Shown: positions 1-64,000 of the stretch, in pieces
Layout of the letters: the number at the start of each line of letters is the position of its first letter
How positions within the stretch are numbered: position 1 is the first letter of the stretch
Assembly (NCBI GenBank): GCA_025360125.1
Contig: JANYCU010000041.1
Location: forward strand, 1-64,000
Reading direction: 5' to 3'
DNA length: 64,000 bases
From: Armatimonadota bacterium
Lineage (GTDB): Bacteria; Armatimonadota; Fimbriimonadia; Fimbriimonadales; Fimbriimonadaceae
Program-made: the position numbers and the translations under genes
The notes under the pieces: generated by a model
What the model saw: only the letters and a program-made list of their open reading frames with translations
Database searches by the model: none
Told to the model about the DNA's origin: nothing

Positions 1-341
1 TTGATGACCATAACAACTTCAGACCCCATTCATCCCTGAACAATCTCACCCCCGCAATGTGGGAAAGAAAGTTCGCGAACGAACATAATGAACAGGAGGC
101 AATCCTCACATACTAGTGGATCGTCAAACGGGGACTAGCCAAAAATAATTGTTTGCCGATTATCACGAATAATAAATCGTGCCTTTGGATCTGGTCCGCA
201 AATTGCCACCTAATCAATCTCTTGCATCAATGAAAAGTACATTGGAACTGCCCTCTAAACCATTCAGGCAATTAATATCACCACCTCAGGTGCTCACCTA
301 CGTTACAGCATCGGAGTGAAGACAACAGGGCTGATTTTAAA
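1..341. other. Left-edge intergenic stretch, no gene seen
   Basis: No reading frame here looks like a protein, and I see no tRNA, clear hairpin terminator or repeat. It lies downstream of the minus-strand RHS operon, so it should hold that operon's transcription end, but I could not pick out a convincing terminator. Confidence 0.5.
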
Positions 342-821
342 TTAATTTGGAATCTGGGACCAAGTATCTGGAAGGAAGTAGACAGGAATTGATTGGTCTC
401 TGATGTACCCTGGTACTTTTCTATCCCTTCTTTGGATAATGGAGATATATAAAATGCTCTTTTCTTGAAAGTTATAGACTCGAGATAGGGGAATGTTCCA
501 TTCAAAGTTAGAGTTTGGAGGCAATACAACCCAATCAGAATTATCTTCTACTGGTGCTTGATCGGCTCCGCTGTCGTATAGATTAGTTTTTCCATGACGA
601 GTTTTAAATCGAAATGTAAGACCAAAAAAATAAGTAGAAAAGGCAACTTGTTTAACAGACAAATTCCTAACGGAAATTTTAATTAGTCTCTGCTTTCCCC
701 GTGTCAGAGATATTTTCGAGCTGACATCGATTCGGTAGGTGGATGCTGGATCCGGCATTTCCAGCAACCTCACGGATTTGGCTGGCATTGCCGCGAGAAT
801 TGCCATAGTAATTATGTTCAT
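342..821 (-). CDS. Small predicted exported beta-rich protein behind the RHS gene
   Basis: This 159-residue protein begins with a short hydrophobic stretch (MNIITMAILAAMPAKS) that could be a weak signal peptide. The rest is rich in beta-forming residues. A segment near residues 98-125 (LPPNSNFEWNIPLSRVYNF) resembles the Pro-Gly strand and Leu-Ser-x-x-Tyr pattern found in small Ig-like or BsuPI-like inhibitor domains; this is a resemblance by eye, not a family assignment. The start codon lies 16 bases after the stop of the RHS gene, so it is very probably co-transcribed as the last gene of that operon. Its position directly behind an RHS protein with a toxin-like tip makes an immunity or partner role a reasonable inference. 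It could equally be an unrelated secreted protein. Confidence 0.65.
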   Translation of the reverse strand: MNIITMAILAAMPAKSVRLLEMPDPASTYRIDVSSKISLTRGKQRLIKISVRNLSVKQVAFSTYFFGLTFRFKTRHGKTNLYDSGADQAPVEDNSDWVVLPPNSNFEWNIPLSRVYNFQEKSILYISIIQRRDRKVPGYIRDQSIPVYFLPDTWSQIPN

Positions 822-837
822 GATTATTTTTGTCCTT

Positions 838-3800
838 TTAACGCTTGCAACATTTGGTGTTAGGCGGGATTGAGCCGCTAGCCTTTAAAATGCAACAAGC
901 AGATATCGTGTTACAAGTATTGGGCTCCGATTCTGGTCCATGTCCCAGTCCACAACAATGGAGTACTTCGTGAATTACAGATGTTGTCACGGGAATTGGT
1001 AATCCTAATGGATTGCAATTTCCGTTAGGATCATAAGCACATATGTATATATTTATTCCCGTAGGGCCCTTAATACAGCTTCCTTGTCCTCCGCCTTTGC
1101 TTGTCACGGTATATGCACATGGTGGGCTAGAACCACAGCAATCACCTTTTTGAAATTGTAAGGTGAAATTGGTACAAGTATATGTTTGCAGGCAAATTAA
1201 GTTTTTTCTTGTTATGGATGGACATTTATTGGTGCAGGATTTAATGCAATCATTAATATCTCCATAAACATCTTGGGATGTTCCATCCTTTGCGAGAAGA
1301 CCACTTACAATCCCACAAGCTTTGGAAATCGCATTGTTGGCATCAGTCTGTGTAATTGGTCTGTTGCCCCGCGGGTCAATAAGACGTATGACGTTTCCAT
1401 TGGCGTATACGTATGCGTCTTCGTCTGGCCAGAGCCGGTCTCTTGTGAGCCATACTTGAGTCTGATTGGCATAATGCCTTGCAATCATATAATGGCTGGC
1501 TCTTTGGAGGCCAGTCGTGCGGTAGCCGTGGGTGCCGACCCACGCATAGGCCGATCCGGCTGCGCCAGTAAGCCACATTGTCTTGCCATAGGGAAGATAT
1601 CTTGCGTCGTAGGTCTTGTTGAGAGACTGGTCGAGTTCGGCGGTGACCGAACCGAGATGGTCATTTACGTAGTCGTTGCGTGTTCCGCCAGCCTCGAACG
1701 CAGTGAGACGCCCTTTCGCAGAGTAGTAGCGTTTCGTATAACTTCCGCCTGTTACTTCACCAAAATACGTGGAGCCGTCCCAGAGCAGCGTCGTTACGGT
1801 GCCGACGACGTTCTCGGACCGTTTGTAGCCGTCTCCGTCGTAGGAGTACGTGGTCCTCGTACCGTCCTGGTTATAAACAGTCATTCGGTTTTCTTTGTCG
1901 TACGTCATGGTAGTGACGCTCGTGAGGAGTTGTATCCTCGTCATATTTCCATTGCTGTCGAACGTGTAAGTCGTCGTATTTCCGCCCGAAACCGACGTGA
2001 CAATTTGCCCGGCAAGGTCGTAAGTGTAGGTTGTCGCTGAGGTCTCGCCCGAGAACGTCTTGTTGCCAACCGCGTCGTAAGTGTACGTGAAATTTCCAGC
2101 GGTCGGAGCCGAGAGATTGGCGTTCGTAATTCGGTTGTTTGAGTCGTAAGTGTATGTTGTAAAAACCGATGTCCCGTCCTTAATCTTTGTAGGATTGCCT
2201 ACTCCGTCGTAGGTCATCGTCAGCTTTTGGTAGCCAAAGCCCGCAACGTTTCGGTCGAAGAGGCTCGTCACCTGGTTAAGGTCGTCATAAGCAATGGTTG
2301 TTATATAGCCCGATGCTCTAGTGATCGTGGTAACACGTCCAGCCGAGTCGAACGTATTGGTCGTCGTTCTAGCCGAAGTGTCCTGCCAACGGTCGATGAC
2401 TCCATCATCATTGAAGTGGTAGGTTGTAATTCCGCCAGATGGATCCGTAATATTAGTTCGCTTGCCAACCGCATCGTAGGCATACACTAAGGTAAAGGGA
2501 CCCGCGTACCCGACGGTGGTCACCCGGCTCAAAGCGTCATAGGCATAAGCTGTGGTCCCCGTCGAATCCATTAATGTCGTTCGGTTGCTCAAAGCGTCGT
2601 ACTGCATCGTGACGCGAGTAGCATCTGCATAGACAGAGCTTACCAGTCGGTCGAGCACATCGTACGTGTAGGTCGTAATGTCAGCGTTAGCGAATTGACG
2701 AGCAGACTGGGTTCCGGTTGACCCGTATAAGTAGGTGGTAATCCTTCCCGCTTGGTCGCAAATGCTCACCATTTCGTTTCGCACTGTGTACGCCATGGTT
2801 ATGACGCCGGAATCAGCAGACTGGATCCTCGTCTGGTTGCCAACCGCATCGTAGGTATAGGTTGTGCGGTTGCTGGAGGCATCTACTTGAGCCACAACAC
2901 GGTTAGCCGCATCGTATTGAAATGTCGTTATGTGCGAAAGAGGATCAGTAACCGCAACTCGGTTGAGTAAGTCGAAAACATTCGTGGTTACAAATCCCAG
3001 GGCATTTTTTGTTGTCCATCTTCGCCCAACTGAATCGTATGTAAATGTCGTTCTTGAACCCGTTGGTTCAACGAGAGCACTTGTTTGTCCAGCACCATCA
3101 TAGACAGTTGTGAAGCAATGCCCCAGCGGACTAACGTTTACAGTCTGTTGCCCTGCGGCATCATAGGTGTTTGTGCTAATCCGCTGTAGCGCATCCATGA
3201 CGGTTACAATCTGCCCTACATTGTCAAAGCTCATTGTCGTTCTGTTTCCGAAGGCGTTTATATGAGCGATAGCATCTCTTGCGTTGTAGACGGTTGTGGA
3301 GACATTGCCTTTTGCATCTTTGACGGTCTCTGGTCTTCCAGAACTGTCGTAACTATAGGTAGTTCTATTTCCTGCGGCATCGATGATTCCAATTCTTTGA
3401 TGGGATGCGTTGTAAACGGTTGTCGACACTCTACCAAGTGCATCGGTGACGGTCTCTGGATATCCCATGCTGTCGTAGCCGTAGGTTGTCACGAAGCCAA
3501 GCGGGTCCGTGGCTGTAATTCGATTGTTGAATCTTCCGTAGGTATAGCTGGTTCGATTTCCTCTAGCGTCGACGATGGCTTGCACTAAGCAGGTGTCGTA
3601 GATGTAACTTGTGACATTTCCTAGAGGATCTTTGGCGGTGAGTATATGGTCGCCTGCGTCGTAGGTGAAGGTGGTGGTGTTTCCGAGTTGGTTGGTAGTC
3701 ACAATATTGCGACCGAGCACATCGTAGGCATTGGTGACGACTCCTCCATCGGCGTACTGGACGCTTACGACGTTTCCGACCGAGTCCCAGTTGTAGGTTG

Positions 3801-5112
3801 TGGCAAATCCAAGGGGAGTAATTTGGCTTCGGGTCTGTCCGTCGGAGTCGTAGGTATAAGTCGTGACATAGCCAAGCGCGTCGGTCATTCTCACCAATCG
3901 ATGAGTACGACCTCCGGAATCGTATCCATACGTCGTAATATTGCCCAACGCGTTAGTGAGAGTGGTCAGATTGTTGAAGGCATCGTAGGCGTAAGTCGTC
4001 CGGCTGCCAAGTGGGTCAATGGAGACGACAGGAAGGGACTGGTCGTTGTAGACGACGCTCATCACCGAACCCGATGGCCTTGTCTCCGAATTTTTCAGGC
4101 GGTTAGCGTTGTAGGTGAGCGTAGAGCGGTAGCCCTCGGCACGGTCGATGGTTGTATTGTTGCCGTTCCCATCGTAGTTGTATGTGACCAAGGCTCCGGT
4201 CGGTTGAGTCTCAACGGTTTGGCTCGTGTTGTAGGTGTATGTCCAAACTGCAGATCCGGCGGCCATGCTGACGACCTTGCCACCTGAGTTGTAGGCGTAC
4301 GTCGTTTTGTAGCCTCTAGGGTCTTCAATGGTTTGCACCATTGTCGTTGTTGCTCCGGCCAACGCATATGTATATTTCGTTTGACAACCGAGCGGGGTTT
4401 GGACTTGGGTGAGATAGGCATCGTTGTCGTACGTCATCGTCCAACGGCGGTTGCCCCAGTCCTCAATAGCGCTGACCAGTGTAACGGTGACTTCGGCCAT
4501 GCCAATGACTTTCGTCATGTAGGTATAGGTTAATTTGTTCCCGCCGGGAACCGTGATGGTCTTTAAGAGACCCGTTTCTCCCGATGTTCCATAAGTGTAG
4601 GTCTGGGTGACGCCGTCCGCATCTACGACCCTGTCAATCTCATATTTCGACACGCTAGTATGCTGCTTGTACTTAATCTGCATACCCGTCGTGAAATATT
4701 CTGTGTATTCGTCGGGCGACGAGTCGTAGCTAAGGGTTGTGACATTTCCCGTGTTGCTGGAAGAGACGTATGTCGTTACAGTGCCTGAAGTCCCTGCGAC
4801 GCTAAAGTACTGCTCTGAGAAATCTCCTCGGCTAACCGTAGCCACACTACCAGGCGCAGTAATACTACTTCTGACCGAAGCAGATCGTCCGACTCCATAT
4901 TCAGTGAGGTTCGGATTTGCCGTGCTGTAAAAAAGGCTTATAGCCAAGTCGAACTTCTTTGCTTTGAGCTGAATCTCTGGGTCGATCTTCAGTTCGCCTG
5001 TCTCCAGGTTCGGCATTGGCCGATACGGATGCATCCGCTCCGTAACTTGTTCAATTCCCTGATGAATTGGGTCTTGAATACTAGTGGACGATGGGCTGGG
5101 AATTTCGAGCAT
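838..5112 (-). CDS. RHS/YD-repeat protein with Cys-rich metzincin-like C-terminal tip
   Basis: The product has 1424 residues. After about 100 non-repeated residues it carries dozens of YD repeats (pattern TYxYDxxGxxxxxxDxxG) up to about residue 1150, then an RHS-associated core (LPYGK...ARHY...DRLWPDEDAYVYANGN...LIDPRG) near 1180-1275. RHS proteins form hollow shells that enclose a C-terminal effector. The tip after about 1275 is unlike the repeats: it has 19 cysteines, several in pairs, and the motif HEVLHCCGLGH with H1381, E1382, H1385 and H1391, which fits the HExxHxxGxxH zinc site of metzincin peptidases. I infer a zinc-peptidase effector. No signal peptide is visible. The start is supported by GAGAAGAG just upstream; the preceding 99-residue gene ends only 9 bases before it. 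The DNA on the opposite strand shows long but meaningless open frames caused by the repeats. Confidence 0.93.
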   Translation of the reverse strand: MLEIPSPSSTSIQDPIHQGIEQVTERMHPYRPMPNLETGELKIDPEIQLKAKKFDLAISLFYSTANPNLTEYGVGRSASVRSSITAPGSVATVSRGDFSEQYFSVAGTSGTVTTYVSSSNTGNVTTLSYDSSPDEYTEYFTTGMQIKYKQHTSVSKYEIDRVVDADGVTQTYTYGTSGETGLLKTITVPGGNKLTYTYMTKVIGMAEVTVTLVSAIEDWGNRRWTMTYDNDAYLTQVQTPLGCQTKYTYALAGATTTMVQTIEDPRGYKTTYAYNSGGKVVSMAAGSAVWTYTYNTSQTVETQPTGALVTYNYDGNGNNTTIDRAEGYRSTLTYNANRLKNSETRPSGSVMSVVYNDQSLPVVSIDPLGSRTTYAYDAFNNLTTLTNALGNITTYGYDSGGRTHRLVRMTDALGYVTTYTYDSDGQTRSQITPLGFATTYNWDSVGNVVSVQYADGGVVTNAYDVLGRNIVTTNQLGNTTTFTYDAGDHILTAKDPLGNVTSYIYDTCLVQAIVDARGNRTSYTYGRFNNRITATDPLGFVTTYGYDSMGYPETVTDALGRVSTTVYNASHQRIGIIDAAGNRTTYSYDSSGRPETVKDAKGNVSTTVYNARDAIAHINAFGNRTTMSFDNVGQIVTVMDALQRISTNTYDAAGQQTVNVSPLGHCFTTVYDGAGQTSALVEPTGSRTTFTYDSVGRRWTTKNALGFVTTNVFDLLNRVAVTDPLSHITTFQYDAANRVVAQVDASSNRTTYTYDAVGNQTRIQSADSGVITMAYTVRNEMVSICDQAGRITTYLYGSTGTQSARQFANADITTYTYDVLDRLVSSVYADATRVTMQYDALSNRTTLMDSTGTTAYAYDALSRVTTVGYAGPFTLVYAYDAVGKRTNITDPSGGITTYHFNDDGVIDRWQDTSARTTTNTFDSAGRVTTITRASGYITTIAYDDLNQVTSLFDRNVAGFGYQKLTMTYDGVGNPTKIKDGTSVFTTYTYDSNNRITNANLSAPTAGNFTYTYDAVGNKTFSGETSATTYTYDLAGQIVTSVSGGNTTTYTFDSNGNMTRIQLLTSVTTMTYDKENRMTVYNQDGTRTTYSYDGDGYKRSENVVGTVTTLLWDGSTYFGEVTGGSYTKRYYSAKGRLTAFEAGGTRNDYVNDHLGSVTAELDQSLNKTYDARYLPYGKTMWLTGAAGSAYAWVGTHGYRTTGLQRASHYMIARHYANQTQVWLTRDRLWPDEDAYVYANGNVIRLIDPRGNRPITQTDANNAISKACGIVSGLLAKDGTSQDVYGDINDCIKSCTNKCPSITRKNLICLQTYTCTNFTLQFQKGDCCGSSPPCAYTVTSKGGGQGSCIKGPTGINIYICAYDPNGNCNPLGLPIPVTTSVIHEVLHCCGLGHGPESEPNTCNTISACCILKASGSIPPNTKCCKR

Positions 5113-5121
5113 AATCTCTTC

Positions 5122-5421
5122 TCATAAAGGGCCAGGATATATAATGGCCGGACAGGGGAGTAAACTGGGACTGGCTGGCCCGCAAGGAGGGGGCGCGGCA
5201 CCGCCTGGCAGTGGGAGGGGAGCCGACGAACCAGAGACGCAAGCACCGCCAGTACCGCCTACTACGGGATTGCAACCGCATCCGCCCCCCGGGGCTGGAC
5301 AACTGTCGCCTGCTGAATATGCCCCTCCTGGAGGTGCATGAGGCAGTGGACCACCACCATTAGAACTGCCGCCAGTTCCGGCTGCGTCGACGAAAGGAAC
5401 ACATTGAGCAACTACTACCAT
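5122..5421 (-). CDS. Gly/Pro/Cys-rich 99-residue small protein
   Basis: This protein starts two bases after the stop of the IscU-like gene and ends 9 bases before the RHS start, so it is embedded in that operon. It begins MVVVAQCVPFVDAAG, and from about residue 16 is almost entirely Gly, Pro, Ala, Ser and Cys, with seven or so cysteines (for example PGGGCGCNP). There is no signal peptide, membrane segment or recognisable fold. Such composition occurs in structural linkers, in secreted disordered proteins and in some precursors of modified peptides. A rival plus-strand frame covers part of the same DNA (5084-5341) but has no operon context. The tight spacing on both sides is the main support for the minus-strand reading. 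Function unknown. Confidence 0.6.
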   Translation of the reverse strand: MVVVAQCVPFVDAAGTGGSSNGGGPLPHAPPGGAYSAGDSCPAPGGGCGCNPVVGGTGGACVSGSSAPLPLPGGAAPPPCGPASPSLLPCPAIIYPGPL

Positions 5422-5423
5422 TT

Positions 5424-5786
5424 TTAATTTTCCCCAGCGTTTAGGGCATTTTGAAGGGCTTGGACTGCAAGATCCGCATAGTAGCCTTTGCCTTCTGGAA
5501 GACCACCGAGAACGACGATGAGATCGTGGGATTCAAGAAGAACAGCCTTATCCATGGTCCTACCTATTAACAGTTGAGCCGCCATGCTTGAAGCCGCAAC
5601 ACTTGAAGGACAGCCATTGCACTCGTAAGAAGCCTTCATAATGAGGTCGCCTTCTATTATGAGCCAAATTTGAACGTAAGGTCCGTCACCGGGAACTCCA
5701 CCAATTCCATGGTGGGTTGCATCTTCCATTCTTCCCGCGTTCCGCGGTGAGTGGACATGATCTGCTGCAATTGGACTGAGAACCAC
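5424..5786 (-). CDS. IscU/NifU-N-like iron-sulfur scaffold homolog, altered cysteines
   Basis: I choose the GTG at 5786 because AGGGGA lies 6 bases upstream and because the product (120 residues) then begins where IscU-family proteins begin, with SPIAADHVHSPRNAGRM. Other family features are GVPGDGPYVQIW, ECNGCPSSVAASSM and a C-terminal LGGLPEGKGYYADLAVQAL. IscU proteins assemble Fe-S clusters on three cysteines. Here the first (normally in a CGDP-type turn) is replaced by PGDG and the third (normally HCS or similar) by YYAD, leaving only a Cys-x-x-Cys pair in the central helix. It is therefore probably not a standard scaffold. It is the first gene of the operon that continues into the Gly/Cys-rich protein and the RHS gene, so a role in modifying or handling those Cys-rich products is possible but unproven. 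Confidence 0.8.
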   Translation of the reverse strand: MVLSPIAADHVHSPRNAGRMEDATHHGIGGVPGDGPYVQIWLIIEGDLIMKASYECNGCPSSVAASSMAAQLLIGRTMDKAVLLESHDLIVVLGGLPEGKGYYADLAVQALQNALNAGEN

Positions 5787-5792
5787 TACTTT

Positions 5793-5816
5793 TCCCCTGC
5801 TATATTCACCAGTATA
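5793..5816 (-). promoter_or_regulatory. Ribosome site and possible -10 box of the IscU-RHS operon
   Basis: On the minus strand AGGGGA (5798-5793) sits 6 bases before the GTG start at 5786, and TATACT (5816-5811) sits about 18 bases further upstream and could be a -10 element. No good -35 box is visible, so the promoter part is weak. Confidence 0.35.
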
Positions 5817-6075
5817 TGACAGTTCTAGCAACTTTGAACAAACAATCAAAAAAGTGGAAAAATATTTTCGTCAGCTTCGCAAGCGCGTTAGTTTCTAATC
5901 GATACCAATGTAGCTAAATTACATTGCTTGCGCTACGTTGCACCTCACAGAACTGTTTTTTTAGGTTAGTACTAACTTTGAATGCACAGAATGTGACTTT
6001 TCATCATATTTGAGCCGCTGTATTGGACCTTAAAAGCCAGCCCATTGGATCATAGGCTGGCGGAGATGGGCTCTC

Positions 6076-6624
6076 CTAACGGCGAGTTTCAAACAAGAGT
6101 CCCGGCACTTCACCATTAGCGATCCTCGAAACAAGCTTGTCGATGCTTGGGTTGTGGGTCGCAAAAGTCGGCTTGTTAGCTGGAAGCCGCCTCGAAATCG
6201 CGAGATCACTACTGGCATCCCACTCGTATCGCCATAGTCGAGCAATGCGAAACGGTTCCTGATCAAGGTTCTCTCCAAGGTGATGAAAGAACCCGCCCGA
6301 AAAAACGACAATCCTGGGCGCTCCCCAGCGGAGCGGAACAACGGACGCTCTTTGGTGAGCCACGTTATGTATCCCACAGACGAGTACCTTTCCTGAAAGA
6401 ACGATCTGCTCAGCCTTCCGTTCGATCTCTGCAAGTTGAGATTCGGAATGGATTTCTGGGCCAAATGTTTCGGGGATATGCATATGTCGAGATTGCAAGA
6501 GCCTGGTGTTTCCATATAGCCAAAGTCCAGCTGGTTCATAGAATCCAGGTTCAAGATTGAATGGTGCGGTACGGCGAGGTGGCGGAGCCTTTGCTCCACG
6601 TTGGACTGATTCAAGGTTCGTCAC
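6076..6624 (-). CDS. DprA/SLOG-like Rossmann protein (tentative)
   Basis: The 182-residue product has a central beta-alpha region (VLVCGIHNVAHQRASVVPL, then PRIVVFSGGF) that resembles the nucleotide-binding Rossmann part of DprA/LOG-type proteins, which bind single-stranded DNA or nucleotides. It is shorter than full DprA, and the family call rests on local similarity only. The start is GTG at 6624; the start codon lies inside a short palindrome that is also found upstream of the ArdC-like gene, so the true start could lie slightly further in. It stands alone on the minus strand. Nearby ArdC-like and recombinase genes suggest it belongs to mobile DNA, where such proteins could protect or process incoming single-stranded DNA. 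Confidence 0.6.
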   Translation of the reverse strand: MTNLESVQRGAKAPPPRRTAPFNLEPGFYEPAGLWLYGNTRLLQSRHMHIPETFGPEIHSESQLAEIERKAEQIVLSGKVLVCGIHNVAHQRASVVPLRWGAPRIVVFSGGFFHHLGENLDQEPFRIARLWRYEWDASSDLAISRRLPANKPTFATHNPSIDKLVSRIANGEVPGLLFETRR

Positions 6625-6627
6625 CTA
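6614..6627. promoter_or_regulatory. Palindromic motif AGGT-N5-ACCT, copy 1
   Basis: On the minus strand the sequence TAGGTGACGAACCT contains AGGT and ACCT separated by five bases, overlapping the GTG start of the DprA-like gene. A near-identical copy (13 of 14 bases) lies at 8556-8569 upstream of the ArdC-like gene. It may be an operator for a shared regulator. Confidence 0.35.
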
Positions 6628-6811
6628 CCCACTGTCTTTGTTTCAGCAGTAACTCGCGAAAACGAACCACTTTATGCAACGCTCAGAATTCAGCAGAACA
6701 GAGTGAAGCTGAGCCAATTAGCATCCAACTAACTGTGGGAAAACAGGAATGGCGAAAGCAAAATCAAAACTTTGACTGAACGTGCATAAGGTCCATGCAG
6801 ACCTCATGCAA

Positions 6812-7072
6812 TCAATTTTTCTTCGATTTATGTTTGGTGGATTTTGGTTTCGCGACCTTGCTATAGACTGAGCATTTGCCGCCACTATTGCAATATTTGC
6901 AATATTTACAGTTTTTACACGCTCGGCAAGTTCCTTGACTGAGTGGTCTGCATGTCGCTCTTGAAGAAAGTAGTTTATTGCAACACAGTCCAGATTTCGG
7001 AGATTTTGGAGGATAGCCAAAGACAGTCATGGCAAGGGCAAAAGCGATCATCACGATTAGGAACACTTTCAT
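6812..7072 (-). CDS. Small secreted Cys-rich protein
   Basis: The 86-residue product has a clear signal peptide (MKVFLIVMIAFALAMTVFG) followed by a mature part of about 65 residues with ten cysteines, many in a CxxC pattern (CRACKNCKYCKYCNSGGKC), and a Lys-rich tail ending SKKN. This could be a disulfide-stabilised peptide or a metal-binding protein. No family is recognised. No ribosome site is seen; TATAAT lies 8 bases before the ATG, which would fit a leaderless transcript. The next gene upstream runs the other way from 7350. Confidence 0.65.
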   Translation of the reverse strand: MKVFLIVMIAFALAMTVFGYPPKSPKSGLCCNKLLSSRATCRPLSQGTCRACKNCKYCKYCNSGGKCSVYSKVAKPKSTKHKSKKN

Positions 7073-7080
7073 TTGAAGTC

Positions 7081-7086
7081 ATTATA
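7081..7086 (-). promoter_or_regulatory. Consensus -10 box TATAAT before the Cys-rich gene
   Basis: TATAAT on the minus strand ends 8 bases before the ATG at 7072, so transcription would begin at or next to the start codon. No convincing -35 hexamer is seen about 17 bases further upstream. Confidence 0.4.
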
Positions 7087-7349
7087 TCTAGATTTCCACA
7101 TCATCATTTTGACCTTGAATATTGAACTTGGAGGCTCTACGGCCAATTAGATTCGAAAGGTTTAGTACAAGACTCTTTTATGATCAGCAGTCGGTGCACT
7201 GATTGTGGCGGGCTGTGGGACTAGCAGGTCGCGCCACCTTTTATAGACAGGTCCATTTGTTTTGCGTGCTTTTCTCGACTGCGAAACTTGAAGGTTGTAC
7301 GAATGAACATAATGTTGCATTAAATTTGTAAACTCAGTATGAAGAATGC

Positions 7350-7613
7350 ATGGCAAACTGCTTCCTCTGTGGCCGAAAGAATCCCCCCGATGTCCGGCAG
7401 GTTCGGCGTAAGGTCAAGACTGGCGAGTGGATTCGAAAGCGCTATCAATCACCCCGAGTTAACTCCACCCAATCTCATTTTGGGATGAGAATTGTGTGTC
7501 CTTCATGCGCAAAGTTTTTGGATCGCCAGCAAATCAAAAGTGAACTCTGGAAACATGCTGGAGTCCTTGCTCTTCTTTTTGGACTATTCATCTTGATGAT
7601 GTTTCTTCACTAA
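7350..7613 (+). CDS. Small zinc-ribbon protein with C-terminal membrane anchor
   Basis: The 87-residue product has a CxxC at residues 4-7 (CFLCGRK) and a second CxxC near 51-54 (CPSCAKF), a spacing suited to a zinc ribbon. A hydrophobic stretch near residues 69-85 (AGVLALLFGLFILMMF) should anchor it in the membrane with the ribbon in the cytoplasm. No ribosome site is evident before the ATG. It converges on the ArdC-like gene, with only 9 bases between the two stops. Function unknown. Confidence 0.6.
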   Translation: MANCFLCGRKNPPDVRQVRRKVKTGEWIRKRYQSPRVNSTQSHFGMRIVCPSCAKFLDRQQIKSELWKHAGVLALLFGLFILMMFLH

Positions 7614-7622
7614 AAACGACCC

Positions 7623-8516
7623 TCACACTGTGGCGAGGATCGGAGGATTGGCATTAAGTGGATACTCGATGCCCTTGATGTAGTCAGTAGCCTTTTGAGC
7701 TTGGGCGGCGGCAATAACGAGAGCTTTTGGATCACTTCGCAAAGAATTCATCCAAGAGTTGATGTACGCAACCGAATTGTCATGGATTGAGTTATCCAAG
7801 GCAACAGTCGCACAACAGAATGATGAGGTCAGTTCTGCGACCAATTCTTCTCGACTGTACTCTTCTGATCCGAAATGAACTTTACCAGCTACGCCGGACC
7901 GCTTCAACCTCTTTTCGTGGCCCGTTGAGTGACCAAGCTCGTGAAAGAGAGTGGCATAGTATTCATCGATCGAAGAGAACGAATCCAGCTTTGGAATACG
8001 GACCAAGTCAGATTCGGGGTGATACCAAGCCTGGTGACCCTTTTCCTCAATGAACGGTGGATTCGGCATCGAGCAAACCAGTGCGTCCGCGCGTCCAATT
8101 CGATGTTCATCGGTCAAGTGTCCCTGGGTAGGGATTGGCGCAACCTCAATCCCTTTAACCTGCTCAACATTGAACACGTTAAAGTATCGAAGTATCGGTG
8201 CTTGTCTCTTCCAAGAGTCTTCGTCGTCTTCAGATGGCTTCTTTTCTGGAAACTTCCAGAAGACCACCATTGTTGACTGCTCACCCTGCTTGACTTTACC
8301 TCCAAGTTCTTGAGCCTGCTTGAAGGTGAGCCAACGGTGGTCGGCAAATGGACTCAGCCCGAGAAGCAATATATTGACTCCTCGGTACGGTCGATTGGTT
8401 GTCGCGTTGCAAGGCAAGAGCGTGTTCACATTCCAAGGCTTCCGCCAGGGAACCGTGCCTCTCTTCAAGGATTCGATTACCTTGGCAGTGACGATTTCGT
8501 AGAGCGATGTGCTCAA
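7623..8516 (-). CDS. ArdC-like antirestriction protein (ssDNA-binding plus zincin)
   Basis: The 297-residue product has the ArdC layout. Residues 1-120 match the N-terminal ssDNA-binding domain (SLKRGTVPWRKPW, RPYRGVNILLL, QGEQSTMVVFWKF). The second half is a zincin-like peptidase domain with FHELGHSTGH, where H192, E193, H196 and H200 can bind zinc, followed by REELVAELTSSF. ArdC proteins of plasmids and integrative elements protect incoming DNA from restriction. The start is TTG at 8516, backed by AAGGGG upstream. A short 17-codon frame begins at a GTG inside the upstream palindrome and ends overlapping this TTG, which could be a leader. Confidence 0.88.
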   Translation of the reverse strand: MSTSLYEIVTAKVIESLKRGTVPWRKPWNVNTLLPCNATTNRPYRGVNILLLGLSPFADHRWLTFKQAQELGGKVKQGEQSTMVVFWKFPEKKPSEDDEDSWKRQAPILRYFNVFNVEQVKGIEVAPIPTQGHLTDEHRIGRADALVCSMPNPPFIEEKGHQAWYHPESDLVRIPKLDSFSSIDEYYATLFHELGHSTGHEKRLKRSGVAGKVHFGSEEYSREELVAELTSSFCCATVALDNSIHDNSVAYINSWMNSLRSDPKALVIAAAQAQKATDYIKGIEYPLNANPPILATV

Positions 8517-8555
8517 CGCAGGCCCCTTATTGGATCTGCGGTTCCATTAATTTCC

Positions 8556-8569
8556 AGGTTCCTCACCTA
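8556..8569. promoter_or_regulatory. Palindromic motif AGGT-N5-ACCT, copy 2
   Basis: The minus-strand sequence TAGGTGAGGAACCT lies about 40 bases upstream of the ArdC-like start and differs from the copy at 6614-6627 by one base; similarity extends to the following GAA. It is suggestive of a common operator. Confidence 0.35.
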
Positions 8570-8787
8570 ACGATACTGAAGAATCCCGAATACCTTAGCC
8601 AAAGTCAGCACATTCGTGCAATGCATGAGAATCCTATATTTTTCCGGAATGGGGCCCGCTAGAACACGTGGATAGGATCAATTTGTATTCGTATTGCCTA
8701 CTTTGCGCTGAATGAAGAGCCGGAAGTTGGTTGCAAGTACCTTTCGTTATAGCTACGATAGAAAAGAATTATTAACCAACGACTTAT

Positions 8788-9225
8788 ATGCATGAACAAG
8801 GTCACTACGTTTCGCCAGAAACGGACAAGTCCAACTTTGACGGGGAATCTAAAGGTGCAAATGAAGCTTCCGAACTTAACCAGGACGCAGTAGGTAAGCA
8901 AAAAGATGAGAAAACCTTGGATGACGTGCGATTCCTACTTCAAACATTCGTTCCGTCTCTGCAACTCGCCAAAGAAGGAAAAAGAATAGCGTTTACAGGA
9001 GTTGAGTCCACAAATGAAGCGATTTTGAGTTTTGAGAATCACTTGAGAATGAACGATTTAGGTCTAGCAGCATTCGGCAATCGAGATGAATTCCGAACTG
9101 TAGGAGATGATATTGTAGTTTCAGACTTGAGCCCCAATGTCGCCTCCACGGGTGACAGTGATCGCAGAATTTTTGATCTAGTAATTTTCGCGAGTCCGAA
9201 GCAAAGGTTTCCGCGCAAAGTATAG
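8788..9225 (+). CDS. Hypothetical acidic protein upstream of the actin/tubulin operon
   Basis: The 145-residue frame has a charged, probably disordered N-terminal 45 residues rich in Glu, Asp, Asn and Lys, then a more ordered part (DDVRFLLQTFVPSLQL and later FDLVIFASP). No family or motif is recognised and no ribosome site is visible before the ATG. It points in the same direction as the large operon that begins at 9308 and could be its first gene, but the 82-base gap and plain sequence leave this uncertain. It might be spurious. Confidence 0.4.
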   Translation: MHEQGHYVSPETDKSNFDGESKGANEASELNQDAVGKQKDEKTLDDVRFLLQTFVPSLQLAKEGKRIAFTGVESTNEAILSFENHLRMNDLGLAAFGNRDEFRTVGDDIVVSDLSPNVASTGDSDRRIFDLVIFASPKQRFPRKV

Positions 9226-9307
9226 AACCAGCTAAGTCAGGAGATCCTCAACTCAAAACAATCCCAAATCCTCGATAAAAATGTCAGCCGTAATGTAGAA
9301 TCGCTCT

Positions 9308-9535
9308 ATGAAAGGAACGGTTCGAGTTCATGTGAATGGTGGCGGTAAGGGAATTCGTGTTTCCCTCTTCATCCATCAGCTTCTAGCCAGTGGCATGACC
9401 GGATCGGTTTTGACGAATGATCAAGGCGATGCCTACATTGCTGTAGATACCGATCGGTTTGCACAAGTTGAAGTCTATGTGGACGGCCATCCACGCGGAG
9501 ACAGGTCCACGATTCAAGAAACTCTTTATGTGTAG
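9308..9535 (+). CDS. Small beta-domain protein at the head of the operon
   Basis: The 75-residue product (MKGTVRVHVNGGGKG at the start, SVLTNDQGDAYIAV in the middle) reads like a compact beta-sandwich such as a carboxypeptidase-regulatory-like domain, where a Gly-Asp-Ala turn follows a Thr-Asn-Asp strand. It has no signal peptide. TAGAAT lies 6 bases before the ATG and no ribosome site is seen. It precedes the actin-like ATPase gene by 76 bases in the same direction, and I place it in the same system with modest certainty. Confidence 0.6.
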   Translation: MKGTVRVHVNGGGKGIRVSLFIHQLLASGMTGSVLTNDQGDAYIAVDTDRFAQVEVYVDGHPRGDRSTIQETLYV

Positions 9536-9611
9536 TATTAGCAATTTTGCCTTAAGCTCAAAAGTTCTCGGCGGCAATCCACGGTTTGAAGCCGAACAGT
9601 ACTGAGGTGGA

Positions 9612-11906
9612 ATGATTTTAACTTGTAGCGATTTGCACCGTGATCACTTCTGTCCCGGAACCTTCAGTGATATAGATCGCTTTTGCCCGATCTGTGGTTC
9701 TCGCAACGTCAGTCTCCGCCTTAATGCCAATTCTCCTATCATCGTTGAGCCGGGAAAGCAGAATAATCTGAATATTAGTGCAACACCCCGCCTGCCTTTA
9801 AGCGAAAAACTAACGGTTCATCTCGAACTGGTTCCAAACATTTCCGGGGATGCTAGGTTGAAAATCGAGTCTTCCACGGCAACTTTCACGCAGAGTCGAG
9901 AAATCATACTCGACACGATCCCCTTGAAAGAAGGAGACGAATATCGAGGAAGGCTTCGGGTTTCAATAGAAGACTCTATTCGGGGACCTGAATCTGGGTC
10001 ATGGACGACGCGGTCGCCAGAGGTCTTTTCGATCGAAATTTACGTGCGTTGCCAATCTCAATTCGCGTCTATTTATCCTGAAATTGTTCTTTTGACGGGT
10101 CATACTAACAGCTCCTTACTCAGCATCGAGAGTAAGAGAGGCTTTCGAGATTTAGATATAGCTGTCGAGGGCGACTTCGTACTTCGCGAGATTGATGAAT
10201 CTGCGAGAGACTTTCAAAGGCGATCTTATCAGCTTGCTGCAGGTGAGGGCGTCTTTGGACTTCTGGGAACCCTGACAATTAGTTCTCCATACGTGCCAGA
10301 CGGTGTTAAAAAGGTTCCTGTTGTTCGGCTATCGACATCCTCTGAATCAGACTCAATTGAATGGGTCGTGGCAATTGACTTTGGCACGAGCGGTACATCG
10401 ATTTACCTACGGAACCGATTCGCCGGAACTGCAGGTCGAAAAATTGGCAATTTTGACAGGGCGACATCAGACCTCTATATTCCAGGTCCCAATAACGCTT
10501 ATTGGGAATTTTCAAATGCAGTTGACCAGATTGACGAGTCTGATCAGAGGAGGCGACACGTTTGGTCGGGTCTTAAAACCAGACTTAGGGCAGCCGAAAT
10601 CGACATTATCCATGGGCACACGATCGTCGAAGTACTTACTTGGTATTTCACGGAACTTCGTAAGATCATTGTGAAAGAACTTGGTAAGAATGATATTTTG
10701 GAATCTGACAAGGATCGAGTTGCGTTCGTATTTACCGTCCCCGCACTTGATCAAGGACAAGAATATCATCTTTACATGGACAGGTTTAATGAAATATTGA
10801 AGGAGTCTGGATTCGAACAATTTGGCATTGTAACAACAATGTTGGAGCCAGAGGCCGCTCTGATTTGGTGTGTAACCGACCAGAACGCTTCCGCACGCTC
10901 TGGACTCACGTCAGCCGGAGTCGGGCAGGCAGCAAACGTAATGCTTGTTGACAGTGGTGCAGGAACAACGGACGTGACTGTCACCCGGTTGGATCGTGCG
11001 GGAGGTGAGATCAATTTCTCGGAGACTCGTACATTTGGTGTTTATTTCAACGAATTATTTCACAAGGGTGAAGTTGCAAATTCCAGTTTTGGGGGAGACG
11101 TTTCAACGGCTGCCTTAGCAACGAGATTCATTGACCAAGGAATTAGCTCTAGGTTTGCTGATTCCTTTCTTGAAGAATATGGTGGGGCCCGAATTGAAGA
11201 TGAATCAACAGCCGAGAACGGTCTGTTACCTACCTACCGGAGAGAGAACTGGTTAACGCGTTTTCCAGTCTTACGCCATCGAATGGAGAGGATTAAGTTT
11301 GATTTTTTGCAGTATCGCAGAGGATACACTTTCTTTTTTTCCGGCAAGAATTTCAATTTGGATGCACAGCTGGCTGACTCTGTGTTTTCGGATCTTGCTG
11401 AAACCTTGAAAATCGAACTCAGAACATCACTATCCCAGCTGGACCTCGATCCAGATCACGTAGTATGCATAGGGGGAAACAGCCTAATTGGCCCGTATCG
11501 CAATGCAGCTGAGCTGGCGGTTGATCGCAACGCGGAGATATCAACGGAGAAGAGTGTATTTACAGCCGATGAAATCCGTCTCGCGGTGGTCAAGGGTGCC
11601 TTGAGACGGTTTGACAGGCACTTCGATGCCTCACTATATGACCTCGAATGTCGAATTGGAAATCAGCGAAGACCGCTTCTCCAGAAAGGGCGGCTTGGTC
11701 GCACAGCGAACTTTATTGTTCCTCCCGGCAGTGCAACATTAGAGTTTTTCGTTCTTACTGAATTTGGTTCCGGAGTCCTTGAATCCTTGGAGATCGATTG
11801 TTCCTTTCCTACAAGAGTCGAAATCAAATGTTCTGGGCAGTCAGTGAAAGTTTTGCAAATGAACGGCGATGAATTATATAAAGAATATTTGGTCAACCTT
11901 CCATGA
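9612..11906 (+). CDS. Actin/Hsp70-fold ATPase with N-terminal zinc ribbon
   Basis: The 764-residue product has three parts. Residues 1-33 contain Cys5, Cys14, Cys25 and Cys28 (CPICGSRN), a probable zinc ribbon. Residues about 35-245 are beta-rich and look like one or two Ig-type domains. Residues about 250-690 are an actin/Hsp70/StbA-type ATPase: phosphate-1 loop DFGTSGTS at D256, phosphate-2 loop VDSGAGTTD at D447, and adenosine motif CIGGNSLIG at 619-626. A short beta tail closes the protein. It is cytoplasmic and has no Hsp70 substrate-binding domain of usual type, so a chaperone role is unlikely; an ATP-driven filament or switch is more plausible. The stop overlaps the next start by four bases, showing translational coupling. 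This is the first large gene of the system. Confidence 0.9.
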   Translation: MILTCSDLHRDHFCPGTFSDIDRFCPICGSRNVSLRLNANSPIIVEPGKQNNLNISATPRLPLSEKLTVHLELVPNISGDARLKIESSTATFTQSREIILDTIPLKEGDEYRGRLRVSIEDSIRGPESGSWTTRSPEVFSIEIYVRCQSQFASIYPEIVLLTGHTNSSLLSIESKRGFRDLDIAVEGDFVLREIDESARDFQRRSYQLAAGEGVFGLLGTLTISSPYVPDGVKKVPVVRLSTSSESDSIEWVVAIDFGTSGTSIYLRNRFAGTAGRKIGNFDRATSDLYIPGPNNAYWEFSNAVDQIDESDQRRRHVWSGLKTRLRAAEIDIIHGHTIVEVLTWYFTELRKIIVKELGKNDILESDKDRVAFVFTVPALDQGQEYHLYMDRFNEILKESGFEQFGIVTTMLEPEAALIWCVTDQNASARSGLTSAGVGQAANVMLVDSGAGTTDVTVTRLDRAGGEINFSETRTFGVYFNELFHKGEVANSSFGGDVSTAALATRFIDQGISSRFADSFLEEYGGARIEDESTAENGLLPTYRRENWLTRFPVLRHRMERIKFDFLQYRRGYTFFFSGKNFNLDAQLADSVFSDLAETLKIELRTSLSQLDLDPDHVVCIGGNSLIGPYRNAAELAVDRNAEISTEKSVFTADEIRLAVVKGALRRFDRHFDASLYDLECRIGNQRRPLLQKGRLGRTANFIVPPGSATLEFFVLTEFGSGVLESLEIDCSFPTRVEIKCSGQSVKVLQMNGDELYKEYLVNLP

Positions 11907-12766
11907 AAAGACGTTTTGAACTTTTGCAGGCGGCCCTTTTTGTTTTGGAAGGGCTCAACCAGAGTATAGATTTTTCAGATCAAGACTTACTTGTCTTCGA
12001 CCAGCTTCGAAAAATGTTGCAATTCGAAACTGGAGAGGACAGTTCCCTGTGGGGTTCAATCGGTGAGTCAATCAATCCTATTGCAGAGAGATTTCGGTAC
12101 GACGAATCAGAAGATTCAAAGTCAGACAAATCTATTGCATTTGGTCTTCTGCTTTGGATTGTTATGGAAGTTCAAGCGGCCGACAACAACGATCGACTTT
12201 GGTTGCAATCCATAAGATGGATGAAGTCGAAAATTATTCCCACGAACCAACTCGATCTCCTGGGTGATTTCGAAGGATCAACGTCTGAACTCTGCGCCAA
12301 GGTCATTGATATTTCATATCAAGAAATCAGCAAAAAAGACGAAACGGGTTCGAATTTCATCACTTCACTGATGTTGCGACCACTGATCATTTGGAATACT
12401 CCTGGGTTATCCCTAAAGAACCGAGTTGATGCCCTTTGCTTCGAGCTCGCAAGACCAATGCCACGTTTGGTCATGGAAGAATCTGTGGGTTCACTTGAAT
12501 GGAGCCTGTGGCACCTGATTCAGAAAACAATACAAACTGTTGTGAATGAACTCAAAAATGATAAGTTTGAGTTCATTTGGCCAATCCCTGGGGTTGATAA
12601 GTATTCGATCCCTGAAATGGACGAGCGTGACCCAGAAATTGCGAGCACCGAATCAATGAACGGATTAATTGCTGAAGTTAAGAAGCTTGGGTACAGGGAG
12701 GGCACATTGGTAGTCGAAAAGGCGTTAGTAAGGGTTTTCCGCAGCATGCCCGACGTGAACCTGTGA
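11903..12766 (+). CDS. Helical protein of the actin/tubulin system
   Basis: The 287-residue product is mainly alpha-helical by eye, with acidic patches and no cysteine motif, signal peptide or membrane segment. I recognise no family. The ATG overlaps the stop of the ATPase gene by four bases, and its own stop overlaps the next start by four, so it is made together with its neighbours and probably works in a complex with them. A partner or regulator of the actin-like ATPase is the simplest guess. Confidence 0.8.
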   Translation: MKRRFELLQAALFVLEGLNQSIDFSDQDLLVFDQLRKMLQFETGEDSSLWGSIGESINPIAERFRYDESEDSKSDKSIAFGLLLWIVMEVQAADNNDRLWLQSIRWMKSKIIPTNQLDLLGDFEGSTSELCAKVIDISYQEISKKDETGSNFITSLMLRPLIIWNTPGLSLKNRVDALCFELARPMPRLVMEESVGSLEWSLWHLIQKTIQTVVNELKNDKFEFIWPIPGVDKYSIPEMDERDPEIASTESMNGLIAEVKKLGYREGTLVVEKALVRVFRSMPDVNL

Positions 12767-14115
12767 TCACAAATTCATGCCTCAATTGTAAAAATGTGCC
12801 CGATCAAGGGGACCATTTTTGTAAGAATTGCGGTCATCCACTGGTTCAAAAGTGTCCAGTATGTGACTTCGAGATTGAAGTGAAGCTTCACGTCCACGTC
12901 TGCCCCTCTTGTAAATCTCTGTTGAAAATATGCCAAGGTGGATTCTGCGGAAAAGCATTTGCCCCCAGCAAGAGTCAGTGCGATTGCGCTATGGCAGTCC
13001 CGCTGGAGCTCGTTTCTCTGTGTTATCTTTCAGGCATTGGCAATGAACGGAGCAATAAGGTCGGAACCGGACTTACTATTCCGGAGAATTCGGAAGTTAT
13101 CGGCGAATGGCTGAAAGAATTCGAGACTCCAATTTCCGGCCACACCTTCGCAGGCACAGTTGGCGCACAATCATTCATCGCCGACTCAAATACATTGAGG
13201 TTCAACAGACCTACGCGAACATACAAAGTTCCGCACCCGTTCACCACAATCGAAAAACCATTGGCGAGTGACGGCAACCAAATTTTTGCCGCGACAACCG
13301 AAGGTATTTACGACATACACCGTGACAAATACATCCAAAAATGCGACCTTAGCTTTCTTGGCTTAGGCCCATGCATTGACAGCAAAGCCTTGTTCTTGGC
13401 GAAGAGAGAAACTCCCGATATGCTCGAAATAATTGAATATTCGGGAACGCCCATCGCCCTGGTCCAAATGTCGGAACCGATATTGGATGTGCTTGTGGCT
13501 TCTAGTCTTCGATACCTAGTTGTCGGTGTCGAGAGGATTTTTGATCTTCATGCTCAGGATGGCGAATGGACTAGCGTAAACAGCTTCCCGAAGCCGCTCC
13601 TGACTTTTTATAGCCTCCATACAAACCTTTCATTGACTTCAAGTGACGGTCGAGTCTCTGGGGTGCAAGTTCAACAGTTCTGCCTGGAAAGCGGCGAACT
13701 TACGAGTAGTCCTATTTTAGAGCAAAGAGGACTTCGTGAGCTTATAGCAGTTGGTGAGAATGTCTTGCTGTTTGATAAGGATTCAGTTTCTAAAATCTCA
13801 TCGCCGGGCCTGGTCAGCCAAATCCGAACGTTTCCGGGAGAAACAATTATTGACGAATGTTGCATTGAATCTCATGGGCTTCTAAACATATTTATCGTTA
13901 CTCAATCTAGTCTGACGGAATTTGGAATACACTGCCTATTTGTAAGTGGGAAGTCGGTAAGCCTCGGGAAATTTGAGTCAGACTTGCCGCCGATGATTCA
14001 CCCTTCAGTAGACGGGCTTCATGTTATACTCAGGTTTCGTGATCGAATCAGGACATTCCGCCACGTTTATCACGATGGGAGCAAGAGACAGGATGACAGT
14101 ACTTTCAAAGATTAA
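12763..14115 (+). CDS. Multi-zinc-ribbon protein with probable beta-propeller
   Basis: The start is GTG at 12763. Residues 4-75 contain at least four CxxC pairs in succession (CLNCKN, CKNCGH, CPVCDF, CPSCKS) and a further cysteine-rich stretch ending CDCA, the pattern of tandem double-zinc ribbons. The remaining 370 residues are beta-rich with repeated strands of the type seen in WD/PQQ-like propellers (for example IFAATTEGIYDI, LRYLVVGVERIFDL), so I infer a propeller scaffold. No membrane segment is present. It is translationally coupled to both neighbours. A scaffold or sensor role within the system fits, and no enzymatic motif is visible. Confidence 0.82.
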   Translation: MITNSCLNCKNVPDQGDHFCKNCGHPLVQKCPVCDFEIEVKLHVHVCPSCKSLLKICQGGFCGKAFAPSKSQCDCAMAVPLELVSLCYLSGIGNERSNKVGTGLTIPENSEVIGEWLKEFETPISGHTFAGTVGAQSFIADSNTLRFNRPTRTYKVPHPFTTIEKPLASDGNQIFAATTEGIYDIHRDKYIQKCDLSFLGLGPCIDSKALFLAKRETPDMLEIIEYSGTPIALVQMSEPILDVLVASSLRYLVVGVERIFDLHAQDGEWTSVNSFPKPLLTFYSLHTNLSLTSSDGRVSGVQVQQFCLESGELTSSPILEQRGLRELIAVGENVLLFDKDSVSKISSPGLVSQIRTFPGETIIDECCIESHGLLNIFIVTQSSLTEFGIHCLFVSGKSVSLGKFESDLPPMIHPSVDGLHVILRFRDRIRTFRHVYHDGSKRQDDSTFKD

Positions 14116-15307
14116 ATATGTTCTTGCTTGTTGTATAGCGCTCTTAACCTACTCCATGTCATGTGCGCAGAGTGTTGGCCCAGTACAGGCCTCAACGTGG
14201 ATTGCAAAGCAGATTTTGGATGGCTATCCCGAAACGGGCCAGTCTCAAGCTGAGTTGCTCGGTAGCCGAAATTGGCACTTCGTGTTTCTTTTCAACAGCT
14301 CTCAAGCCGCGGACATGAGTGCGTATACAGATTTTTCTCGCACGATGACCCTTAAGTTTCTGCGAGACCGCTTGGAAGAATCCCAAAAGAATGGCTCCAA
14401 ACACAAGTTTTCATTCTTTCCCTATCAACTTGACCTCTATAAGGGCAATGAGTCTCTACAAGGGCTTGATCTAAATAGAGAGAACGTCGATCGGTTAGAA
14501 TCACTTTTTCCGACCAGGCCGTTTCAGTTGAGAGGTGACGCTGTCTCTCCGTATCCCAAGCTTGGAGGACATGATAACGAGGGTGTGAGACACGATCTCG
14601 AAGAACTACTTGGCACACCGAATGCACCGATGCCGATCATAATTGTTCAAATAACAAACTATGGCATTTCTGAAGCGCCTGGAGATATCGCGGAAGACAG
14701 CCAAAAGCGCGGCGGGCTTTCTGTTGCAGCTGATGAAAAAAGTGGGTATCAGAAATATCCAAACATAGGCTCTCCGTTCTTGACAGATCCTCCGGCCTCA
14801 GGCAAGAAGCCATTTGAAGTCCATGTACTCATCTTTGGCCCAGCTCAAATAGACAAAGTCGTGGTTCATTCGTCTTCAATGCCCGGCATCTTGAAAACTC
14901 TGGGAATCGGAGTTTCACTTCTGGTTGGGCTTGGACTTGTGGTCTGGATTCTGTCGCGACTACGTAATAGTACTGGCGGATTTGCCTCAATTTCCTACTC
15001 CATAACAATTGGGAATCATGTTCCTATCGTTATCGAAAAGGGAGAAAAGCTCCAGGTAGTTGGTCAGGATTACAAGGGATTGAGGGAGCAGAAGATCTTT
15101 GAATGGCAAGTGGCAGGAGTTTCGCCGTCTCTACTTTTTGAAATTTCAAATGAAAAAGAGCTTGAGGTTATTTCAAGGGTAGGTACGATTAGCTTTTTGA
15201 GCCACTCCGACAACGGAAAGAAGCTATCGGAGGGCGAGAACGAAATAAATTTTAAGGACGGCTCATTCGCGCGAAATTTGAAAATAATCATACGGCGAAT
15301 GGACTAA
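14093..15307 (+). CDS. Exported, membrane-anchored protein with degenerate vWA-like domain
   Basis: I start at the ATG at 14093, giving 404 residues, because a hydrophobic signal (VLACCIALLTYSMSCA) then lies at the N-terminus; a longer in-frame start exists at 14021. The external part (about 30-270) has a vWA-like layout, with a strand HFVFLFNSSQAADMS where a MIDAS DxSxS would be and a later strand MPIIIVQITNYG, but the metal-binding residues are not kept. One transmembrane helix lies near residues 272-292 (GVSLLVGLGLVVWIL), and a cytoplasmic beta-rich domain of about 100 residues follows. It overlaps the preceding gene by 23 bases. It probably links the cytoplasmic parts of the system to the outside. 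Confidence 0.8.
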   Translation: MTVLSKIKYVLACCIALLTYSMSCAQSVGPVQASTWIAKQILDGYPETGQSQAELLGSRNWHFVFLFNSSQAADMSAYTDFSRTMTLKFLRDRLEESQKNGSKHKFSFFPYQLDLYKGNESLQGLDLNRENVDRLESLFPTRPFQLRGDAVSPYPKLGGHDNEGVRHDLEELLGTPNAPMPIIIVQITNYGISEAPGDIAEDSQKRGGLSVAADEKSGYQKYPNIGSPFLTDPPASGKKPFEVHVLIFGPAQIDKVVVHSSSMPGILKTLGIGVSLLVGLGLVVWILSRLRNSTGGFASISYSITIGNHVPIVIEKGEKLQVVGQDYKGLREQKIFEWQVAGVSPSLLFEISNEKELEVISRVGTISFLSHSDNGKKLSEGENEINFKDGSFARNLKIIIRRMD

Positions 15308-15319
15308 GCGGGGGGACAT

Positions 15320-18300
15320 ATGGCAGTTAAAACAATAGTTGTTGGTATCGGCTCGGAAGGCTACAAAACGGCCGAGATTCTTGTTAAGAAATTGGAGTCA
15401 GAGCATGGCTCTCTTGACCGCGTCCCTTGGATTAAATTTGTAATTCTGGAAACTGAAAATACAAGTGCTAGACTTCTTGGAAGAAAGGGTCTTTCAATAC
15501 ATATTGGCCTCAATCAGACTGACTTCCAGGAAGTGAAGCGAAGCCCTGAACGATTTGATCCAGATATTGACTTAACTACATGGGCTGGCAACGCAGATAT
15601 ATTCGGAGGCTCACCTCCTCTTGAGGGTGCAAACAATCAAAGACCATTGGGTCGACTCTGCTTTATGCATCCAAAGAATTTCGGGTCATTCTGTAATGCA
15701 ATTCAATCCCTCACAACGGAATTACTGGGCTTGGACCCTGAAAAAACTAATGCATTAAGAGGAACCAAAGCTGAAGAGGATCCAATTAAATTTGTTCAAA
15801 TTGAAAATCAACATCGTCAAAAGAAGGACAAAATCAATATCTTCGTTGTTGGAACTCTCACGGGAGGAACTGGGAGCGGATGTTTTGTTGACGTTGGTTA
15901 CGCCCTTCGAAAGCTTCCCTTCCTCAAAGATCAAACTCAATTGGCGGCTATTCTGGGAATACCCAATGCTGGTCATGGAGATTTAATTCATAACTATAAT
16001 GCGGCGGCGGCATTGACAGAGCTCAACCACTATAGCTATCCGAATGCAAAGTATAAGGCTCGCTTTGGATTGCGGTCGCTCTTTGACATCAATACCGAGC
16101 TACGTTCAGTCGCTCCATTCGACTATGCCTTCATTCAGCAGCCTAAATCTATTGGACCAGACCAGATTCAGATTATGCGGATGGCGGCTTCAGAATTTAT
16201 CAATTTAGAAGCGGTTGAAGACGAAGGTGGCAAACTTATTGCAAATTGTACAAATGCAATTGGACACTTTGGAGGAGAGCTTGATCGCAAAGGCTGTCCG
16301 ATGAGATTTTTTAGCCTGGGCGCTTCAGTCATTGAATATCCCGCCGATCACATCATTGAAGCTTGTGCTTCGAAAATTGTCGGTTCGGCTATGGGGCGAA
16401 TCTTGATCCACGCGCCGCTAAGTGATTACGAGTTTGATTCTTTCTACAGAGACCAAGTTAAAATTGATCCCGAAAAATTCCAGAATGCGTTTCTCGAAAC
16501 TGAAGCCTGTCGAAAACTGATCAAGAATTTGAGCGATCAGGCAGTACAAGCAGCAGAATCCGCAGAAAGAGGCGAAACCTCCAGCATTGGTTCCTGGAGA
16601 CGTAAAGTTGAGGGACTCTCAATGTTTGGTACAAATTACGCTGGCGAGTATTATGAATCGCTCGAAGCTGCGGCAAAGGAAGTTTCTTCAAGGGTTCTTG
16701 ATTCAATAAAGCAAGAACTTTCAAATGCCTTGAGACAACCAGGTAGGGGTCCCTTGTGGGTTGCTGAGCTTCTTGACAAAATTGAAACTCGCGCGACAGT
16801 TAGAATTGCTGAGATCGACCAAAAGGATGAAATTGGCGCAAGGTCCTTGGCGAGATTAGAGAGCAGTGCTCTAAATTCAATCGAAAGCAAAATGGGCCAA
16901 AAAGGAAAGGGTTGCGCTAATTTGTTTGGAAAAAATCCCAGGAAAGATGCTTCAAACGAAATGAAGAGTCGATCCTCGACATACATTTCAACTAACTTAC
17001 GGGTCTCCTCAGAGCGCCCTGAGAAGGAACTTCTGGTAAAGCTCGTCGATTTGGCGAAGTTAGTACGAGGCAGAATCAATAACCATGAGCATGGATTGAC
17101 AATCTGGGTTCAGAAGCTCAAATCCAAGATGGATAAAAACTATGCGGATAAGAACACCCGCGGCCCGGTTGTAAGTGGTGTTGCCCTTTTCGAGACTGAA
17201 CGAACTGTGCCAGCAGACTATCAGAGGTGCATCCGAAATGATGCAGAAGAAAAATCGGCCGAAGAAATTATTCTTCGATGGGTAAGGCCCTACTTAGAGG
17301 ACGCATTGAAGGACCGAGATCTGAGTAGATTTGATAGATATTGCGATGTTGAGGAGTCAGATTTGGTTGCTGCGCGCCGGGTGCTTTGGCCAATATTTTC
17401 GCCATTGAAGAATATCAAAGTTGAGGATCGGCTAGTTGGTGGATATTCGGATTGGGAATCTAAGATTGATTTGGCTGCTCGAGCAGGACAAGCATTTATC
17501 GACGTCTCGTTTACCGACAATCAATTCAACCAACCTGTAAATGACTCCAAAAGACTCCCGAGCTATGTCTTTTCGAAAAATCCGGATGCAATAGGTGAGT
17601 CTGAGGCGGGCAAAGTTGCAACAAAACTTAAATCGACTACTTTTGCGCCATCGCCAGGAGGGAGTGATCAAACCATTCTTTTCATGCAGGCACTTGGGAT
17701 TTTCAGCCTGTACAGCATAAATGGTGTAAGTGGCTGGCAGGAACATGTCGAGCCAAAGTTGATGACTCGAATGGACGTAGTTTGGCGATCCCTTGACGGA
17801 AGGCCGTCGGACCCTCACCAGGCCTACCATATTGCGTTAATTCTTGCAGGGATACCACTTCAGGTTTTCAACCGCGACAAATCGGGGACTTTGAATTTTC
17901 AAACAGATCCTTCACCTGGAAAACCTGGTCGATTGATCCCTTTTAGCCTTGAACTTACTGAAGCATCTCACAAGTTGGCTATAGACAAAATTTTAGCCGC
18001 TCAGGTTGAAGCAAAGGTAAAGATCGCAATAAAAGATACTGGTTTGAAGGATAGCATTGCTGCTATTGTCAAGGCTTCCGAACATGTCACGGCCCTGAAC
18101 CTGACCTTTGATGGTTTTGCTATTGGTGGAGAAGAATACTTCAATCGGGTTATGAACCTCTTGGAGCGCTATCCCGAATCCGAGGGCATGATCACGGCCC
18201 TCTATCCCGGTTATCTGCAAGACGATCTGGACAGCTATAAGCGACCTGATCACAAAGAAGATTCGTTAAAAAATGGTTGGTTCTGTCCTCATTGCAACTG

Positions 18301-18388
18301 TGTCTTGGCATTGCCAACGGAGAAACCAGAGGTGGTCATTCCTGCTATTTGTCGTAGCTGTGGCTGGAAACTTCGCTGGGGGGCATAG
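15320..18388 (+). CDS. Tubulin/FtsZ-like GTPase with C-terminal zinc ribbon
   Basis: The 1022-residue product starts with a Rossmann-type loop (VVGIGSEGYKTAEIL) and has the tubulin signature loop as GTLTGGTGSG at residues 178-187. This layout matches the large bacterial tubulin-like family often listed as Tubulin_2, which has been noted near vWA-type genes. Conserved FtsZ-like elements continue to about residue 400. The middle and end are long helical regions with unknown role, and the last 45 residues carry two CxxC pairs (CPHCNC and CRSCGW), a zinc ribbon. The start follows GGGGGGAC at suitable distance. FtsZ-type proteins polymerise with GTP; whether this one does cannot be told from sequence. 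It is the largest member of the operon. Confidence 0.9.
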   Translation: MAVKTIVVGIGSEGYKTAEILVKKLESEHGSLDRVPWIKFVILETENTSARLLGRKGLSIHIGLNQTDFQEVKRSPERFDPDIDLTTWAGNADIFGGSPPLEGANNQRPLGRLCFMHPKNFGSFCNAIQSLTTELLGLDPEKTNALRGTKAEEDPIKFVQIENQHRQKKDKINIFVVGTLTGGTGSGCFVDVGYALRKLPFLKDQTQLAAILGIPNAGHGDLIHNYNAAAALTELNHYSYPNAKYKARFGLRSLFDINTELRSVAPFDYAFIQQPKSIGPDQIQIMRMAASEFINLEAVEDEGGKLIANCTNAIGHFGGELDRKGCPMRFFSLGASVIEYPADHIIEACASKIVGSAMGRILIHAPLSDYEFDSFYRDQVKIDPEKFQNAFLETEACRKLIKNLSDQAVQAAESAERGETSSIGSWRRKVEGLSMFGTNYAGEYYESLEAAAKEVSSRVLDSIKQELSNALRQPGRGPLWVAELLDKIETRATVRIAEIDQKDEIGARSLARLESSALNSIESKMGQKGKGCANLFGKNPRKDASNEMKSRSSTYISTNLRVSSERPEKELLVKLVDLAKLVRGRINNHEHGLTIWVQKLKSKMDKNYADKNTRGPVVSGVALFETERTVPADYQRCIRNDAEEKSAEEIILRWVRPYLEDALKDRDLSRFDRYCDVEESDLVAARRVLWPIFSPLKNIKVEDRLVGGYSDWESKIDLAARAGQAFIDVSFTDNQFNQPVNDSKRLPSYVFSKNPDAIGESEAGKVATKLKSTTFAPSPGGSDQTILFMQALGIFSLYSINGVSGWQEHVEPKLMTRMDVVWRSLDGRPSDPHQAYHIALILAGIPLQVFNRDKSGTLNFQTDPSPGKPGRLIPFSLELTEASHKLAIDKILAAQVEAKVKIAIKDTGLKDSIAAIVKASEHVTALNLTFDGFAIGGEEYFNRVMNLLERYPESEGMITALYPGYLQDDLDSYKRPDHKEDSLKNGWFCPHCNCVLALPTEKPEVVIPAICRSCGWKLRWGA

Positions 18389-18394
18389 TTTCTC

Positions 18395-19975
18395 TTGGGG
18401 TACTCAGATGTTATAACGCTTATCCTGTTTGGGCTGTTGTTTGTTGTTGGACTGGCAAGCACGCTCAAAGCACAGAGTCAAATTCGATCACTTGGGAATC
18501 AAACTGATCGGTGGAACCCGACCCAGTTCCCGACCGACCCTGAAATTAGTTCTATCGTCCGAGAGGCTGTGAACTTTTCGGAAACTGACTCAGCAATCGA
18601 ATATGTTCTCGACAAGGCTTGCCATACCGTTGAAACGAGGCTTTCAACAGCTCGCACTATTGGAAATCTTTACGTCTACATTGGATTGCTGGGAACCTTA
18701 ATTGGACTGACCTCAGCCGTAGGCTATTTTAAAGATATACCGGGCATGAAAACATCTGACGATGTTTTTCGCGCTGGTCAACAAATTGGTCAAGCTCTTG
18801 GCGGCTTCCGTACCGCTTTTACCTCAGCAATTCTAGGAGTTCTGCTGACGGTCATCTTCGTCATGGTCACCCAGTCTCTCGAGACTAAGCTTGAAAATAT
18901 CCTTGATAACCTACGGAAGAAGTATCTTGAATTCACCAAAACTGGGGTTGGAGCGTCCTCTAGTGATCCAGTCGCAAGACTTCTTCAGCCAACCATAGAA
19001 GCGATACTTGGTGTTCAGGGGCAGCTCTCGACGCTGATCGATTCCATAGAACAGACAAATGCGCGGCAAGAGGCCGCAGCAGGTGAGCACGCAGCGTTAG
19101 TAAAGCAGGCTGGCGACAATTTAACGAGGATTGCCGACGCAGCTATAGAAGGGTTTGCAACTAGGCTTTCTGACCAGGTATCGATGTTCGCTGAAATTCG
19201 AGACAGTGTCCAAGCTGCATCATTGGCTGCACAGAATCAACTGGCAAGCCTTGTTGAAGCCACGAAAACGGTCTCTAGTGAGATCATTGCCGCCATCGAA
19301 AGTGCTAATCGGCAACGTGTCGAGACCGACCAAAACGTTTATTCCCTAGCGTCGGCCGCTGAGAAGATATCCGTGTCCGTAGACAAATTGACTCCGTACT
19401 TAGAAACAGGAATTGGCCTTGAAAAGGCCATGAGACATACTGCGGAACAACTTGAAGGAACTGTTTCCAATCTCAATATTGCGAGTGAGAAATTTGAAAT
19501 GGCGGGCACATCTCTCACCGACCGCTTGAAAGAATATGTTGAGAGCCAAGGCAAACTGTTTACGGACTTAGGAACAGCGATTTGTGAGCAGTCGGAGCGC
19601 CAACAAGAGTTTTACAGTGATCTTGCCGGAGCTGCGATAGACTTGCCAACGGCCATCTATGACCAAAGAATCCTGGCGGCATCATCAACCGAGCTTTCAG
19701 GCATGATCGATGCGCCAGTAAGAGAAGCTCAAATGGCCGCAGCCAGAATAGATTCTGCCTTGACCAGCCTCGAAACCAAGATTCAGTCGCTGGCAAATAT
19801 TGTTTCTGATTCGGCATCCAAAACATCGACCTTAGATCAGCAAAAGCTTTTTGATCGTTTAGATGAAATAGATCGTCGGATATTCACAGCTTCACGCAAC
19901 AATTCAGCTGCCGATGCTCCTTCAAAAAAACCCATAAAATGGCCTTGGAAGAGGGGAAATCGTGACAAGTCTTAG
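18395..19975 (+). CDS. MotA/ExbB/ZorA-like proton-channel subunit with long tail
   Basis: The start is TTG at 18395, six bases after the tubulin-like stop. The 526-residue product has membrane helices near residues 5-25, 90-113 and 142-163. The last two carry the family pattern YIGLLGTLIGLTSA and FRTAFTSAILGVLLTVIF, as in MotA, TolQ, ExbB and ZorA, which form proton-driven rotary or pushing motors with a MotB/TolR/ZorB partner. From about residue 165 to 490 the protein is a long helical, Ala/Gln/Glu-rich tail predicted to be coiled coil and cytoplasmic, as in ZorA. The C-terminus is basic (KRGNRDKS). The next gene encodes the expected partner and overlaps by 14 bases. Confidence 0.9.
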   Translation: MGYSDVITLILFGLLFVVGLASTLKAQSQIRSLGNQTDRWNPTQFPTDPEISSIVREAVNFSETDSAIEYVLDKACHTVETRLSTARTIGNLYVYIGLLGTLIGLTSAVGYFKDIPGMKTSDDVFRAGQQIGQALGGFRTAFTSAILGVLLTVIFVMVTQSLETKLENILDNLRKKYLEFTKTGVGASSSDPVARLLQPTIEAILGVQGQLSTLIDSIEQTNARQEAAAGEHAALVKQAGDNLTRIADAAIEGFATRLSDQVSMFAEIRDSVQAASLAAQNQLASLVEATKTVSSEIIAAIESANRQRVETDQNVYSLASAAEKISVSVDKLTPYLETGIGLEKAMRHTAEQLEGTVSNLNIASEKFEMAGTSLTDRLKEYVESQGKLFTDLGTAICEQSERQQEFYSDLAGAAIDLPTAIYDQRILAASSTELSGMIDAPVREAQMAAARIDSALTSLETKIQSLANIVSDSASKTSTLDQQKLFDRLDEIDRRIFTASRNNSAADAPSKKPIKWPWKRGNRDKS

Positions 19976-20678
19976 AAAAAGGAGAAGAGCTGGCTTTAAG
20001 CCAAATCCATACGTGGTGTTTGCAGATCTAGCGATCTCCCTCTTTTTCATTAGTACTGTTGTAGGGTTTTCGAATATGATTGCAAGTAGCCAAGCGCTTG
20101 CGGCAGCCTTCAGGACAGAGAGACAAATTAAACTGTGCGACCGAGTCTTGAGCGGCTTACAAACACTTTATCCCGGTGCTGAAATTAGAAAGGTTGTTGG
20201 GGAACATTACATTCTGCGCAAAAACGGTGATGTTCTGGCTGAAATATGGGTAAATGCAAGCTATCTTCGAATTCAGGTCATGCAGTCGCTTTGGACAAAA
20301 GGAAAAGCTCAGTACGACTCCGAAAGTGTTAATGAGATTTACAAACGTCTTGCACTTGATCTTGTTCCAGATGCTCCGGCATTTTCATACATATATTCAC
20401 ACGGGATTGTAGAGCCAAGCGAGCAGTTAAACGAATCCGACGCCGTCGCCGTGTCTCGCCAAAGGGCGGACATCGTTTTGTCACTTCTCAGAGGTACGGA
20501 CTTAATTGGCCCAATGGGAGTTCCTGATCAAAAAATTAATTCCTCAGGACATCCATGCGTACCGGCGAAGAACGCGATAGCCTTTGGCACAGGCTCAACT
20601 CTCTATTTCATAAATAAGCCTGTTGGCCGGGTCGATCTACTGCTCTTTTTTACCGATGAAACAAAATCAACGAATTAA
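19962..20678 (+). CDS. MotB/ZorB-like stator partner
   Basis: The start is GTG with GAGGGGAAATC upstream. The 238-residue product has a basic N-terminus (SLRKRRRAG), then one membrane helix at about residues 17-37 (NPYVVFADLAISLFFIST) with D22 at its entrance, the place of the proton-carrying aspartate in MotB and ZorB. The periplasmic part has a motif VSRQRADIVLSLL that matches the OmpA-like peptidoglycan-binding domain (usual form LSxxRAxxVxxxL). It pairs with the preceding MotA/ZorA-like gene. By analogy, it would anchor the motor to the cell wall and carry protons. Short compared with flagellar MotB but similar in size to ZorB. Confidence 0.87.
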   Translation: MTSLRKRRRAGFKPNPYVVFADLAISLFFISTVVGFSNMIASSQALAAAFRTERQIKLCDRVLSGLQTLYPGAEIRKVVGEHYILRKNGDVLAEIWVNASYLRIQVMQSLWTKGKAQYDSESVNEIYKRLALDLVPDAPAFSYIYSHGIVEPSEQLNESDAVAVSRQRADIVLSLLRGTDLIGPMGVPDQKINSSGHPCVPAKNAIAFGTGSTLYFINKPVGRVDLLLFFTDETKSTN

Positions 20679-21171
20679 GGTGGCTCTGTCGCAACTTGAG
20701 CTTTTGGCAATATATGCCATTGACCGCCCCGAGGCCAGCGGCCTTCTGAATGAGTGTATTACAGAATTGAGCAACCTACTGACCGCCGTGAGCCTTAGGT
20801 TATCGCACGGTGAACGAAAAAACATCCAACAGATTTGTCGAGCTTATTTAGCCTACGCCGAGCTCTACGGGGGCATGCACAAGGAGCTAGTCCTGGCCAT
20901 CTTATTGAAGTTTGGATTAGCTAACCAAGAAGAAAAACACCAATATATTGAATCCGTTCAGAAATCTAGACCGTCGGTTCGACTGTCAGAAATTCTTCAT
21001 GCCGAGGGGGAGTTGAAAAAACGAAAAGGCAAATTTACTCTTTACTCCTCTCCAAGGAAGTCAGCCAAAAACTCAGTCCAGAAATTGAGCCCAGCTGGTG
21101 AAGCATGGTTGAGCCTGAAAGATCATCAAGATTCCATTCGGCATACTCTTGGGAATTTGAAGATTAAGTGA
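20656..21171 (+). CDS. Small helical protein ending the actin/tubulin operon
   Basis: I choose the ATG at 20656, overlapping the MotB-like gene by 23 bases; an in-frame start at 20623 would overlap more. The 171-residue product is helical, with no membrane segment and no recognisable family. The C-terminal half is Lys/Arg-rich (KKRKGKFTLYSSPRKSAKNS), which could bind nucleic acid. The order, direction and overlap put it in the same operon as the motor genes. Known Zorya systems carry DNA-acting effectors at this position, but there is no sequence evidence that this protein is one. Confidence 0.72.
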   Translation: MKQNQRIKVALSQLELLAIYAIDRPEASGLLNECITELSNLLTAVSLRLSHGERKNIQQICRAYLAYAELYGGMHKELVLAILLKFGLANQEEKHQYIESVQKSRPSVRLSEILHAEGELKKRKGKFTLYSSPRKSAKNSVQKLSPAGEAWLSLKDHQDSIRHTLGNLKIK

Positions 21172-21375
21172 GCTCGCTGACTCCCTTGAAGCTTCTTGAC
21201 TACAATCATATTATAAGAAGCAATTGAAATTGATCATTGCATATTCGTGTCCGGTGGAGGGCATCCAACACAGGGTTTGCTACGCTGTTTGTACTAAGAC
21301 AGCAGATATGCTGCACAAGGCGTCCCTTCACAAATATAGGTCAAGTAACTGATGCATTAAAGCGACTGCACAAGC

Positions 21376-21476
21376 TCATTTTCCCTTCAGGTTCGATTGC
21401 GTGGAAGGTGCAAACCGTTGCATATCTTCATCACGTAACAGCTTGAGAATATCGTCCACTAAGGTCCACCAAATGT
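21376..21476 (-). pseudogene. C-terminal fragment of a second serine recombinase
   Basis: The minus strand reads WWTLVDDILKLLRDEDMQRF and onward to a TGA at 21376-21378, closely matching the last 33 or so codons of the intact recombinase at 23102. The DNA is about four-fifths identical between 21391-21470 and 23114-23200. Nothing upstream continues the recombinase frame, so this is a remnant of a related but diverged copy, not a recent duplication. Confidence 0.75.
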
Positions 21477-21491
21477 TACAAACAAAAACCG

Positions 21492-21526
21492 AAAGCCAAC
21501 CTAATCACGGGTTGGCTTTTGGTTTT
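21492..21526 (+). terminator. Hairpin terminator after the actin/tubulin operon
   Basis: AAAGCCAACC pairs perfectly with GGTTGGCTTT around an 8-base loop, followed by TTGGTTTT. It lies downstream of the operon and the recombinase remnant and just before the Abi-like gene. Because a TTG start for that gene would fall inside this tail, it argues for the ATG further down. Confidence 0.7.
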
Positions 21527-21569
21527 AGAGATTTCCGCTAGACTTAAGGAAATCCTAATCGGCATTGAC

Positions 21570-22466
21570 ATGGCAGAACTAACTTTTTCGGAGCGGCAGG
21601 GACTTGAGTCACTCCTTCAGATGACTCAAGGTTACGTTCTACATTTCTCCAATCGGACTTTGCAGCAATTCGTCTTCGAAAGCATCGGCAAGGACATCTA
21701 CGACGGAGATTACGCTGAGAATGGGGAGTCAAAAGCTAATCGGCTGCGAACCCTTTTCAAGCATGAATCCAATTCTGTCGTAGCCAAAATTTTGAGCGAT
21801 CTGCTGGAGATCATCCACGCGGACTCATTAGATGAAACCCGAAAGCAATTTTATGACCAAGCGAAATCATGTATAGCTAGACTGCAATCTGGCTCATCGG
21901 TTCCTGAAATCGACGCGCTCGTTCCCAATTCTAACGACGGGAGTTTTGAAGTGCTTGCTCGTGAGGCTAGGTTGGCAATTGAGCGAGATAAGCCCGCTGT
22001 CGGATTGGACCGACTGCATACTTACATGGTCAAATACACCCGGGAACTATGTGATCGACACGGGATAACACACACCAAAGACGACGCCCTCAATGGGCTG
22101 TTTGGACAGTATGTCAAAGTTTTGGACTCCAAGGGCCATATCAAATCTGAGTTGACAAAGCTGTTGCTAAAATCATCGATTTCAACATTTGATAGACTAA
22201 ATGGTGTTAGGAACAACGAAAGCCTCGCCCATGCAAACGAACTGCTTAATTACGAGGAAAGCATTTTGATCTTCAATCAAGTGACTAGCGTGGTCAGATT
22301 TGTGAGCTTCATCGAGAAGGAGATTGCCCAATCCCAAAGCACCCCGATCCCCCAGACTGCGATTCCGGTATATGTGCAAAGTATAGATCCCGCCGAATGT
22401 CCCTACTGCATTTTAGAAATGTTCCCAGGTCAACAATGTCCCCACTGCGGCACACTTAATCAGTAG
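21570..22466 (+). CDS. Abortive-infection (Abi_C-type) protein with C-terminal zinc ribbon
   Basis: I start at the ATG at 21570, giving 298 residues, since the earlier in-frame TTG lies in a terminator. Residues about 30-90 contain a conserved-looking block (FSNRTLQQFVFESIGKDIYD, then SKANRLRTLF). Residues about 160-265 match the Abi_C pattern, with GLDRLHTYMVKYTRELC, the middle DALNGLFGQYV and the end FDRLNGVRNNESLAHANELL, which ends in the RN-x4-AH motif of HEPN-like RNases. A short zinc ribbon (CPYC and CPHC) closes the protein. Family members act in phage-triggered growth arrest. It follows directly after the actin/tubulin system, so the two may form one defence island. Confidence 0.8.
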   Translation: MAELTFSERQGLESLLQMTQGYVLHFSNRTLQQFVFESIGKDIYDGDYAENGESKANRLRTLFKHESNSVVAKILSDLLEIIHADSLDETRKQFYDQAKSCIARLQSGSSVPEIDALVPNSNDGSFEVLAREARLAIERDKPAVGLDRLHTYMVKYTRELCDRHGITHTKDDALNGLFGQYVKVLDSKGHIKSELTKLLLKSSISTFDRLNGVRNNESLAHANELLNYEESILIFNQVTSVVRFVSFIEKEIAQSQSTPIPQTAIPVYVQSIDPAECPYCILEMFPGQQCPHCGTLNQ

Positions 22467-22815
22467 TCGATGTGATCTGATCGATGCTCCGCCACATCGC
22501 CATCGCTGAAACAACCTTGCCCCGCTTTGACCTGAGTCCTCGCTTCTCCATCTCCGCACAAATCTTCCGGATTGACATGCCTTGTTTGTGCCTCCGCTTC
22601 GCTTCCTGCACCAACTCGTAGGTCGCTGGATCAGGCTCAATCACTGATCGCCCGTCTTTGTCTCTCACGTTTCTATATCCCAATGGAGCCAAGTGCATGG
22701 TTTCGCCTTGGGCTTTCTTCTCCCGCATAACTTTCTTTCCTTTGGCTGAAATAGCCTTGTAGAAAGAGGTGATATCCATCGTTGCGTATTGTGGGTCTTG
22801 TAAGGATGTGTTCAT
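22456..22815 (-). CDS. Small recombinase-domain protein (truncated serine recombinase relative)
   Basis: The start is set at the ATG at 22815 (119 residues); an in-frame start at 22887 adds 24 unlikely residues. Residues about 35-110 match the middle Recombinase domain of large serine recombinases (LAPLGYRNVRDKDGRSVIEPDP followed by SIRKICAEMEKRGLRSKRGK), which has the DNA-binding winged-helix fold. The catalytic N-terminal domain and the zinc-ribbon end are missing. It may be a directionality or accessory factor, or a remnant. Its 3' end overlaps the end of the Abi-like gene by 11 bases in convergent orientation. Confidence 0.7.
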   Translation of the reverse strand: MNTSLQDPQYATMDITSFYKAISAKGKKVMREKKAQGETMHLAPLGYRNVRDKDGRSVIEPDPATYELVQEAKRRHKQGMSIRKICAEMEKRGLRSKRGKVVSAMAMWRSIDQITSTTD

Positions 22816-22871
22816 GAAGTGTTTGTTATGCTCATGTGGCAAAGGCGGGGAATACCAGTAACCCGAACGCC

Positions 22872-23078
22872 ATGTGGCTGCCATCACCGACGCCGGACCA
22901 AGTGAAAGAGTTTGCGGAACTTGTCAAAAAGGAATTTGATTTGGACCTTACACCCGATGAAGCTCTGGATGCAGCGACCCACCTCCTCCAAATCCACTTC
23001 ATCCTGACCTATGCCTACCGTCCCGAAAGTGAGCCTATACCCAGAATCCCAAAGAGTCGCAGAAAGCGGGCTAAGTGA
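22872..23078 (+). CDS. Small MWLP protein, paralog of the one at 24681
   Basis: The 68-residue product starts MWLPSPTPDQVKEFAEL and continues with DLTPDEALDAATHLLQIHF, ending in a basic stretch (PKSRRKRAK). The frame is open to a GTG at 22836, but the 57-residue paralog at 24681-24854 begins at the equivalent MWLP, which supports this start. The fold is probably helical and the function is unknown. The gene is divergent from the small recombinase-domain gene and converges on the large recombinase. Confidence 0.72.
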   Translation: MWLPSPTPDQVKEFAELVKKEFDLDLTPDEALDAATHLLQIHFILTYAYRPESEPIPRIPKSRRKRAK

Positions 23079-23101
23079 TGCATCCATGCAACAACCAAGA
23101 C

Positions 23102-24715
23102 TCATTGCTTCTCCAGGTTCGATTGCATCAAAGTGCCAAAACGTTGCATATCTTCATCGATCAACAGGTTGAGAATATCGTCCACCAGGGTCCACCAAAC
23201 TGAATTTGACGGAGGGTTATCACCTTTTTTCGGATTCTCAGAGCCATTTCTGAGAGGTTCGAAGGAGGTGATTTTTTGTAATACGGGATTTATCTTGACT
23301 ACAGGTTTATTTAGATTGAGAAGGTGATCGCCACACGAGCGAGCAAAAGCGCCTAAACCATACACATCTGAGGGACCTCCAGCAAGATCGCCAGCTAGGA
23401 CGGCGGTATGAATAAGCTGGCGGCCCTTAGCGCCTATTCTCGCCTTCTCTGATCGCACCATTGAAGCCTGATCCTTAAGATTGTGGATTTCAATCAAAAT
23501 TGAGGATCGAAGGCGGTCGAACTCGACCGCCGTAAGTTCATTATCAATTCGCATGTAGGTCAGCTTTTCGAGACGTTCCTGTTCGCGGCCGATGAGTGCC
23601 TCTGAATTCGCTACCCGACTTTCACGAGCTGTAGTTTCGCCCGCAAGAGCTATATCCAGCTTTTCTTCAAGCCATCCAGCCACTGACTCCCGGATTTGCA
23701 TGGTTTCCGCATACGACTTGAATATGGATTCAATTTCTTCTTCGCGTATGGCAATCTTCGGGCAACCCTTTGAGCCACTACAATGATAGTAAACATATTC
23801 GACGGTCCGACCCGTCTTCGGATAGGTTTTGGTCCTTTTCTCACCCACTACTGCGCAACCACAATTGGCGCAAACGAATGCTTTTCTAAAGGCAAACGAT
23901 CGCTCAACGGGCTTTTTGGCGGGCGCAACACCACAAATCATATCCTGAACCCTCCTGAACTCTTCAAGAGTAACCATGGGTACATGCCTACCGGGAAATT
24001 CCTGACCGGAGTGCCGAACAACTCCGGCATAGAATGGGTTCTTGAACAAGAGGTGGACCGCACTGCGTGAAATGAGTTGCACTTCTCGCTTCCTTGTAGG
24101 AATGGTGAGTTTATCCCTTACCAATTGCCGATGGACTTCCGACACAGACACGTTTCCGCTCAAGAATGTCTGCCAAGCCTTCCGTATGATGTGAAATCGT
24201 TTCGAATCACAATCAATCTCCCGCGTTTCGGAGTTGTTCGTGTATCCTACCGGCGCCTTGCTCGTAGACCAGCCGCGATCGACTCTGCCTCGCATGCCTC
24301 GCTTCACATTTCGGCTCAGGTCCTGCAGGAAGGCAGTAGCCATACCGTTTTCAACTGCCATGAGCAGGGCGCTGTCCTCGGGCCTGTACGTCCGGTCAAT
24401 TGTTCGCACAACCAATAGCTTTTCACTCCGGAGCGCGTAACTCACCCGTGATCCGTCAATTTCGTTTCTCGCAATTCGGTTGAGCGACCAGCAGAGAATT
24501 CCATCGAATCTGCCCTGGTCGACTTGAACCATCATCTCCTGAAAAATGGGACGAGTATTCGGAACCTTCGCTGACATTGACTCCTCAAAAACTCGGGCAA
24601 TCGTCCAGCCCTCTCTATGCGCTAGTGACGTGAGCTCACGTGTTTGGTCTTCAATACTCTGAATCTGTCGGTCTTCTTGTTCAGTCGATTTTCGAACGTA
24701 GAGGGCGATACGCAT
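23102..24715 (-). CDS. Large serine recombinase
   Basis: The 537-residue product begins MRIALYVRKSTEQ; a longer start at 24757 is possible but would overlap the small upstream gene more. The resolvase domain (1-150) has the catalytic Ser10 in YVRKS and the helix RNEIDGSRV. The Recombinase domain follows with GYTNNSETREIDCD. A zinc-ribbon domain is present (CANCGCAVV ... YYHCSGSKGCP), then a coiled-coil segment near 370-430. These enzymes catalyse site-specific integration and excision of elements. It overlaps the 57-residue gene at its 5' end by 35 bases. The last 33 codons are matched by the remnant at 21376. Confidence 0.92.
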   Translation of the reverse strand: MRIALYVRKSTEQEDRQIQSIEDQTRELTSLAHREGWTIARVFEESMSAKVPNTRPIFQEMMVQVDQGRFDGILCWSLNRIARNEIDGSRVSYALRSEKLLVVRTIDRTYRPEDSALLMAVENGMATAFLQDLSRNVKRGMRGRVDRGWSTSKAPVGYTNNSETREIDCDSKRFHIIRKAWQTFLSGNVSVSEVHRQLVRDKLTIPTRKREVQLISRSAVHLLFKNPFYAGVVRHSGQEFPGRHVPMVTLEEFRRVQDMICGVAPAKKPVERSFAFRKAFVCANCGCAVVGEKRTKTYPKTGRTVEYVYYHCSGSKGCPKIAIREEEIESIFKSYAETMQIRESVAGWLEEKLDIALAGETTARESRVANSEALIGREQERLEKLTYMRIDNELTAVEFDRLRSSILIEIHNLKDQASMVRSEKARIGAKGRQLIHTAVLAGDLAGGPSDVYGLGAFARSCGDHLLNLNKPVVKINPVLQKITSFEPLRNGSENPKKGDNPPSNSVWWTLVDDILNLLIDEDMQRFGTLMQSNLEKQ

Positions 24716-24854
24716 ATTTGAGGATGAAATGGATTTGTAAGAGACGGGTGGAGGCATCGAGTGCCTCGTCAGGGCTCAACTCTAACCCAAATTCTTTCAG
24801 AATTAAAGCTCTGAATTCTTCGACGTCTTCGGGTTTTGGAGTTGGTAGCCACAT
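24681..24854 (-). CDS. Small MWLP protein overlapping the recombinase start
   Basis: On the minus strand a 57-residue frame reads MWLPTPKPEDVEEF, then LSPDEALDASTRLLQIHF, and ends PLRSKID. It is clearly related to the 68-residue protein at 22872-23078 (same MWLP start and DEALDA-x-TxLLQIHFIL core) but lacks the basic tail. Its last 35 bases overlap the start of the large recombinase in another frame, so the two are probably co-translated. Function unknown; the pairing with a serine recombinase suggests an accessory or regulatory role. Confidence 0.75.
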   Translation of the reverse strand: MWLPTPKPEDVEEFRALILKEFGLELSPDEALDASTRLLQIHFILKYAYRPLRSKID

Positions 24855-24902
24855 GGCATCACGATAACGAGGTTCAAGACCTGCTCAAAACCATGCCCAT
24901 TT

Positions 24903-24919
24903 CGTGCAATCGTTGCACG
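24903..24919. promoter_or_regulatory. Palindrome CGTGCAA-TCG-TTGCACG
   Basis: This perfect 7-bp inverted repeat with a 3-base spacer lies between the divergent MWLP/recombinase unit and the HTH gene at 24968. A further half-site ATGCAAC follows at 24921. TTGCAC could also act as a -35 box for the HTH gene. It is a likely operator for that HTH regulator. Confidence 0.5.
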
Positions 24920-24967
24920 GATGCAACTTTCACGGTCATTTCATATGGTCTCTTTTTTAATGGGTTC

Positions 24968-25393
24968 ATGGTACACACCCCTAAGCAGGTCTTCGGACCG
25001 ACCATCAACCGGCTTGCCGACGTGATGGCTCATCTAGATCGGTACGCCTTCAACGGCGTCACTAGGCTCGCAAAGGATGCCCGAGTTTCGGCGTCCTCAG
25101 TCTCCCGACTGATCAACGGGAAAATGAACCCATCCTTTGCGATGGTTGTCCGGCTAACCATTGCTCTTGAGAAGCAACTCGGACGACGCATTGATCCTCG
25201 CGAACTTATCGCGGAAACTGGAAACTTCCTTACGAAGTTTGTTTGTGATCTGGTTGGGTGTAACGGCTGCCTTCCAGAGAGTGCAGTCGATGAGTTTGGA
25301 CAAGTGAAAGGTTCGTTCGTCGGGATCTCTCCCGGAACTTGGGTTACTTCCAAGTACCCACGCGGCTACCAATCAGCTAACTCAAACTCATGA
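24968..25393 (+). CDS. Cro/CI-type HTH regulator
   Basis: I set the start at the ATG at 24968 (141 residues) because it leaves room for the operator-like palindrome upstream; the frame is open to 24836. Residues about 20-70 form an XRE-type HTH (VTRLAKDARVSASSVSRLIN followed by GKMNPSF). The second half carries CNGC and is otherwise undistinguished. The stop overlaps the next ATG by four bases. It is probably the repressor of its own operon and perhaps of the recombinase. Confidence 0.78.
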   Translation: MVHTPKQVFGPTINRLADVMAHLDRYAFNGVTRLAKDARVSASSVSRLINGKMNPSFAMVVRLTIALEKQLGRRIDPRELIAETGNFLTKFVCDLVGCNGCLPESAVDEFGQVKGSFVGISPGTWVTSKYPRGYQSANSNS

Positions 25394-25902
25394 CCAATCC
25401 AGAACTTACCGACATGCTCCAAACGTGCTCCTTGCACGAACTCGAGATGATCCTCCAAATGACGCTATCAAGAGAAGGCTTTGGGGACATTGAAATCATG
25501 AATCGCCGCCTTGCTAAACAGAAGTCCCGGTTCGGGGGATATGACCTCGTCTGTCGCCGAACGATCGGATCGGTCCAGGAAACCATCATCGTCAAGATTG
25601 TGCGCGATACCGTTCGGATTCGGCATTGCAGTGAGCTCATGGGTGAGATAGACCGCTCTGGCGCTGACATGGGCATGATCGTGACGCCATACCACGTCTG
25701 CGATTCGGCCGTCACCCAACTCACTAAGTACACCAAGAGTCGATTCGAGGTCTTGGATGGAAACGATCTTGCCGATCTCTTAACCAAGTATGAAATCGGG
25801 GTGCGCGGACAGGGCGTTGACTATGCCTATTTCACTGGCCTTCGCGAAGCTTCTGAACGAATCATTTCATTCATTAACAGGCTCCGCCATGAAGCAAGAT
25901 AG
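25390..25902 (+). CDS. Mrr-like restriction-endonuclease-fold protein
   Basis: The 170-residue product matches the Mrr_cat layout of the PD-(D/E)xK fold: a helix, then GFGDIEIM, GGYDLVCRR with the possible catalytic Asp, a strand ETIIVKI where the ExK motif is reduced to I-V-K, and GADMGMIVTPYHVCDSAV in place of the usual GIVVTTSxFS. The reduced motif leaves nuclease activity in doubt. It is coupled to the HTH gene before and overlaps the next gene by 14 bases. Confidence 0.7.
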   Translation: MTNPELTDMLQTCSLHELEMILQMTLSREGFGDIEIMNRRLAKQKSRFGGYDLVCRRTIGSVQETIIVKIVRDTVRIRHCSELMGEIDRSGADMGMIVTPYHVCDSAVTQLTKYTKSRFEVLDGNDLADLLTKYEIGVRGQGVDYAYFTGLREASERIISFINRLRHEAR

Positions 25903-26329
25903 CGAATCCCTCTCAGCCGAAGATCCACTCGTCAAAATCGCCGTGGAGCTTCATAAGCTCGGTGTCAGCCATGCCGGAGTGGTCGAGCTCCTTGCCTACC
26001 CTCGTGAGCGCTTAGAACGCCAATTGATGTACATGCCGTTTCGCAAAGCCAAACGCCCCGAAGCCTTCATCGTTGATGCCGTCCGCAGTGACTACTCAGC
26101 CCCTAAAGAATTCTACTATGCCAAGAATAAGACTGCTTTTTCCCACTCAAAACGGATCGTGGACGAAGATGCCCAACGTCCTGGTCGACAGACTCCTGCC
26201 AACCTTGAAGGATACGGAACTCCGAGTTCTCCTGGTCCTAATCCGGCAGACCCTGGGTTGGAACCGGGATGGCCAATCGGTGACCTTGCCCTACCGGGTC
26301 CTTATGCAGAAAACGGGTCGCAAGAGTGA
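25889..26329 (+). CDS. Replication-associated protein, 3' part doubtful
   Basis: Starting from the ATG at 25889 the frame gives 146 residues. The first 75 look genuine, with a helical PLVKIAVELHKLGVSHAGVV and KRPEAFIVDAVRSDYSAPKE, as in small replication or partition proteins with a winged-helix-like end. From about residue 80 the frame becomes a Pro/Gly-rich string (NPADPGLEPGWPIG) that reads like the wrong frame of the winged-helix protein starting at 26118, which occupies the same DNA. A frameshift joining the two, or a truly overlapping pair, is possible. Confidence 0.55.
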   Translation: MKQDSESLSAEDPLVKIAVELHKLGVSHAGVVELLAYPRERLERQLMYMPFRKAKRPEAFIVDAVRSDYSAPKEFYYAKNKTAFSHSKRIVDEDAQRPGRQTPANLEGYGTPSSPGPNPADPGLEPGWPIGDLALPGPYAENGSQE

Positions 26330-26465
26330 GGCCATTGCCCAAGCCTTGCAATCCCTAACCCATCGGAGACTTATCCACTGCTCGGTTGCATTCAGGCAAT
26401 ATCCACACCGCAAACCCAGCGGAAGCTCTTCGGAAAGCGAACTGCAACAATATAAAGACAATTAA
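26118..26465 (+). CDS. Winged-helix replication-protein-like (phage RepO type)
   Basis: The 115-residue product has the layout of phage and plasmid replisome-organiser proteins: WTKMPNVLVDRLLPTLKDTE near the start, then LRVLLVLIRQTLGW, VTLPYRVLMQKTG and AIAQALQSLTHRRLIHCS, a winged-helix DNA-binding domain. It overlaps the preceding frame by 212 bases. A start at 26073 is also open. Three DnaA-box-like 9-mers lie in and just after it. It probably binds an origin in the same region. Confidence 0.65.
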   Translation: MPRIRLLFPTQNGSWTKMPNVLVDRLLPTLKDTELRVLLVLIRQTLGWNRDGQSVTLPYRVLMQKTGRKSEAIAQALQSLTHRRLIHCSVAFRQYPHRKPSGSSSESELQQYKDN

Positions 26466-26499
26466 GAAAAGAACAAGCCGCCCTAGACACTTATCCACA
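26371..26499 (+). other. Three DnaA-box-like 9-mers, possible replication origin
   Basis: TTATCCACT (26371-26379), ATATCCACA (26399-26407) and the perfect consensus TTATCCACA (26491-26499) lie within 130 bases, all in the same orientation, in and just behind the winged-helix replication-like gene. The stretch after 26407 is AT-rich. This is suggestive of the origin of an integrated plasmid or phage, but 9-mers of this kind also occur by chance. Confidence 0.4.
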
Positions 26500-26560
26500 A
26501 ACGAGGAAGGTGAATACCATACTAAGTCGGAACTGCATTTAGCTTCAGCCTGAACCTACA

Positions 26561-26588
26561 AACCCCGAGTAGCCCTACTCGGGGTTTT
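26561..26588. terminator. Strong hairpin terminator
   Basis: AACCCCGAGTAG pairs perfectly with CTACTCGGGGTT across a minimal loop, ending in TTTT. It closes the plus-strand HTH-Mrr-replication operon; since the region after it converges with the PAP2 gene, it may work in both directions. Confidence 0.8.
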
Positions 26589-26702
26589 GCTTGGGGATCT
26601 AGACAGACAGAATCAACAAAAACCGAAACAAAAGACAGGGTGGGAGGGCGGGTTCTTATGGACCTCGCCTTTGCCTTGGAATTGCATCGAATGATCCATG
26701 GA

Positions 26703-27188
26703 TTATTTTGCCTTTGAACTAGACCATGCGTCTCTTCCTGGCTCAAAGCGATTTGCAATCCAGAAACCACAAATTGCAGCAACGCAACCAAACATAGCTC
26801 CGGCAACGATGTCGATCGGAGAATGAATGCCAGCCAATACTCGGCAGACTCCAACCGGAAGTGCAAGCACCATCAGAACCATCCCGATTTTCTTTGAAAA
26901 TGCGTAGGCAATCGACGCGGCCGCAAAGCTCAAAACCGTATGGTCTGAGGGGAACCTGTTGTCTGGCTCGTGGGGAATGAGAGCTGTAACGCCGTGAGTA
27001 AATGGGCGCGGATCGAAATAGAGGGCTCCGGCTGATTTCGTTAGGGCAATGGCGATCACTGCGGCAACTAATGCGGTGATGATGAATTTTCGCCGCTCCT
27101 GTTTCTCCACGGTCCAGAACACGCCAAATGCCCCTGCGAGAACCGCGAGGAAGAGATACTTGGCTCCAAGGATGATGAGGGCGTTCAT
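26703..27188 (-). CDS. PAP2-family membrane phosphatase
   Basis: The 161-residue product has five or six membrane helices and the three PAP2 motifs: the first part KSAGALYFDPRPF, the second PSDHTV, and the third RVLAGIHSPIDIVAG. PAP2 enzymes in this size class dephosphorylate lipid pyrophosphates such as undecaprenyl pyrophosphate, or phosphatidic acid, on the outer face of the cytoplasmic membrane. It stands alone, 70 bases downstream of the minus-strand secreted protein at 27260. Substrate cannot be told from sequence. Confidence 0.88.
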   Translation of the reverse strand: MNALIILGAKYLFLAVLAGAFGVFWTVEKQERRKFIITALVAAVIAIALTKSAGALYFDPRPFTHGVTALIPHEPDNRFPSDHTVLSFAAASIAYAFSKKIGMVLMVLALPVGVCRVLAGIHSPIDIVAGAMFGCVAAICGFWIANRFEPGRDAWSSSKAK

Positions 27189-27259
27189 GGGCGTTTTGAG
27201 AAGCTTTGGGAAGGTTCAAGTATAGCCGACCCAAGCTTCGCTGACCACCGCTGACCAAC

Positions 27260-27865
27260 CTATTTGAACTTCTTAAGGTGTACGGTGTATTCGAGCAGAT
27301 TCCAACCAGCCGGAGTTTTCTTAAGGGTCGCCTCGACCGCGCCAAAAACCACCTGTTCGTCTCCTGGAGTGTCGCACATATAGTCACCTGCAAACTTGTA
27401 TTCGCTTCCTACTTTTGTAATCGACTTCACCGTAGTGTAGAACGTCCCTTCAGTGTACTCACCGCCGTAGTGAATGGTGAGTGCCTTCTTGGTGACCAGA
27501 CTCGCTGGCAAGCCCGACCAATTGAGGGTGACTCCAAAAAGGCGATTGACGACACCACCTACGTATTCCTTCGTAAGGACTTGCGTTTGTGCTTTGCTCT
27601 CACGGTTAGATCGCACAGCTCGATCTATTGAGGCCATCCATTCCTGAAACTGCTTGTGATCCAGCGCAAATTTCAGTAGCTGCGTTTGGGAGAGTGGGTA
27701 CTTCTGGTCAAAATCAGGAAGATGTACTTCACTGAAGTTGCTCATGAAGGTTGAAAGCTGCTGTTTTTCCTTCAAGCTGAGTTTGACCTGATTGCTCTGA
27801 CCAAAGACATGTACGCTGAGGAGGGTGACCGTGAGAAGCGATGCGAAGGCCGATTTCTTAATCAT
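27260..27865 (-). CDS. Secreted protein of unknown function
   Basis: I use the ATG at 27865 (201 residues), with GGAGAA 8 bases upstream and an immediate signal peptide (MIKKSAFASLLTVTLLSVHV, cut near FGQS). An in-frame start at 27922 would put the signal inside. The mature part is mixed helix then beta (ALTIHYGGEYTEGTFYTTVK, and a stretch EQVVFGAVEATLKK). No family is recognised. It starts right after the stop of the lipoprotein gene, so the two are one operon and probably both act in the envelope. Confidence 0.8.
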   Translation of the reverse strand: MIKKSAFASLLTVTLLSVHVFGQSNQVKLSLKEKQQLSTFMSNFSEVHLPDFDQKYPLSQTQLLKFALDHKQFQEWMASIDRAVRSNRESKAQTQVLTKEYVGGVVNRLFGVTLNWSGLPASLVTKKALTIHYGGEYTEGTFYTTVKSITKVGSEYKFAGDYMCDTPGDEQVVFGAVEATLKKTPAGWNLLEYTVHLKKFK

Positions 27866-27869
27866 TTCC

Positions 27870-28811
27870 CTATTCTCCGGAAGCCCAACGTATCTCAGAT
27901 AACAACATCGTCCGGGTTGCAATACCTACCTTTGAATTGTCTATTGGAGCTTGTCCGGCGTAGGCGATTCGCCCGCCACTGGCAGGACTATAACAAAATC
28001 CTGAATGTCCTCCGGATTGCCAAGGGCTATTCTGGGTGGTGAGAATGGCATTCGCGCTAATCGGGCTCAAGCTGTCACCGTTAATCTCTTCTCCCAAGAT
28101 GGTTGCGCCAAACGGCAATCCAATCGGTGAAGTAGTGACCAAGCTCGAATTGAGGCTGTCATTATTCGTTGAGTCGGTGACCCCGGCCAGAAAGCTTCCG
28201 ATAGCCGAAACATCGCTATTGTTTATGTTCCCCGTTGCCAGGAGTTGAGCAGCAACGCTTATAACGACAACACCCTTTCCAGCGGTAAGTTGTGCTTGAA
28301 CGGCTGAAACGTCCGAAGGTGAAACTGAAGCACTGCGGGACAGCACGACAACGTCGGCAGTGAACGAACTTGGAAGCGTCGGGGAAACTTGGACCGTTTG
28401 AGTCGTCATCCCTTGAATGAACTCTATGATCTGGTTGACACCGGATTGCGCCACATCGCCCACGAAGAGGATCTTCTTGTTGCCCTTGACTAAGTTCACC
28501 GTGACGGTCGAAGTGTAAAGTTGAGAATCATTGCCTCGCGCCGTGATCGTGTAGGTCGTGGTGATCGCTGGTTTGTCAGTGATTGACCCGGTAAGCGCAT
28601 TTGATCCAGCCTGAAAATTCGAGGAATCAATATTCTGGATGTTGTGTCCAATCCAGTTAATGTTAACCGTCTGCCCGTACGATATTGTGGGAGAAGAAGC
28701 GGTAAGCGATATGGATGATGCGTTGGGGTCCGAACCTACGGACCCTCCGCAGGAAGTCAGGATGAGAGAAATGCTGGAGAGAGCTATAAATTTGATCTTA
28801 GTTGGGTGCAT
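27870..28811 (-). CDS. Lipoprotein with Ig-like and Rossmann-like parts
   Basis: The 313-residue product has a signal peptide with a good lipobox (LILTSC, Cys21), so it is a lipoprotein. Residues about 30-110 look like an Ig-like strand domain (SISLTASSPTISYGQTVNIN, TTTYTITARGN). Residues about 110-300 look like a glutamine-amidotransferase or ThuA-like Rossmann layout (KKILFVGDVAQSGVN, TADVVVLSRSAS, GKGVVVISVAAQ). No active-site Cys is clear. It is divergent from the XRE HTH gene, and the palindromic AACCTTA sites between them suggest regulation by that protein. Confidence 0.78.
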   Translation of the reverse strand: MHPTKIKFIALSSISLILTSCGGSVGSDPNASSISLTASSPTISYGQTVNINWIGHNIQNIDSSNFQAGSNALTGSITDKPAITTTYTITARGNDSQLYTSTVTVNLVKGNKKILFVGDVAQSGVNQIIEFIQGMTTQTVQVSPTLPSSFTADVVVLSRSASVSPSDVSAVQAQLTAGKGVVVISVAAQLLATGNINNSDVSAIGSFLAGVTDSTNNDSLNSSLVTTSPIGLPFGATILGEEINGDSLSPISANAILTTQNSPWQSGGHSGFCYSPASGGRIAYAGQAPIDNSKVGIATRTMLLSEIRWASGE

Positions 28812-28830
28812 GGTGAGGCTCCTAGATGAA

Positions 28831-28875
28831 AACCTTAAATCGGTTCATTTTACCAGTAAGAACCTTATTAAGGTT
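28831..28875. promoter_or_regulatory. AACCTTA palindrome pair between divergent genes
   Basis: A perfect palindrome AACCTTA-T-TAAGGTT occupies 28861-28875, and a half-site AACCTTA with an imperfect mate (GGTT) occupies 28831-28843, about 30 bases (three helical turns) away. Both lie between the lipoprotein gene and the XRE HTH gene, the classic place for an autoregulated operator. Confidence 0.55.
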
Positions 28876-28900
28876 TCACAAGGAATTGCAATGTTGGATT

Positions 28901-29206
28901 GTGCCAGCCCGCCACAAAATCACTCCGATTGCCGACCATGCTAAGCTTGGTGCTTTTCTTCGTTCGGTACGAATTGAATCGGGAATATCTCAACGAGATT
29001 TGGCCAAGCGGCTCAACTTGCCTCAAAGTTTCATTTCGAAATTGGAACGGGGCGAACGCCAGTTGCAAGTTCTTGAACTCATTGCCCTTTGCAAGATTTT
29101 CCAAGTCGAACCGACTCTTTTCTTGAAATCGTTCATGGACTTGCCGTCGGGTTTCGATCCGAAGATTGAACGGGTTGCACGACAGTCCAAGCAATCCGAA
29201 ATGTAG
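28901..29206 (+). CDS. XRE-family HTH regulator
   Basis: The product (101 residues from a GTG at 28901; the frame is open to an ATG at 28826) is essentially one HTH domain, LGAFLRSVRIESGISQRDLA followed by FISKLERGERQLQV, as in small Cro/CI regulators. I prefer the GTG because the ATG lies 15 bases from the divergent lipoprotein start and before the AACCTTA operator. The Lys/Gln-rich end is short. It probably represses itself and the lipoprotein operon. Confidence 0.78.
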   Translation: MPARHKITPIADHAKLGAFLRSVRIESGISQRDLAKRLNLPQSFISKLERGERQLQVLELIALCKIFQVEPTLFLKSFMDLPSGFDPKIERVARQSKQSEM

Positions 29207-29525
29207 CGTAATCTAGAAGCTCCTATCGGTAACTAGGTCAGAGTGACTTGTCCATCGAGGTAATTCCGCGCGCGTATCGCACCTGACCACGACAATGATT
29301 CAATTGTGCGTGGTGTGAAAGGAGCCCCGGCGGGGGCCGAGTGATTTTGAGAGGGTGACGAATAAGTGATGAATCGAGACGTTGAATGGCCGAATGACAC
29401 GTTGAGATGAAGAACGAATGAGTCAGCAACGAAGAATCACGAGAGTTGAGTTTGAAATCAAGATATTTAGGTTCAACAAGCCCAACCAGGTCTAGTCGGG
29501 GGATAGGTCGCCCTTCTGGTCGGGA
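29207..29525. other. Intergenic stretch with an imperfect inverted repeat
   Basis: No gene is visible. Near the right end CTAGTC (29492-29497) pairs with GACTAG (29524-29529), and ACCAG with CTGGT lies nested nearby. This could form the terminator of the minus-strand gene that starts at 30671, but a T-run is lacking. Confidence 0.4.
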
Positions 29526-30671
29526 CTAGAACCTCTTCGCTTCTACATGAGCAAGGTGGTTCTCCGCAAGATATTTGTGATAGAGGTCAAGGGTTGCGTT
29601 GCAATTCTGAATTACTTGCACCAAATGGTCCGATACGACCGACAAAGGTTCCGTTTGCTCAAGTATTCGGGCCTCCAGTAAGCCACAGACTTCAAGCGCG
29701 TTGAGGTTTTTCTGCTCACCAGACCTGAACCCCATTTCTAGGAGTTCGCTCGCCGCGAATGTCTCTCCCAAGATCACCGCAATCCTTGCCGCAACAAAAT
29801 GAGATTTGAATCCTTCTTGGTACGACTTGCCTTTCGATGCCATCGTAATCGTAATTTCGCGTTGGGCTCTGAGCCATCCTTCGCTTTTCTCAAGTAAACC
29901 ACGCTCGATTAACGTAAGCGTTGCTCCAAGAATTGCCCGCTCAACTTGGTTTTCGCTCGGGACATCTAAGCTGCCTTCGCGATAATTTGCATTCAGCCTA
30001 GCTGCACGTAGACGCAATTCGTCAGCCAATTTTAAGCATTCGTCAGTATTGACTACCTGAAGGGCCGGCAAGACGCGGAGTTTGAGCATCAGGGCTGTCA
30101 CTAGCCGAGCCTCGTTCTGCACTTCTTTGGCATCGTCTGCCATCATGCGGGCAACGCGCATTGCCGAGCCGGGTTCGTCTATGCGCTGAAAGGCGAAGAA
30201 TGCCCGATCCAAAAACGCTTGCCGCATGTACCAATCTTTCGCCTTTCCTGCAGCTTCTAGGGCAGTTTGAGCAGCCGTAGAGAGCCTTGACTCCCGTATC
30301 TGCCTGTCTATTCGTTTAAGTGTCGTGCGAGTGACCTCTGGTCCAGTCAATTGCCCGATCGGGCGGTCTTCAACATCTATTCCAAAGCATTCGATAGTCC
30401 ATGCTCGAACAATTTGGCGTTTATGCTCCCGGTTCTTCAATGGAGCCAATAACTTCTCGACAGTATCCGGACGAATGGATTGGGGATTCGAGAATATCTG
30501 TGATATCCGACCTTTGGAAACACCCACAATGCCCGCGATCTCTTGAACCTGGAGGAATCCATATTCCAGTAGGAACGCCTCTTTTACGAGACGCTCAAAC
30601 GAAAACGGATTTTCCGCCAGTTTAGTTTCTGCTAAATAATCGGGTTCTTCGCCCTTCGTGGATTTCGGCAT
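29526..30671 (-). CDS. HTH regulator with helical repeat region, divergent from TraG-like gene
   Basis: The 381-residue product has a Cro/CI-type HTH near residues 42-78 (VQEIAGIVGVSKGRISQIF), then a region of about 280 residues made of helix pairs (AGKAKDWYMRQAFLDRAFFA, RVARMMADDAKE), perhaps TPR-like. This HTH-plus-TPR layout occurs in element regulators that respond to peptides or stress. It is divergent from the ATPase gene at 30715, with a perfect 12-bp palindrome between the two start codons, so it is very likely the regulator of that region and of itself. Confidence 0.75.
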   Translation of the reverse strand: MPKSTKGEEPDYLAETKLAENPFSFERLVKEAFLLEYGFLQVQEIAGIVGVSKGRISQIFSNPQSIRPDTVEKLLAPLKNREHKRQIVRAWTIECFGIDVEDRPIGQLTGPEVTRTTLKRIDRQIRESRLSTAAQTALEAAGKAKDWYMRQAFLDRAFFAFQRIDEPGSAMRVARMMADDAKEVQNEARLVTALMLKLRVLPALQVVNTDECLKLADELRLRAARLNANYREGSLDVPSENQVERAILGATLTLIERGLLEKSEGWLRAQREITITMASKGKSYQEGFKSHFVAARIAVILGETFAASELLEMGFRSGEQKNLNALEVCGLLEARILEQTEPLSVVSDHLVQVIQNCNATLDLYHKYLAENHLAHVEAKRF

Positions 30672-30682
30672 TCCGGGAAGCT

Positions 30683-30712
30683 CTTCACAAGCATAGACGA
30701 ATGCTTGTGAAG
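30683..30712. promoter_or_regulatory. Perfect 12-bp inverted repeat between divergent start codons
   Basis: CTTCACAAGCAT and ATGCTTGTGAAG are perfect reverse complements separated by AGACGA. The arms fill the 43-base gap between the HTH regulator start (30671) and the TraG-like ATPase start (30715), ending two bases before the latter. Binding here should block both genes, so it is a strong operator candidate. Confidence 0.7.
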
Positions 30713-30714
30713 AT

Positions 30715-32064
30715 ATGAATGAAAATCAAAACCACGCGTTTCCAAATCATTGGATTGGAATCAGGAAAGGTTGGGAATGCACCTGCCAATCGCTGGGGCA
30801 AGCTCTAGTTGAACTGCCAACATCCCGTCTCAAAACCCATGCCCTCGTCATAGGAGCCACCGGAAGTGGAAAAACAACGCTACTTCATCATCTGATGGCT
30901 CAAGACATCTTGACGGGGCACTCCTTCGCGGTTCTGGACATGCGGGGCGATCTAGTCGCGGCCGCGCTGGAACTCTGTGCCGGGCGCGTTGATCCAACTA
31001 AAGTCGCCCTCTTTGACTTACGGGAACGGGAAAAGCCTCTTGGCTTCAACCCGCTTCATGGCAGTGGTGAAGCATACTTCCGCGCTCTAGGGGTCTTGGA
31101 TGTTATCGCGAGTGAGTCAGATAGTTGGGGCGTCCAACTTGCCGAAACGCTAAGGAACGCAGTCATGCTGTTGGCTGAAAGTAAGGCTCCACTCACGAAC
31201 CTTGAAGCAGTCTTCTATAAAGCCGACATTCGTCGGCAATACGTTCAAGCTTGCACTTCGGAATCTGTGTCGAGCTTCTGGGAACGGTACGACGGCCTCT
31301 CAGCAGACCGTCAAGCAGCTCTAGCCATGCCCGTGATAAACAAAGTGAGCCTTCTCTTGGCTACCGAATCGCTCCGACGGACCCTTGGCAATCCTCAGCC
31401 TATAGACCTTGGCGAACACCTCAATACGCGAGGGAGTATCACACTGGTTTCGCTTGCCGTCGATGAGCTTCATGCTGCCGGACGCATGATGGGTTCATTA
31501 CTCCTTTCCTCAATATGTCGCGAGGTCTTTTCTCGGGTTCATATTCCCGAAGCTAAGCGAAACCCAGTTCGCCTGTATGTGGACGAGTTTGAGCATTTCG
31601 GGACGAAGGAATTCGAGAATATCTTGGCCGAAGGAAGGCGATTCGGGCTCTCTCTCATCCTTGCTCACCAGACGCTTGCCCAACTCAACCCGAAGGTCCG
31701 CTCGATGATTCTCAACAATGTTGGAACGAAGGTTGTGTTTAGAACTGGACGAGAAGATGGCGCGACTCTGAGTAAAGATATAACAGGAGACGCCAAAACG
31801 TATGACTTCTGTTCGCTTCCCGTGGGTGAAGCCGTACTATGGACAAGAGGAATCCAGCCCTTCCTAGTTGAAATTAACGCTCCGCTCTTTTCCGATTTGG
31901 GGGCAAGATCTCACCAAGCTCTAAAATTCCTAACTCAGCTCAAGGACAATATTCCCGATTTTGGCACCCACTTTCTTGGTGACGTAACACGACGGGAATT
32001 GCCACCGAACCAAACGTCCCAGCACAAACCAAACCCGCCTAAATCATTGGAGGATTGGCTGTGA
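30715..32064 (+). CDS. TraG/HerA-type conjugation-like ATPase
   Basis: The 449-residue product is a P-loop ATPase with Walker A GATGSGKT at residues 47-54, the strand AVLDMRGDLV, and Walker B RLYVDE at 286-291, followed by EFEHF and GRRFGLSLILAHQT, as in TraG/VirD4 coupling proteins and HerA-type DNA pumps. It has no N-terminal membrane helices, unlike full coupling proteins, and so is probably soluble. It is co-transcribed with the three following genes. In mobile elements, such proteins move DNA to a transfer channel or package it. Confidence 0.87.
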   Translation: MNENQNHAFPNHWIGIRKGWECTCQSLGQALVELPTSRLKTHALVIGATGSGKTTLLHHLMAQDILTGHSFAVLDMRGDLVAAALELCAGRVDPTKVALFDLREREKPLGFNPLHGSGEAYFRALGVLDVIASESDSWGVQLAETLRNAVMLLAESKAPLTNLEAVFYKADIRRQYVQACTSESVSSFWERYDGLSADRQAALAMPVINKVSLLLATESLRRTLGNPQPIDLGEHLNTRGSITLVSLAVDELHAAGRMMGSLLLSSICREVFSRVHIPEAKRNPVRLYVDEFEHFGTKEFENILAEGRRFGLSLILAHQTLAQLNPKVRSMILNNVGTKVVFRTGREDGATLSKDITGDAKTYDFCSLPVGEAVLWTRGIQPFLVEINAPLFSDLGARSHQALKFLTQLKDNIPDFGTHFLGDVTRRELPPNQTSQHKPNPPKSLEDWL

Positions 32065-32741
32065 TGCTGACTTTAAAGGACATCTCCCTAGTTCGGGACA
32101 TCGGTCTCAGCCACTTGCTCAGCCGTGATCAAATTATTCGCCTTGGCTATTTCACCTCCGTAACTCGTGCTAATACCAGACTTAGAGAACTTGCCTCGCT
32201 TGACCTTGTGAAGCGATTGGACACCCCCTTTCTCGGCCAGAGCCTGTATATGGCTGGAGAAAATGCACACGAGCTTGTCGGTGAGAACATAGCGCGGCTA
32301 CTCGAAAAACGAAAGGGTTCCCCTCGCTTTGTGCAACATGCGCTGAGTGTCACCAATGTACGGATAGCGGTGATTGCACAAGGGGCAAAGGAGTGGCGAT
32401 TCGAGCAACAACTCTGGCGAATCATTGCCGGGAGTACTCCAACTGAGATCCGTCCAGATGGACTTCTGCACACATCCAAGCTTCCTATGTTTATTGAAGT
32501 TGATCTTGGACACGTGTCACCTACCAAATTCGCCGAAAAGCTCAAGTCCTACGACCTCTTGAACTTCTCCGACACATGCACGAAGCTCTACGGCTTCGAT
32601 GCGTTCCGACTTTTGACCGTAACCACCGGACCTCTCCGGGCTCGTCACCTCCGTAAGCTTCAACCCTCTTCCTCGAAGTTTGAACACCTTGTTCAGACCT
32701 TTGAAGATCTGGGAATACCCAAGATTGGGTGTTGGAGCTGA
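32064..32741 (+). CDS. Replication-relaxation-type protein
   Basis: I start at the ATG at 32064, which overlaps the previous stop by one base and has GGAGGA 9 bases upstream, giving 225 residues. The N-terminal winged-helix (LSRDQIIRLGYFTSVTRANT, then LRELASLDLVKRL) and the later strand-rich part with MFIEVDLGHVSP match the Replic_Relax family found on Gram-positive and other plasmids and elements. These are thought to take part in plasmid replication or DNA relaxation; no nicking residues are assigned here. It pairs with the TraG-like gene. Confidence 0.75.
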   Translation: MLTLKDISLVRDIGLSHLLSRDQIIRLGYFTSVTRANTRLRELASLDLVKRLDTPFLGQSLYMAGENAHELVGENIARLLEKRKGSPRFVQHALSVTNVRIAVIAQGAKEWRFEQQLWRIIAGSTPTEIRPDGLLHTSKLPMFIEVDLGHVSPTKFAEKLKSYDLLNFSDTCTKLYGFDAFRLLTVTTGPLRARHLRKLQPSSSKFEHLVQTFEDLGIPKIGCWS

Positions 32742-32767
32742 CTCAACTTACTTTTGGAGATTATAAA

Positions 32768-33166
32768 ATGGAAGAAATTACATCTGTCCCTAATAGCCTT
32801 AGGGACCAACTCGTCAAGCTACAAAGCAATGTTAGTGAAGCCCCGAAGATCGATCGATCCGAGATCGAACTTGCCAGAGTAGAGGCCGAAAAGCTACAGA
32901 CACAACTCGCTGCAATCCGAAGTTCAAATGAAATCGCAATTGCCAAGGTGAACACATCGATGCAAACTATGGTTTCACTTATTCAACGCTCCCCGGAGCT
33001 CATGGCGATATTGCAGGTAGTTGAGAGAGGCTATACGGGCGTCGAAATCCTCACCACAGAAACTAACAGTCAGGACAAGCTCGTCTATGATTCCTTTTTC
33101 GGAGAATGGGAGACAAAGAAGTTGACGAGTTCAAAAGTCATTAGTCGTGTGGTGAGGTTCTTTTGA
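32768..33166 (+). CDS. Coiled-coil protein of the mobile module
   Basis: I start at the ATG at 32768, with GGAG 8 bases upstream, giving 132 residues; an earlier in-frame start exists at 32729. The first half is a predicted coiled coil (ELARVEAEKLQTQLAAI), the second half is mixed (VVERGYTGVEILTTE). No family is recognised. Its end overlaps the excisionase-like start by four bases, so it belongs to the same operon. Confidence 0.7.
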   Translation: MEEITSVPNSLRDQLVKLQSNVSEAPKIDRSEIELARVEAEKLQTQLAAIRSSNEIAIAKVNTSMQTMVSLIQRSPELMAILQVVERGYTGVEILTTETNSQDKLVYDSFFGEWETKKLTSSKVISRVVRFF

Positions 33167-33384
33167 AAGGACTTCACGCTAGCGGGCAGGATGTTTCCGA
33201 GCCAAAGCTTGCTTACACCGTCATTGAAGCGGCGGGGCTAGTTTCCATGTCCCGTTCGACATTCTACGAACTCATTAACCAGGGAGAAATCAAAACGATC
33301 AAAATTGGTCGCTGCCGTCGGATCACGAAGGGACAATTGGACACATTCTTGCAATCAAGGGAAGGACGTCACGGAAATCAGTAA
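33163..33384 (+). CDS. Excisionase-like HTH protein
   Basis: The 73-residue product (TTG start at 33163) is an HTH_17/excisionase-type protein: YTVIEAAGLVSMSRSTFYEL with INQGEIKTIKIGRCRRIT, and then a helix of the winged-helix fold. Such proteins direct integrases toward excision or bind att sites. It ends 76 bases before the tRNA-Lys gene with a terminator in between, a usual place for the end of an integrated element. No integrase of tyrosine type was found in the window. Confidence 0.8.
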   Translation: MKGLHASGQDVSEPKLAYTVIEAAGLVSMSRSTFYELINQGEIKTIKIGRCRRITKGQLDTFLQSREGRHGNQ

Positions 33385-33407
33385 GCGGTACTTAGGCGGT
33401 AAAAACT

Positions 33408-33438
33408 AAAACGCCTTCCAGTCATGGAAGGCGTTTTT
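33408..33438 (+). terminator. Rho-independent terminator at the end of the TraG-like operon
   Basis: AAAACGCCTTCCA pairs perfectly with TGGAAGGCGTTTT across a 4-base loop, followed by T. It ends the operon just before the tRNA gene, and as the stem is flanked by A and T runs it may also stop transcription from the other side. Confidence 0.85.
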
Positions 33439-33459
33439 CTTAATTTTGGGTTCAAAATC

Positions 33460-33535
<76 letters not shown>

Positions 33536-33601
33536 AGGCTCTCAATTATTACTTAAAACGCACTTATATTGCAACCAGCCAGGATCATTCAGAATATGTA
33601 A

Positions 33602-34081
33602 ATGGATCTAATTGATATTCGTCTTGTTCAGGTCGAAGATGCAGGCTCAATCAATGCCATCTACAACTACTATGTTCTGAGTTCCACGTGCACATTCCAC
33701 CTTGAGCCAGTCACTATCCAAGAGCGAACGGAGTGGCTCGACGGACACTCTGACCGCTATCCAGTCATTGTTGCTGGCTGCAGCTGGGCTTCCCTTTCAC
33801 CGTTCCGTCCCCGCCCTGCCTACGTCGGAACCGTGGAAAGCTCGGCATACGTCCATTATCTTCATCATCGTAAAGGGATAGGCCGGCTTCTCATGCTTGA
33901 TCTCATTTCCCGAGCCAAAGCTTTGGGGTACCACTCGATCATCGCAGGTGCAGAAGCCACTCAGTACGGAAGCATCCGCCTCCACGAAGGGCTCGGTTTC
34001 GAGCATGTGGCCCAATTCAAGCAAGTTGGATTCAAATTCGACACCTGGCTAGACACGGTCTTTTTGCAATTGATGCTCTAA
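33602..34081 (+). CDS. GNAT acetyltransferase, phosphinothricin-acetyltransferase-like
   Basis: The 159-residue product has the GNAT layout: IRLVQVEDAGSINAIYNYYV at the start (typical of PAT/bar-type enzymes), AYVHYLHHRKGIGRLLMLDL with the acetyl-CoA loop HHRKGIG, and a C-terminal IRLHEGLGFEHVAQF. It would move an acetyl group from acetyl-CoA to an amine substrate; in the nearest family the substrate is phosphinothricin or methionine sulfone, but this cannot be assigned here. It stands next to a second acetyltransferase gene, separated by 27 bases. Confidence 0.87.
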   Translation: MDLIDIRLVQVEDAGSINAIYNYYVLSSTCTFHLEPVTIQERTEWLDGHSDRYPVIVAGCSWASLSPFRPRPAYVGTVESSAYVHYLHHRKGIGRLLMLDLISRAKALGYHSIIAGAEATQYGSIRLHEGLGFEHVAQFKQVGFKFDTWLDTVFLQLML

Positions 34082-34108
34082 AGGTTGCCCACCTTTCATA
34101 ATGTCTTA

Positions 34109-34633
34109 ATGTCTTTTGAAATTCGCCTAGCGACCCGAGAAGATGAACCAGCAATTCAGCATGTCATCCGCACCGTATACGAGGAGTATGGCTGGCCGTG
34201 GTTTCCCGAAGGATATCACTTGGACCTTTACAACATCCACCAAGGATATTTCGAAAAAGGTGGTTCCTTTTGGGTGGGCGAGTTGGACGGTGAGATTATT
34301 GCGACGACTGCCCTTGAAGTGTTTCCACCATTTCCCGGTGAAACGGGCTTAGTTACGGTAGATGTGGCCCTGCGGGGTGCTGGCTGCGACTGCTCGCTTG
34401 AGAGGTTGTATATGCTGAAGGAAGGTCGTGGGAAAGGCTACGGCGCCCAGCTCTTTCAGCACACAGCCGACCACGCACGGTCACTCGGATGCAAACGGAT
34501 GGAAATATGGAGTGACAAGAAGCTCGTTGACGGGCATAGGCTGTATGAGAAAGTCGGAGCGGTGCTGGTAGGCGAGCGACTCTGCCATGACCCTGACCAA
34601 AGTCCGGAGTGGGGATTGGTCTTGGACCTTTGA
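34109..34633 (+). CDS. GNAT-family acetyltransferase
   Basis: I choose the ATG at 34109 (174 residues); an in-frame TTG at 34085 adds eight residues. The start FEIRLATREDEPAIQHVI is a usual GNAT N-terminus, the acetyl-CoA loop is EGRGKGYGAQLFQH, and the end is RLYEKVGAVLVGE. The substrate is unknown. It follows the first GNAT gene closely and may be co-transcribed with it. Confidence 0.85.
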   Translation: MSFEIRLATREDEPAIQHVIRTVYEEYGWPWFPEGYHLDLYNIHQGYFEKGGSFWVGELDGEIIATTALEVFPPFPGETGLVTVDVALRGAGCDCSLERLYMLKEGRGKGYGAQLFQHTADHARSLGCKRMEIWSDKKLVDGHRLYEKVGAVLVGERLCHDPDQSPEWGLVLDL

Positions 34634-35075
34634 ATGGCTAGTTTTCGTATTTCACGTTTCTTCCAAGTTTATTCCAAGCTGAGTTTGTAACCACCCTACT
34701 TCGACAAACAGAAGAGCCTTCGGCAGACTTCGCCGGGATCGCTTTTCGATAGCTTTAGGGTTCAATGGCTCGTCAGTTTAGTTCACCTACCCAGACCTGC
34801 GGAACTTTTGCTACGCTGATGCGCCAAAAGCTCCTCCGATCTGGGCTGAAACATTGACGCCCTTTCGGGCCTGTGCTGAACGTAATCCAAGCCCCGGCCA
34901 TTTTGTTAGCGGGGAAAGACTCTCCACTCGAACGTATTAGCCTCGCTCGTCGGGTTCTATCAAGTTAAAATTGGTAGCAATGCAGGGTGAGTTCTCGCCA
35001 TCTTAGGAGTCGAGGTATCCATTCAAACATTTTCCAGCAGTAAGTGAATGCCGTTTGACTACCCGGTTAACACAA
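34634..35075. other. Long intergenic stretch with structured DNA
   Basis: No protein is visible in this 440-base stretch. It contains three hairpins in a row between 34790 and 34914, described separately, and leads up to the terminator of the Gly-rich protein gene. Confidence 0.6.
34790..34914. ncRNA. Three-hairpin structured element, possible RNA
   Basis: CCCAGA (34790) pairs with TCTGGG (34840-34845) around an inner stem GGAACTTTTG/CAAAAGCTCC (34801-34834); GCCC-tttc-GGGC follows at 34859-34870; CCCCG (34892) pairs with CGGGG (34910-34914). The structure would form on either strand. I compared it by eye with RNase P, SRP RNA, tmRNA and 6S RNA and found no match, so its identity and strand are unknown. 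Confidence 0.3.
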
Positions 35076-35106
35076 CAAAGCCCCAGTCTAAACGACTGAG
35101 GCTTTG
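35076..35106 (-). terminator. Terminator of the Gly-rich exported protein gene
   Basis: CAAAGCCCCAGTC pairs with GACTGAGGCTTTG (one mismatch) across a 5-base loop. It lies 19 bases downstream of the stop of the minus-strand gene at 35125. Confidence 0.7.
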
Positions 35107-35124
35107 CATAGTTCTTCTGACTGA

Positions 35125-35691
35125 CTAAGGTGTTGGAGGAGGCGTTCCGCCCTTTCCTTTACCTTTGCCTGCTCCAGCTCCAGCGCCTGGAGGGCCACCT
35201 GGCTTACCACCGCCGAATGCGGCTCGCATTTTTTCTCGAGCTGCTTTCATTTCCTTATCGTAGTTGGTCATTTGGGCTGGGGTCAAAATCTTGGCCAATC
35301 CCGAATGATAACCTTCCCCAATTGCCTTGAACTGAGCTTTTTGAGCGTCAGTTGGCTTTGGTCGCTGAGCAGGAGGTGACCCTTTTGCTGGAGGAGTGCC
35401 AAATCCGAGGCTCTTCATGAGGGCTTCACTCTTAGCTTTAGTTGCATCTTTCAGAGCTTTTACTGCTGCGTTTTGCTTAGCGTTGAGGCCGAGTTTAGCA
35501 AGGATTTCGGAATCCATGCCCATCATTCCGCCACCACGTCGCTGACCGCCACCAGGACCACCAGCTTTCGCTCCGCCTTTTTGACCTGCGCCTGACTTAG
35601 CTCCGCCAGGGCCTGCACCTTGAGCAAATGCTGATACGGAGATGACTCCCATTACAGCAATCGCGACAAACATTTTGATTACATTTTTCAT
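35125..35691 (-). CDS. Exported Gly/Lys-rich protein with LTXXQ-like region
   Basis: The 188-residue product has a signal peptide (MKNVIKMFVAIAVMGVISVS, cut after AFA). The mature part starts and ends in Gly/Lys/Pro-rich low-complexity segments (GGGKPGGPPGAGAG). The middle has helices (LNAKQNAAVKALKDATKAKS and KILTPAQMTNYDKEM), the second resembling the LTxxQ motif of Spy-type periplasmic proteins. It is likely to be a periplasmic or secreted helper rather than an enzyme. It stands as a single gene. Confidence 0.8.
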   Translation of the reverse strand: MKNVIKMFVAIAVMGVISVSAFAQGAGPGGAKSGAGQKGGAKAGGPGGGQRRGGGMMGMDSEILAKLGLNAKQNAAVKALKDATKAKSEALMKSLGFGTPPAKGSPPAQRPKPTDAQKAQFKAIGEGYHSGLAKILTPAQMTNYDKEMKAAREKMRAAFGGGKPGGPPGAGAGAGKGKGKGGTPPPTP

Positions 35692-35751
35692 TTTTTCTTC
35701 CTGAACTCCAAGTATCAGTTAAACCGTCTAACGACCCCAAAAGTGCCAAGT

Positions 35752-36489
35752 TCACTTTAATTTTGCCAATGTCTTTGCTTGGGACTTTTCGACTACTTCG
35801 CGAATCGCTGGATGATCGGCTTTCAAGAACGCTTCGGGCTCTCCGACAAACACGATCTCGCCTTGATGCAAAAACGCCACCCGGTCCGCTGTACGCTGTA
35901 CGCTCGTGATATCGTGACTCACCAGAACGCTGGTCGCTCCTAATGTCTTGCGCAAACTCGCTACTAATTCGTCTATCTGATAGGTTGTTATTGGGTCCAG
36001 ACCGGTCGTAGGCTCGTCATACAACAAAACTTTGGGGTTTAGAGCGATTGCACGGGCCATACCGACCCGTTTTTTCATTCCACCACTAAGTTCGGCTGGG
36101 AGTAAATCTTCATTCCCAGTTAGGTTGACTCGACTCAGTGTATCGGTCAGCAATACGGCCTCTTCTTTGGCTGATAGGTGCAAATGACGGCGCACGCCAA
36201 ACAGAATATTCTGGCCAACGGTCAAGTAGTCGAAAAGAGCCGCACTCTGGAAGACCATTCCCATCCGCTTCCGCGCTTCCTCAGCATCGGTTTGAACGTT
36301 GATGCCGTCAACGACTATGTCGCCACTTGTTTGGCGAATGAGACCACTGATGCATCGCAAGAGGGTCGTTTTACCGCCACCGCTGCTACCCATCACAGCC
36401 ATAATCTCTCCGTCGCCGACATGCAACGAGACGTTCTTGAGGACTTGATTCTCGCCAAATGAATGAGACAAATTCTTGATTTCAATCAT
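35752..36489 (-). CDS. ABC ATPase, MlaF/Ttg2A type
   Basis: The 245-residue product has all ABC ATPase motifs: Walker A GSSGGGKTT (34-42), Q81, signature LSGGMKKR (134-141), Walker B LLYDEP (155-160) and the H-loop SHD. The sequence SGGMKKRVGMARAI and YDEPTTGLDPITT is typical of MlaF, the ATPase for retrograde phospholipid or solvent-resistance transport. Partner genes mlaE and mlaD are not adjacent in this window. It overlaps the stop of the AraC-family gene before it by four bases, an unusual neighbour for an Mla ATPase. Confidence 0.9.
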   Translation of the reverse strand: MIEIKNLSHSFGENQVLKNVSLHVGDGEIMAVMGSSGGGKTTLLRCISGLIRQTSGDIVVDGINVQTDAEEARKRMGMVFQSAALFDYLTVGQNILFGVRRHLHLSAKEEAVLLTDTLSRVNLTGNEDLLPAELSGGMKKRVGMARAIALNPKVLLYDEPTTGLDPITTYQIDELVASLRKTLGATSVLVSHDITSVQRTADRVAFLHQGEIVFVGEPEAFLKADHPAIREVVEKSQAKTLAKLK

Positions 36490-37709
36490 AAGCCCCTGAC
36501 CCTCTTAAACTCCGATGGGCTCATTCCAAACCGCTGACCAAACGCACGACTAAAACTCGCCAAACCCGTAAAACCCACCGCATGGGCAATTTCAGAAACA
36601 CTTCCTTGACCGCCCTCAAGCATCATCTTAGCCTTCTCTAGTCGGGTTGCGATGAGATACTGATGAAAGGGTTTTCCAACCGCCTGCTTAAACAAGAACC
36701 GGAAATGCGATGTACTCATGCCGACTTGGTTCGCGACATCGTCGTCCGATAGATCGGCCGCGAAATGCCTATCGACAACGGAAAGTGCTTTTTCAACAAT
36801 TTTAGGTTGAATTTCGTCGGTGTTCAACCAGTCGCCAACGACGCGGTTCACCATCTCAGATGACTTTGCCTCAATTTCTGCGATACTCGAGCATTTGTCA
36901 TAGCTGCGGGCGGCTTCTAGTTGAATTTTATGCAATGATCGCGCCCCACCGGCTTCAAGCATTCCGGCAGTAATGATCGCCAGAAAGGTCAAAGCTTCGC
37001 TACGGGCTTCGTCGAGATCGCTTGTCACTTGAAACGCTTCATGAACCTGGTTCATCGCCTTTAAGAATCGAGTTCGGTCGCGTAGCCGCACAATCGCACT
37101 GAGTTCTGAAAGTGGAATTCCTTGGCCGGAAGAATGGAATGGGCATTTGCTTTGGCTGGCGCACTCAAATACGATGTCGTAAATAACAAACGAAGAGGCC
37201 AAACCGAGGTCTTTAAAAACAACCCGGTCAAACGTCGTTCCAGCCGGAACTTCAACCGTCAAAACATCTAATCTGACTCTGGTTGAATCGATAAACACAC
37301 ATCCAACCGTCTCAATTGAGCTGCCGTCGCCAAAAAAGCTCTCCAATAGCTCCGATTCATGAGCATCTCGGTAGTGACGGTTCCGCACAAGCTCAAGAGT
37401 AAAGACCAGCTCACCATGGTTCAAAAACTGAAGTGCTGCTCCACGACCACCTTTGGCGTCGCTGTTAGAGAAAAGAGCAAACACACCCAAAATATGGATG
37501 CGGCGCACAAACTTTCCCGATGGGGCTCCAACCGCCAAACTGACGGGCAATGCGCGGTTAGGATGCTTTTCACTTGGCCCACCTTGGCTCTGCCAACCAG
37601 GTTCATCGGAAAATGAAATTCCCAAAGGACGCATATGTGCGTCCCTTGGAACTTTTCCGCGCGGAAACTTTGCGAGAATGAGTTCCGCGCTTCCGTCGGG
37701 TTCAATCAT
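36486..37709 (-). CDS. AraC-family transcription regulator with large N-terminal domain
   Basis: The 407-residue product has the AraC HTH at about 305-405: ALSVVDRHFAADLSDDDVAN, VGMSTSHFRFLFKQ and the second helix pair SVSEIAHAVGFTGLASFSRA, which matches the AraC signature. The first 290 residues, with CPFHSSGQG near 190, are probably a sensory domain that I do not recognise. It overlaps the ABC ATPase gene behind it by four bases and starts four bases after the stop of the peptide-binding gene. It may regulate that operon. Confidence 0.85.
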   Translation of the reverse strand: MIEPDGSAELILAKFPRGKVPRDAHMRPLGISFSDEPGWQSQGGPSEKHPNRALPVSLAVGAPSGKFVRRIHILGVFALFSNSDAKGGRGAALQFLNHGELVFTLELVRNRHYRDAHESELLESFFGDGSSIETVGCVFIDSTRVRLDVLTVEVPAGTTFDRVVFKDLGLASSFVIYDIVFECASQSKCPFHSSGQGIPLSELSAIVRLRDRTRFLKAMNQVHEAFQVTSDLDEARSEALTFLAIITAGMLEAGGARSLHKIQLEAARSYDKCSSIAEIEAKSSEMVNRVVGDWLNTDEIQPKIVEKALSVVDRHFAADLSDDDVANQVGMSTSHFRFLFKQAVGKPFHQYLIATRLEKAKMMLEGGQGSVSEIAHAVGFTGLASFSRAFGQRFGMSPSEFKRVRGL

Positions 37710-37712
37710 GGT

Positions 37713-39338
37713 CTATTTTACGGCCGTCGTGGTGTGCGGCAGGTGGCCAAAGGCCGAGTTTCGAATTCCGCTCACTCGCTTACTAATCAGCTCAGCATCC
37801 TTTTGGTAGTAAATGGGTATGAACGGCGCATCTTGCAGAACAATATCCTCGGCCTTAGCGTAAAGCTCTTTCCGTTTGTTCTCATCCATTGTCATATCAC
37901 CTTCTCGGCAAAGCGCATCGTACTGATCATTCTTATAATTGATCTTATTTTCATTGCCATAGCTAGCCAACAAGGTCGACAAGAAATTTTCAGGATCCAA
38001 GTAATCGGCAGCCCAACGCATATGGAAGATTTCCATTTTGTGGCTGTTGTGTTTAGCAAGATAGGATGCCCATTCCATCTTTTGCGATTTGAGGGTTATC
38101 CCAAGATTCTGTTTGAGTTGCTGCTGGATAGCCTGGGCCGCGTTTTCGACGTCTGGACGGCCATCACGGTAGTTGAATTCTAGCTCAGGGAAGCCTTTTC
38201 CATCGGGGAAGCCAGCTTCAGCCAAAAGAGCTTTGGCTTTGGCCACGTCAAACGGCAACATATTGGTTTTTTCGCGGAAGTATTTGACGCTTGGAGGCAG
38301 AATGGCGTCGGCACGGCGGTTGATACCACCCAAGACTTCCTTAATGATATAGTCGCGATCCAGCGCCATGCCAATTGCTTGTCGCACGCGGCGATCTTTC
38401 AGAGCAGGAACAACATCGCAATTCATACCCAAGTAATACATGGACGGTCGATCGAAGTACTGAAGGTCCTGAACTAATTTTGCATCCTCTTTGATGGCCT
38501 TCAGATCTTGCAACTCAAGAGTAATCAGATCGAGGTCACCTGTTTTGTACTTATTCAGTCGGCTTTGGGCATCTTTAATGAACGGTCGCTCAATCCTGTC
38601 GAGCTTAGGTGCGCCGTCATGATAGTCCTTATTTGCGACGAGCACAACAATTGTGTCCGGCGCAAATTTTTCCATCTTAAAGGGGCCAGTTCCAACCATT
38701 TCTTCAATCTTTGCCATGTCTTTGAGTCGATCTGGCAATGCTTCTTTTGCATAAACATAGCTACATGCATATGTCAATTTGTCCAAGAAGTAAGGACGCG
38801 CCTTGTCAATCGTGATTTCGAGAGTACTTGGGTCAACGACCTTGATTCCTTTAACTTCCTTTACTGCGCCAGTCTTGTCGTTGAGTCTTTCAGATACTCC
38901 AACGATGTCGGCCATATATGTTTTCGCGGTTGGACTGGAATAATTTGGATCGCATGATCGCTCCATGCACCACTTGAAGTCATCGGCGGTAACTTCTCGG
39001 CCATTGGTGAACTTAATTCCCTTCTTGAGATGGAAGGTGTACTTAGTTCCGTCGGGTGAAATATCCCATTTTTCGGCAAGGTTGGGTTGCACTCGGTTAT
39101 CTTCGCCCCACTTAACCAGGCCCTCAAATTCTTGCTGAATAATGTCAATCGTGTCCCCATCCTGAACCTTTGCTGGATCGAGGGTTGTTGGGATGGTTGG
39201 CAAAGCGTATCGAAACACGCCGACAGTTCCGGTGGCACTTTGCCGACCTGAGAACCCTTCCCCGCCTTTGTTGCCGCCGGAGCAACCGAAGAGTGAGAGT
39301 CCAACGACTCCAATGACAATGTATGAACCTGTTCGCAT
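37713..39338 (-). CDS. Oligopeptide ABC transporter substrate-binding lipoprotein (SBP_bac_5)
   Basis: The 541-residue product has a lipoprotein signal (VVGLSLFGC, Cys19) followed by a Gly-rich linker and a full-length DppA/OppA-type domain: LDPAKVQDGDTIDIIQQEFE, TYTFHLKKGIKFTNGREVTA, VGTGPFKMEKFAPD and the AIGMALDRDYII segment. It would bind peptides or other solutes outside the cytoplasmic membrane. Permease genes are not in the window. It is 21 bases behind recO and 3 bases ahead of the AraC gene, so all four may be one transcript. Confidence 0.9.
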   Translation of the reverse strand: MRTGSYIVIGVVGLSLFGCSGGNKGGEGFSGRQSATGTVGVFRYALPTIPTTLDPAKVQDGDTIDIIQQEFEGLVKWGEDNRVQPNLAEKWDISPDGTKYTFHLKKGIKFTNGREVTADDFKWCMERSCDPNYSSPTAKTYMADIVGVSERLNDKTGAVKEVKGIKVVDPSTLEITIDKARPYFLDKLTYACSYVYAKEALPDRLKDMAKIEEMVGTGPFKMEKFAPDTIVVLVANKDYHDGAPKLDRIERPFIKDAQSRLNKYKTGDLDLITLELQDLKAIKEDAKLVQDLQYFDRPSMYYLGMNCDVVPALKDRRVRQAIGMALDRDYIIKEVLGGINRRADAILPPSVKYFREKTNMLPFDVAKAKALLAEAGFPDGKGFPELEFNYRDGRPDVENAAQAIQQQLKQNLGITLKSQKMEWASYLAKHNSHKMEIFHMRWAADYLDPENFLSTLLASYGNENKINYKNDQYDALCREGDMTMDENKRKELYAKAEDIVLQDAPFIPIYYQKDAELISKRVSGIRNSAFGHLPHTTTAVK

Positions 39339-39359
39339 GGCTGTTCCAAAGATTTTACA

Positions 39360-40097
39360 TTAAGAAATGTCCCGAAGGGACGAAAGTAAGTGCTGTCTTG
39401 CAAGAAGTGGTGATTCGGTGACCGCTTCCCAAATAGGTTGAAGGGCAAAAAGACACTCCTGGGTAAATTTCATGCTCACAGGAGGACGATCGAGTGCGAC
39501 CAAAGCCGAAAGACCATAAAGGACTTCGGCTCGCACTAAATACCGATCCGAAATCTGCTGGGCTCGATCTGCTACCACATAGCCGCCACTAGCAGGTGAA
39601 ATGTAAGCCTCCGATTCAAGGATTTTGCTATCCGTCAAAACGCATCGATTAAACGATGGAAGGAAGCCCGTTATTTCGAGAAGCTTAACTTCGGCCCAAG
39701 CAAGTGCAACCATCGGGTTCGCGTGTTTCTCTAATGCTTCGAGAGTCTGAAAGCAAAGTTCGAAGGCCTCTTCAAAGCACTCTTCATATGGCATAACTTG
39801 GCTAAAAAGTTCGATCCAGCTCAGTCCAAGGTTTAATCGGTCAAAGTCTTGCCTTAACCCGTGGAACGAGCTGCGAGGCTGAGCAGACGTGATGAACTTC
39901 TGCTTTTTCCCGCTTGCAAAAGTAAATTGGCCGATGCTGAGAGGTTCGGTGACGCCCCTGAGTCGGGAAGCGGGCTTTTTTGCGCCCTTGGCGACAACGT
40001 CAATTTTTCCAAGCTCCCGAGAGAAGATCGTCAATCGGCGATCGGATTCACCCGTATCTCGACGCCGGAGAACGATTGCTTCTACAGTGGTGTCCAT
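39360..40097 (-). CDS. recO: DNA repair protein RecO
   Basis: The 245-residue product has the RecO layout: an OB-fold N-terminus beginning DTTVEAIVLRRRDTGESDRR with SRELGKIDVVAKGAKKP, then LRGVTEPLSIGQFTF, and a helical C-terminus with PMVALAWAEVKLLEITGFLP. The family's usual length is about 240. RecO works with RecR to load RecA on SSB-covered single-stranded DNA. Family members often have a zinc site in the C-terminal domain; here I see only one of the expected cysteines (NRCVL), so it is probably zinc-free. Confidence 0.92.
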   Translation of the reverse strand: MDTTVEAIVLRRRDTGESDRRLTIFSRELGKIDVVAKGAKKPASRLRGVTEPLSIGQFTFASGKKQKFITSAQPRSSFHGLRQDFDRLNLGLSWIELFSQVMPYEECFEEAFELCFQTLEALEKHANPMVALAWAEVKLLEITGFLPSFNRCVLTDSKILESEAYISPASGGYVVADRAQQISDRYLVRAEVLYGLSALVALDRPPVSMKFTQECLFALQPIWEAVTESPLLARQHLLSSLRDIS

Positions 40098-40119
40098 AAC
40101 TTGACAGATATCCAGCAGG

Positions 40120-40158
40120 CAAGAAAGGCATTTGATAAACCATCAAATGCCTTTCTTG
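40120..40158. terminator. Perfect 17-bp hairpin between recO and the DUF6754 operon
   Basis: CAAGAAAGGCATTTGAT pairs with ATCAAATGCCTTTCTTG across a 5-base loop. It lies between the end of the membrane operon (40211) and the start of recO, so it most likely ends the operon. The T-run after the stem is short. Confidence 0.65.
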
Positions 40159-40210
40159 AATTCAGCTAAGAAAGCCGCCTCGCAGTGCAAGACGACTTTT
40201 GCGTTTGAAT

Positions 40211-40948
40211 CTACTTACCGTGGAACAAGGTCTTATAGAAGAACTCATTCCAGATGAAGTACATTCGGTCGATAACCAAGGTAAACCGCATCATGACCGT
40301 GGTACCAAAGATAGCTCCGAAGCCGATCATCAGCAAGTAACGGCCCATGATATTGACCTTCAAGATAATCTTGTTCTTGACTTCGAAGCTAAACAAGAAA
40401 TAGCTAAGAACGCTCACCAAAGTGAACATGAACAAGAAGTTTGAAATTGCCTGGGACCAATAGACGTTGGCGGCGATGACTTGAGGATTGATGCCAGAGT
40501 CAGCCCCGGGAACCAAGAAACCAGAAGTACCAATGATTGGCTTCATTCCTGCACGAACTTGTGGTCCGTACGTGTCGAAGTAAGCCTGTATCTGCTGACC
40601 AGACCAGACACCCAAAACAATTCCGAGTGGAACGCGAGCCATCCAGTTATGCTTTTTGCTGAAAACCATATAGCTCATAAAGCCAACAGGCAACAAAGCG
40701 GCATAAATCCAGTGACCGCCAGATTGGGCTTTGCCCGCCTCATCGACGGTTCCCATCATTCGGTCATACCAGATTGTATGTAAGGACTCTGTCCAAACTC
40801 CGACGGCGGCCCATCCGGCGGCCAAGCCTAAGAATAGGTGTTCGCAGAACCGATAGAACTTGTTCTCTTTGTAAAGAACACTGAAAAGCCCGACGGTAAC
40901 GACCACGCCAGCAGCTTTCGAGAGAGCGTAATAGAGTTCTAAGTTCAT
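40211..40948 (-). CDS. Multi-pass membrane protein, last gene of the DUF6754 operon
   Basis: The 245-residue product has about six to seven membrane helices (for example AAGVVVTVGLFSVLY, LFLGLAAGWAAVGVW, LFMFTLVSVLSYFLF). No catalytic motif is visible and I recognise no family. It overlaps the preceding gene by four bases and completes a six-gene membrane operon. Its products may form a complex together. Confidence 0.85.
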   Translation of the reverse strand: MNLELYYALSKAAGVVVTVGLFSVLYKENKFYRFCEHLFLGLAAGWAAVGVWTESLHTIWYDRMMGTVDEAGKAQSGGHWIYAALLPVGFMSYMVFSKKHNWMARVPLGIVLGVWSGQQIQAYFDTYGPQVRAGMKPIIGTSGFLVPGADSGINPQVIAANVYWSQAISNFLFMFTLVSVLSYFLFSFEVKNKIILKVNIMGRYLLMIGFGAIFGTTVMMRFTLVIDRMYFIWNEFFYKTLFHGK

Positions 40949-41886
40949 GAGTTCTTTGCTCCTTTTCGTGCCATTGCCATTTCGACGTTACCGATGACCA
41001 CCAAGACGATCATCAGGGCAAGGGCAAAGTGAAGCGTTGGATAGTATTTCGATCCGCTGCCCGTATTGTCTTTACCAGGGAATCCAGCAATTTGGTCGGT
41101 GACCTTCGTTGATGCAACTTCGATCTTCCCATCTTTATCTGGAACGTTAAGCCCCTTATCCATCATTACTTCGACATCGTAAACTCCCTTGAGTCCACCT
41201 AAGAATCCAGCAATCTGGCCTGAATTGTAATAAACATCCGTCTCCGGAACCATAACTCCGGTTACTGCGAAGATCATCGGCACCTTGTGCGACGAAATGA
41301 ATTGAACGTGGAAGTCAGATGTTTTACTTGCCGTTACGTCGATGACAAGTTTAAAGTCTTCAATCTTTTGAATCTTTTCAAGGACAGGTGACTCCATGAC
41401 CGATCGAAGTTTGCCCGTTGAATCGGTTCCTCGCTTAGGACTAAACATCTTCTTCACATCTTGACCAACGTTGTTGATTGCGACGTCGGAGTTTGGATAG
41501 AAGCCAGCTTGAACCCAATCTTCCCACTGCTTATACTCTCGCGAACCTTCTTTCTTCATCATCGCGTTAACTTCGGTGATGACGTCTTGGGCGCATCTCG
41601 GAGATTGAGCGTCTGCCGATGACCACATCGCGAATTTGACTTCCTTTCTCATCAGAATTCGGAGAATTGCGATCAATTCAGCTTTACTTTCGCCACGAGT
41701 TGAGCCAGTCCAGTCGGTGCCGAGGAGGACCGTATCGCCTTTTTCAAGCGTCATCAATGATTTGAACGTTGCGGCTGAACTATCAACAGGCTTATTGGGC
41801 ATTTTGATGTCAAAAAACAACGGGATTGATGCAGCCAAAACCAGCAACAAATAGACTGTGTATTTTGGAATAGTCTTAATTTTCAT
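40945..41886 (-). CDS. Two-helix membrane protein with large external domain
   Basis: The 313-residue product has an N-terminal membrane helix (YTVYLLLVLAASIPLFF), an outside domain of about 240 residues, and a C-terminal helix (HFALALMIVLVVIGNVEMAM). The outside part has a strand TVLLGTDWTGSTRGESKAEL that looks like the first strand of a Rossmann-like fold, and VVFI-type strands later. Function is unknown. Stop and start are shared with the neighbouring genes by one and four bases, so it is tightly co-translated. Confidence 0.85.
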   Translation of the reverse strand: MKIKTIPKYTVYLLLVLAASIPLFFDIKMPNKPVDSSAATFKSLMTLEKGDTVLLGTDWTGSTRGESKAELIAILRILMRKEVKFAMWSSADAQSPRCAQDVITEVNAMMKKEGSREYKQWEDWVQAGFYPNSDVAINNVGQDVKKMFSPKRGTDSTGKLRSVMESPVLEKIQKIEDFKLVIDVTASKTSDFHVQFISSHKVPMIFAVTGVMVPETDVYYNSGQIAGFLGGLKGVYDVEVMMDKGLNVPDKDGKIEVASTKVTDQIAGFPGKDNTGSGSKYYPTLHFALALMIVLVVIGNVEMAMARKGAKNS

Positions 41887-42794
41887 TATTTGCCCCCCTT
41901 CTCAAGTCCGAGCCAGATGCGAACCGCCATGCTGAGGGTTCCTAACCCGATACCGAATTTAATTCCGGTAATCGCTGGAGTTTGGAATGTTCCTCGTATC
42001 CATTTCGATATTTCAGCAAGCTTCAAGTTTTGGATTAAGTCGTGAGTCACACCTGGTTTAGCAAAGTGCTCATCAATGAACTTGGTGTCCCAGAGATAAG
42101 CAATGCCACCCATTAAGCTAAAGATCACGAGCAAAGCTGTTCCCAGCAAAATCGTGGCCTCAACCGATCGAGCTCGGAATGCTCGATACGCGGCAGATAG
42201 GATGAAGAACGCAATGATTGAGAACATCGCCGCGTCCATTTGTTGCAACAGGCCTTCGAACAAGAAGTCTCGGCCCATGTTAATAGCTCCCCATTTCTCT
42301 GGGTTGTCAAAGTCAATCGTCTTGGTTGCTTCTCGAATATGGAAGTCACCGTAGCCGAGGAACACCATCAGTAGCAACGAAACGATAAGAACAACGCTGA
42401 AAGCCCAGTCTCTTTGTCGCTTAGCGATCCTAGTACCGTGAATCTTTAGGATGCTGAAGATTCCAAGGCCAAGCATGAAAGCGGCGAGAACTTGAGCAAT
42501 GGTGCCAACGATACTGTTGCTGTCATTTAAGAAATCGGCAACTTTTTCGATCCCACCATTTGGCAGCTGAGTGTTCTTATCAAAATTGATGGCTTTGGGC
42601 CAGTATTGATAAAGCACGAAGAACGCTCCTGAAAGGAACGTCAGGATCCAAATGATGGGCCTACGTGCCTGAGATGGAGCCTTGGAAAGTCCAAACACTA
42701 TCAGGGCTCCAACCAAAATGGTCAAAATGACCATCATCCAGAGGTCTTTGGAAAACGGAACCTTTGTCCAAAAATTAATTTCGTTTACTTTCAT
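41886..42794 (-). CDS. Multi-pass membrane protein of the DUF6754 operon
   Basis: The 302-residue product has about six membrane helices, starting with DLWMMVILTILVGALIVFGL and then IIWILTFLSGAFFVLYQY, with further ones near residues 85, 130, 190 and 210. There is no recognised domain. It overlaps the preceding DUF6754 gene by four bases. Probably part of one complex with its neighbours. Confidence 0.85.
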   Translation of the reverse strand: MKVNEINFWTKVPFSKDLWMMVILTILVGALIVFGLSKAPSQARRPIIWILTFLSGAFFVLYQYWPKAINFDKNTQLPNGGIEKVADFLNDSNSIVGTIAQVLAAFMLGLGIFSILKIHGTRIAKRQRDWAFSVVLIVSLLLMVFLGYGDFHIREATKTIDFDNPEKWGAINMGRDFLFEGLLQQMDAAMFSIIAFFILSAAYRAFRARSVEATILLGTALLVIFSLMGGIAYLWDTKFIDEHFAKPGVTHDLIQNLKLAEISKWIRGTFQTPAITGIKFGIGLGTLSMAVRIWLGLEKGGK

Positions 42795-43813
42795 TTATTC
42801 ACGATCCCAACTTCTGGTGATTTTTCAGCAGCAGGTTTCTTTTCCCGGTCCACTTTCAAGTCTTCTGGTGGATCAACTTGTCGGAAGAATTTTGAAACCA
42901 CGAATTGATGAGCTTCATCCTTTTTTAGCTGCGCCAGTCCAGCTTTGATCTTATCCTTGTCTCCGCCAGCCGAGTTGACAATATCTTCAACGCGACGGGA
43001 ATGAGTAAACGAGAAAATCGACTGGGAAACGACTCCGCATAAGATACATGCGATGGCAAACATTTTCGACCAATCTTGACCAACCAAGCTGCCAACCAAG
43101 ACAGGCTCGCGAGTGAGGTAAGCCGAAGCGGCATAGAATTCATCACCAATCAAAACGTAATCGCATGCGGCGATGAAGAATGGAGTTTGGGTTGCTTCGG
43201 TTGAGGACGCAACTTGAATGGCTCCGATAGAGTTCGCGGTTTCGGCGAAGATCAATGATTCTGCGTAGAATTCTCCGAGGAAGAACGTCGCCGCAGTTTG
43301 CTCGCGGTGAATGATTCCTGAGACGCCAGCAGCAAATGCAAATTGGCGGTCAGAAATGAATCGAACGGAATCCGGATCGAATCGCTCGGGCACGCCTTCC
43401 GCTTGATACACGTCTCGGATGACCTCTTGGGCAAGCGTATACATCGAAGCCGAGTAGGCGCACATGATGATCGGGTTCGAAAACTTCGCGGCGGTTTTGG
43501 TGACATACGAACAAATATTAATGGCTTGTACCGCAATGGCGTTAACTGGATCAGACAAGCCGGGGACCATCAGAATCGGCTTACCCATTTCTGTTGCACG
43601 GCCAACCGCTTCGTCGATCGCGTTCAGACCAGGAATTCGTCGTATAAACAGACTCTTACCTGCGCCTGCGCGCTTAATGTTCAAGAGAATGAAGGCTACG
43701 AAAATAAACGTAAACAGCATTCCAAACCACCCCTGTTCCCAGTATTGAGAGCCGAACGGAATCCTATGATTCCGCCACAGAGATTCCATAAAAGTTAGAT
43801 CATCTTTTGGCAT
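42791..43813 (-). CDS. DUF6754-type membrane protein
   Basis: The 340-residue product has an N-terminal membrane helix (FGMLFTFIFVAFILLNI) and a conserved core (GRATEMGKPILMVPGL, CAYSASMYTLAQEVIRDVY, GIIHREQTAATFFLGEFYAE, ANSIGAIQVASSTEATQTPF) that matches what I know as DUF6754. Members occur in bacteria and archaea and have no assigned function. The core has several Gly and Ser turns and an ATQ-rich stretch; no known active site. It overlaps both neighbours, and the operon around it is made of membrane proteins. Confidence 0.8.
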   Translation of the reverse strand: MPKDDLTFMESLWRNHRIPFGSQYWEQGWFGMLFTFIFVAFILLNIKRAGAGKSLFIRRIPGLNAIDEAVGRATEMGKPILMVPGLSDPVNAIAVQAINICSYVTKTAAKFSNPIIMCAYSASMYTLAQEVIRDVYQAEGVPERFDPDSVRFISDRQFAFAAGVSGIIHREQTAATFFLGEFYAESLIFAETANSIGAIQVASSTEATQTPFFIAACDYVLIGDEFYAASAYLTREPVLVGSLVGQDWSKMFAIACILCGVVSQSIFSFTHSRRVEDIVNSAGGDKDKIKAGLAQLKKDEAHQFVVSKFFRQVDPPEDLKVDREKKPAAEKSPEVGIVNK

Positions 43814-44130
43814 AACACCTCCTCTTTTCCTTTTGGCCCAGCATCCTTTTCTGAGCGCGCTTCTTCAAGCATGCAAATGAGTCGTTCGACATTATCTCTC
43901 TTTTGCAACAAATTGCTATAGTCATTCACAAAATCAAAGCCAAAAAGTGGCACAAGAAATGGTGCCAACGACAATCCGGCATGGGCAAATACGTTAGAAA
44001 TCGGCTTGTGCATCTCTAAAAAGACAATTGCCGGGGCTTCCAGTTGACGTCGGCGTATCTCATTGGAACATTTGTCCAAGAGAGCTTGCGTCTCCTCCTC
44101 TGTTAGTTCATTCGCCCAAAAATCGAACAT
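43795..44130 (-). CDS. Small helical protein of the DUF6754 operon
   Basis: The 111-residue product begins MFDFWANELTEEETQALLDK and has a core that reads EMHKPISNVFAHAGLSLAPF then LVPLFGFDFVNDYSNLL. The middle is hydrophobic but not a clear membrane helix, so it may be peripheral. I recognise no family name. It overlaps the preceding gene by 23 bases and the following by 19. Confidence 0.78.
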   Translation of the reverse strand: MFDFWANELTEEETQALLDKCSNEIRRRQLEAPAIVFLEMHKPISNVFAHAGLSLAPFLVPLFGFDFVNDYSNLLQKRDNVERLICMLEEARSEKDAGPKGKEEVLCQKMI

Positions 44131-44521
44131 CTTTCCCCACGTGTTGCCGGACGTATTCTAAAACGCTTTCCTTTGAGACGTTTTGAATGTTGAGTTTGAC
44201 ACCACGAAATGCATCTAGCTTGGATTCTGCTTCAAAAGGTGATAAATAAATCTGATTTTCGTTGATATGAACCGACTTAACGAGCGGCCATGTGATCTCA
44301 TTAGCTCCCGATTTGGCCACCTTTTCGTCAAGCGAATACTTCTTTCCGAGGAAGAATTCGCTTGACGAAACAAAAAGAACGACCAGGCCAAGAAGCGGAA
44401 ATACTGCGTTTCGAAAGACTGCGCCCATGACGATGGCACTGATGACCGCCCAGACATAAATGAATTTCAGTTCTCGAAACTTCTTCGCGTCGTCATCCGC
44501 CTTCCGGATTGTCCAATTCAT
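44108..44521 (-). CDS. Small membrane protein, first gene of the DUF6754 operon
   Basis: The 137-residue product has two membrane helices close to the N-terminus (FIYVWAVISAIVMGAVF and FPLLGLVVLFVSSSEFFL) and a C-terminal soluble PH-like part (TWPLVKSVHINENQIYLSPF). This two-helix-plus-PH-like layout is common in bPH2/YcxB-type proteins; I offer it as a likeness only. It starts 74 bases after the end of prs and may be on the glmU-prs transcript. Confidence 0.75.
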   Translation of the reverse strand: MNWTIRKADDDAKKFRELKFIYVWAVISAIVMGAVFRNAVFPLLGLVVLFVSSSEFFLGKKYSLDEKVAKSGANEITWPLVKSVHINENQIYLSPFEAESKLDAFRGVKLNIQNVSKESVLEYVRQHVGKDVRFLGE

Positions 44522-44595
44522 ATTATTCCCGCCTCAGAGTTTGTGACGTTATGGAGACTTCGAAACAAAAGCATGGGGAATCTCCTCGGTTAGTA

Positions 44596-45594
44596 CTAGC
44601 CCCAGGGGCCAAAAAGCGCACTGACCGATTCTTTGTTATGGATTCGTCGTATTGCGTCTGCAATCAAGGGAGCCGCGCTCAATACGGTCAATTTTGGAAA
44701 TCGCTTATGCTCTGGCAAATCGATGGTATCGAGAACCACAATTTCGCTGATGCAGCTTTCTTGTAGTCGCTGAGGGGCCGGGTCGCTCAAGATGGCATGG
44801 GTACAGCACGCGATGACTTCTTTCGCGCCTCTATCCATTAACGCTTGCGCGCCGCTGGCCAAGGATCCGCCCGTGTCGATCATGTCATCGATCATTACGC
44901 AACGCTTTCCTTCAAAATCTCCCACAATTTCCAGGACCTCAACTTTATTCGGAGCAGGTCGCCGCTTCGCAATAACAATGAAGGGGCACTTCAGCATGTC
45001 GGCAAGTTTCTTTGCTCGGCCAACACCACCAACATCGGGAGCAACAACACAAACATCTTCTTGGTCTTCAAAGCCTTTTCGAATGAAGTACTCGCCAAGG
45101 ATCGGTCCACCGTAAAGGTGATCGACCGGAATATTAAAGAAGCCTTGAATTTGGTCGGCGTGAAGGTCTAGCGTGACGACTCGCTTGGCACCGCACATCT
45201 GAATGATGTCGGCAACTAACCGCGCCGTGATTGGCTCTCGCGGCTTAATCTTTTTGTCTTGACGCGCATAGCCATAGTACGGAATGACGACCGTAATATT
45301 TTGCGCCGACGCTCGGCGGAATGCATCGAGCAAAATGAACAACTCCATGAGGTTGTCGTTGGTTGGGGCGCAGGTTGGTTGCAGAAGAAAAACCTCAGAA
45401 CCTCGAGCCGACTCCTGAATTTCGATCCGAATTTCGCCGTCGGCAAACTTGGACGCTTTTAAGTCGCCGAGCCGAATCCCGAGTTCACTAGCGACTCGTT
45501 TTGCAAGCTCTGGGTTCGCGTTTCCAGCGAATAGCTTGAAACCGTTACCGTTGCCATTCCCATTTCCCGAAGTCTGAAGTACTTGTTCAACCAT
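44596..45594 (-). CDS. prs: Ribose-phosphate pyrophosphokinase
   Basis: The 332-residue product makes PRPP from ribose-5-phosphate and ATP. Class I features are present: FKLFAGNANPELAKRVASEL, the flexible-loop region YYGYARQDKKIKPREPITAR, LDLHADQIQGFF with the metal-binding His, and the PRPP loop VMIDDMIDTGGS. The first 18 residues with a GNGNGNGN stretch are an extra linker not found in the family. It overlaps the glmU stop by eight bases, a common gene pair in bacteria. Confidence 0.96.
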   Translation of the reverse strand: MVEQVLQTSGNGNGNGNGFKLFAGNANPELAKRVASELGIRLGDLKASKFADGEIRIEIQESARGSEVFLLQPTCAPTNDNLMELFILLDAFRRASAQNITVVIPYYGYARQDKKIKPREPITARLVADIIQMCGAKRVVTLDLHADQIQGFFNIPVDHLYGGPILGEYFIRKGFEDQEDVCVVAPDVGGVGRAKKLADMLKCPFIVIAKRRPAPNKVEVLEIVGDFEGKRCVMIDDMIDTGGSLASGAQALMDRGAKEVIACCTHAILSDPAPQRLQESCISEIVVLDTIDLPEHKRFPKLTVLSAAPLIADAIRRIHNKESVSALFGPWG

Positions 45595-46972
45595 TGCCTT
45601 TTATTTCGCGCCATCTGGCGGCCCAACCTGATTTGTTTTCCTGCCTAGCCCGACCAAACGCTCCATCGTTTGGTAAAACATCATTCGTGATCACGCTTCC
45701 TGCTGCCACAATTGCCCCGTTTCCAATCTTAACGGGGGCGACTAAAGTCGAATTCGACCCGATGAATGCATCCGAACCAATTTCGGTTCGGTATTTCTTG
45801 AATCCGTCAAAATTGCACGTGATTGTACCGGCCCCAATATTGGTCTCATGTCCAATTTCAGCGTCTCCAATATAGGTCAAATGATTCGCTTTTGCACCGT
45901 CATGTAGGTGCGACCGGTTGATTTCGACGAAATTACCGATCCTGACTCCGTCGCCCAGCAAACTCTTGGGTCGAATATTGGCAAACGGACCGATTTTGAC
46001 GTTCGAACCAATTACGGCAGAATCTGCATGGCTGAAAAATACGAAACAATTGTCGCCGACCGAGACATCGGTTAGACGAGTGTTCGGCCCAATGGTTGAA
46101 TTCTTTCCGATAGTTGTTCGCCCGATAAGATGAGTGCCCGGTTCGATGATTGAATCGGTGTCAATTTCGACAAATGGTCCAATGTAAGTGTTGCCCGGAT
46201 CTACAATCGTGACCCCGTTCAGCATGTGCCGATCGTTGGTCAGCTTTTTCAAAATGGCATTGGCTTCGGCCAATTGCTTGCGATTATTGACTCCCATCAT
46301 GATTGCGGGATCGTTGGAAATAAATGCGTTGACACTTCGACCCGTGGAATCGAAATAGCCGACAATGTCGGTCAAATAGTATTCACTTTGAGCGTTATCA
46401 CTTTTGAGCGTCTTTAACGCCTCGGAGAGCTCGTCTCCCTCAACACAGTACATTCCCGCGTTTGCATGGCCAATTTGCTTTTCCTCGGGGCTGGCGTCTT
46501 TTTGCTCAATGATGCGCTTTGCTTCGCCACTGAAAACAACGACTCGTCCGTAGCCAGTTGCGTCGGGCAACTCGGCAACCGCTAAAGAACAAACCCTCTC
46601 GGAATCCTGGTGCACCTTGAGAAAATCCTGAAAATACTGTGTGGAGATAAGCGGGGTATCTCCGCAGACTATCATCACAGTTCCATCAAGCGGTCCTAAC
46701 TCGGCCAACGCGCATTGGACTGCGTGTCCGGTTCCAAGCTGCTCGTGCTGCCACGCATATTTATATCCGTGGCCAAGGGCTTGGATGAGGCTTTCTCCGC
46801 CGTGCCCCACCAAGATAACCACTTCGTCCACTCCGGCCGCAATCAGAGAATCGGCTACAAGCTTGGCCATGGGGACGCCACAAACTTTGTGAAGGCACTT
46901 CGGAAGATCCGACTTCATGCGCGTACCTTTCCCGGCCGCAAGGATCAATCCAGTGACTTTTTGTTTGCTCAT
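45587..46972 (-). CDS. glmU: Bifunctional GlcNAc-1-P uridyltransferase / GlcN-1-P acetyltransferase
   Basis: From the ATG at 46972 (461 residues) the product starts with the pyrophosphorylase signature GLILAAGKGTRMKSDLPK; an in-frame start at 47005 adds eleven residues. The second half is a left-handed beta-helix with hexapeptide repeats (VKIGPFANIRP, GDAEIGHETNIGAGTITCNF) for acetyl transfer. GlmU makes UDP-GlcNAc for peptidoglycan and lipopolysaccharide. The catalytic His of the acetyltransferase part lies in AKANHLTYIGDA, as in the family. Confidence 0.95.
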   Translation of the reverse strand: MSKQKVTGLILAAGKGTRMKSDLPKCLHKVCGVPMAKLVADSLIAAGVDEVVILVGHGGESLIQALGHGYKYAWQHEQLGTGHAVQCALAELGPLDGTVMIVCGDTPLISTQYFQDFLKVHQDSERVCSLAVAELPDATGYGRVVVFSGEAKRIIEQKDASPEEKQIGHANAGMYCVEGDELSEALKTLKSDNAQSEYYLTDIVGYFDSTGRSVNAFISNDPAIMMGVNNRKQLAEANAILKKLTNDRHMLNGVTIVDPGNTYIGPFVEIDTDSIIEPGTHLIGRTTIGKNSTIGPNTRLTDVSVGDNCFVFFSHADSAVIGSNVKIGPFANIRPKSLLGDGVRIGNFVEINRSHLHDGAKANHLTYIGDAEIGHETNIGAGTITCNFDGFKKYRTEIGSDAFIGSNSTLVAPVKIGNGAIVAAGSVITNDVLPNDGAFGRARQENKSGWAARWREIKGNG

Positions 46973-47054
46973 TGCGCTAAGGAATGTAATTCTGAACCTT
47001 TTCATAACAGAATGACAAGTTGAACTTTGTCCAATTACCGCTCAGAATGTAAAT

Positions 47055-47678
47055 ATGTCGGTAACCGTTGTCGAACATCCTTTGGCTCAGCACCTCCTTT
47101 CGCAGTTGAGGGACGTTACTACTGAGCCTGAAATTTTTCGCCGTCTTGCGCGCCAACTCACGACGATTCTGGTCATCGAAGCCACCAAAGGTCTGGCACT
47201 TCGTGAAGTAACAGTTCAAACGCCCTTGACCGAATGTAAGACTCAGGTTCTGGCCGAGGGTCTTGCGACGGTCCCTATTCTTCGGGCTGGACTATCTATG
47301 CTTGAACCAGTTTTGGAGATGTTTCCGGATGTGAAGGTTGGGTATGTCGGTCTGGAGCGCCATGAGGACACCGCGATTGCTCGAAGCTATTACATGAAAC
47401 TTCCCAAGTTGGAGGGTCGGTTTACGTTGTGCTTGGACCCGATGCTTGCAACGGGTGGGTCGGCGGCCAAAGCGATTGGACAATTGAAAGTGGCGGGCGC
47501 AAGAAAAATCGCGATGGTTTGCGTGATTGCGTCACCTGAGGGAGTCGACTATTTGCAGGCTATACACCCAGACGTCGCGATCGTTACGGCGTGCGTCGAT
47601 GAATGTCTGAACCACAGGAAGTACATCGTGCCGGGCCTAGGCGATTTCGGCGATCGGCTTTACGGGACTTTTGAATGA
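47055..47678 (+). CDS. upp: Uracil phosphoribosyltransferase
   Basis: The 207-residue product matches Upp over its whole length: HPLAQHLLSQLRDVTTEPEIF near the start, PILRAGLSMLEPVLEMFPD, and the PRPP loop CLDPMLATGGSAAKA, ending YIVPGLGDFGDRLYGT. It makes UMP from uracil and PRPP. It is divergent from glmU-prs, the latter making its substrate PRPP. No ribosome site is evident; the ATG follows TGTAAAT closely. Confidence 0.95.
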   Translation: MSVTVVEHPLAQHLLSQLRDVTTEPEIFRRLARQLTTILVIEATKGLALREVTVQTPLTECKTQVLAEGLATVPILRAGLSMLEPVLEMFPDVKVGYVGLERHEDTAIARSYYMKLPKLEGRFTLCLDPMLATGGSAAKAIGQLKVAGARKIAMVCVIASPEGVDYLQAIHPDVAIVTACVDECLNHRKYIVPGLGDFGDRLYGTFE

Positions 47679-47766
47679 ACGAAAATTGGCGGACTTTTAC
47701 GTTCTCGCTTTTCTGGTAGCTTCGCTCCTAGAAATCGATCCTATTAAAAGTCCACAAGAAAGAGCT

Positions 47767-49587
47767 TCACCGCATGGCCCCAAACCCTTCGATTGCCGGA
47801 GATTCTCCCGTTCCTTCCATATCAAAGACGGTGATCGTGTTCATTCCCTTCTTTAACCAAGGTGCCGGACAGTAGAGCCGATATTGCGGACCAATTTTCC
47901 AGAACCGACCGAGGTTGTGACCATTGACCCAAACCACACCTTTGCCATATTTCCTCATGTCGAGGAATGTGTCTGCGGTTTGAGATAACTCAAACTTTCC
48001 GCGGAAGAACTGGCCTTTGCGGTCGGACAAACCTCGGCTTTGCGACAATTCTGACACCCAACGATCATCGAGCGGAAGCATTTCCATCGTCCAATCGCTC
48101 AGCAAGTTGCCGTTCAACTTGACTCCGGAAATTCCCTTTCGGTCAGAGTCCATCGCTCCTGAATAATTAATCCGGCCCATTCCTTCAACCAAAATCTCGA
48201 CTTTTCGGTCGACGACTTTCGCTCCCTCGGGAAGCTCAATCTCCTTTTGCCCAAGGCGACGATCCAATGAGCCGATATACTTTCCGTCGACAAAAATGGT
48301 CGCATAGTCGCTAAGGCGCTCAAAGGACAACTTGCCCGAAGCATCCTTCGGCAACTTCACTTCATAGCGAATCAAGCCTTGATTCTGGCCCAACTCTTCG
48401 AACAAAGCAGGCAACCGACGTTGGGTGACCTTGCCTACTGTGTGCCAGATATCGATCAGCGGTCTCATTGTGATCGCCGGAATCGACATTGCCGGAACTG
48501 GCTTGGGAACAAGCATCCATTTCTCATTTGGAAAGTAACTCGCCATCAAATTGCGATACCTATCAAATTCCTTCGTCGGCAATCCCTGCTCGGAAATCGG
48601 GCAGCCATAGTCATAGCTTGTCAAGTCTGGTTCATAGCCCTTGCCTCCGTTGTTCGCCCCGGTATTGAATCCAAAATTCGTTCCACCGTGAACCAAATAG
48701 AGGCTAAAGGACTTCTTGTTGTCCATATAGAACTTCAGCTCATTGGAGACGTCGGTTGGCGCCCAATCGCCTTCACCCCAGTGCCGCAACCATCCAGGGT
48801 ACGTTTCTCCAGAGAAGATCGGAACGCCTGGATTGACCTTTCGCGCCGTCGCCCAATCAGCCTCGCTCAGGCCACTATCCAGGCCAACCGCAACGCCTGG
48901 CAACGTTGAGTCTTTGAGCATGTTTACTGACGCTCCGTCGGAGTTAGATAGTTTGCCCTTAAAGCCTTCCTTCACCAGGGTGTCGTGCAGCCAAACGATG
49001 TATTGGTGGTCGTGCCGCGGATAGCTGCCGTACTCATTTTCGATTTGAGTCATGATGATTGGCCCGCCGTTTTCGATCAGATAAGGCTTGACCACCCTGG
49101 CGAGTTCGTGGATGTACCGCGCTACCGCATCGGTGTAACGCTTGTCATCCATCGACCGAAACTTCATGTCCGGGTACTTCCACAGGTATGAAGGCAAGCC
49201 ACCGCCGTCCCATTCGCCGCAGACGTATGGTCCCGGTCGCAACAACACCCACATCTTCTCTTCCTGACAAATCTTAAAAAACTCGCCGATATTGCGTGAC
49301 TCGGTTTTGAAGTCCCACTTCCCTTCTGTTCGCTCGTGATCGTTCCAAAAAATGTATGGGCAGATTGTGTTGAGGCCCATTGCCTTGGCCATTCGGATGC
49401 GATGTCGCCAGTATGCAGCCGGAACTCGGCCCGGATCAATCTCGCCGCCGCGAAGCTGAAACGCTTTTCCATCGAGCAAGAACTCCTCGTTACTTGCTCC
49501 GCCAAAGGTAAACGTGTGGCGCGCTGGCTTGCTTCCGTATTGAGCGTGGGATAAGGAGACGGCTAAGGAAAAAGCAATAAGTGACAT
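47767..49587 (-). CDS. GH35 family beta-galactosidase, exported
   Basis: The 606-residue product has a short signal peptide (LIAFSLAVSLSHAQ) and a GH35 TIM-barrel: FLLDGKAFQLRGGEI, WNDHERTEGKWDFK, the acid/base region QIENEYGSY (E185) and the nucleophile region FSGETYPGWL (E261). The C-terminal part (about 400-600) consists of beta domains with the typical end WVNGHNLGRFWKIGPQ. It splits terminal beta-galactosyl residues and is likely periplasmic or secreted. The single gene is convergent with upp, about 90 bases apart. Confidence 0.92.
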   Translation of the reverse strand: MSLIAFSLAVSLSHAQYGSKPARHTFTFGGASNEEFLLDGKAFQLRGGEIDPGRVPAAYWRHRIRMAKAMGLNTICPYIFWNDHERTEGKWDFKTESRNIGEFFKICQEEKMWVLLRPGPYVCGEWDGGGLPSYLWKYPDMKFRSMDDKRYTDAVARYIHELARVVKPYLIENGGPIIMTQIENEYGSYPRHDHQYIVWLHDTLVKEGFKGKLSNSDGASVNMLKDSTLPGVAVGLDSGLSEADWATARKVNPGVPIFSGETYPGWLRHWGEGDWAPTDVSNELKFYMDNKKSFSLYLVHGGTNFGFNTGANNGGKGYEPDLTSYDYGCPISEQGLPTKEFDRYRNLMASYFPNEKWMLVPKPVPAMSIPAITMRPLIDIWHTVGKVTQRRLPALFEELGQNQGLIRYEVKLPKDASGKLSFERLSDYATIFVDGKYIGSLDRRLGQKEIELPEGAKVVDRKVEILVEGMGRINYSGAMDSDRKGISGVKLNGNLLSDWTMEMLPLDDRWVSELSQSRGLSDRKGQFFRGKFELSQTADTFLDMRKYGKGVVWVNGHNLGRFWKIGPQYRLYCPAPWLKKGMNTITVFDMEGTGESPAIEGFGAMR

Positions 49588-49727
49588 GGGAACCTGTAAA
49601 TGCTACCTTGCTACTGTCGGAGCATAGGCGTCCCCGCCAGTATAGAATCGATTCAGCCAAAGTCTCCATGAAATGGACCTATGACTCGTTCGATATTTGA
49701 ACAAGCGGGACGCTTATTCTCCGACAA

Positions 49728-51128
49728 TCACCATTTTGTTTCGACTGTGTACTTGATTGTCTTCACCTCGCCAGCATTCAGCTTGACCTCAAAAACTGCC
49801 GTACTTGCGTCTTCCTTCACAAACGGATTCGAGTTGGCCGAGATTTTCCACTGTCCTTCAATTCCCTCGTAGATCGTCGCCGTTTCCGGCGTCTTCTTGC
49901 GATTCCGAACGATCACTTCATATGTTGAAGTCGAAGACCGTTTGCCCGTCTTAGCAAAGCTCACCTGCTTGTGAGTTGATTTCATGTCGAAGCTTTTTCC
50001 TACGGTTAGAGATAATTTCTCATCGCGAGGCGTGTGCCTGATATGATCCTCCCCGAGGAATTGCAGAGATCCACTGGCATCGCGCTGATACAACCGAACC
50101 TTGCCCGCGGGCATCGGCATTCCGAGGTGTGACTTTTCGCTGTTCATGAACTTGACCTTTACTTCAGATTCCAGTTCATCGCTCCCTTGGCCACCTTGGG
50201 AAACCGAAGCAGTCGAATCAAAGGCGATGACTTTTTTGATTGGAATATCAAATCCTACAAGCAAACTCAATTGCTTCGTCTCGTTGTTACGAACGCTTGT
50301 TGGGCGATTGACTGTGTATAGGTGATATTCGAAAAGACTCGTTTCAGTTATCGGTTCTCCCCCCATTCGGTCCCGGAGTATAAAGGATGATTGGGTTTGA
50401 AGGTGACCACGCCCTGACTCGGTAAGCACATTGACCTCGCCAGCTAACAGCTTCAATTTCGCGTCATTGAACGACATGCCAGATTGGTTATTGAGTGAAA
50501 CCCACCCTTGAATATCGCCCTGATTCTTGTCGCCAAGAGTCATAACATAATTAGCCGTCCAGCTCATTCCCTTGGTCAAGTAACTCAGTTCCATCTTGGC
50601 GTCTTGGTCCGCGGCACTGTCGAGTTGCCAGACCAAGGACGGCTTCGAAATGAGTCCATCAGGTATCGCCAGGACATCAATTTCGCCGTCAGGAGAAAGG
50701 ATGATTCTTCCATCATCGGCCCGAATGACGAGGCCGTTGTACGAGTACTCGTGACCGCCATCTTTGCTGACAACCGACGTGGGTGAGTTCAATAGGACGC
50801 CCTCCAAGGTTTCTTTCTTGTTGGCAATTGCACGGGTCAGTCGAATTCGCTTGCCGACCGACTTCTCCAAAATCGCCTGGGGTGAGATGAGGTCGTACTG
50901 GTAGTTCTGCTCAAGCACCGATACCGAGCCTGGATTATTGAGGCACTTGAATCCGACACTGGTGGCATCGATCAATTGAGCCACATCCTCGACCACGACA
51001 TTCTGCTGTCCTTTCGCCAGGTGAAGGGTTCGAACGTCTTTGATGAACCCCAGGCCTTGGTTGTAAACCGTGACCTCCGTCGTTCCCGGAACCAGAATTG
51101 CATTTGCGAGTATAAGTGCTGAAATCAT
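49728..51128 (-). CDS. DUF4139 protein, tandem copy 1
   Basis: I start at the ATG at 51128, with GGAGG 10 bases upstream (466 residues); an in-frame start at 51218 lies in the neighbour's end. A short signal peptide is followed by the DUF4139 start pattern TEVTVYNQGLGFIKDVRTL and VLEQNYQYDLISPQAILEKS. The core has LVWQLDS and GWVSLNNQSGMSF, and the end reads GEVKTIKYTVETKW. The fold is beta-rich and the function unknown; family members are exported. It is one of three tandem paralogs. Confidence 0.9.
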   Translation of the reverse strand: MISALILANAILVPGTTEVTVYNQGLGFIKDVRTLHLAKGQQNVVVEDVAQLIDATSVGFKCLNNPGSVSVLEQNYQYDLISPQAILEKSVGKRIRLTRAIANKKETLEGVLLNSPTSVVSKDGGHEYSYNGLVIRADDGRIILSPDGEIDVLAIPDGLISKPSLVWQLDSAADQDAKMELSYLTKGMSWTANYVMTLGDKNQGDIQGWVSLNNQSGMSFNDAKLKLLAGEVNVLTESGRGHLQTQSSFILRDRMGGEPITETSLFEYHLYTVNRPTSVRNNETKQLSLLVGFDIPIKKVIAFDSTASVSQGGQGSDELESEVKVKFMNSEKSHLGMPMPAGKVRLYQRDASGSLQFLGEDHIRHTPRDEKLSLTVGKSFDMKSTHKQVSFAKTGKRSSTSTYEVIVRNRKKTPETATIYEGIEGQWKISANSNPFVKEDASTAVFEVKLNAGEVKTIKYTVETKW

Positions 51129-51174
51129 CGTCTGGTTCCTCCGCATGTGGCAGGCGAAACGCCCACATTCCATG

Positions 51175-52587
51175 TCACCATTTCGACTCCACCGTGTACT
51201 TAACGGTCTTGACCTCATTGGCTTTGAGTCGTACTTCGAAGATCATCGTGCTCGAGTCTTCTTTGATGTACGGATCGGATTTGTCCGTCACTTTCCAGTC
51301 GCCAGTCTGGTGCTCGTAAACATAGATCGTTTCCGCGACCTTCTTTCGGTTGCGAACCTCGATGGAATAACTCGAACGCGAGGAATTCTTACTCAGCTTG
51401 GTGTACGAAGTCTTCTTGTGCGTGGCCTTGATATCGAATGACTTTCCGACCATCAGGGAAATCTTCTCATCCCTCGGTGTGTGCTGAATCTCGTTTTCGC
51501 CAAGGAATTGCAATGATCCGCTAGCATCGCGCTGATACAGCCGAATCTTTCCTGCTGGCATCGGCATACCGAGGTGTGATTTCTCGTCGTTCTTGAATTT
51601 CACCATGACATTGGAATCCAAGTCTTGTTGCGAACCGCCCGATTCGTTGCTGGGGTCGGCGTACGAATCAAATGCAACGATCTTCTTGACCGGGATATTG
51701 GATCCAGAAAGCAGGCTCAGTTGCTTCGTTTCCTTGTTTCGCACGCTCGCTGGACGTTGGAGCGTATAGAGGTGGTATTCGAAAAGACCTTCTTCCTTAA
51801 AGCTCTCGGCGTGGGCAGCAGGTGCTTTTTGCAGCATTTTTTGCTTAAGGATCGCTCGACCTTCAGAGTCTTGGTAGTCGCGGCTCACATTCACGTCCCC
51901 CGCCAGTAGCTTCAAATTAGCATCTGTAAAGGTAAGTCCCGACTGGTTATTCAGCGAAACCCAACCCTGAATATCTCCAGATCCTCCATCGCCCAACGTC
52001 AGAACGTAGTTCGCGGTCCAGCTCATTCCCTTGGTTAGGTAACTTAGCTCCATCTTTGCCCGCTGGTCGGTTGTGCTATTCAGTTGCCACACCAACGAGG
52101 GCTTCGAAATGAGACCCTCCGGAACTTCCATCACGTCAATCTCGCCATCGGGAGAGAGAATGATTCGGCCGTCATCGGCGCGAATGACGAGTCCGCTGTA
52201 CGAATACTCGTGGCCACCATCTTTGCTGACAACCGAAGTTGGCGAGTTCAACAGCACTCCTTCCAGAGTTTCTTTTTTATTGGCAATTGCGCGGGTCAGG
52301 CGAATGCGTTTGCCTACCGACTTCTGGAGAATCGACTCAGGCGAAATGAGGTCGTATTGGTAGTTCTGCTCCAAAATCGAGATCGAACCCGGACTGTTCA
52401 TGCATCGAAATCCGACACTGGTGGCATCAATCAATTGCGCAACGTCTTCGATGATCAGACTTTGCTGGCCCGCTTTGACGTCAATCATTCGGAGGTCTTT
52501 GACGAAACCAAGGCCCTGGTTGTAGACGGTGATCTCAGTCGAGCCGTCAACGAGCATCGCGGTTGCCGCGAGTAATGTTGTTATCAT
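51175..52587 (-). CDS. DUF4139 protein, tandem copy 2
   Basis: This copy (470 residues from the ATG at 52587) keeps all the landmarks of copy 1: TEITVYNQGLGFVKDLRMI, the EQNYQYDLI segment, LVWQLNSTTDQ and the KTVKYTVESKW end. It differs most in the middle, where it has an insert of about 15 residues (QKMLQKAPAAHAESFKEEG). The signal peptide is short (ITTLLAATAMLVDG). It lies 46 bases ahead of copy 1 in the same direction, so they are co-transcribed. Confidence 0.9.
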   Translation of the reverse strand: MITTLLAATAMLVDGSTEITVYNQGLGFVKDLRMIDVKAGQQSLIIEDVAQLIDATSVGFRCMNSPGSISILEQNYQYDLISPESILQKSVGKRIRLTRAIANKKETLEGVLLNSPTSVVSKDGGHEYSYSGLVIRADDGRIILSPDGEIDVMEVPEGLISKPSLVWQLNSTTDQRAKMELSYLTKGMSWTANYVLTLGDGGSGDIQGWVSLNNQSGLTFTDANLKLLAGDVNVSRDYQDSEGRAILKQKMLQKAPAAHAESFKEEGLFEYHLYTLQRPASVRNKETKQLSLLSGSNIPVKKIVAFDSYADPSNESGGSQQDLDSNVMVKFKNDEKSHLGMPMPAGKIRLYQRDASGSLQFLGENEIQHTPRDEKISLMVGKSFDIKATHKKTSYTKLSKNSSRSSYSIEVRNRKKVAETIYVYEHQTGDWKVTDKSDPYIKEDSSTMIFEVRLKANEVKTVKYTVESKW

Positions 52588-52674
52588 CCTAATCCCAAAG
52601 TGCTTCTTGCGAGACAAGAGGCACTTTGGTTAGTGTACGAAAGAATGGCTAAGGTTCAGAGGAAATTTCGTCGA

Positions 52675-52739
52675 CCGTTTGCCGTCAACCGTTTGCCGAT
52701 CGTGAAATTTATCCGGCAAACGGACAGCGGTAAACGGCT
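52675..52739. repeat. CCGTTTGCCG repeat cluster between DUF4139 copies 2 and 3
   Basis: CCGTTTGCCG occurs at 52675-52684 and 52689-52698, its reverse complement CGGCAAACGG at 52714-52723, and a weak copy at 52728-52739. The inverted pair could form a hairpin between the two genes. The unit is not seen elsewhere in the parts I checked. Confidence 0.6.
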
Positions 52740-52745
52740 AACTGA

Positions 52746-54155
52746 TTACCATTTCGTTTCAACCGAATACTTAACCGTCTTCACTTCGCCCGCTTTCAGC
52801 TTGAGCTCAAACACCATCGTGTTTGAATCTTCTTTGGTGAAGTCGTCCGACTTTTCGGTGACCTTCCAGTCGCCCCAGTGCCGTTCGTAAAGGAAGATTG
52901 TGGCGTCCTCCTTCTTACGATTTCGAACTTCAATTTCGAATGATTCACGGATTGAAGTGGCAGACAATCGCTTGAAGTCGGTTCGCTTTCGGTCAGCCCG
53001 AACGTCGAAGGATCGTCCGACGTTGAGCGTAATCTTCTCATCCCGTGGCGTGTGTCCAATTTGGTCTTCGCCGATGAATTGTAATGAGCCGCTGGCGTCT
53101 CGTTGATAGAGTCGGACCTTGCCCGCAGGCATCGGCATTCCGAGGTGTGATTTTTCATCATTCGTAAACTTGACTTTCACCATCGGGCTCAGTTCGCCAA
53201 CTCCAATCTCGCCCTCGCCAGGATAGTAATTCCCATAACCAGCCATTGAATCAAAGATGATCTGCTTCTTGAACGGAATGTTCAGTCCTTCGAGGAGGCT
53301 CAATTGCTTTGTCTCCTTGTTTCGAACGCTGGCGGGTCGCTGAAGGGTGTACAAGTGATATTCGAACAAGCCTTCTTCTTTAAACGAGTCTGCCTTCGCC
53401 ATCGCAGCACCACCTCGACCGCCCGTAAAGCCCATTGCTCGCGGTGCTTGAACAGTATTGATGTCACCAGCTAGTAGCTTGAGTTTTGCGTCCATAAACG
53501 AGAACCCAGCCTGATTGTTGATGGACACCCATCCTTGGATATCTGCCGTGTCCTTGGCTCCCAATGTGAGAACGTAGTTGGCGTTCCAGCTAATTCCGCC
53601 CGTCAGATAGCTCAATTCCATTTCGGCGGTTTGGTCTTTTTCGCTCTCTAGCTGCCAAAGCAACGACGGCTTCGAAATGAGTCCGTTGGGAATTTCCATG
53701 ACATCGATTTCGCCGGACGGAGACAAAATAATTCGTCCATCATCCGCCTTGATGACGAGTCCGTTGTAGCTGTATTGGCTACCGTTTCCGGTGTTAACAA
53801 CTGAAGTCGGTGAACTCATTAGGATTCCTTGCACGGTCTCTTTGGCATTTCCCATTGTTCGGGTAAATCGAACGCGCTTTCCTACAGATTTCTCAAGAAT
53901 CGCCTGAGGAGAAATTAAATCGTATTGGTAGTTCTGCTCAAGAATGTTGATTGAACCAGGATTGTTCATGCATTTGAAGCCAACACTGGTCGCGTCGATC
54001 AGCTGAGCAACATCCTCGATGACGATATTTTGTTGGCCCTTTCGCAATTTCACCGACCGAATATCCTTGACGAATCCGAGTCCCTGGTTATAAACCGTGA
54101 TCTCAGTGGAACCTGGCGCAAGCATTGCGCTCATAAAAATTAGTGGAGCAAACAT
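52746..54155 (-). CDS. DUF4139 protein, tandem copy 3
   Basis: This copy (469 residues) begins with a signal (MFAPLIFMSAMLAPG) followed by TEITVYNQGLGFVKDIRSVK. It has the same core as the other two but adds a Gly-rich segment near residue 240 (GFTGGRGGAAMAKADSF) and one near 300 (YYPGEGEIGVGEL). It is the first gene of the trio, with the CCGTTTGCCG cluster between it and copy 2, so transcription may be partly uncoupled there. Start ATG at 54155. Confidence 0.9.
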   Translation of the reverse strand: MFAPLIFMSAMLAPGSTEITVYNQGLGFVKDIRSVKLRKGQQNIVIEDVAQLIDATSVGFKCMNNPGSINILEQNYQYDLISPQAILEKSVGKRVRFTRTMGNAKETVQGILMSSPTSVVNTGNGSQYSYNGLVIKADDGRIILSPSGEIDVMEIPNGLISKPSLLWQLESEKDQTAEMELSYLTGGISWNANYVLTLGAKDTADIQGWVSINNQAGFSFMDAKLKLLAGDINTVQAPRAMGFTGGRGGAAMAKADSFKEEGLFEYHLYTLQRPASVRNKETKQLSLLEGLNIPFKKQIIFDSMAGYGNYYPGEGEIGVGELSPMVKVKFTNDEKSHLGMPMPAGKVRLYQRDASGSLQFIGEDQIGHTPRDEKITLNVGRSFDVRADRKRTDFKRLSATSIRESFEIEVRNRKKEDATIFLYERHWGDWKVTEKSDDFTKEDSNTMVFELKLKAGEVKTVKYSVETKW

Positions 54156-54292
54156 GTTTCCCTCAGTTGTAAAGACGACGAAATCGTTAGTTAGTTACCT
54201 TGGGAGCCAAAATTGTTCATTGGTTTTCCGGTCGCTCATCGGTTCAATGCAGGCGAGACGCCCACGCTGCGACGGTAAACTTTGCCCACAAT

Positions 54293-55030
54293 ATGAAATT
54301 GCTTGTGCCGATTAAGCGAGTCGTAGATCCCTACGCGAAAGTCCGACCGCTGGCCGACGGATCTGGGGTTGACACGACTGGAGCGAAGTTCGAAATCAAC
54401 CCATTTGACGAAATCGCGGTCGAAGAAGCGGTCCGCCTCAAAGAAAAAGGCATTGCCACTGAAATCGTGGTTGTTTCTGTTGGTGGCCCGCAGTGTGAAG
54501 ATCAATTGAGAAAAGCCCTCGCCATCGGAGCAGACCGAGCGATCTTGATCGAGACTGACGCAGTCTTGGATTCCCCCGCCGTTGCCGCCCTCTTAAGTGA
54601 TGTCGCCCTTGCCGAAGCTCCCGGCCTTATCCTCATGGGCAAGCAAGCTACCGATGACGATTGTAACCAAGTCGGCCAAATGCTCGCCGCCAAGCTCGGC
54701 TGGCCCCAAGCAACCTTCGCCGCCAAAGTTGAAATCACAGGAAATAGTGCTCAAGTGACACGCGAAATCGACTCCGGCGAGCAAGTCGTCGCTCTTCCGC
54801 TGCCAGCAGTGATCACCACCGATCTACGCCTCAATGAGCCTCGCTACGTTGCATTGCCCGGCATCATCAAAGCTCGAAGCAAGCCACTCGAAAAGCGACC
54901 AGCTACCTCGGTGCAGTCGCCAAAAACAAGTGTTTCGGCGGTTGAGCTTCCGCCCACAAGGCCACCCGGACGCCGGGTTGGATCGGTTCAAGAACTGGCC
55001 GCCGCCATCAAAGAGCGAGGTGCAATTTAA
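54293..55030 (+). CDS. etfB: Electron transfer flavoprotein subunit beta
   Basis: I start at the ATG at 54293 (245 residues), where the family begins (MKLLVPIKRVVDPYAKVRP); a frame open to 54200 is not needed. The AMP-binding segment VSVGGPQCEDQLRKALAIGA and LGWPQATFAAKVE are typical. EtfB with EtfA carries electrons from acyl-CoA and other dehydrogenases to the quinone pool. The stop overlaps the etfA start by one base. The divergent DUF4139 gene lies 138 bases upstream. Confidence 0.95.
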   Translation: MKLLVPIKRVVDPYAKVRPLADGSGVDTTGAKFEINPFDEIAVEEAVRLKEKGIATEIVVVSVGGPQCEDQLRKALAIGADRAILIETDAVLDSPAVAALLSDVALAEAPGLILMGKQATDDDCNQVGQMLAAKLGWPQATFAAKVEITGNSAQVTREIDSGEQVVALPLPAVITTDLRLNEPRYVALPGIIKARSKPLEKRPATSVQSPKTSVSAVELPPTRPPGRRVGSVQELAAAIKERGAI

Positions 55031-55920
55031 TGTCAAAACTTCTGGTCATCGCCTTTGACGCAACCGACGCCGCTACCAGCTTTGGCTTTGCCCACGCTCT
55101 CGGGCTCCCTTTCGACGTTTTGCAATTGACTGGTTTAAGCGTTCCAAGCGGTGCGGGAACGGTCACCTTGGCAAACCTCGGTTCGATTCCACCCGCAGAC
55201 GGATTAGCCAAAGCCCTGCAACCTTTAGTCGCCGGATATTCTCACATCGCCTCACCATCGAGCATGGGGAGCAAGGATGTCTTGGCTTACCTCGCTGGCC
55301 TTCTCGATACCGGAATGGTTACCGACGCAATCGGCGTCGTTTCACCAACAGAATTCAAGCGACCGATTTATGCGGGTGCGATGACGGCAACGATCAAAGT
55401 AAATTGTGACCCGATCATCATCACCTTCCGACCCGGAAACTTTGGCAAAGATGCGGCAAGCGCGAACGGCAACGAATCAACAACCAGTCTTAATGTGACA
55501 AGCCAAGCGACCATCCTTAGCGAGTCGAGCAAAGGCAGCGCTCGGCCTGATCTTAGTCAAGCCGCAATTGTCGTGTCTGGTGGTCGTCCCCTCAAAGATG
55601 CGGCAACCTTTGAGTCCGTCATTGGTGGATTTGCCGACGCGCTTGGCGCAGCCGTTGGTGCCACCCGCGCAGCGGTTGACGCAGGCATTGCGGCCAACGA
55701 CCTTCAAGTGGGTCAGACCGGAAAAGTCGTCGCACCGAACCTATATATTGCCGCCGGGATTAGTGGTTCCACCCAGCACATGGCGGGAATCAAAGATTCA
55801 AAACTGATTGTTGCGATCAATACCGACACCAATGCTCCGATCTTTGACGCTGCAGATTTAGGACTCGTCGGTGACCTTTTCACCGTGCTTCCGGAACTTC
55901 AACGCGAATTAAAACAATAG
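55030..55920 (+). CDS. etfA: Electron transfer flavoprotein subunit alpha
   Basis: The 296-residue product has the FAD-binding C-terminus of EtfA: VVSGGRPLKDAATFES, VGATRAAVDAG, and QTGKVVAPNLYIAAGISGST, followed by IVAINTDTNAPIFDAADLG. The N-terminal domain is shorter than in mitochondrial proteins but normal for bacteria. It forms the heterodimer with EtfB. The two genes overlap by one base. Confidence 0.95.
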   Translation: MSKLLVIAFDATDAATSFGFAHALGLPFDVLQLTGLSVPSGAGTVTLANLGSIPPADGLAKALQPLVAGYSHIASPSSMGSKDVLAYLAGLLDTGMVTDAIGVVSPTEFKRPIYAGAMTATIKVNCDPIIITFRPGNFGKDAASANGNESTTSLNVTSQATILSESSKGSARPDLSQAAIVVSGGRPLKDAATFESVIGGFADALGAAVGATRAAVDAGIAANDLQVGQTGKVVAPNLYIAAGISGSTQHMAGIKDSKLIVAINTDTNAPIFDAADLGLVGDLFTVLPELQRELKQ

Positions 55921-55964
55921 AAAGAGACGAACCACGGCAATCAAGTTAGCCGTCTGAGATAGTT

Positions 55965-56915
55965 ATGAGTATTACCGCCCTTGCCATATGCACCCTTTCC
56001 CTCCTTCAAAGTCAGGGCTCCGAAACGATTGCCACGATCAACGGAGAAGCCCTCACGGCGAAGAACTACTATCGCAGGATGGAATACCTTCCGGGCCTTG
56101 GGCGCCGCGCACCAACAGGACAATTCATCGAAATCATGCCATCGATTGCAACGCTTGACGCGATTGTGACCGAAACGCTCATCCTTCAAATTGCCAAGAC
56201 CAAGGGTCTACTTCCTTCGGAATCTGAAGTCGATCAAGAAGTCGCCTACCGAGTTCGAAAAAGTCCGACGTTTGTATCCGACTGGCAAACTTTCGGTCGA
56301 ACGCTTCCTGAATTGCGCTACATGATTCGAGTCGAAAAAGCTCAGTTCAAAATTCAAACCGATGGAATCGTGGTCACTGAAAGCGATGTTCAACGAAACT
56401 ACGACGCTTCAAAAGCCGCTCGGTTCACCTTGCCAGAACGAGTTCATCTACACGTGATCATTGCTAATGATGAAGACACGAAAGCAAAAGTCGATTCTGG
56501 CTTGACCTCAGGAAAGAAATTTGAAGATATGGCCCGTGAATACAGTTCAGATCCAAGCAAAATTGCTGGGGGTGAGTTTGGCGTCTTACCAGTTGAATTG
56601 CTTGGTGACGAGGTCAAAACTGCAGTCAAACCTTTGAAAGCTGGCGGTCGAACCGCTTGGCTCGGCAAGGACGGCGTTTATGCAAAGTTTCAAGTAGATG
56701 ATTTCATTCCAAAAGCCGTATTACCCCTCGATGCTGGGCTAAAGGAAGACATTCGAAGAGAAATGATGCTCCTCAAGGGCTCGAGCAAAGTGGACATCGC
56801 AAAACTTGTTCGAGAAGCCCGCGACACGGCCAAGATTACGATTACTTCGCCAGATATTGATAAGGCCTACAAGCAATTTGCGGAACTCGGAAAGAAAGCT
56901 GCAAACGGCGGATAA
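55965..56915 (+). CDS. Parvulin-type peptidyl-prolyl isomerase (PrsA/SurA-like)
   Basis: The 316-residue product has a short N-terminal hydrophobic stretch (SITALAICTLSLLQS), a helical chaperone part with DAIVTETLILQIAKTKGLLP, and a rotamase domain at about 150-250 (RVHLHVIIANDEDT, FEDMAREYSSDPS, GGEFGVLPVELLGDE). It is likely to be exported and to help fold envelope proteins. The stop shares one base with the mazG start, an unusual neighbour. Confidence 0.85.
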   Translation: MSITALAICTLSLLQSQGSETIATINGEALTAKNYYRRMEYLPGLGRRAPTGQFIEIMPSIATLDAIVTETLILQIAKTKGLLPSESEVDQEVAYRVRKSPTFVSDWQTFGRTLPELRYMIRVEKAQFKIQTDGIVVTESDVQRNYDASKAARFTLPERVHLHVIIANDEDTKAKVDSGLTSGKKFEDMAREYSSDPSKIAGGEFGVLPVELLGDEVKTAVKPLKAGGRTAWLGKDGVYAKFQVDDFIPKAVLPLDAGLKEDIRREMMLLKGSSKVDIAKLVREARDTAKITITSPDIDKAYKQFAELGKKAANGG

Positions 56916-57859
56916 TGCTGATTCTCGATGTAAGCCTCAATATAAACTTTGAGTTACTCCGAGCGGACATGGATGGTATTCCGGTCTACCATTCCAACGT
57001 CAACTGTCAAACATTTACAGCATTTGGCACCGCCAGACCCTATCCCGGGGCCGGGCTGGTCGAGCAGGGCGCGGTCGTCCTGGTGCCGATTAATGAGCCT
57101 TACTCAAAACTTTCGATTATCATGGACCTCCTCCTTGGACCATTTGGATGCCCATGGGATCGAGAGCAGACTCACGATTCGCTCAAGAAGTACTTATTAG
57201 AAGAAGTTTACGAATCGCTTGATGCCATTGACAAGCAGGATTTTGAAAGTCTTGCCGAAGAACTAGGAGACCTGACGCTTCAACCAGTATTTCACGCTCG
57301 ATTGGCGGATCGAGATGGCAAATTTGAATTCAACGATCCACTTCGTCACATTTGCGACAAGCTAATTCGGCGTCACCCCCATGTATTTAGCGACACCGTC
57401 GTTGCCAATGCAAACGAAGTACTCAAAAATTGGGATGCAATCAAAAAGCAAGAAAAACTCGGGCCAACATCCATACTCAGCGGAGTCCCAAATGCTCTGC
57501 CAGCTTTAGCACGAGCCCATGAAATCAGCCAACGAGCGGTGCGAGCCGGTTTCGAATGGCCAAACATCGACGGAGTACTTGATAAAGTCCGTGAAGAAAC
57601 CGTCGAGCTTGAGGAAGCTATCAAAAACGGCGACCCCGAACATATCAAATCGGAAATTGGCGACCTGCTGTTTACGATCGTCAATCTTGCCCGATGGCAG
57701 AAAGTTGACGCTGAAGATGCCTTGCGAATGATGCTGAATCGTTTTCAGACTCGATTCGAGTCAATGGAAGCCCATGCGCCTAAACCGCTGACTGAACTGA
57801 CGTTCGATGAATGGGATGACTTGTGGAATCAGGCTAAAAAGCTAACCAGCGAGGCATAA
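56915..57859 (+). CDS. mazG: Nucleoside triphosphate pyrophosphohydrolase MazG
   Basis: Residues about 75-314 match MazG: LLGPFGCPWDREQTHDSLKK, the metal-binding LLEEVYESLDAID and EELGDLTLQPVFHA, and a second copy of the motif (VREETVELEEAIKNG, IKSEIGDLLFTIVN). The first 70 residues (to VVLVPINEP) are an extra part that I do not recognise; it could be the tail of a lost tetrapyrrole-methylase-like domain. MazG cleans up non-canonical or excess NTPs. The 314 residues compare with about 260 in E. coli. Confidence 0.9.
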   Translation: MLILDVSLNINFELLRADMDGIPVYHSNVNCQTFTAFGTARPYPGAGLVEQGAVVLVPINEPYSKLSIIMDLLLGPFGCPWDREQTHDSLKKYLLEEVYESLDAIDKQDFESLAEELGDLTLQPVFHARLADRDGKFEFNDPLRHICDKLIRRHPHVFSDTVVANANEVLKNWDAIKKQEKLGPTSILSGVPNALPALARAHEISQRAVRAGFEWPNIDGVLDKVREETVELEEAIKNGDPEHIKSEIGDLLFTIVNLARWQKVDAEDALRMMLNRFQTRFESMEAHAPKPLTELTFDEWDDLWNQAKKLTSEA

Positions 57860-57868
57860 TACTCTAAC

Positions 57869-58708
57869 GTGAGAAAAGGATCTGCTAGAGGAATAGGGCA
57901 ACTTTTGAGTCCGGAGCGGCAATCCGTTTCCCGTGAAGTTCCGATTGACGATATTATTGCGAACAAGCGTCAACCACGACGATACTTTGATCAAGATTCC
58001 CTCGACGAGCTCGCAGAATCCATCAAGATTCATGGCGTTCTTTCTCCAATCCTGGTTCGTCCGCTTTCGGTCGGAAAGTTTGAACTGATTGCTGGAGAGA
58101 GACGATGGCGCGCATCGCAACTAGCTGGGCTGAAAACCATTCCGGTTTCCATTCGGTCAGTAGCCGGACAGGAATCGCTCGAGCTCGCGATCATCGAGAA
58201 TGTTCAACGCGAAGATATTTCGGCCTATGAAGCCGCGATGGCTTACCGACTACTTGTCGACGAATTCGGCTTGAATCAAGAAGACGTGGCAATGCGCGTG
58301 GGTAAAACCCGCACTTCAATATCGAATACGCTTCGACTGCTCCGACTTCCCGAGACAATCCTTGTCGGCTTGCAGGAAGGAAATATCTCGGAAGGACATG
58401 CCCGTGCTCTCCTTGGGTTCACGGATGAAGCCAAGCAAATCAGCGTTTACAGGCAAATTATCAGCGAAGGCTTGAGTGTTCGCGATGTCGAACGAATGGC
58501 GGCCAACGAAAAGGAGCCAAGGCAAAAGGCCCCTGCAACCCGCGTCGAGAAGGATGTCCATACCAGGCAGCTTGAAACAGCCCTGAGTGAACGATTGGGG
58601 CTTCCCTCGAAGATCACTCGGAAAGGAGAGCATGGGGTAGTCGAGGTCACGATTTATTCCGACGATGACCTCCAGAAAATTCTAGATCTCCTTGGTGTGG
58701 AGCTTTGA
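57869..58708 (+). CDS. parB: Chromosome-partition protein ParB/Spo0J
   Basis: The 279-residue product starts with GTG at 57869. It has the ParB layout: PIDDIIANKRQPRRYFDQDS, box II AGERRWRASQLAG (CTP-binding), ENVQREDISAYEAAMAYRLL and an HTH near VAMRVGKTRTSISNTLRLL. The C-terminal dimer part ends LGVEL. ParB binds parS and slides with CTP. parA is not adjacent in the window. The stop overlaps the next start by four bases. A half-match to parS (GTTTCCCGTGAA) lies in its own 5' part, weak. Confidence 0.93.
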   Translation: MRKGSARGIGQLLSPERQSVSREVPIDDIIANKRQPRRYFDQDSLDELAESIKIHGVLSPILVRPLSVGKFELIAGERRWRASQLAGLKTIPVSIRSVAGQESLELAIIENVQREDISAYEAAMAYRLLVDEFGLNQEDVAMRVGKTRTSISNTLRLLRLPETILVGLQEGNISEGHARALLGFTDEAKQISVYRQIISEGLSVRDVERMAANEKEPRQKAPATRVEKDVHTRQLETALSERLGLPSKITRKGEHGVVEVTIYSDDDLQKILDLLGVEL

Positions 58709-59580
58709 CGGTTCGCGTCGCTGCGGTCAATTGGAAGCTCCGAGCAGGACGATCCGACGCGGCATTCTGGAACCACGGCTACGAGTTTATTGAACGCGCA
58801 AACGACGACGGTGCCCAATTGGTCGTCATGCCCGAACTCTTCTCGCTAGAGCTTCTATTTCTCCAACCAGACATGCTCGATTCCAAAGTTCCCCACTATT
58901 TAGCTCAATATTGGGACGACATGGTCAATTGGCTTAGTCGAATGGCTCAAAGCAGCGGCATGGCGATTGTTGGTGGATCACATTTTCGAAGGACAGAGAT
59001 TGGAGTTCAGAATGTATGCCCCATCGCCTATCCCGATGGGCAAGTCTACTTTCAAGAAAAGAATAAGCTAACCGTGTACGAGCGATCAGATTGGGGAATC
59101 CAGACGGGAAGAGGCGTCCAGCCGTTGCCAGGCAGACTTGGAGTAAGCGTCTGCTACGACTGTGAGTTCCCCGAAGGGCCACGAACCCTCGCTGAAGACG
59201 GAATGTTGATTCATGCGGTGCCCGCATGGACGGAAACTCGTCGGGGGTTTCAGCGCGTCCGGTGGTCCAGTCAAGCGCGGGCTATCGAAAACCAAGTCTT
59301 TGTGATTCACTCTTCTCTTGTAGGCGATATCGGCAAAGAGCCCATTCCCGAGAGTTATGGTACTTCGGCAATTATTGCTCCCAGTATTGCCCCATTTCCG
59401 ATGGAGGCGATTCTTGCAGAATCCAAGCTAAATCAAGACGATGTGATCGTTGCTGGATGTGACATCGATGCCCTCTATGCGTCGAGAAATGAGGGAGAGG
59501 TAACTAACTGGCAAGATCGGGACTCCTCGTCATGGAATTTGCTGCCAAAGCCCGAAGGAATTGCTCCTTGGATCATTTGA
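58705..59580 (+). CDS. Carbon-nitrogen hydrolase (nitrilase superfamily)
   Basis: The product (291 residues, TTG start) has the nitrilase triad: E44 in VVMPELFS, K119 in QEKNKLTV and C150 in SVCYDCEFPEGP. The rest follows the fold, with HFRRTEIGVQNVCPIAYPDG and the end ENQVFVIHSSLVG. It would hydrolyse a C-N bond in an amide or nitrile; the substrate is not known. It overlaps the parB stop by four bases, a position that may be only operon economy. Confidence 0.88.
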   Translation: MTVRVAAVNWKLRAGRSDAAFWNHGYEFIERANDDGAQLVVMPELFSLELLFLQPDMLDSKVPHYLAQYWDDMVNWLSRMAQSSGMAIVGGSHFRRTEIGVQNVCPIAYPDGQVYFQEKNKLTVYERSDWGIQTGRGVQPLPGRLGVSVCYDCEFPEGPRTLAEDGMLIHAVPAWTETRRGFQRVRWSSQARAIENQVFVIHSSLVGDIGKEPIPESYGTSAIIAPSIAPFPMEAILAESKLNQDDVIVAGCDIDALYASRNEGEVTNWQDRDSSSWNLLPKPEGIAPWII

Positions 59581-59725
59581 TTCTAATAAGATTAGGTTAA
59601 TCCAGCAAAATTAGCATAGGTCTTTTAGCTCTTTCGTTACAAAACCTAACACGGTTTGTGAGACAATATGTTAGCTCTGGTGGCTACACCTGGGCGAAAC
59701 TATTTCTTCTTTGAAGGGCAAATCA

Positions 59726-60676
59726 ATGAATTACAAAAAAATTGGAATTATTTTGGGGGCAACAACGGTTTTTGGAGCTTCGTCTGCGTTTGCAAACGTA
59801 GTCATCACTCCTACGTTTGATGCGACCATTAATGCAGACCCGAACGCGGTTCAGATTAAAGCGACTATCAACCAGGCAATTGCTTTCTACAACACAAACT
59901 TTACTGACAACATCAACGTTGACATTAAGTTTCAACTAGGTGGCGGACTTGGCAGCAGCAGCACATGGTATCAATTCATGTCTTACTCGCAAATCAGAAC
60001 CGCACTTGGTACTGACGCAACGTCAACCGACGACGCAACAGCCATGTCATTCTTGGCAAGCGGAGCAGTGAACCCGGTAACTGGCGGCGCAAACATGGCA
60101 TTGACCAACGCAAACGCAAGAGCTCTCGGATTCACGGTTGCTGGCGGAAACGGTGGAAGCGATCCGTTCGACAGCACGATCACTTTGAATGCAAGCATTT
60201 GCAATCTCGTCCACGGCACAAACACCAATGCTAGCTTCTACGATCTTTATGCAGTTGCTTCTCACGAAATCGACGAAGCGTTGGGATCGTCTTCCAATGC
60301 TGGCGATGTATTCGGCGGCGGTCGAACTAACGTTACTGACCTATTCCGATATAACGGTGCTGGAGTCCGCTCATGGGATACATCATCCACGCATGCAGCA
60401 TTTTTCTCGATTGACGGCGGAACGACCAATATTGTGGAATACAACCAGTTGAGCCACTCACCCGGCGACTGGGGTGACTGGATTCATCACAATGGTACAC
60501 CTCAAGTCCAAGACTTCTCCGGAACTCCTGGCGTAACGGTCAACATGGGACCATCCGAAACTCGATTGCTCGATGTCATCGGTTATAACAAAGCCAGCGC
60601 AGTTCCAGAACCTGCTTCGATCTTGGCCCTTGGCCTAGGCGCAGTTGCTTTGATTCGACGACGAAAGAAGGCTTAG
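59726..60676 (+). CDS. PEP-CTERM-anchored zinc-metalloprotease-like protein (NF038122 type)
   Basis: The ATG at 59726 (316 residues) has GAAGGG upstream. A signal peptide (GIILGATTVFGASSAFA) is followed by a predicted peptidase domain with AVASHEIDEALG near residue 180, an HExxE-type site, and conserved INVDIKFQLGGG. The C-terminus is a PEP-CTERM sorting signal: VPEPASI, a hydrophobic helix LALGLGAVALI, and RRRKKA. It would be exported and processed by an exosortase, which is not in the window. A hairpin terminator follows 17 bases after the stop. Confidence 0.88.
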   Translation: MNYKKIGIILGATTVFGASSAFANVVITPTFDATINADPNAVQIKATINQAIAFYNTNFTDNINVDIKFQLGGGLGSSSTWYQFMSYSQIRTALGTDATSTDDATAMSFLASGAVNPVTGGANMALTNANARALGFTVAGGNGGSDPFDSTITLNASICNLVHGTNTNASFYDLYAVASHEIDEALGSSSNAGDVFGGGRTNVTDLFRYNGAGVRSWDTSSTHAAFFSIDGGTTNIVEYNQLSHSPGDWGDWIHHNGTPQVQDFSGTPGVTVNMGPSETRLLDVIGYNKASAVPEPASILALGLGAVALIRRRKKA

Positions 60677-60693
60677 TCCTTTTTACTTACTTG

Positions 60694-60728
60694 AAAAGCG
60701 TTCTCGACATCGTCGAGGACGCTTTTTT
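60694..60728 (+). terminator. Terminator of the PEP-CTERM protein gene
   Basis: AAAAGCGTTCTCGAC pairs with GTCGAGGACGCTTTT (one mismatch) across ATC, followed by TT. As it lies between convergent genes it may serve both. Confidence 0.85.
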
Positions 60729-60730
60729 GG

Positions 60731-61261
60731 TCAGCTCTCGTTTGGAGAAATATTCTCTAGCGAAGCGGCCATTTTCGTGGCGTTCGTCTGAGACTGGAGG
60801 GCCATCGTATCGTCATCATCAACTTGAATTCCATGATGGTGCAAAAGAGTATTCAGCATCGTAATGATATGGCTGGATTCCTGCTCCGCGAGAAGATTGA
60901 TTTGTAGGTCTAAGTGATTTCGCTGGTCAGCCAGTTTTTGCTGGCGATTTTGGCTGATGAGAATGAACGTTGAAAGGAAAATTGCTTCGAGCGAGACGAC
61001 AAGCGTGAGAATTCCAAACGGAGGAGGATCAAACCGCAAAGAAGTTTTAAACGGGGGAAACCAATTGATGAAGAGCCACCCGAAAAACCAAATGCAGTGG
61101 ACCCAGAGAAAGGTCATGCTTCCACAAAAGGCCGCTATCCTATCGGCAATTTTGTCAACCGGAGTTCGAGCATCATGCGCAGCTTGCTCTATGTCAGTTA
61201 TGGTTTGAATATTTTGTTCGACGATATCACTAAGCCTTTTACGTTGCTTCTTTTCCATCAA
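60731..61261 (-). CDS. DUF1003 membrane protein
   Basis: The 176-residue product has the DUF1003 layout: RIAAFCGSMTFLWVHCIWFF, then GWLFINWFPPF, and LTLVVSLEAIFLSTFILISQNRQ. That gives two membrane helices, with soluble ends facing the cytoplasm. The function of the family is unknown. It starts immediately after the lipid-kinase stop. Confidence 0.88.
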   Translation of the reverse strand: MMEKKQRKRLSDIVEQNIQTITDIEQAAHDARTPVDKIADRIAAFCGSMTFLWVHCIWFFGWLFINWFPPFKTSLRFDPPPFGILTLVVSLEAIFLSTFILISQNRQQKLADQRNHLDLQINLLAEQESSHIITMLNTLLHHHGIQVDDDDTMALQSQTNATKMAASLENISPNES

Positions 61262-62155
61262 TTACTTCTCCTGCACTTTGGCAGCACTGACAAGGAGTGC
61301 CTGCTTTTTAATTCCAATATTCGCTACCGATGCTCGGCTAGGGTCGCCGTCGACAACAAAGAGCTTTGCCGCAATAAGTGTCACTTTCGCCTGCTTCGCC
61401 TCTACATTCCAGACTTCCGGTAATTGAGTTTGTCGACGGAGCAATAAGGCCACTCCGTACCGCCACAAGCTGTTTTCTCTTTTATTCGTCAATACATAAA
61501 TCGATAACTTACCGTCGTCAATTGAGGCTTTTTCGCTAACAGGAAACGGCCCACCATGCAGCCTTGTCGATGCCGCAACAAACTGGAGCGCCCGCCCTTC
61601 AAAATTTCCAGCGTCAGTTTCGACCTTAATCTTAAATGACCGAGTCTCTGCACAGGCCCTGCTGACCGCAGGAAGATAAACCAGTCGGCCAAAGAGACCT
61701 TTATTTGACTTTCGCACTTCTTCCATGATATTGGTCGTGAGACCTAACGTTGCGACGTTGACAAAGACATCATCACCAAATACCCCAACGTCGATTTTTC
61801 GCTCAACCGCATCCTCCAAATGAAATTTGATGGCATCTTCCAGCTTCATTGGAATTTCTAGCTCGCGAGCAAGTGAGTTTCCCGTACCCAAGGGAAGAAT
61901 CGACAGCAGAATATCCGTATCAACTAAGTGGCCAGCTGCGGCTCGGACCGAGCCATCACCGCCGCCAATCCACACATTCTCGATGCCTTCCTTCTTCGCC
62001 CGTTCGATTGCTACTTTTTGGTCGTTTGGCTTAGTTGCCAAAACAATGAACTCGGCGAGTTCGCCGAGTTCATTTTCAACCGTTGCCGCCAACTGTTTAC
62101 CTTGACGGGCTTTCGCGTTGAGGATCACGGCAAACCGCTTTTTTGTATTTGCCAT
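61262..62155 (-). CDS. Diacylglycerol-kinase-family lipid kinase
   Basis: I start at the ATG at 62155 (297 residues); the frame is open to 62212. The DAGK catalytic domain has RFAVILNAKARQGKQL, the Gly-rich GGGDGSVRAAAGHL and the second motif SILPLGTGNSLARELEIP. The C-terminal beta domain ends VEAKQAKVTLIAAKLFVVDG with DGDPS typical. It phosphorylates a lipid alcohol, perhaps diacylglycerol. Dps and DUF1003 are on the same strand. Confidence 0.9.
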   Translation of the reverse strand: MANTKKRFAVILNAKARQGKQLAATVENELGELAEFIVLATKPNDQKVAIERAKKEGIENVWIGGGDGSVRAAAGHLVDTDILLSILPLGTGNSLARELEIPMKLEDAIKFHLEDAVERKIDVGVFGDDVFVNVATLGLTTNIMEEVRKSNKGLFGRLVYLPAVSRACAETRSFKIKVETDAGNFEGRALQFVAASTRLHGGPFPVSEKASIDDGKLSIYVLTNKRENSLWRYGVALLLRRQTQLPEVWNVEAKQAKVTLIAAKLFVVDGDPSRASVANIGIKKQALLVSAAKVQEK

Positions 62156-62165
62156 GGGAGAAGAG

Positions 62166-62645
62166 TTATACCATGTGAGATTCGATAAGCCAGAGGTAAA
62201 TCTCAAGCTCACCCGAAACCTTGGTCAAAAGATCGGTACTGATCGCATCGCCGATCTCAGCACATTCGTCGATTGACTTGTGCAGACCCTCAACCGTTCC
62301 ATTCAGTGATTTCAAAAGTGCATCACACGCCGTCGATCGATTAAGCAATCCCTTCGGGAATGGCGGCAAAGATGACATCTCACCGACTTTGCTCGGTGTA
62401 ACATCCATCACCTTGCCAAGTTGACGAGCTCGCTCGGCTACTTCGTCAATTCCTTTTTCAACTGTCGCCGCAACCTCGTCGAGTAAGCGGTGAATTGAAT
62501 AAAAGTCTGGATCGCGCAGATTCCAATGGGCCAACTTCACGTGACTCTTTAGGTCGGTAACCGTGTAGACCAAGGGAAGGAGAATATCTCCAACTTTGTT
62601 CTTGATTTCGGCGCTGAGCGGGTTTCGATTCTTGGTTGCTAACAT
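62166..62645 (-). CDS. dps: Dps-family ferritin-like protein
   Basis: The 159-residue product has the Dps helix-turn pattern: LLPLVYTVTDLKSHVKLAHW then NLRDPDFYSIHRLLDEVA, which carries the ferroxidase His and Asp, and the helix EKGIDEVAERARQLGK. Dps oxidises iron and protects DNA under stress. The basic DNA-binding N-terminal tail is short (LATKNRNP). It ends ten bases ahead of the kinase start, so they may form one transcript. Confidence 0.85.
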   Translation of the reverse strand: MLATKNRNPLSAEIKNKVGDILLPLVYTVTDLKSHVKLAHWNLRDPDFYSIHRLLDEVAATVEKGIDEVAERARQLGKVMDVTPSKVGEMSSLPPFPKGLLNRSTACDALLKSLNGTVEGLHKSIDECAEIGDAISTDLLTKVSGELEIYLWLIESHMV

Positions 62646-62689
62646 GGTGTTCCTTATCAGAACCCGAAGGTCCCTATAAGGTCACCTAC

Positions 62690-62722
62690 GTCCGATCGTC
62701 GTTGAATAACGCACGATCGGAC
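62690..62722. terminator. Hairpin between the peptidase and dps
   Basis: GTCCGATCGT pairs with ACGATCGGAC, with an inner CGTT/AACG pair in the loop. CTTTT follows on the plus strand. The likely role is to end the peptidase transcript, although the T-run is on the other side. Confidence 0.55.
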
Positions 62723-62730
62723 CTTTTGCA

Positions 62731-64000
62731 CTACAGCGGCAATCCAAAGTCCGGGCTTGCGGGAAAATGGGTTTTCCCGCGCAACATTCGTCCAAGCTCA
62801 TCAACAATGCCAATGTATCCATGCCCCAGATTGGGTTCCATTTTGCACTGCCCAAGGCCAATTGCGCACCGTTTCCCTTCGCCTAACTCAACGATTGCAA
62901 CTGCAGCAGCATTTTTGAGATTGATTGTGGTCCCCTGATAAGTCAATAGGTCACCTGCAACGGCAAATCCAACCTTGTCGCAAAGTGCTTTGAGTTGAGG
63001 CATCGTGTCGGGATGGCCAACCAAGAACTTTCCGTCAAGATCGTCGATCACCGCCGACGAAGCAGAGCCTTCTATTAGCGAAAGGTATTCCGTATGCTTT
63101 GAATCTCGCACTACTTTATATTTCGAACTCAAATCTTGGAAGGAATGAAAACTCGGAGCCGGGCCAACCCGTAGTCCACGGTGGTAAGGGTCAAAATAGA
63201 CCTTGTTCGGACGGAAATCTGCCATTGAAATAGTGAAGTGGCCATCCGCTGTGACGTTCTTAGTATCAAGAACTCGCACCTGCATGCCTCCTCCTTTATT
63301 TTCAAACCAAAGATCGAGCGGCATTCGGAACTTTGCCCCATTCCAGTGAAGGCTCCCTTCAAACTTCCCGTTGCTAAACTTCCCTCCTTCGAGCGACACG
63401 TTGGCAAAGCCTGGTCGGCGGAACCAGTCATCAAAAAAGTCTTTCAACTGAAACTGAGCCATTCGACGCAGAACAACCTCCTCAAACTCTTCCCATTCGG
63501 CCGGTTCGCCCTTCGGATGGATCTTCACCCACTCTTTCATGCAATCGACCAGATTGGTCGTGCCAATCAATTGCTCAAGCATCGCCAAGACTAACGCTCC
63601 TTTGCCGTATCCGAGCGCTCCACCCGCCGCTCCGACCGAAGCACCCGAATTCATGAGGGTCGCCTCATTGAAGATGTCCTGGGGCATTGAAACGGTCTGG
63701 AATGCATCTCTGCGCTCGAGGACGTTGCCAATCGGAACTCCGCGGGCGTAATAGCCAGAAGACCAATTGGCAAAGCTTTCGTTCCAAAACGACTTCAGGT
63801 AAGTATTGGGCAGAATTCCACCCCACCACGTGTGTGACGGCTCGTGGGCGTCTTCATCCGGAAGTCCGCCGCCATAAGTCGCATAGGAATAAGCCTCCAG
63901 GGCACCTCCGCCGTAGGTTGGACTATCCAACGCTCCGTAACTGTTGAACGGGAAGGGTCCAAAGTTGGCATCGTACATTCGAATAATAGGGGCATATAGC
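62731..64000 (-). CDS. M1-type zinc aminopeptidase-like protein, cut off by the right edge
   Basis: The frame continues upstream past the end of the window. The visible C-terminal 420 or so residues contain HEPSHTWWG and, 17 residues after its second His, the Glu of WNESFANW, matching the gluzincin HExxH-x18-E site of M1 peptidases to within one position. Upstream is GGGALEAYSYATYGGG, as in the GAMEN-type exopeptidase motif but altered. The rest is a C-terminal domain ending FPASPDFGLPL. Substrate unknown. Being cut, its start and signal are not visible. Confidence 0.85.
   Translation of the reverse strand, partial: LYAPIIRMYDANFGPFPFNSYGALDSPTYGGGALEAYSYATYGGGLPDEDAHEPSHTWWGGILPNTYLKSFWNESFANWSSGYYARGVPIGNVLERRDAFQTVSMPQDIFNEATLMNSGASVGAAGGALGYGKGALVLAMLEQLIGTTNLVDCMKEWVKIHPKGEPAEWEEFEEVVLRRMAQFQLKDFFDDWFRRPGFANVSLEGGKFSNGKFEGSLHWNGAKFRMPLDLWFENKGGGMQVRVLDTKNVTADGHFTISMADFRPNKVYFDPYHRGLRVGPAPSFHSFQDLSSKYKVVRDSKHTEYLSLIEGSASSAVIDDLDGKFLVGHPDTMPQLKALCDKVGFAVAGDLLTYQGTTINLKNAAAVAIVELGEGKRCAIGLGQCKMEPNLGHGYIGIVDELGRMLRGKTHFPASPDFGLPL

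What the first reader, a model, noticed from the sequence alone, without database searches (positions are those of the whole stretch)
5122..5786. IscU-like gene and Gly/Pro/Cys-rich peptide fused into the RHS operon
The three genes are spaced by 2 and 9 bases. An Fe-S scaffold relative lacking two of three cluster cysteines, next to a small Cys-rich product and a Cys-rich toxin tip, suggests a cysteine- or metal-handling role, perhaps for folding or loading.
Basis: partly seen in the sequence, partly recalled or inferred. Interest (0 to 1): 0.6.

Follow-up and report, generated by a model that had tools for sequence, protein, structure and literature searches.

The report
Repurposed IscU protein matures RHS capsule
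In a little-studied bacterial phylum (Armatimonadota), a relative of an iron-sulfur scaffold that has lost its cluster-binding site travels with a protein-sugar transferase, a tiny cysteine-rich peptide and a giant RHS shell protein, forming an apparently undescribed module that probably matures a cysteine-rich effector capsule.

Summary
On the minus strand at 5786-838 lie an IscU/NifU_N-fold gene, a 99-aa Gly/Pro/Cys peptide and an RHS gene, spaced by 2 and 9 bases. The window genome (Armatimonadota, Fimbriimonadaceae) holds six such IscU-like genes. Across the phylum an RHS gene lies directly downstream of 56 of 67 family members, and a GmaR/SunS-like multidomain protein glycosyltransferase directly upstream of 33 of 68. 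In 61 related genomes, all that carry the glycosyltransferase (20) or the RHS N-module (21) also carry the IscU-like gene (22); none of the other 39 carries either. The peptide is a real gene family: it is under purifying selection, has a conserved signature, and in a few relatives is fused to the RHS N-terminus. The IscU-like proteins form their own clade that keeps the IscU fold and one cysteine (C63) but lost C37 and D39, and often C106, so a classical Fe-S scaffold role is unlikely. Peptides and RHS tips are cysteine-rich with a strong odd-number bias, and the RHS body has two conserved cysteines, suggesting inter-chain disulfides or S-glycosylation. The maturation role is inferred, not shown. 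I found no published description.

The parts
5424..5786 (-). IscU/NifU_N-fold protein, 120 aa (GTG start); only the IscU C63 equivalent and the LPxxK motif (LPEGK) are kept
   Evidence: AlphaFold model pLDDT 96.4, Z 21.1 to A. fulgidus IscU 4eb5
5122..5421 (-). Small Gly/Pro/Cys-rich peptide, 99 aa, 7 Cys; signature C-x(3-12)-[LVIM]P-x(8-35)-C near the C-terminus
   Evidence: fused to the RHS N-terminus in other loci
838..5112 (-). RHS/YD-repeat protein, 1424 aa: N-module (DPEI..LKA), YD repeats, RHS core and Cys-rich tip fused in one chain
   Evidence: (RHS_repeat; Rhs_assc_core 33.9 bits over the 32.5 cut-off)
4861..5040 (-). RHS N-terminal module specific to IscU-linked RHS proteins
   Evidence: in 21 of 61 genomes, all of them with the IscU-like gene
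4384..4386 (-). Codon of RHS Cys243 (PLGC), invariant in 44 of 44 cassette RHS bodies
3589..3591 (-). Codon of RHS Cys508, conserved in 38 of 44 cassette RHS bodies
838..1365 (-). RHS tip, 175 aa, 19 Cys, HEVLHCCGLGH zincin motif; weak fold matches to zinc peptidases
342..821 (-). 159-aa gene 16 nt after the RHS stop; candidate immunity or inhibitor protein (position only, no family match)
   Evidence: inference

Best explanation
The locus is one copy of a conserved RHS-capsule maturation cassette. Shown by sequence: (1) a GmaR/SunS-like multidomain protein glycosyltransferase, an exapted IscU-fold protein, a Gly/Pro/Cys-rich peptide and an RHS body (often with a separate tip gene) form one module; (2) the peptide belongs with the RHS N-terminus, usually as a separate chain and sometimes fused. 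[quoted passage not shown] The IscU-like protein no longer builds clusters; it works in the cytosol as a carrier or adaptor that uses its one invariant Cys and the IscU docking surface to hold the spare cysteine of the peptide, and perhaps of the tip, and to present it to the glycosyltransferase. After export the odd cysteines are S-glycosylated or form inter-chain disulfides with the two conserved RHS-body cysteines, keeping plug, shell and Cys-rich tip together until release. The window copy has no adjacent glycosyltransferase and would have to use one encoded elsewhere in the genome.
For: Synteny: RHS downstream 56/67, glycosyltransferase directly upstream 33/68. Co-occurrence in 61 genomes: glycosyltransferase 20/22 vs 0/39, RHS N-module 21/22 vs 0/39. 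Peptide dN/dS about 0.04-0.2 where dS is measurable, signature in 35/42 vs a maximum of 16 in 2000 shuffles, fusions to RHS in L143, L147, L157, L141 and L151. The glycosyltransferase matches GmaR E 1.8e-21 and SunS E 3.9e-14. IscU-like clade split from canonical IscU/NifU with support 100/99; C63 kept 69/69, C37 replaced in all but two rows. Odd Cys number in 39/42 peptides (30/33 clusters, p 7e-7) and 61/74 Cys-rich tips (47/59 clusters, p 2.6e-6). RHS-body Cys 44/44 and 38/44. Conventional RHS tips in the same genome are Cys-poor. Plugged RHS shells: PMC8765631. Glycocins: five Cys, S-glucose on one (PMC6405829).
Against: No protein-level evidence exists. The Gly-Cys-Gly-Gly/Ser target motif of S-glycosylation is not enriched in the peptides (5/42 vs 3.6 expected), so the acceptor may be Ser/Thr or the RHS itself. 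The parity was noticed after the fact and is not seen in the longer peptides, mostly of other Armatimonadota classes (5/8 odd). Half the cassettes have no glycosyltransferase directly upstream. No export route was identified: contractile sheath and VgrG/GPD families were not found in the genome.
Confidence: 0.42

Rival explanations
1. Glycocin-like reading: the small peptide is the product, a glycosylated peptide or bacteriocin made by the SunS-like enzyme, and the RHS is only a co-encoded weapon or carrier.
For: SunS/GmaR-type domain; modal count of five Cys and odd parity, as in glycocins; peptides in two relatives carry Hint-like modules that could release them.
Against: Peptide fused to RHS in several loci; no leader-like double-Gly site, SunT-type transporter/peptidase or thioredoxin gene was seen in the ORF lists read around the cassettes (not searched by family); GCGG/S motif not enriched.
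Confidence: 0.17
2. The glycosyltransferase decorates the RHS shell or tip (surface glycoprotein), and the IscU-like protein is a non-catalytic adaptor for it; the cysteines are purely structural.
For: Best glycosyltransferase match is GmaR, a flagellin glycosyltransferase; almost perfect co-occurrence with the RHS N-module; two GT9-like genes (named from sequence by eye) between a Hint-peptide and RHS in one cassette (L032).
Against: Does not by itself explain the odd Cys parity or the invariant Cys of the IscU-like protein.
Confidence: 0.2
3. One reading: the IscU-like protein binds a metal or Fe-S cluster and loads the Cys-rich or HExxH tip.
For: IscU fold; C106 and H105 kept in about half the family; some tips have HExxH.
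Against: C37 and D39 lost nearly throughout the family and H105/C106 lost in the window copy; only 13/63 linked tips have HExxH and several tips are Cys-poor; presence of housekeeping SufU-type genes does not track this gene (read).
Confidence: 0.1
4. The IscU-like protein is a persulfide carrier (SufE/CsdE-like, single Cys) that delivers sulfur to the peptide.
For: C63 is one of the documented acceptors from IscS (PMC2854127); the Lys of LPxxK, an IscS contact in IscU, is kept; SufE/CsdE appear among the fold matches.
Against: No desulfurase gene was seen in the cassettes and no sulfur-inserting enzyme.
Confidence: 0.08

Closest known systems
IscU / NifU N-terminal Fe-S scaffold (PF01592)
   Same: Same fold (Z 21 to 4eb5), C63 and LPxxK motif
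   Different: C37 replaced (D/E in most members), D39 mostly replaced by P, C106 lost in about half; own clade, linked to RHS genes
RHS/YD-repeat polymorphic toxins (T6SS Rhs, Tc BC, WapA)
   Same: YD repeats, RHS core, variable C-terminal tips, arrays of spare tip genes
   Different: No VgrG or sheath partner found; N-terminal segment usually a separate Cys-rich peptide; core and tip usually a separate gene; cysteine-rich; accompanied by an IscU-like protein and a glycosyltransferase
Glycocin biosynthesis (SunA/SunS)
   Same: SunS-like glycosyltransferase domain next to a small, often five-Cys peptide
   Different: Enzyme has several GT2 domains plus TPRs; IscU-like partner; peptide tied to RHS; no transporter/peptidase seen in the cassette
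GmaR flagellin glycosyltransferase
   Same: Best solved-structure match of the SunS-like GT2 domain (E 1.8e-21)
   Different: No flagellar context seen; extra GT2 and TPR domains

Membership tests
IscU/NifU_N Fe-S scaffold | IscU fold | tested here: met
IscU/NifU_N Fe-S scaffold | Three cluster cysteines C37, C63, C106 and D39 | tested here: not met
   window copy has D, C, Y and P; C37 replaced in all but two of 69 rows, one of them canonical
IscU/NifU_N Fe-S scaffold | Scores above NCBIfam equivalog cut-offs | tested here: not met
   73.5 bits vs 187.9 (NifU_clost), 39.5 vs 192.4 (IscU), 37.9 vs 92.5 (SufU)
IscU/NifU_N Fe-S scaffold | Assembles and transfers a cluster | not testable with these tools
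   Needs biochemistry
RHS polymorphic toxin | YD repeats, RHS core and variable tip | tested here: met
RHS polymorphic toxin | Cognate immunity gene after the tip | not tested
   Only a candidate by position at 342-821
T6SS Rhs effector | VgrG or contractile sheath in the genome | tested here: not met
   none found in a 98.6% complete genome
Glycocin system | SunS-like glycosyltransferase | tested here: met
   E 3.9e-14 (for cassettes that have the gene; none is adjacent in the window copy)
Glycocin system | Gly-Cys-Gly-Gly/Ser acceptor motif | tested here: not met
   5/42, not above shuffles; absent in the window peptide
Glycocin system | SunT-type transporter/peptidase and thioredoxin in the cluster | tested here: inconclusive
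   None seen in ORF lists around the cassettes; no family search made

The most novel reading that the evidence does not exclude
A three-chain, disulfide-stapled RHS capsule: the N-terminal plug peptide and the effector tip, usually encoded apart from the shell, each carry one spare cysteine that locks to one of two conserved shell cysteines, and a former Fe-S scaffold has become the dedicated thiol chaperone that, with a multidomain protein glycosyltransferase, prepares these cysteines before export.
Probability: 0.2. Interest if true: 0.85.

Novelty: new variant of a known kind. Interest (0 to 1): 0.68.

Why it matters
It is a consistent genomic case of an IscU-fold protein moved out of iron-sulfur metabolism into what looks like effector maturation. 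It also points to a way of building RHS capsules from separate chains, in a phylum with almost no experimental work and without the injection-machine genes tested here. The odd-cysteine rule makes concrete predictions testable by mass spectrometry, and the cassette adds a family of GmaR/SunS-like multidomain protein glycosyltransferases with a nameable candidate substrate.

Tried and rejected
A genome-contig scan with the full alignment failed and was redone with eight closer sequences. Literature searches for RHS with NifU/IscU, Armatimonadota RHS and glycocins in Fimbriimonas gave no description of the cassette; the 2012 polymorphic-toxin survey does not mention NifU or IscU in the text held. 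Replacement of housekeeping SufU was considered and rejected: canonical scaffold genes occur about equally with and without the RHS-type gene (read), and SufB/SufD-type genes are present. Metal loading of the tip was rejected as a general role. A GCGG/S S-glycosylation motif was tested and not enriched. Delivery by T6SS or a contractile injection system was tested by PF04984 and PF05954 and not supported. Out-of-phylum hits L085-L088 lie in other contexts, without RHS; L085, L087 and L088 keep the three cluster cysteines. The trio was not searched for systematically in other phyla (one search failed). The tip model is only moderate (pLDDT 68.5), so its zinc-peptidase match (Z 7-8) is a lead only.

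Full report
Observation. The minus strand of the window carries an IscU/NifU_N-like ORF (5424-5786), a 99-aa Gly/Pro/Cys-rich ORF (5122-5421) and a 1424-aa RHS ORF (838-5112), with gaps of 2 and 9 nt. Pfam gives NifU_N (E 1.9e-17) and RHS_repeat (E 6e-84) and nothing for the peptide. The IscU-like protein falls far below the NCBIfam cut-offs for NifU, IscU and SufU.

Not unique. The genome (4.13 Mb, 98.6% complete) holds six NifU_N genes, all of this type. Four of the other five lie in the same order with a peptide and an RHS body (two bodies cut at contig ends); the fifth, on contig 41, has its RHS on the opposite strand. Named relatives place the genome in Fimbriimonadaceae, Armatimonadota. 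Searches of 61 and 291 genomes and about 90 fetched loci show one arrangement: multidomain glycosyltransferase, IscU-like gene, peptide, RHS body, RHS tip. Of unique family members not at contig ends, 56/67 have the RHS directly downstream and 33/68 the glycosyltransferase directly upstream. Several of the remainder have an RHS tip gene (L045, L051, L075) or a convergent RHS (L032).

Phyletic co-occurrence. In 61 genomes, 22 have the RHS-type IscU-like gene. The glycosyltransferase N-domain occurs in 20 and the RHS N-module in 21 genomes, all within those 22, and in none of the other 39 (Fisher 4e-14 and 2e-15; relatedness is not corrected for). RHS-like candidates as such are more widespread. 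The window genome has four such glycosyltransferases, three next to IscU-like genes and one alone on contig 22. The window cassette itself has none adjacent.

The peptide is a gene. Close pairs show dN well below dS (for example 0.053 vs 0.857; dN/dS about 0.04-0.2 where dS is measurable). It usually starts at or overlaps the IscU stop codon. Forty-two peptides share a loose signature, a Cys before [LVIM]P and a terminal Cys, often Cys-Pro: 35/42 vs at most 16 in 2000 composition-preserving shuffles. In L143, L147, L157, L141 and L151 a Gly/Pro/Cys-rich segment is fused in front of the RHS. In two loci the peptide carries a Hint-like domain: L050 is a sub-threshold PT-HINT match and L048 has only weak matches.

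The IscU-like protein. AlphaFold2 with 69 sequences gives pLDDT 96.4 and Z 21.1 to A. fulgidus IscU. C63 is kept in 69/69 rows; C37 is replaced in all but two rows (mostly D/E), D39 is mostly replaced by P, and C106 is kept in 33 rows. Canonical scaffolds form one side of a 100/99 branch. The window copy is a separate lineage from the other copies of its genome, close to L041 and L125. The retained C63 is one of the documented acceptors from IscS, and Lys103 contacts IscS (PMC2854127); LPPVK is the HscA motif (PMC7585200).

The glycosyltransferase has three GT2 matches and TPRs in the scanned copy. In a second copy the SunS-like domain matches GmaR (E 1.8e-21) and SunS (E 3.9e-14). Both known enzymes glycosylate proteins or peptides (SunS: PMC6405829; GmaR: own knowledge).

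Cysteine pattern. IscU-linked RHS tips have a median of 7.5 Cys per 100 residues. In the window genome, tips of cassette-type or truncated RHS genes exceed those of four conventional RHS loci without overlap (p 8e-5; groups set by inspection). Peptides have an odd number of Cys in 39/42 (30/33 clusters, p 7e-7; Hint Cys excluded) and Cys-rich tips in 61/74 (47/59 clusters, p 2.6e-6; fused tips 13/13), against 50% expected. For split tips the whole-ORF parity is weaker (39/61), because some called ORFs include extra upstream or core cysteines. RHS bodies have one invariant Cys (44/44) and a second in 38/44, the six exceptions all being bodies from outside the window's order. The simplest reading is one spare cysteine on the peptide and one on the tip, for inter-chain disulfides or modification. 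This pattern was noticed after the fact and needs an independent test.

Mechanism. RHS shells of known structure are closed at the N-terminus by a plug (PMC8765631). Because the peptide precedes, and in places is fused to, the RHS N-terminus, I take it as a plug or anchor part (inferred). The IscU-like protein probably handles the peptide in the cytosol through C59 (inferred), and the glycosyltransferase modifies the peptide or RHS (inferred from family). The window tip carries HExxHxxGxxH; its model is only moderate, with top matches to deuterolysin-type zinc peptidases. Export is unknown; sheath and VgrG families were not found.

Verdict. The unit is real (about 0.95). The mechanism proposed is the best of several at 0.42. 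It belongs to the RHS world but is a variant for which I found no description.

Noticed in passing
window 9612-20678 (+): Dense operon with a zinc-ribbon protein, a 1022-aa tubulin-like protein (PF13809) and a MotA/ExbB protein with weak ZorA similarity; the 764-aa first gene looks like an actin/Hsp70-type ATPase by eye (no Pfam hit). May be an uncharacterised defence or motor system.
   Followed up: partly
window 21519-22466 and 23102-24757: Abi_C-domain protein and a large serine recombinase; together with ArdC at 7623-8516 this suggests a mobile or defence region.
   Followed up: partly
window 6076-6624 (-) and L034 (reverse-strand ORF 3192-3795): 182-aa protein of unknown family upstream of the IscU-like gene has a close homologue directly upstream of a conventional RHS gene on another contig; possibly a second RHS-associated gene.
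   Followed up: no
window 6812-7072 (-): 86-aa ORF with a signal-peptide-like start and about 10 cysteines.
   Followed up: no
L032 (G000 C41, minus strand): Ser/Gly/Cys-rich peptide with a Hint-like C-terminus, then two GT9-like glycosyltransferase genes (named by eye), then RHS body and tip, convergent with a glycosyltransferase plus IscU-like pair on the plus strand.
   Followed up: partly
L046, L047, L090, L125, L135: Arrays of two or three RHS tip genes, each with its own RHS core, after one RHS body: apparent stock of exchangeable tips.
   Followed up: partly
L074, L078, L080, L084 (JADZEW01 contigs): Records titled 'Methanoregulaceae archaeon isolate SJ84' carry Fimbriimonadaceae cassettes and match genome G030 of the window's family; the archaeal label looks wrong.
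   Followed up: partly
G000 whole genome: No canonical SufU/IscU was found although SufB/SufD-type genes are present; several related genomes also lack it.
   Followed up: partly
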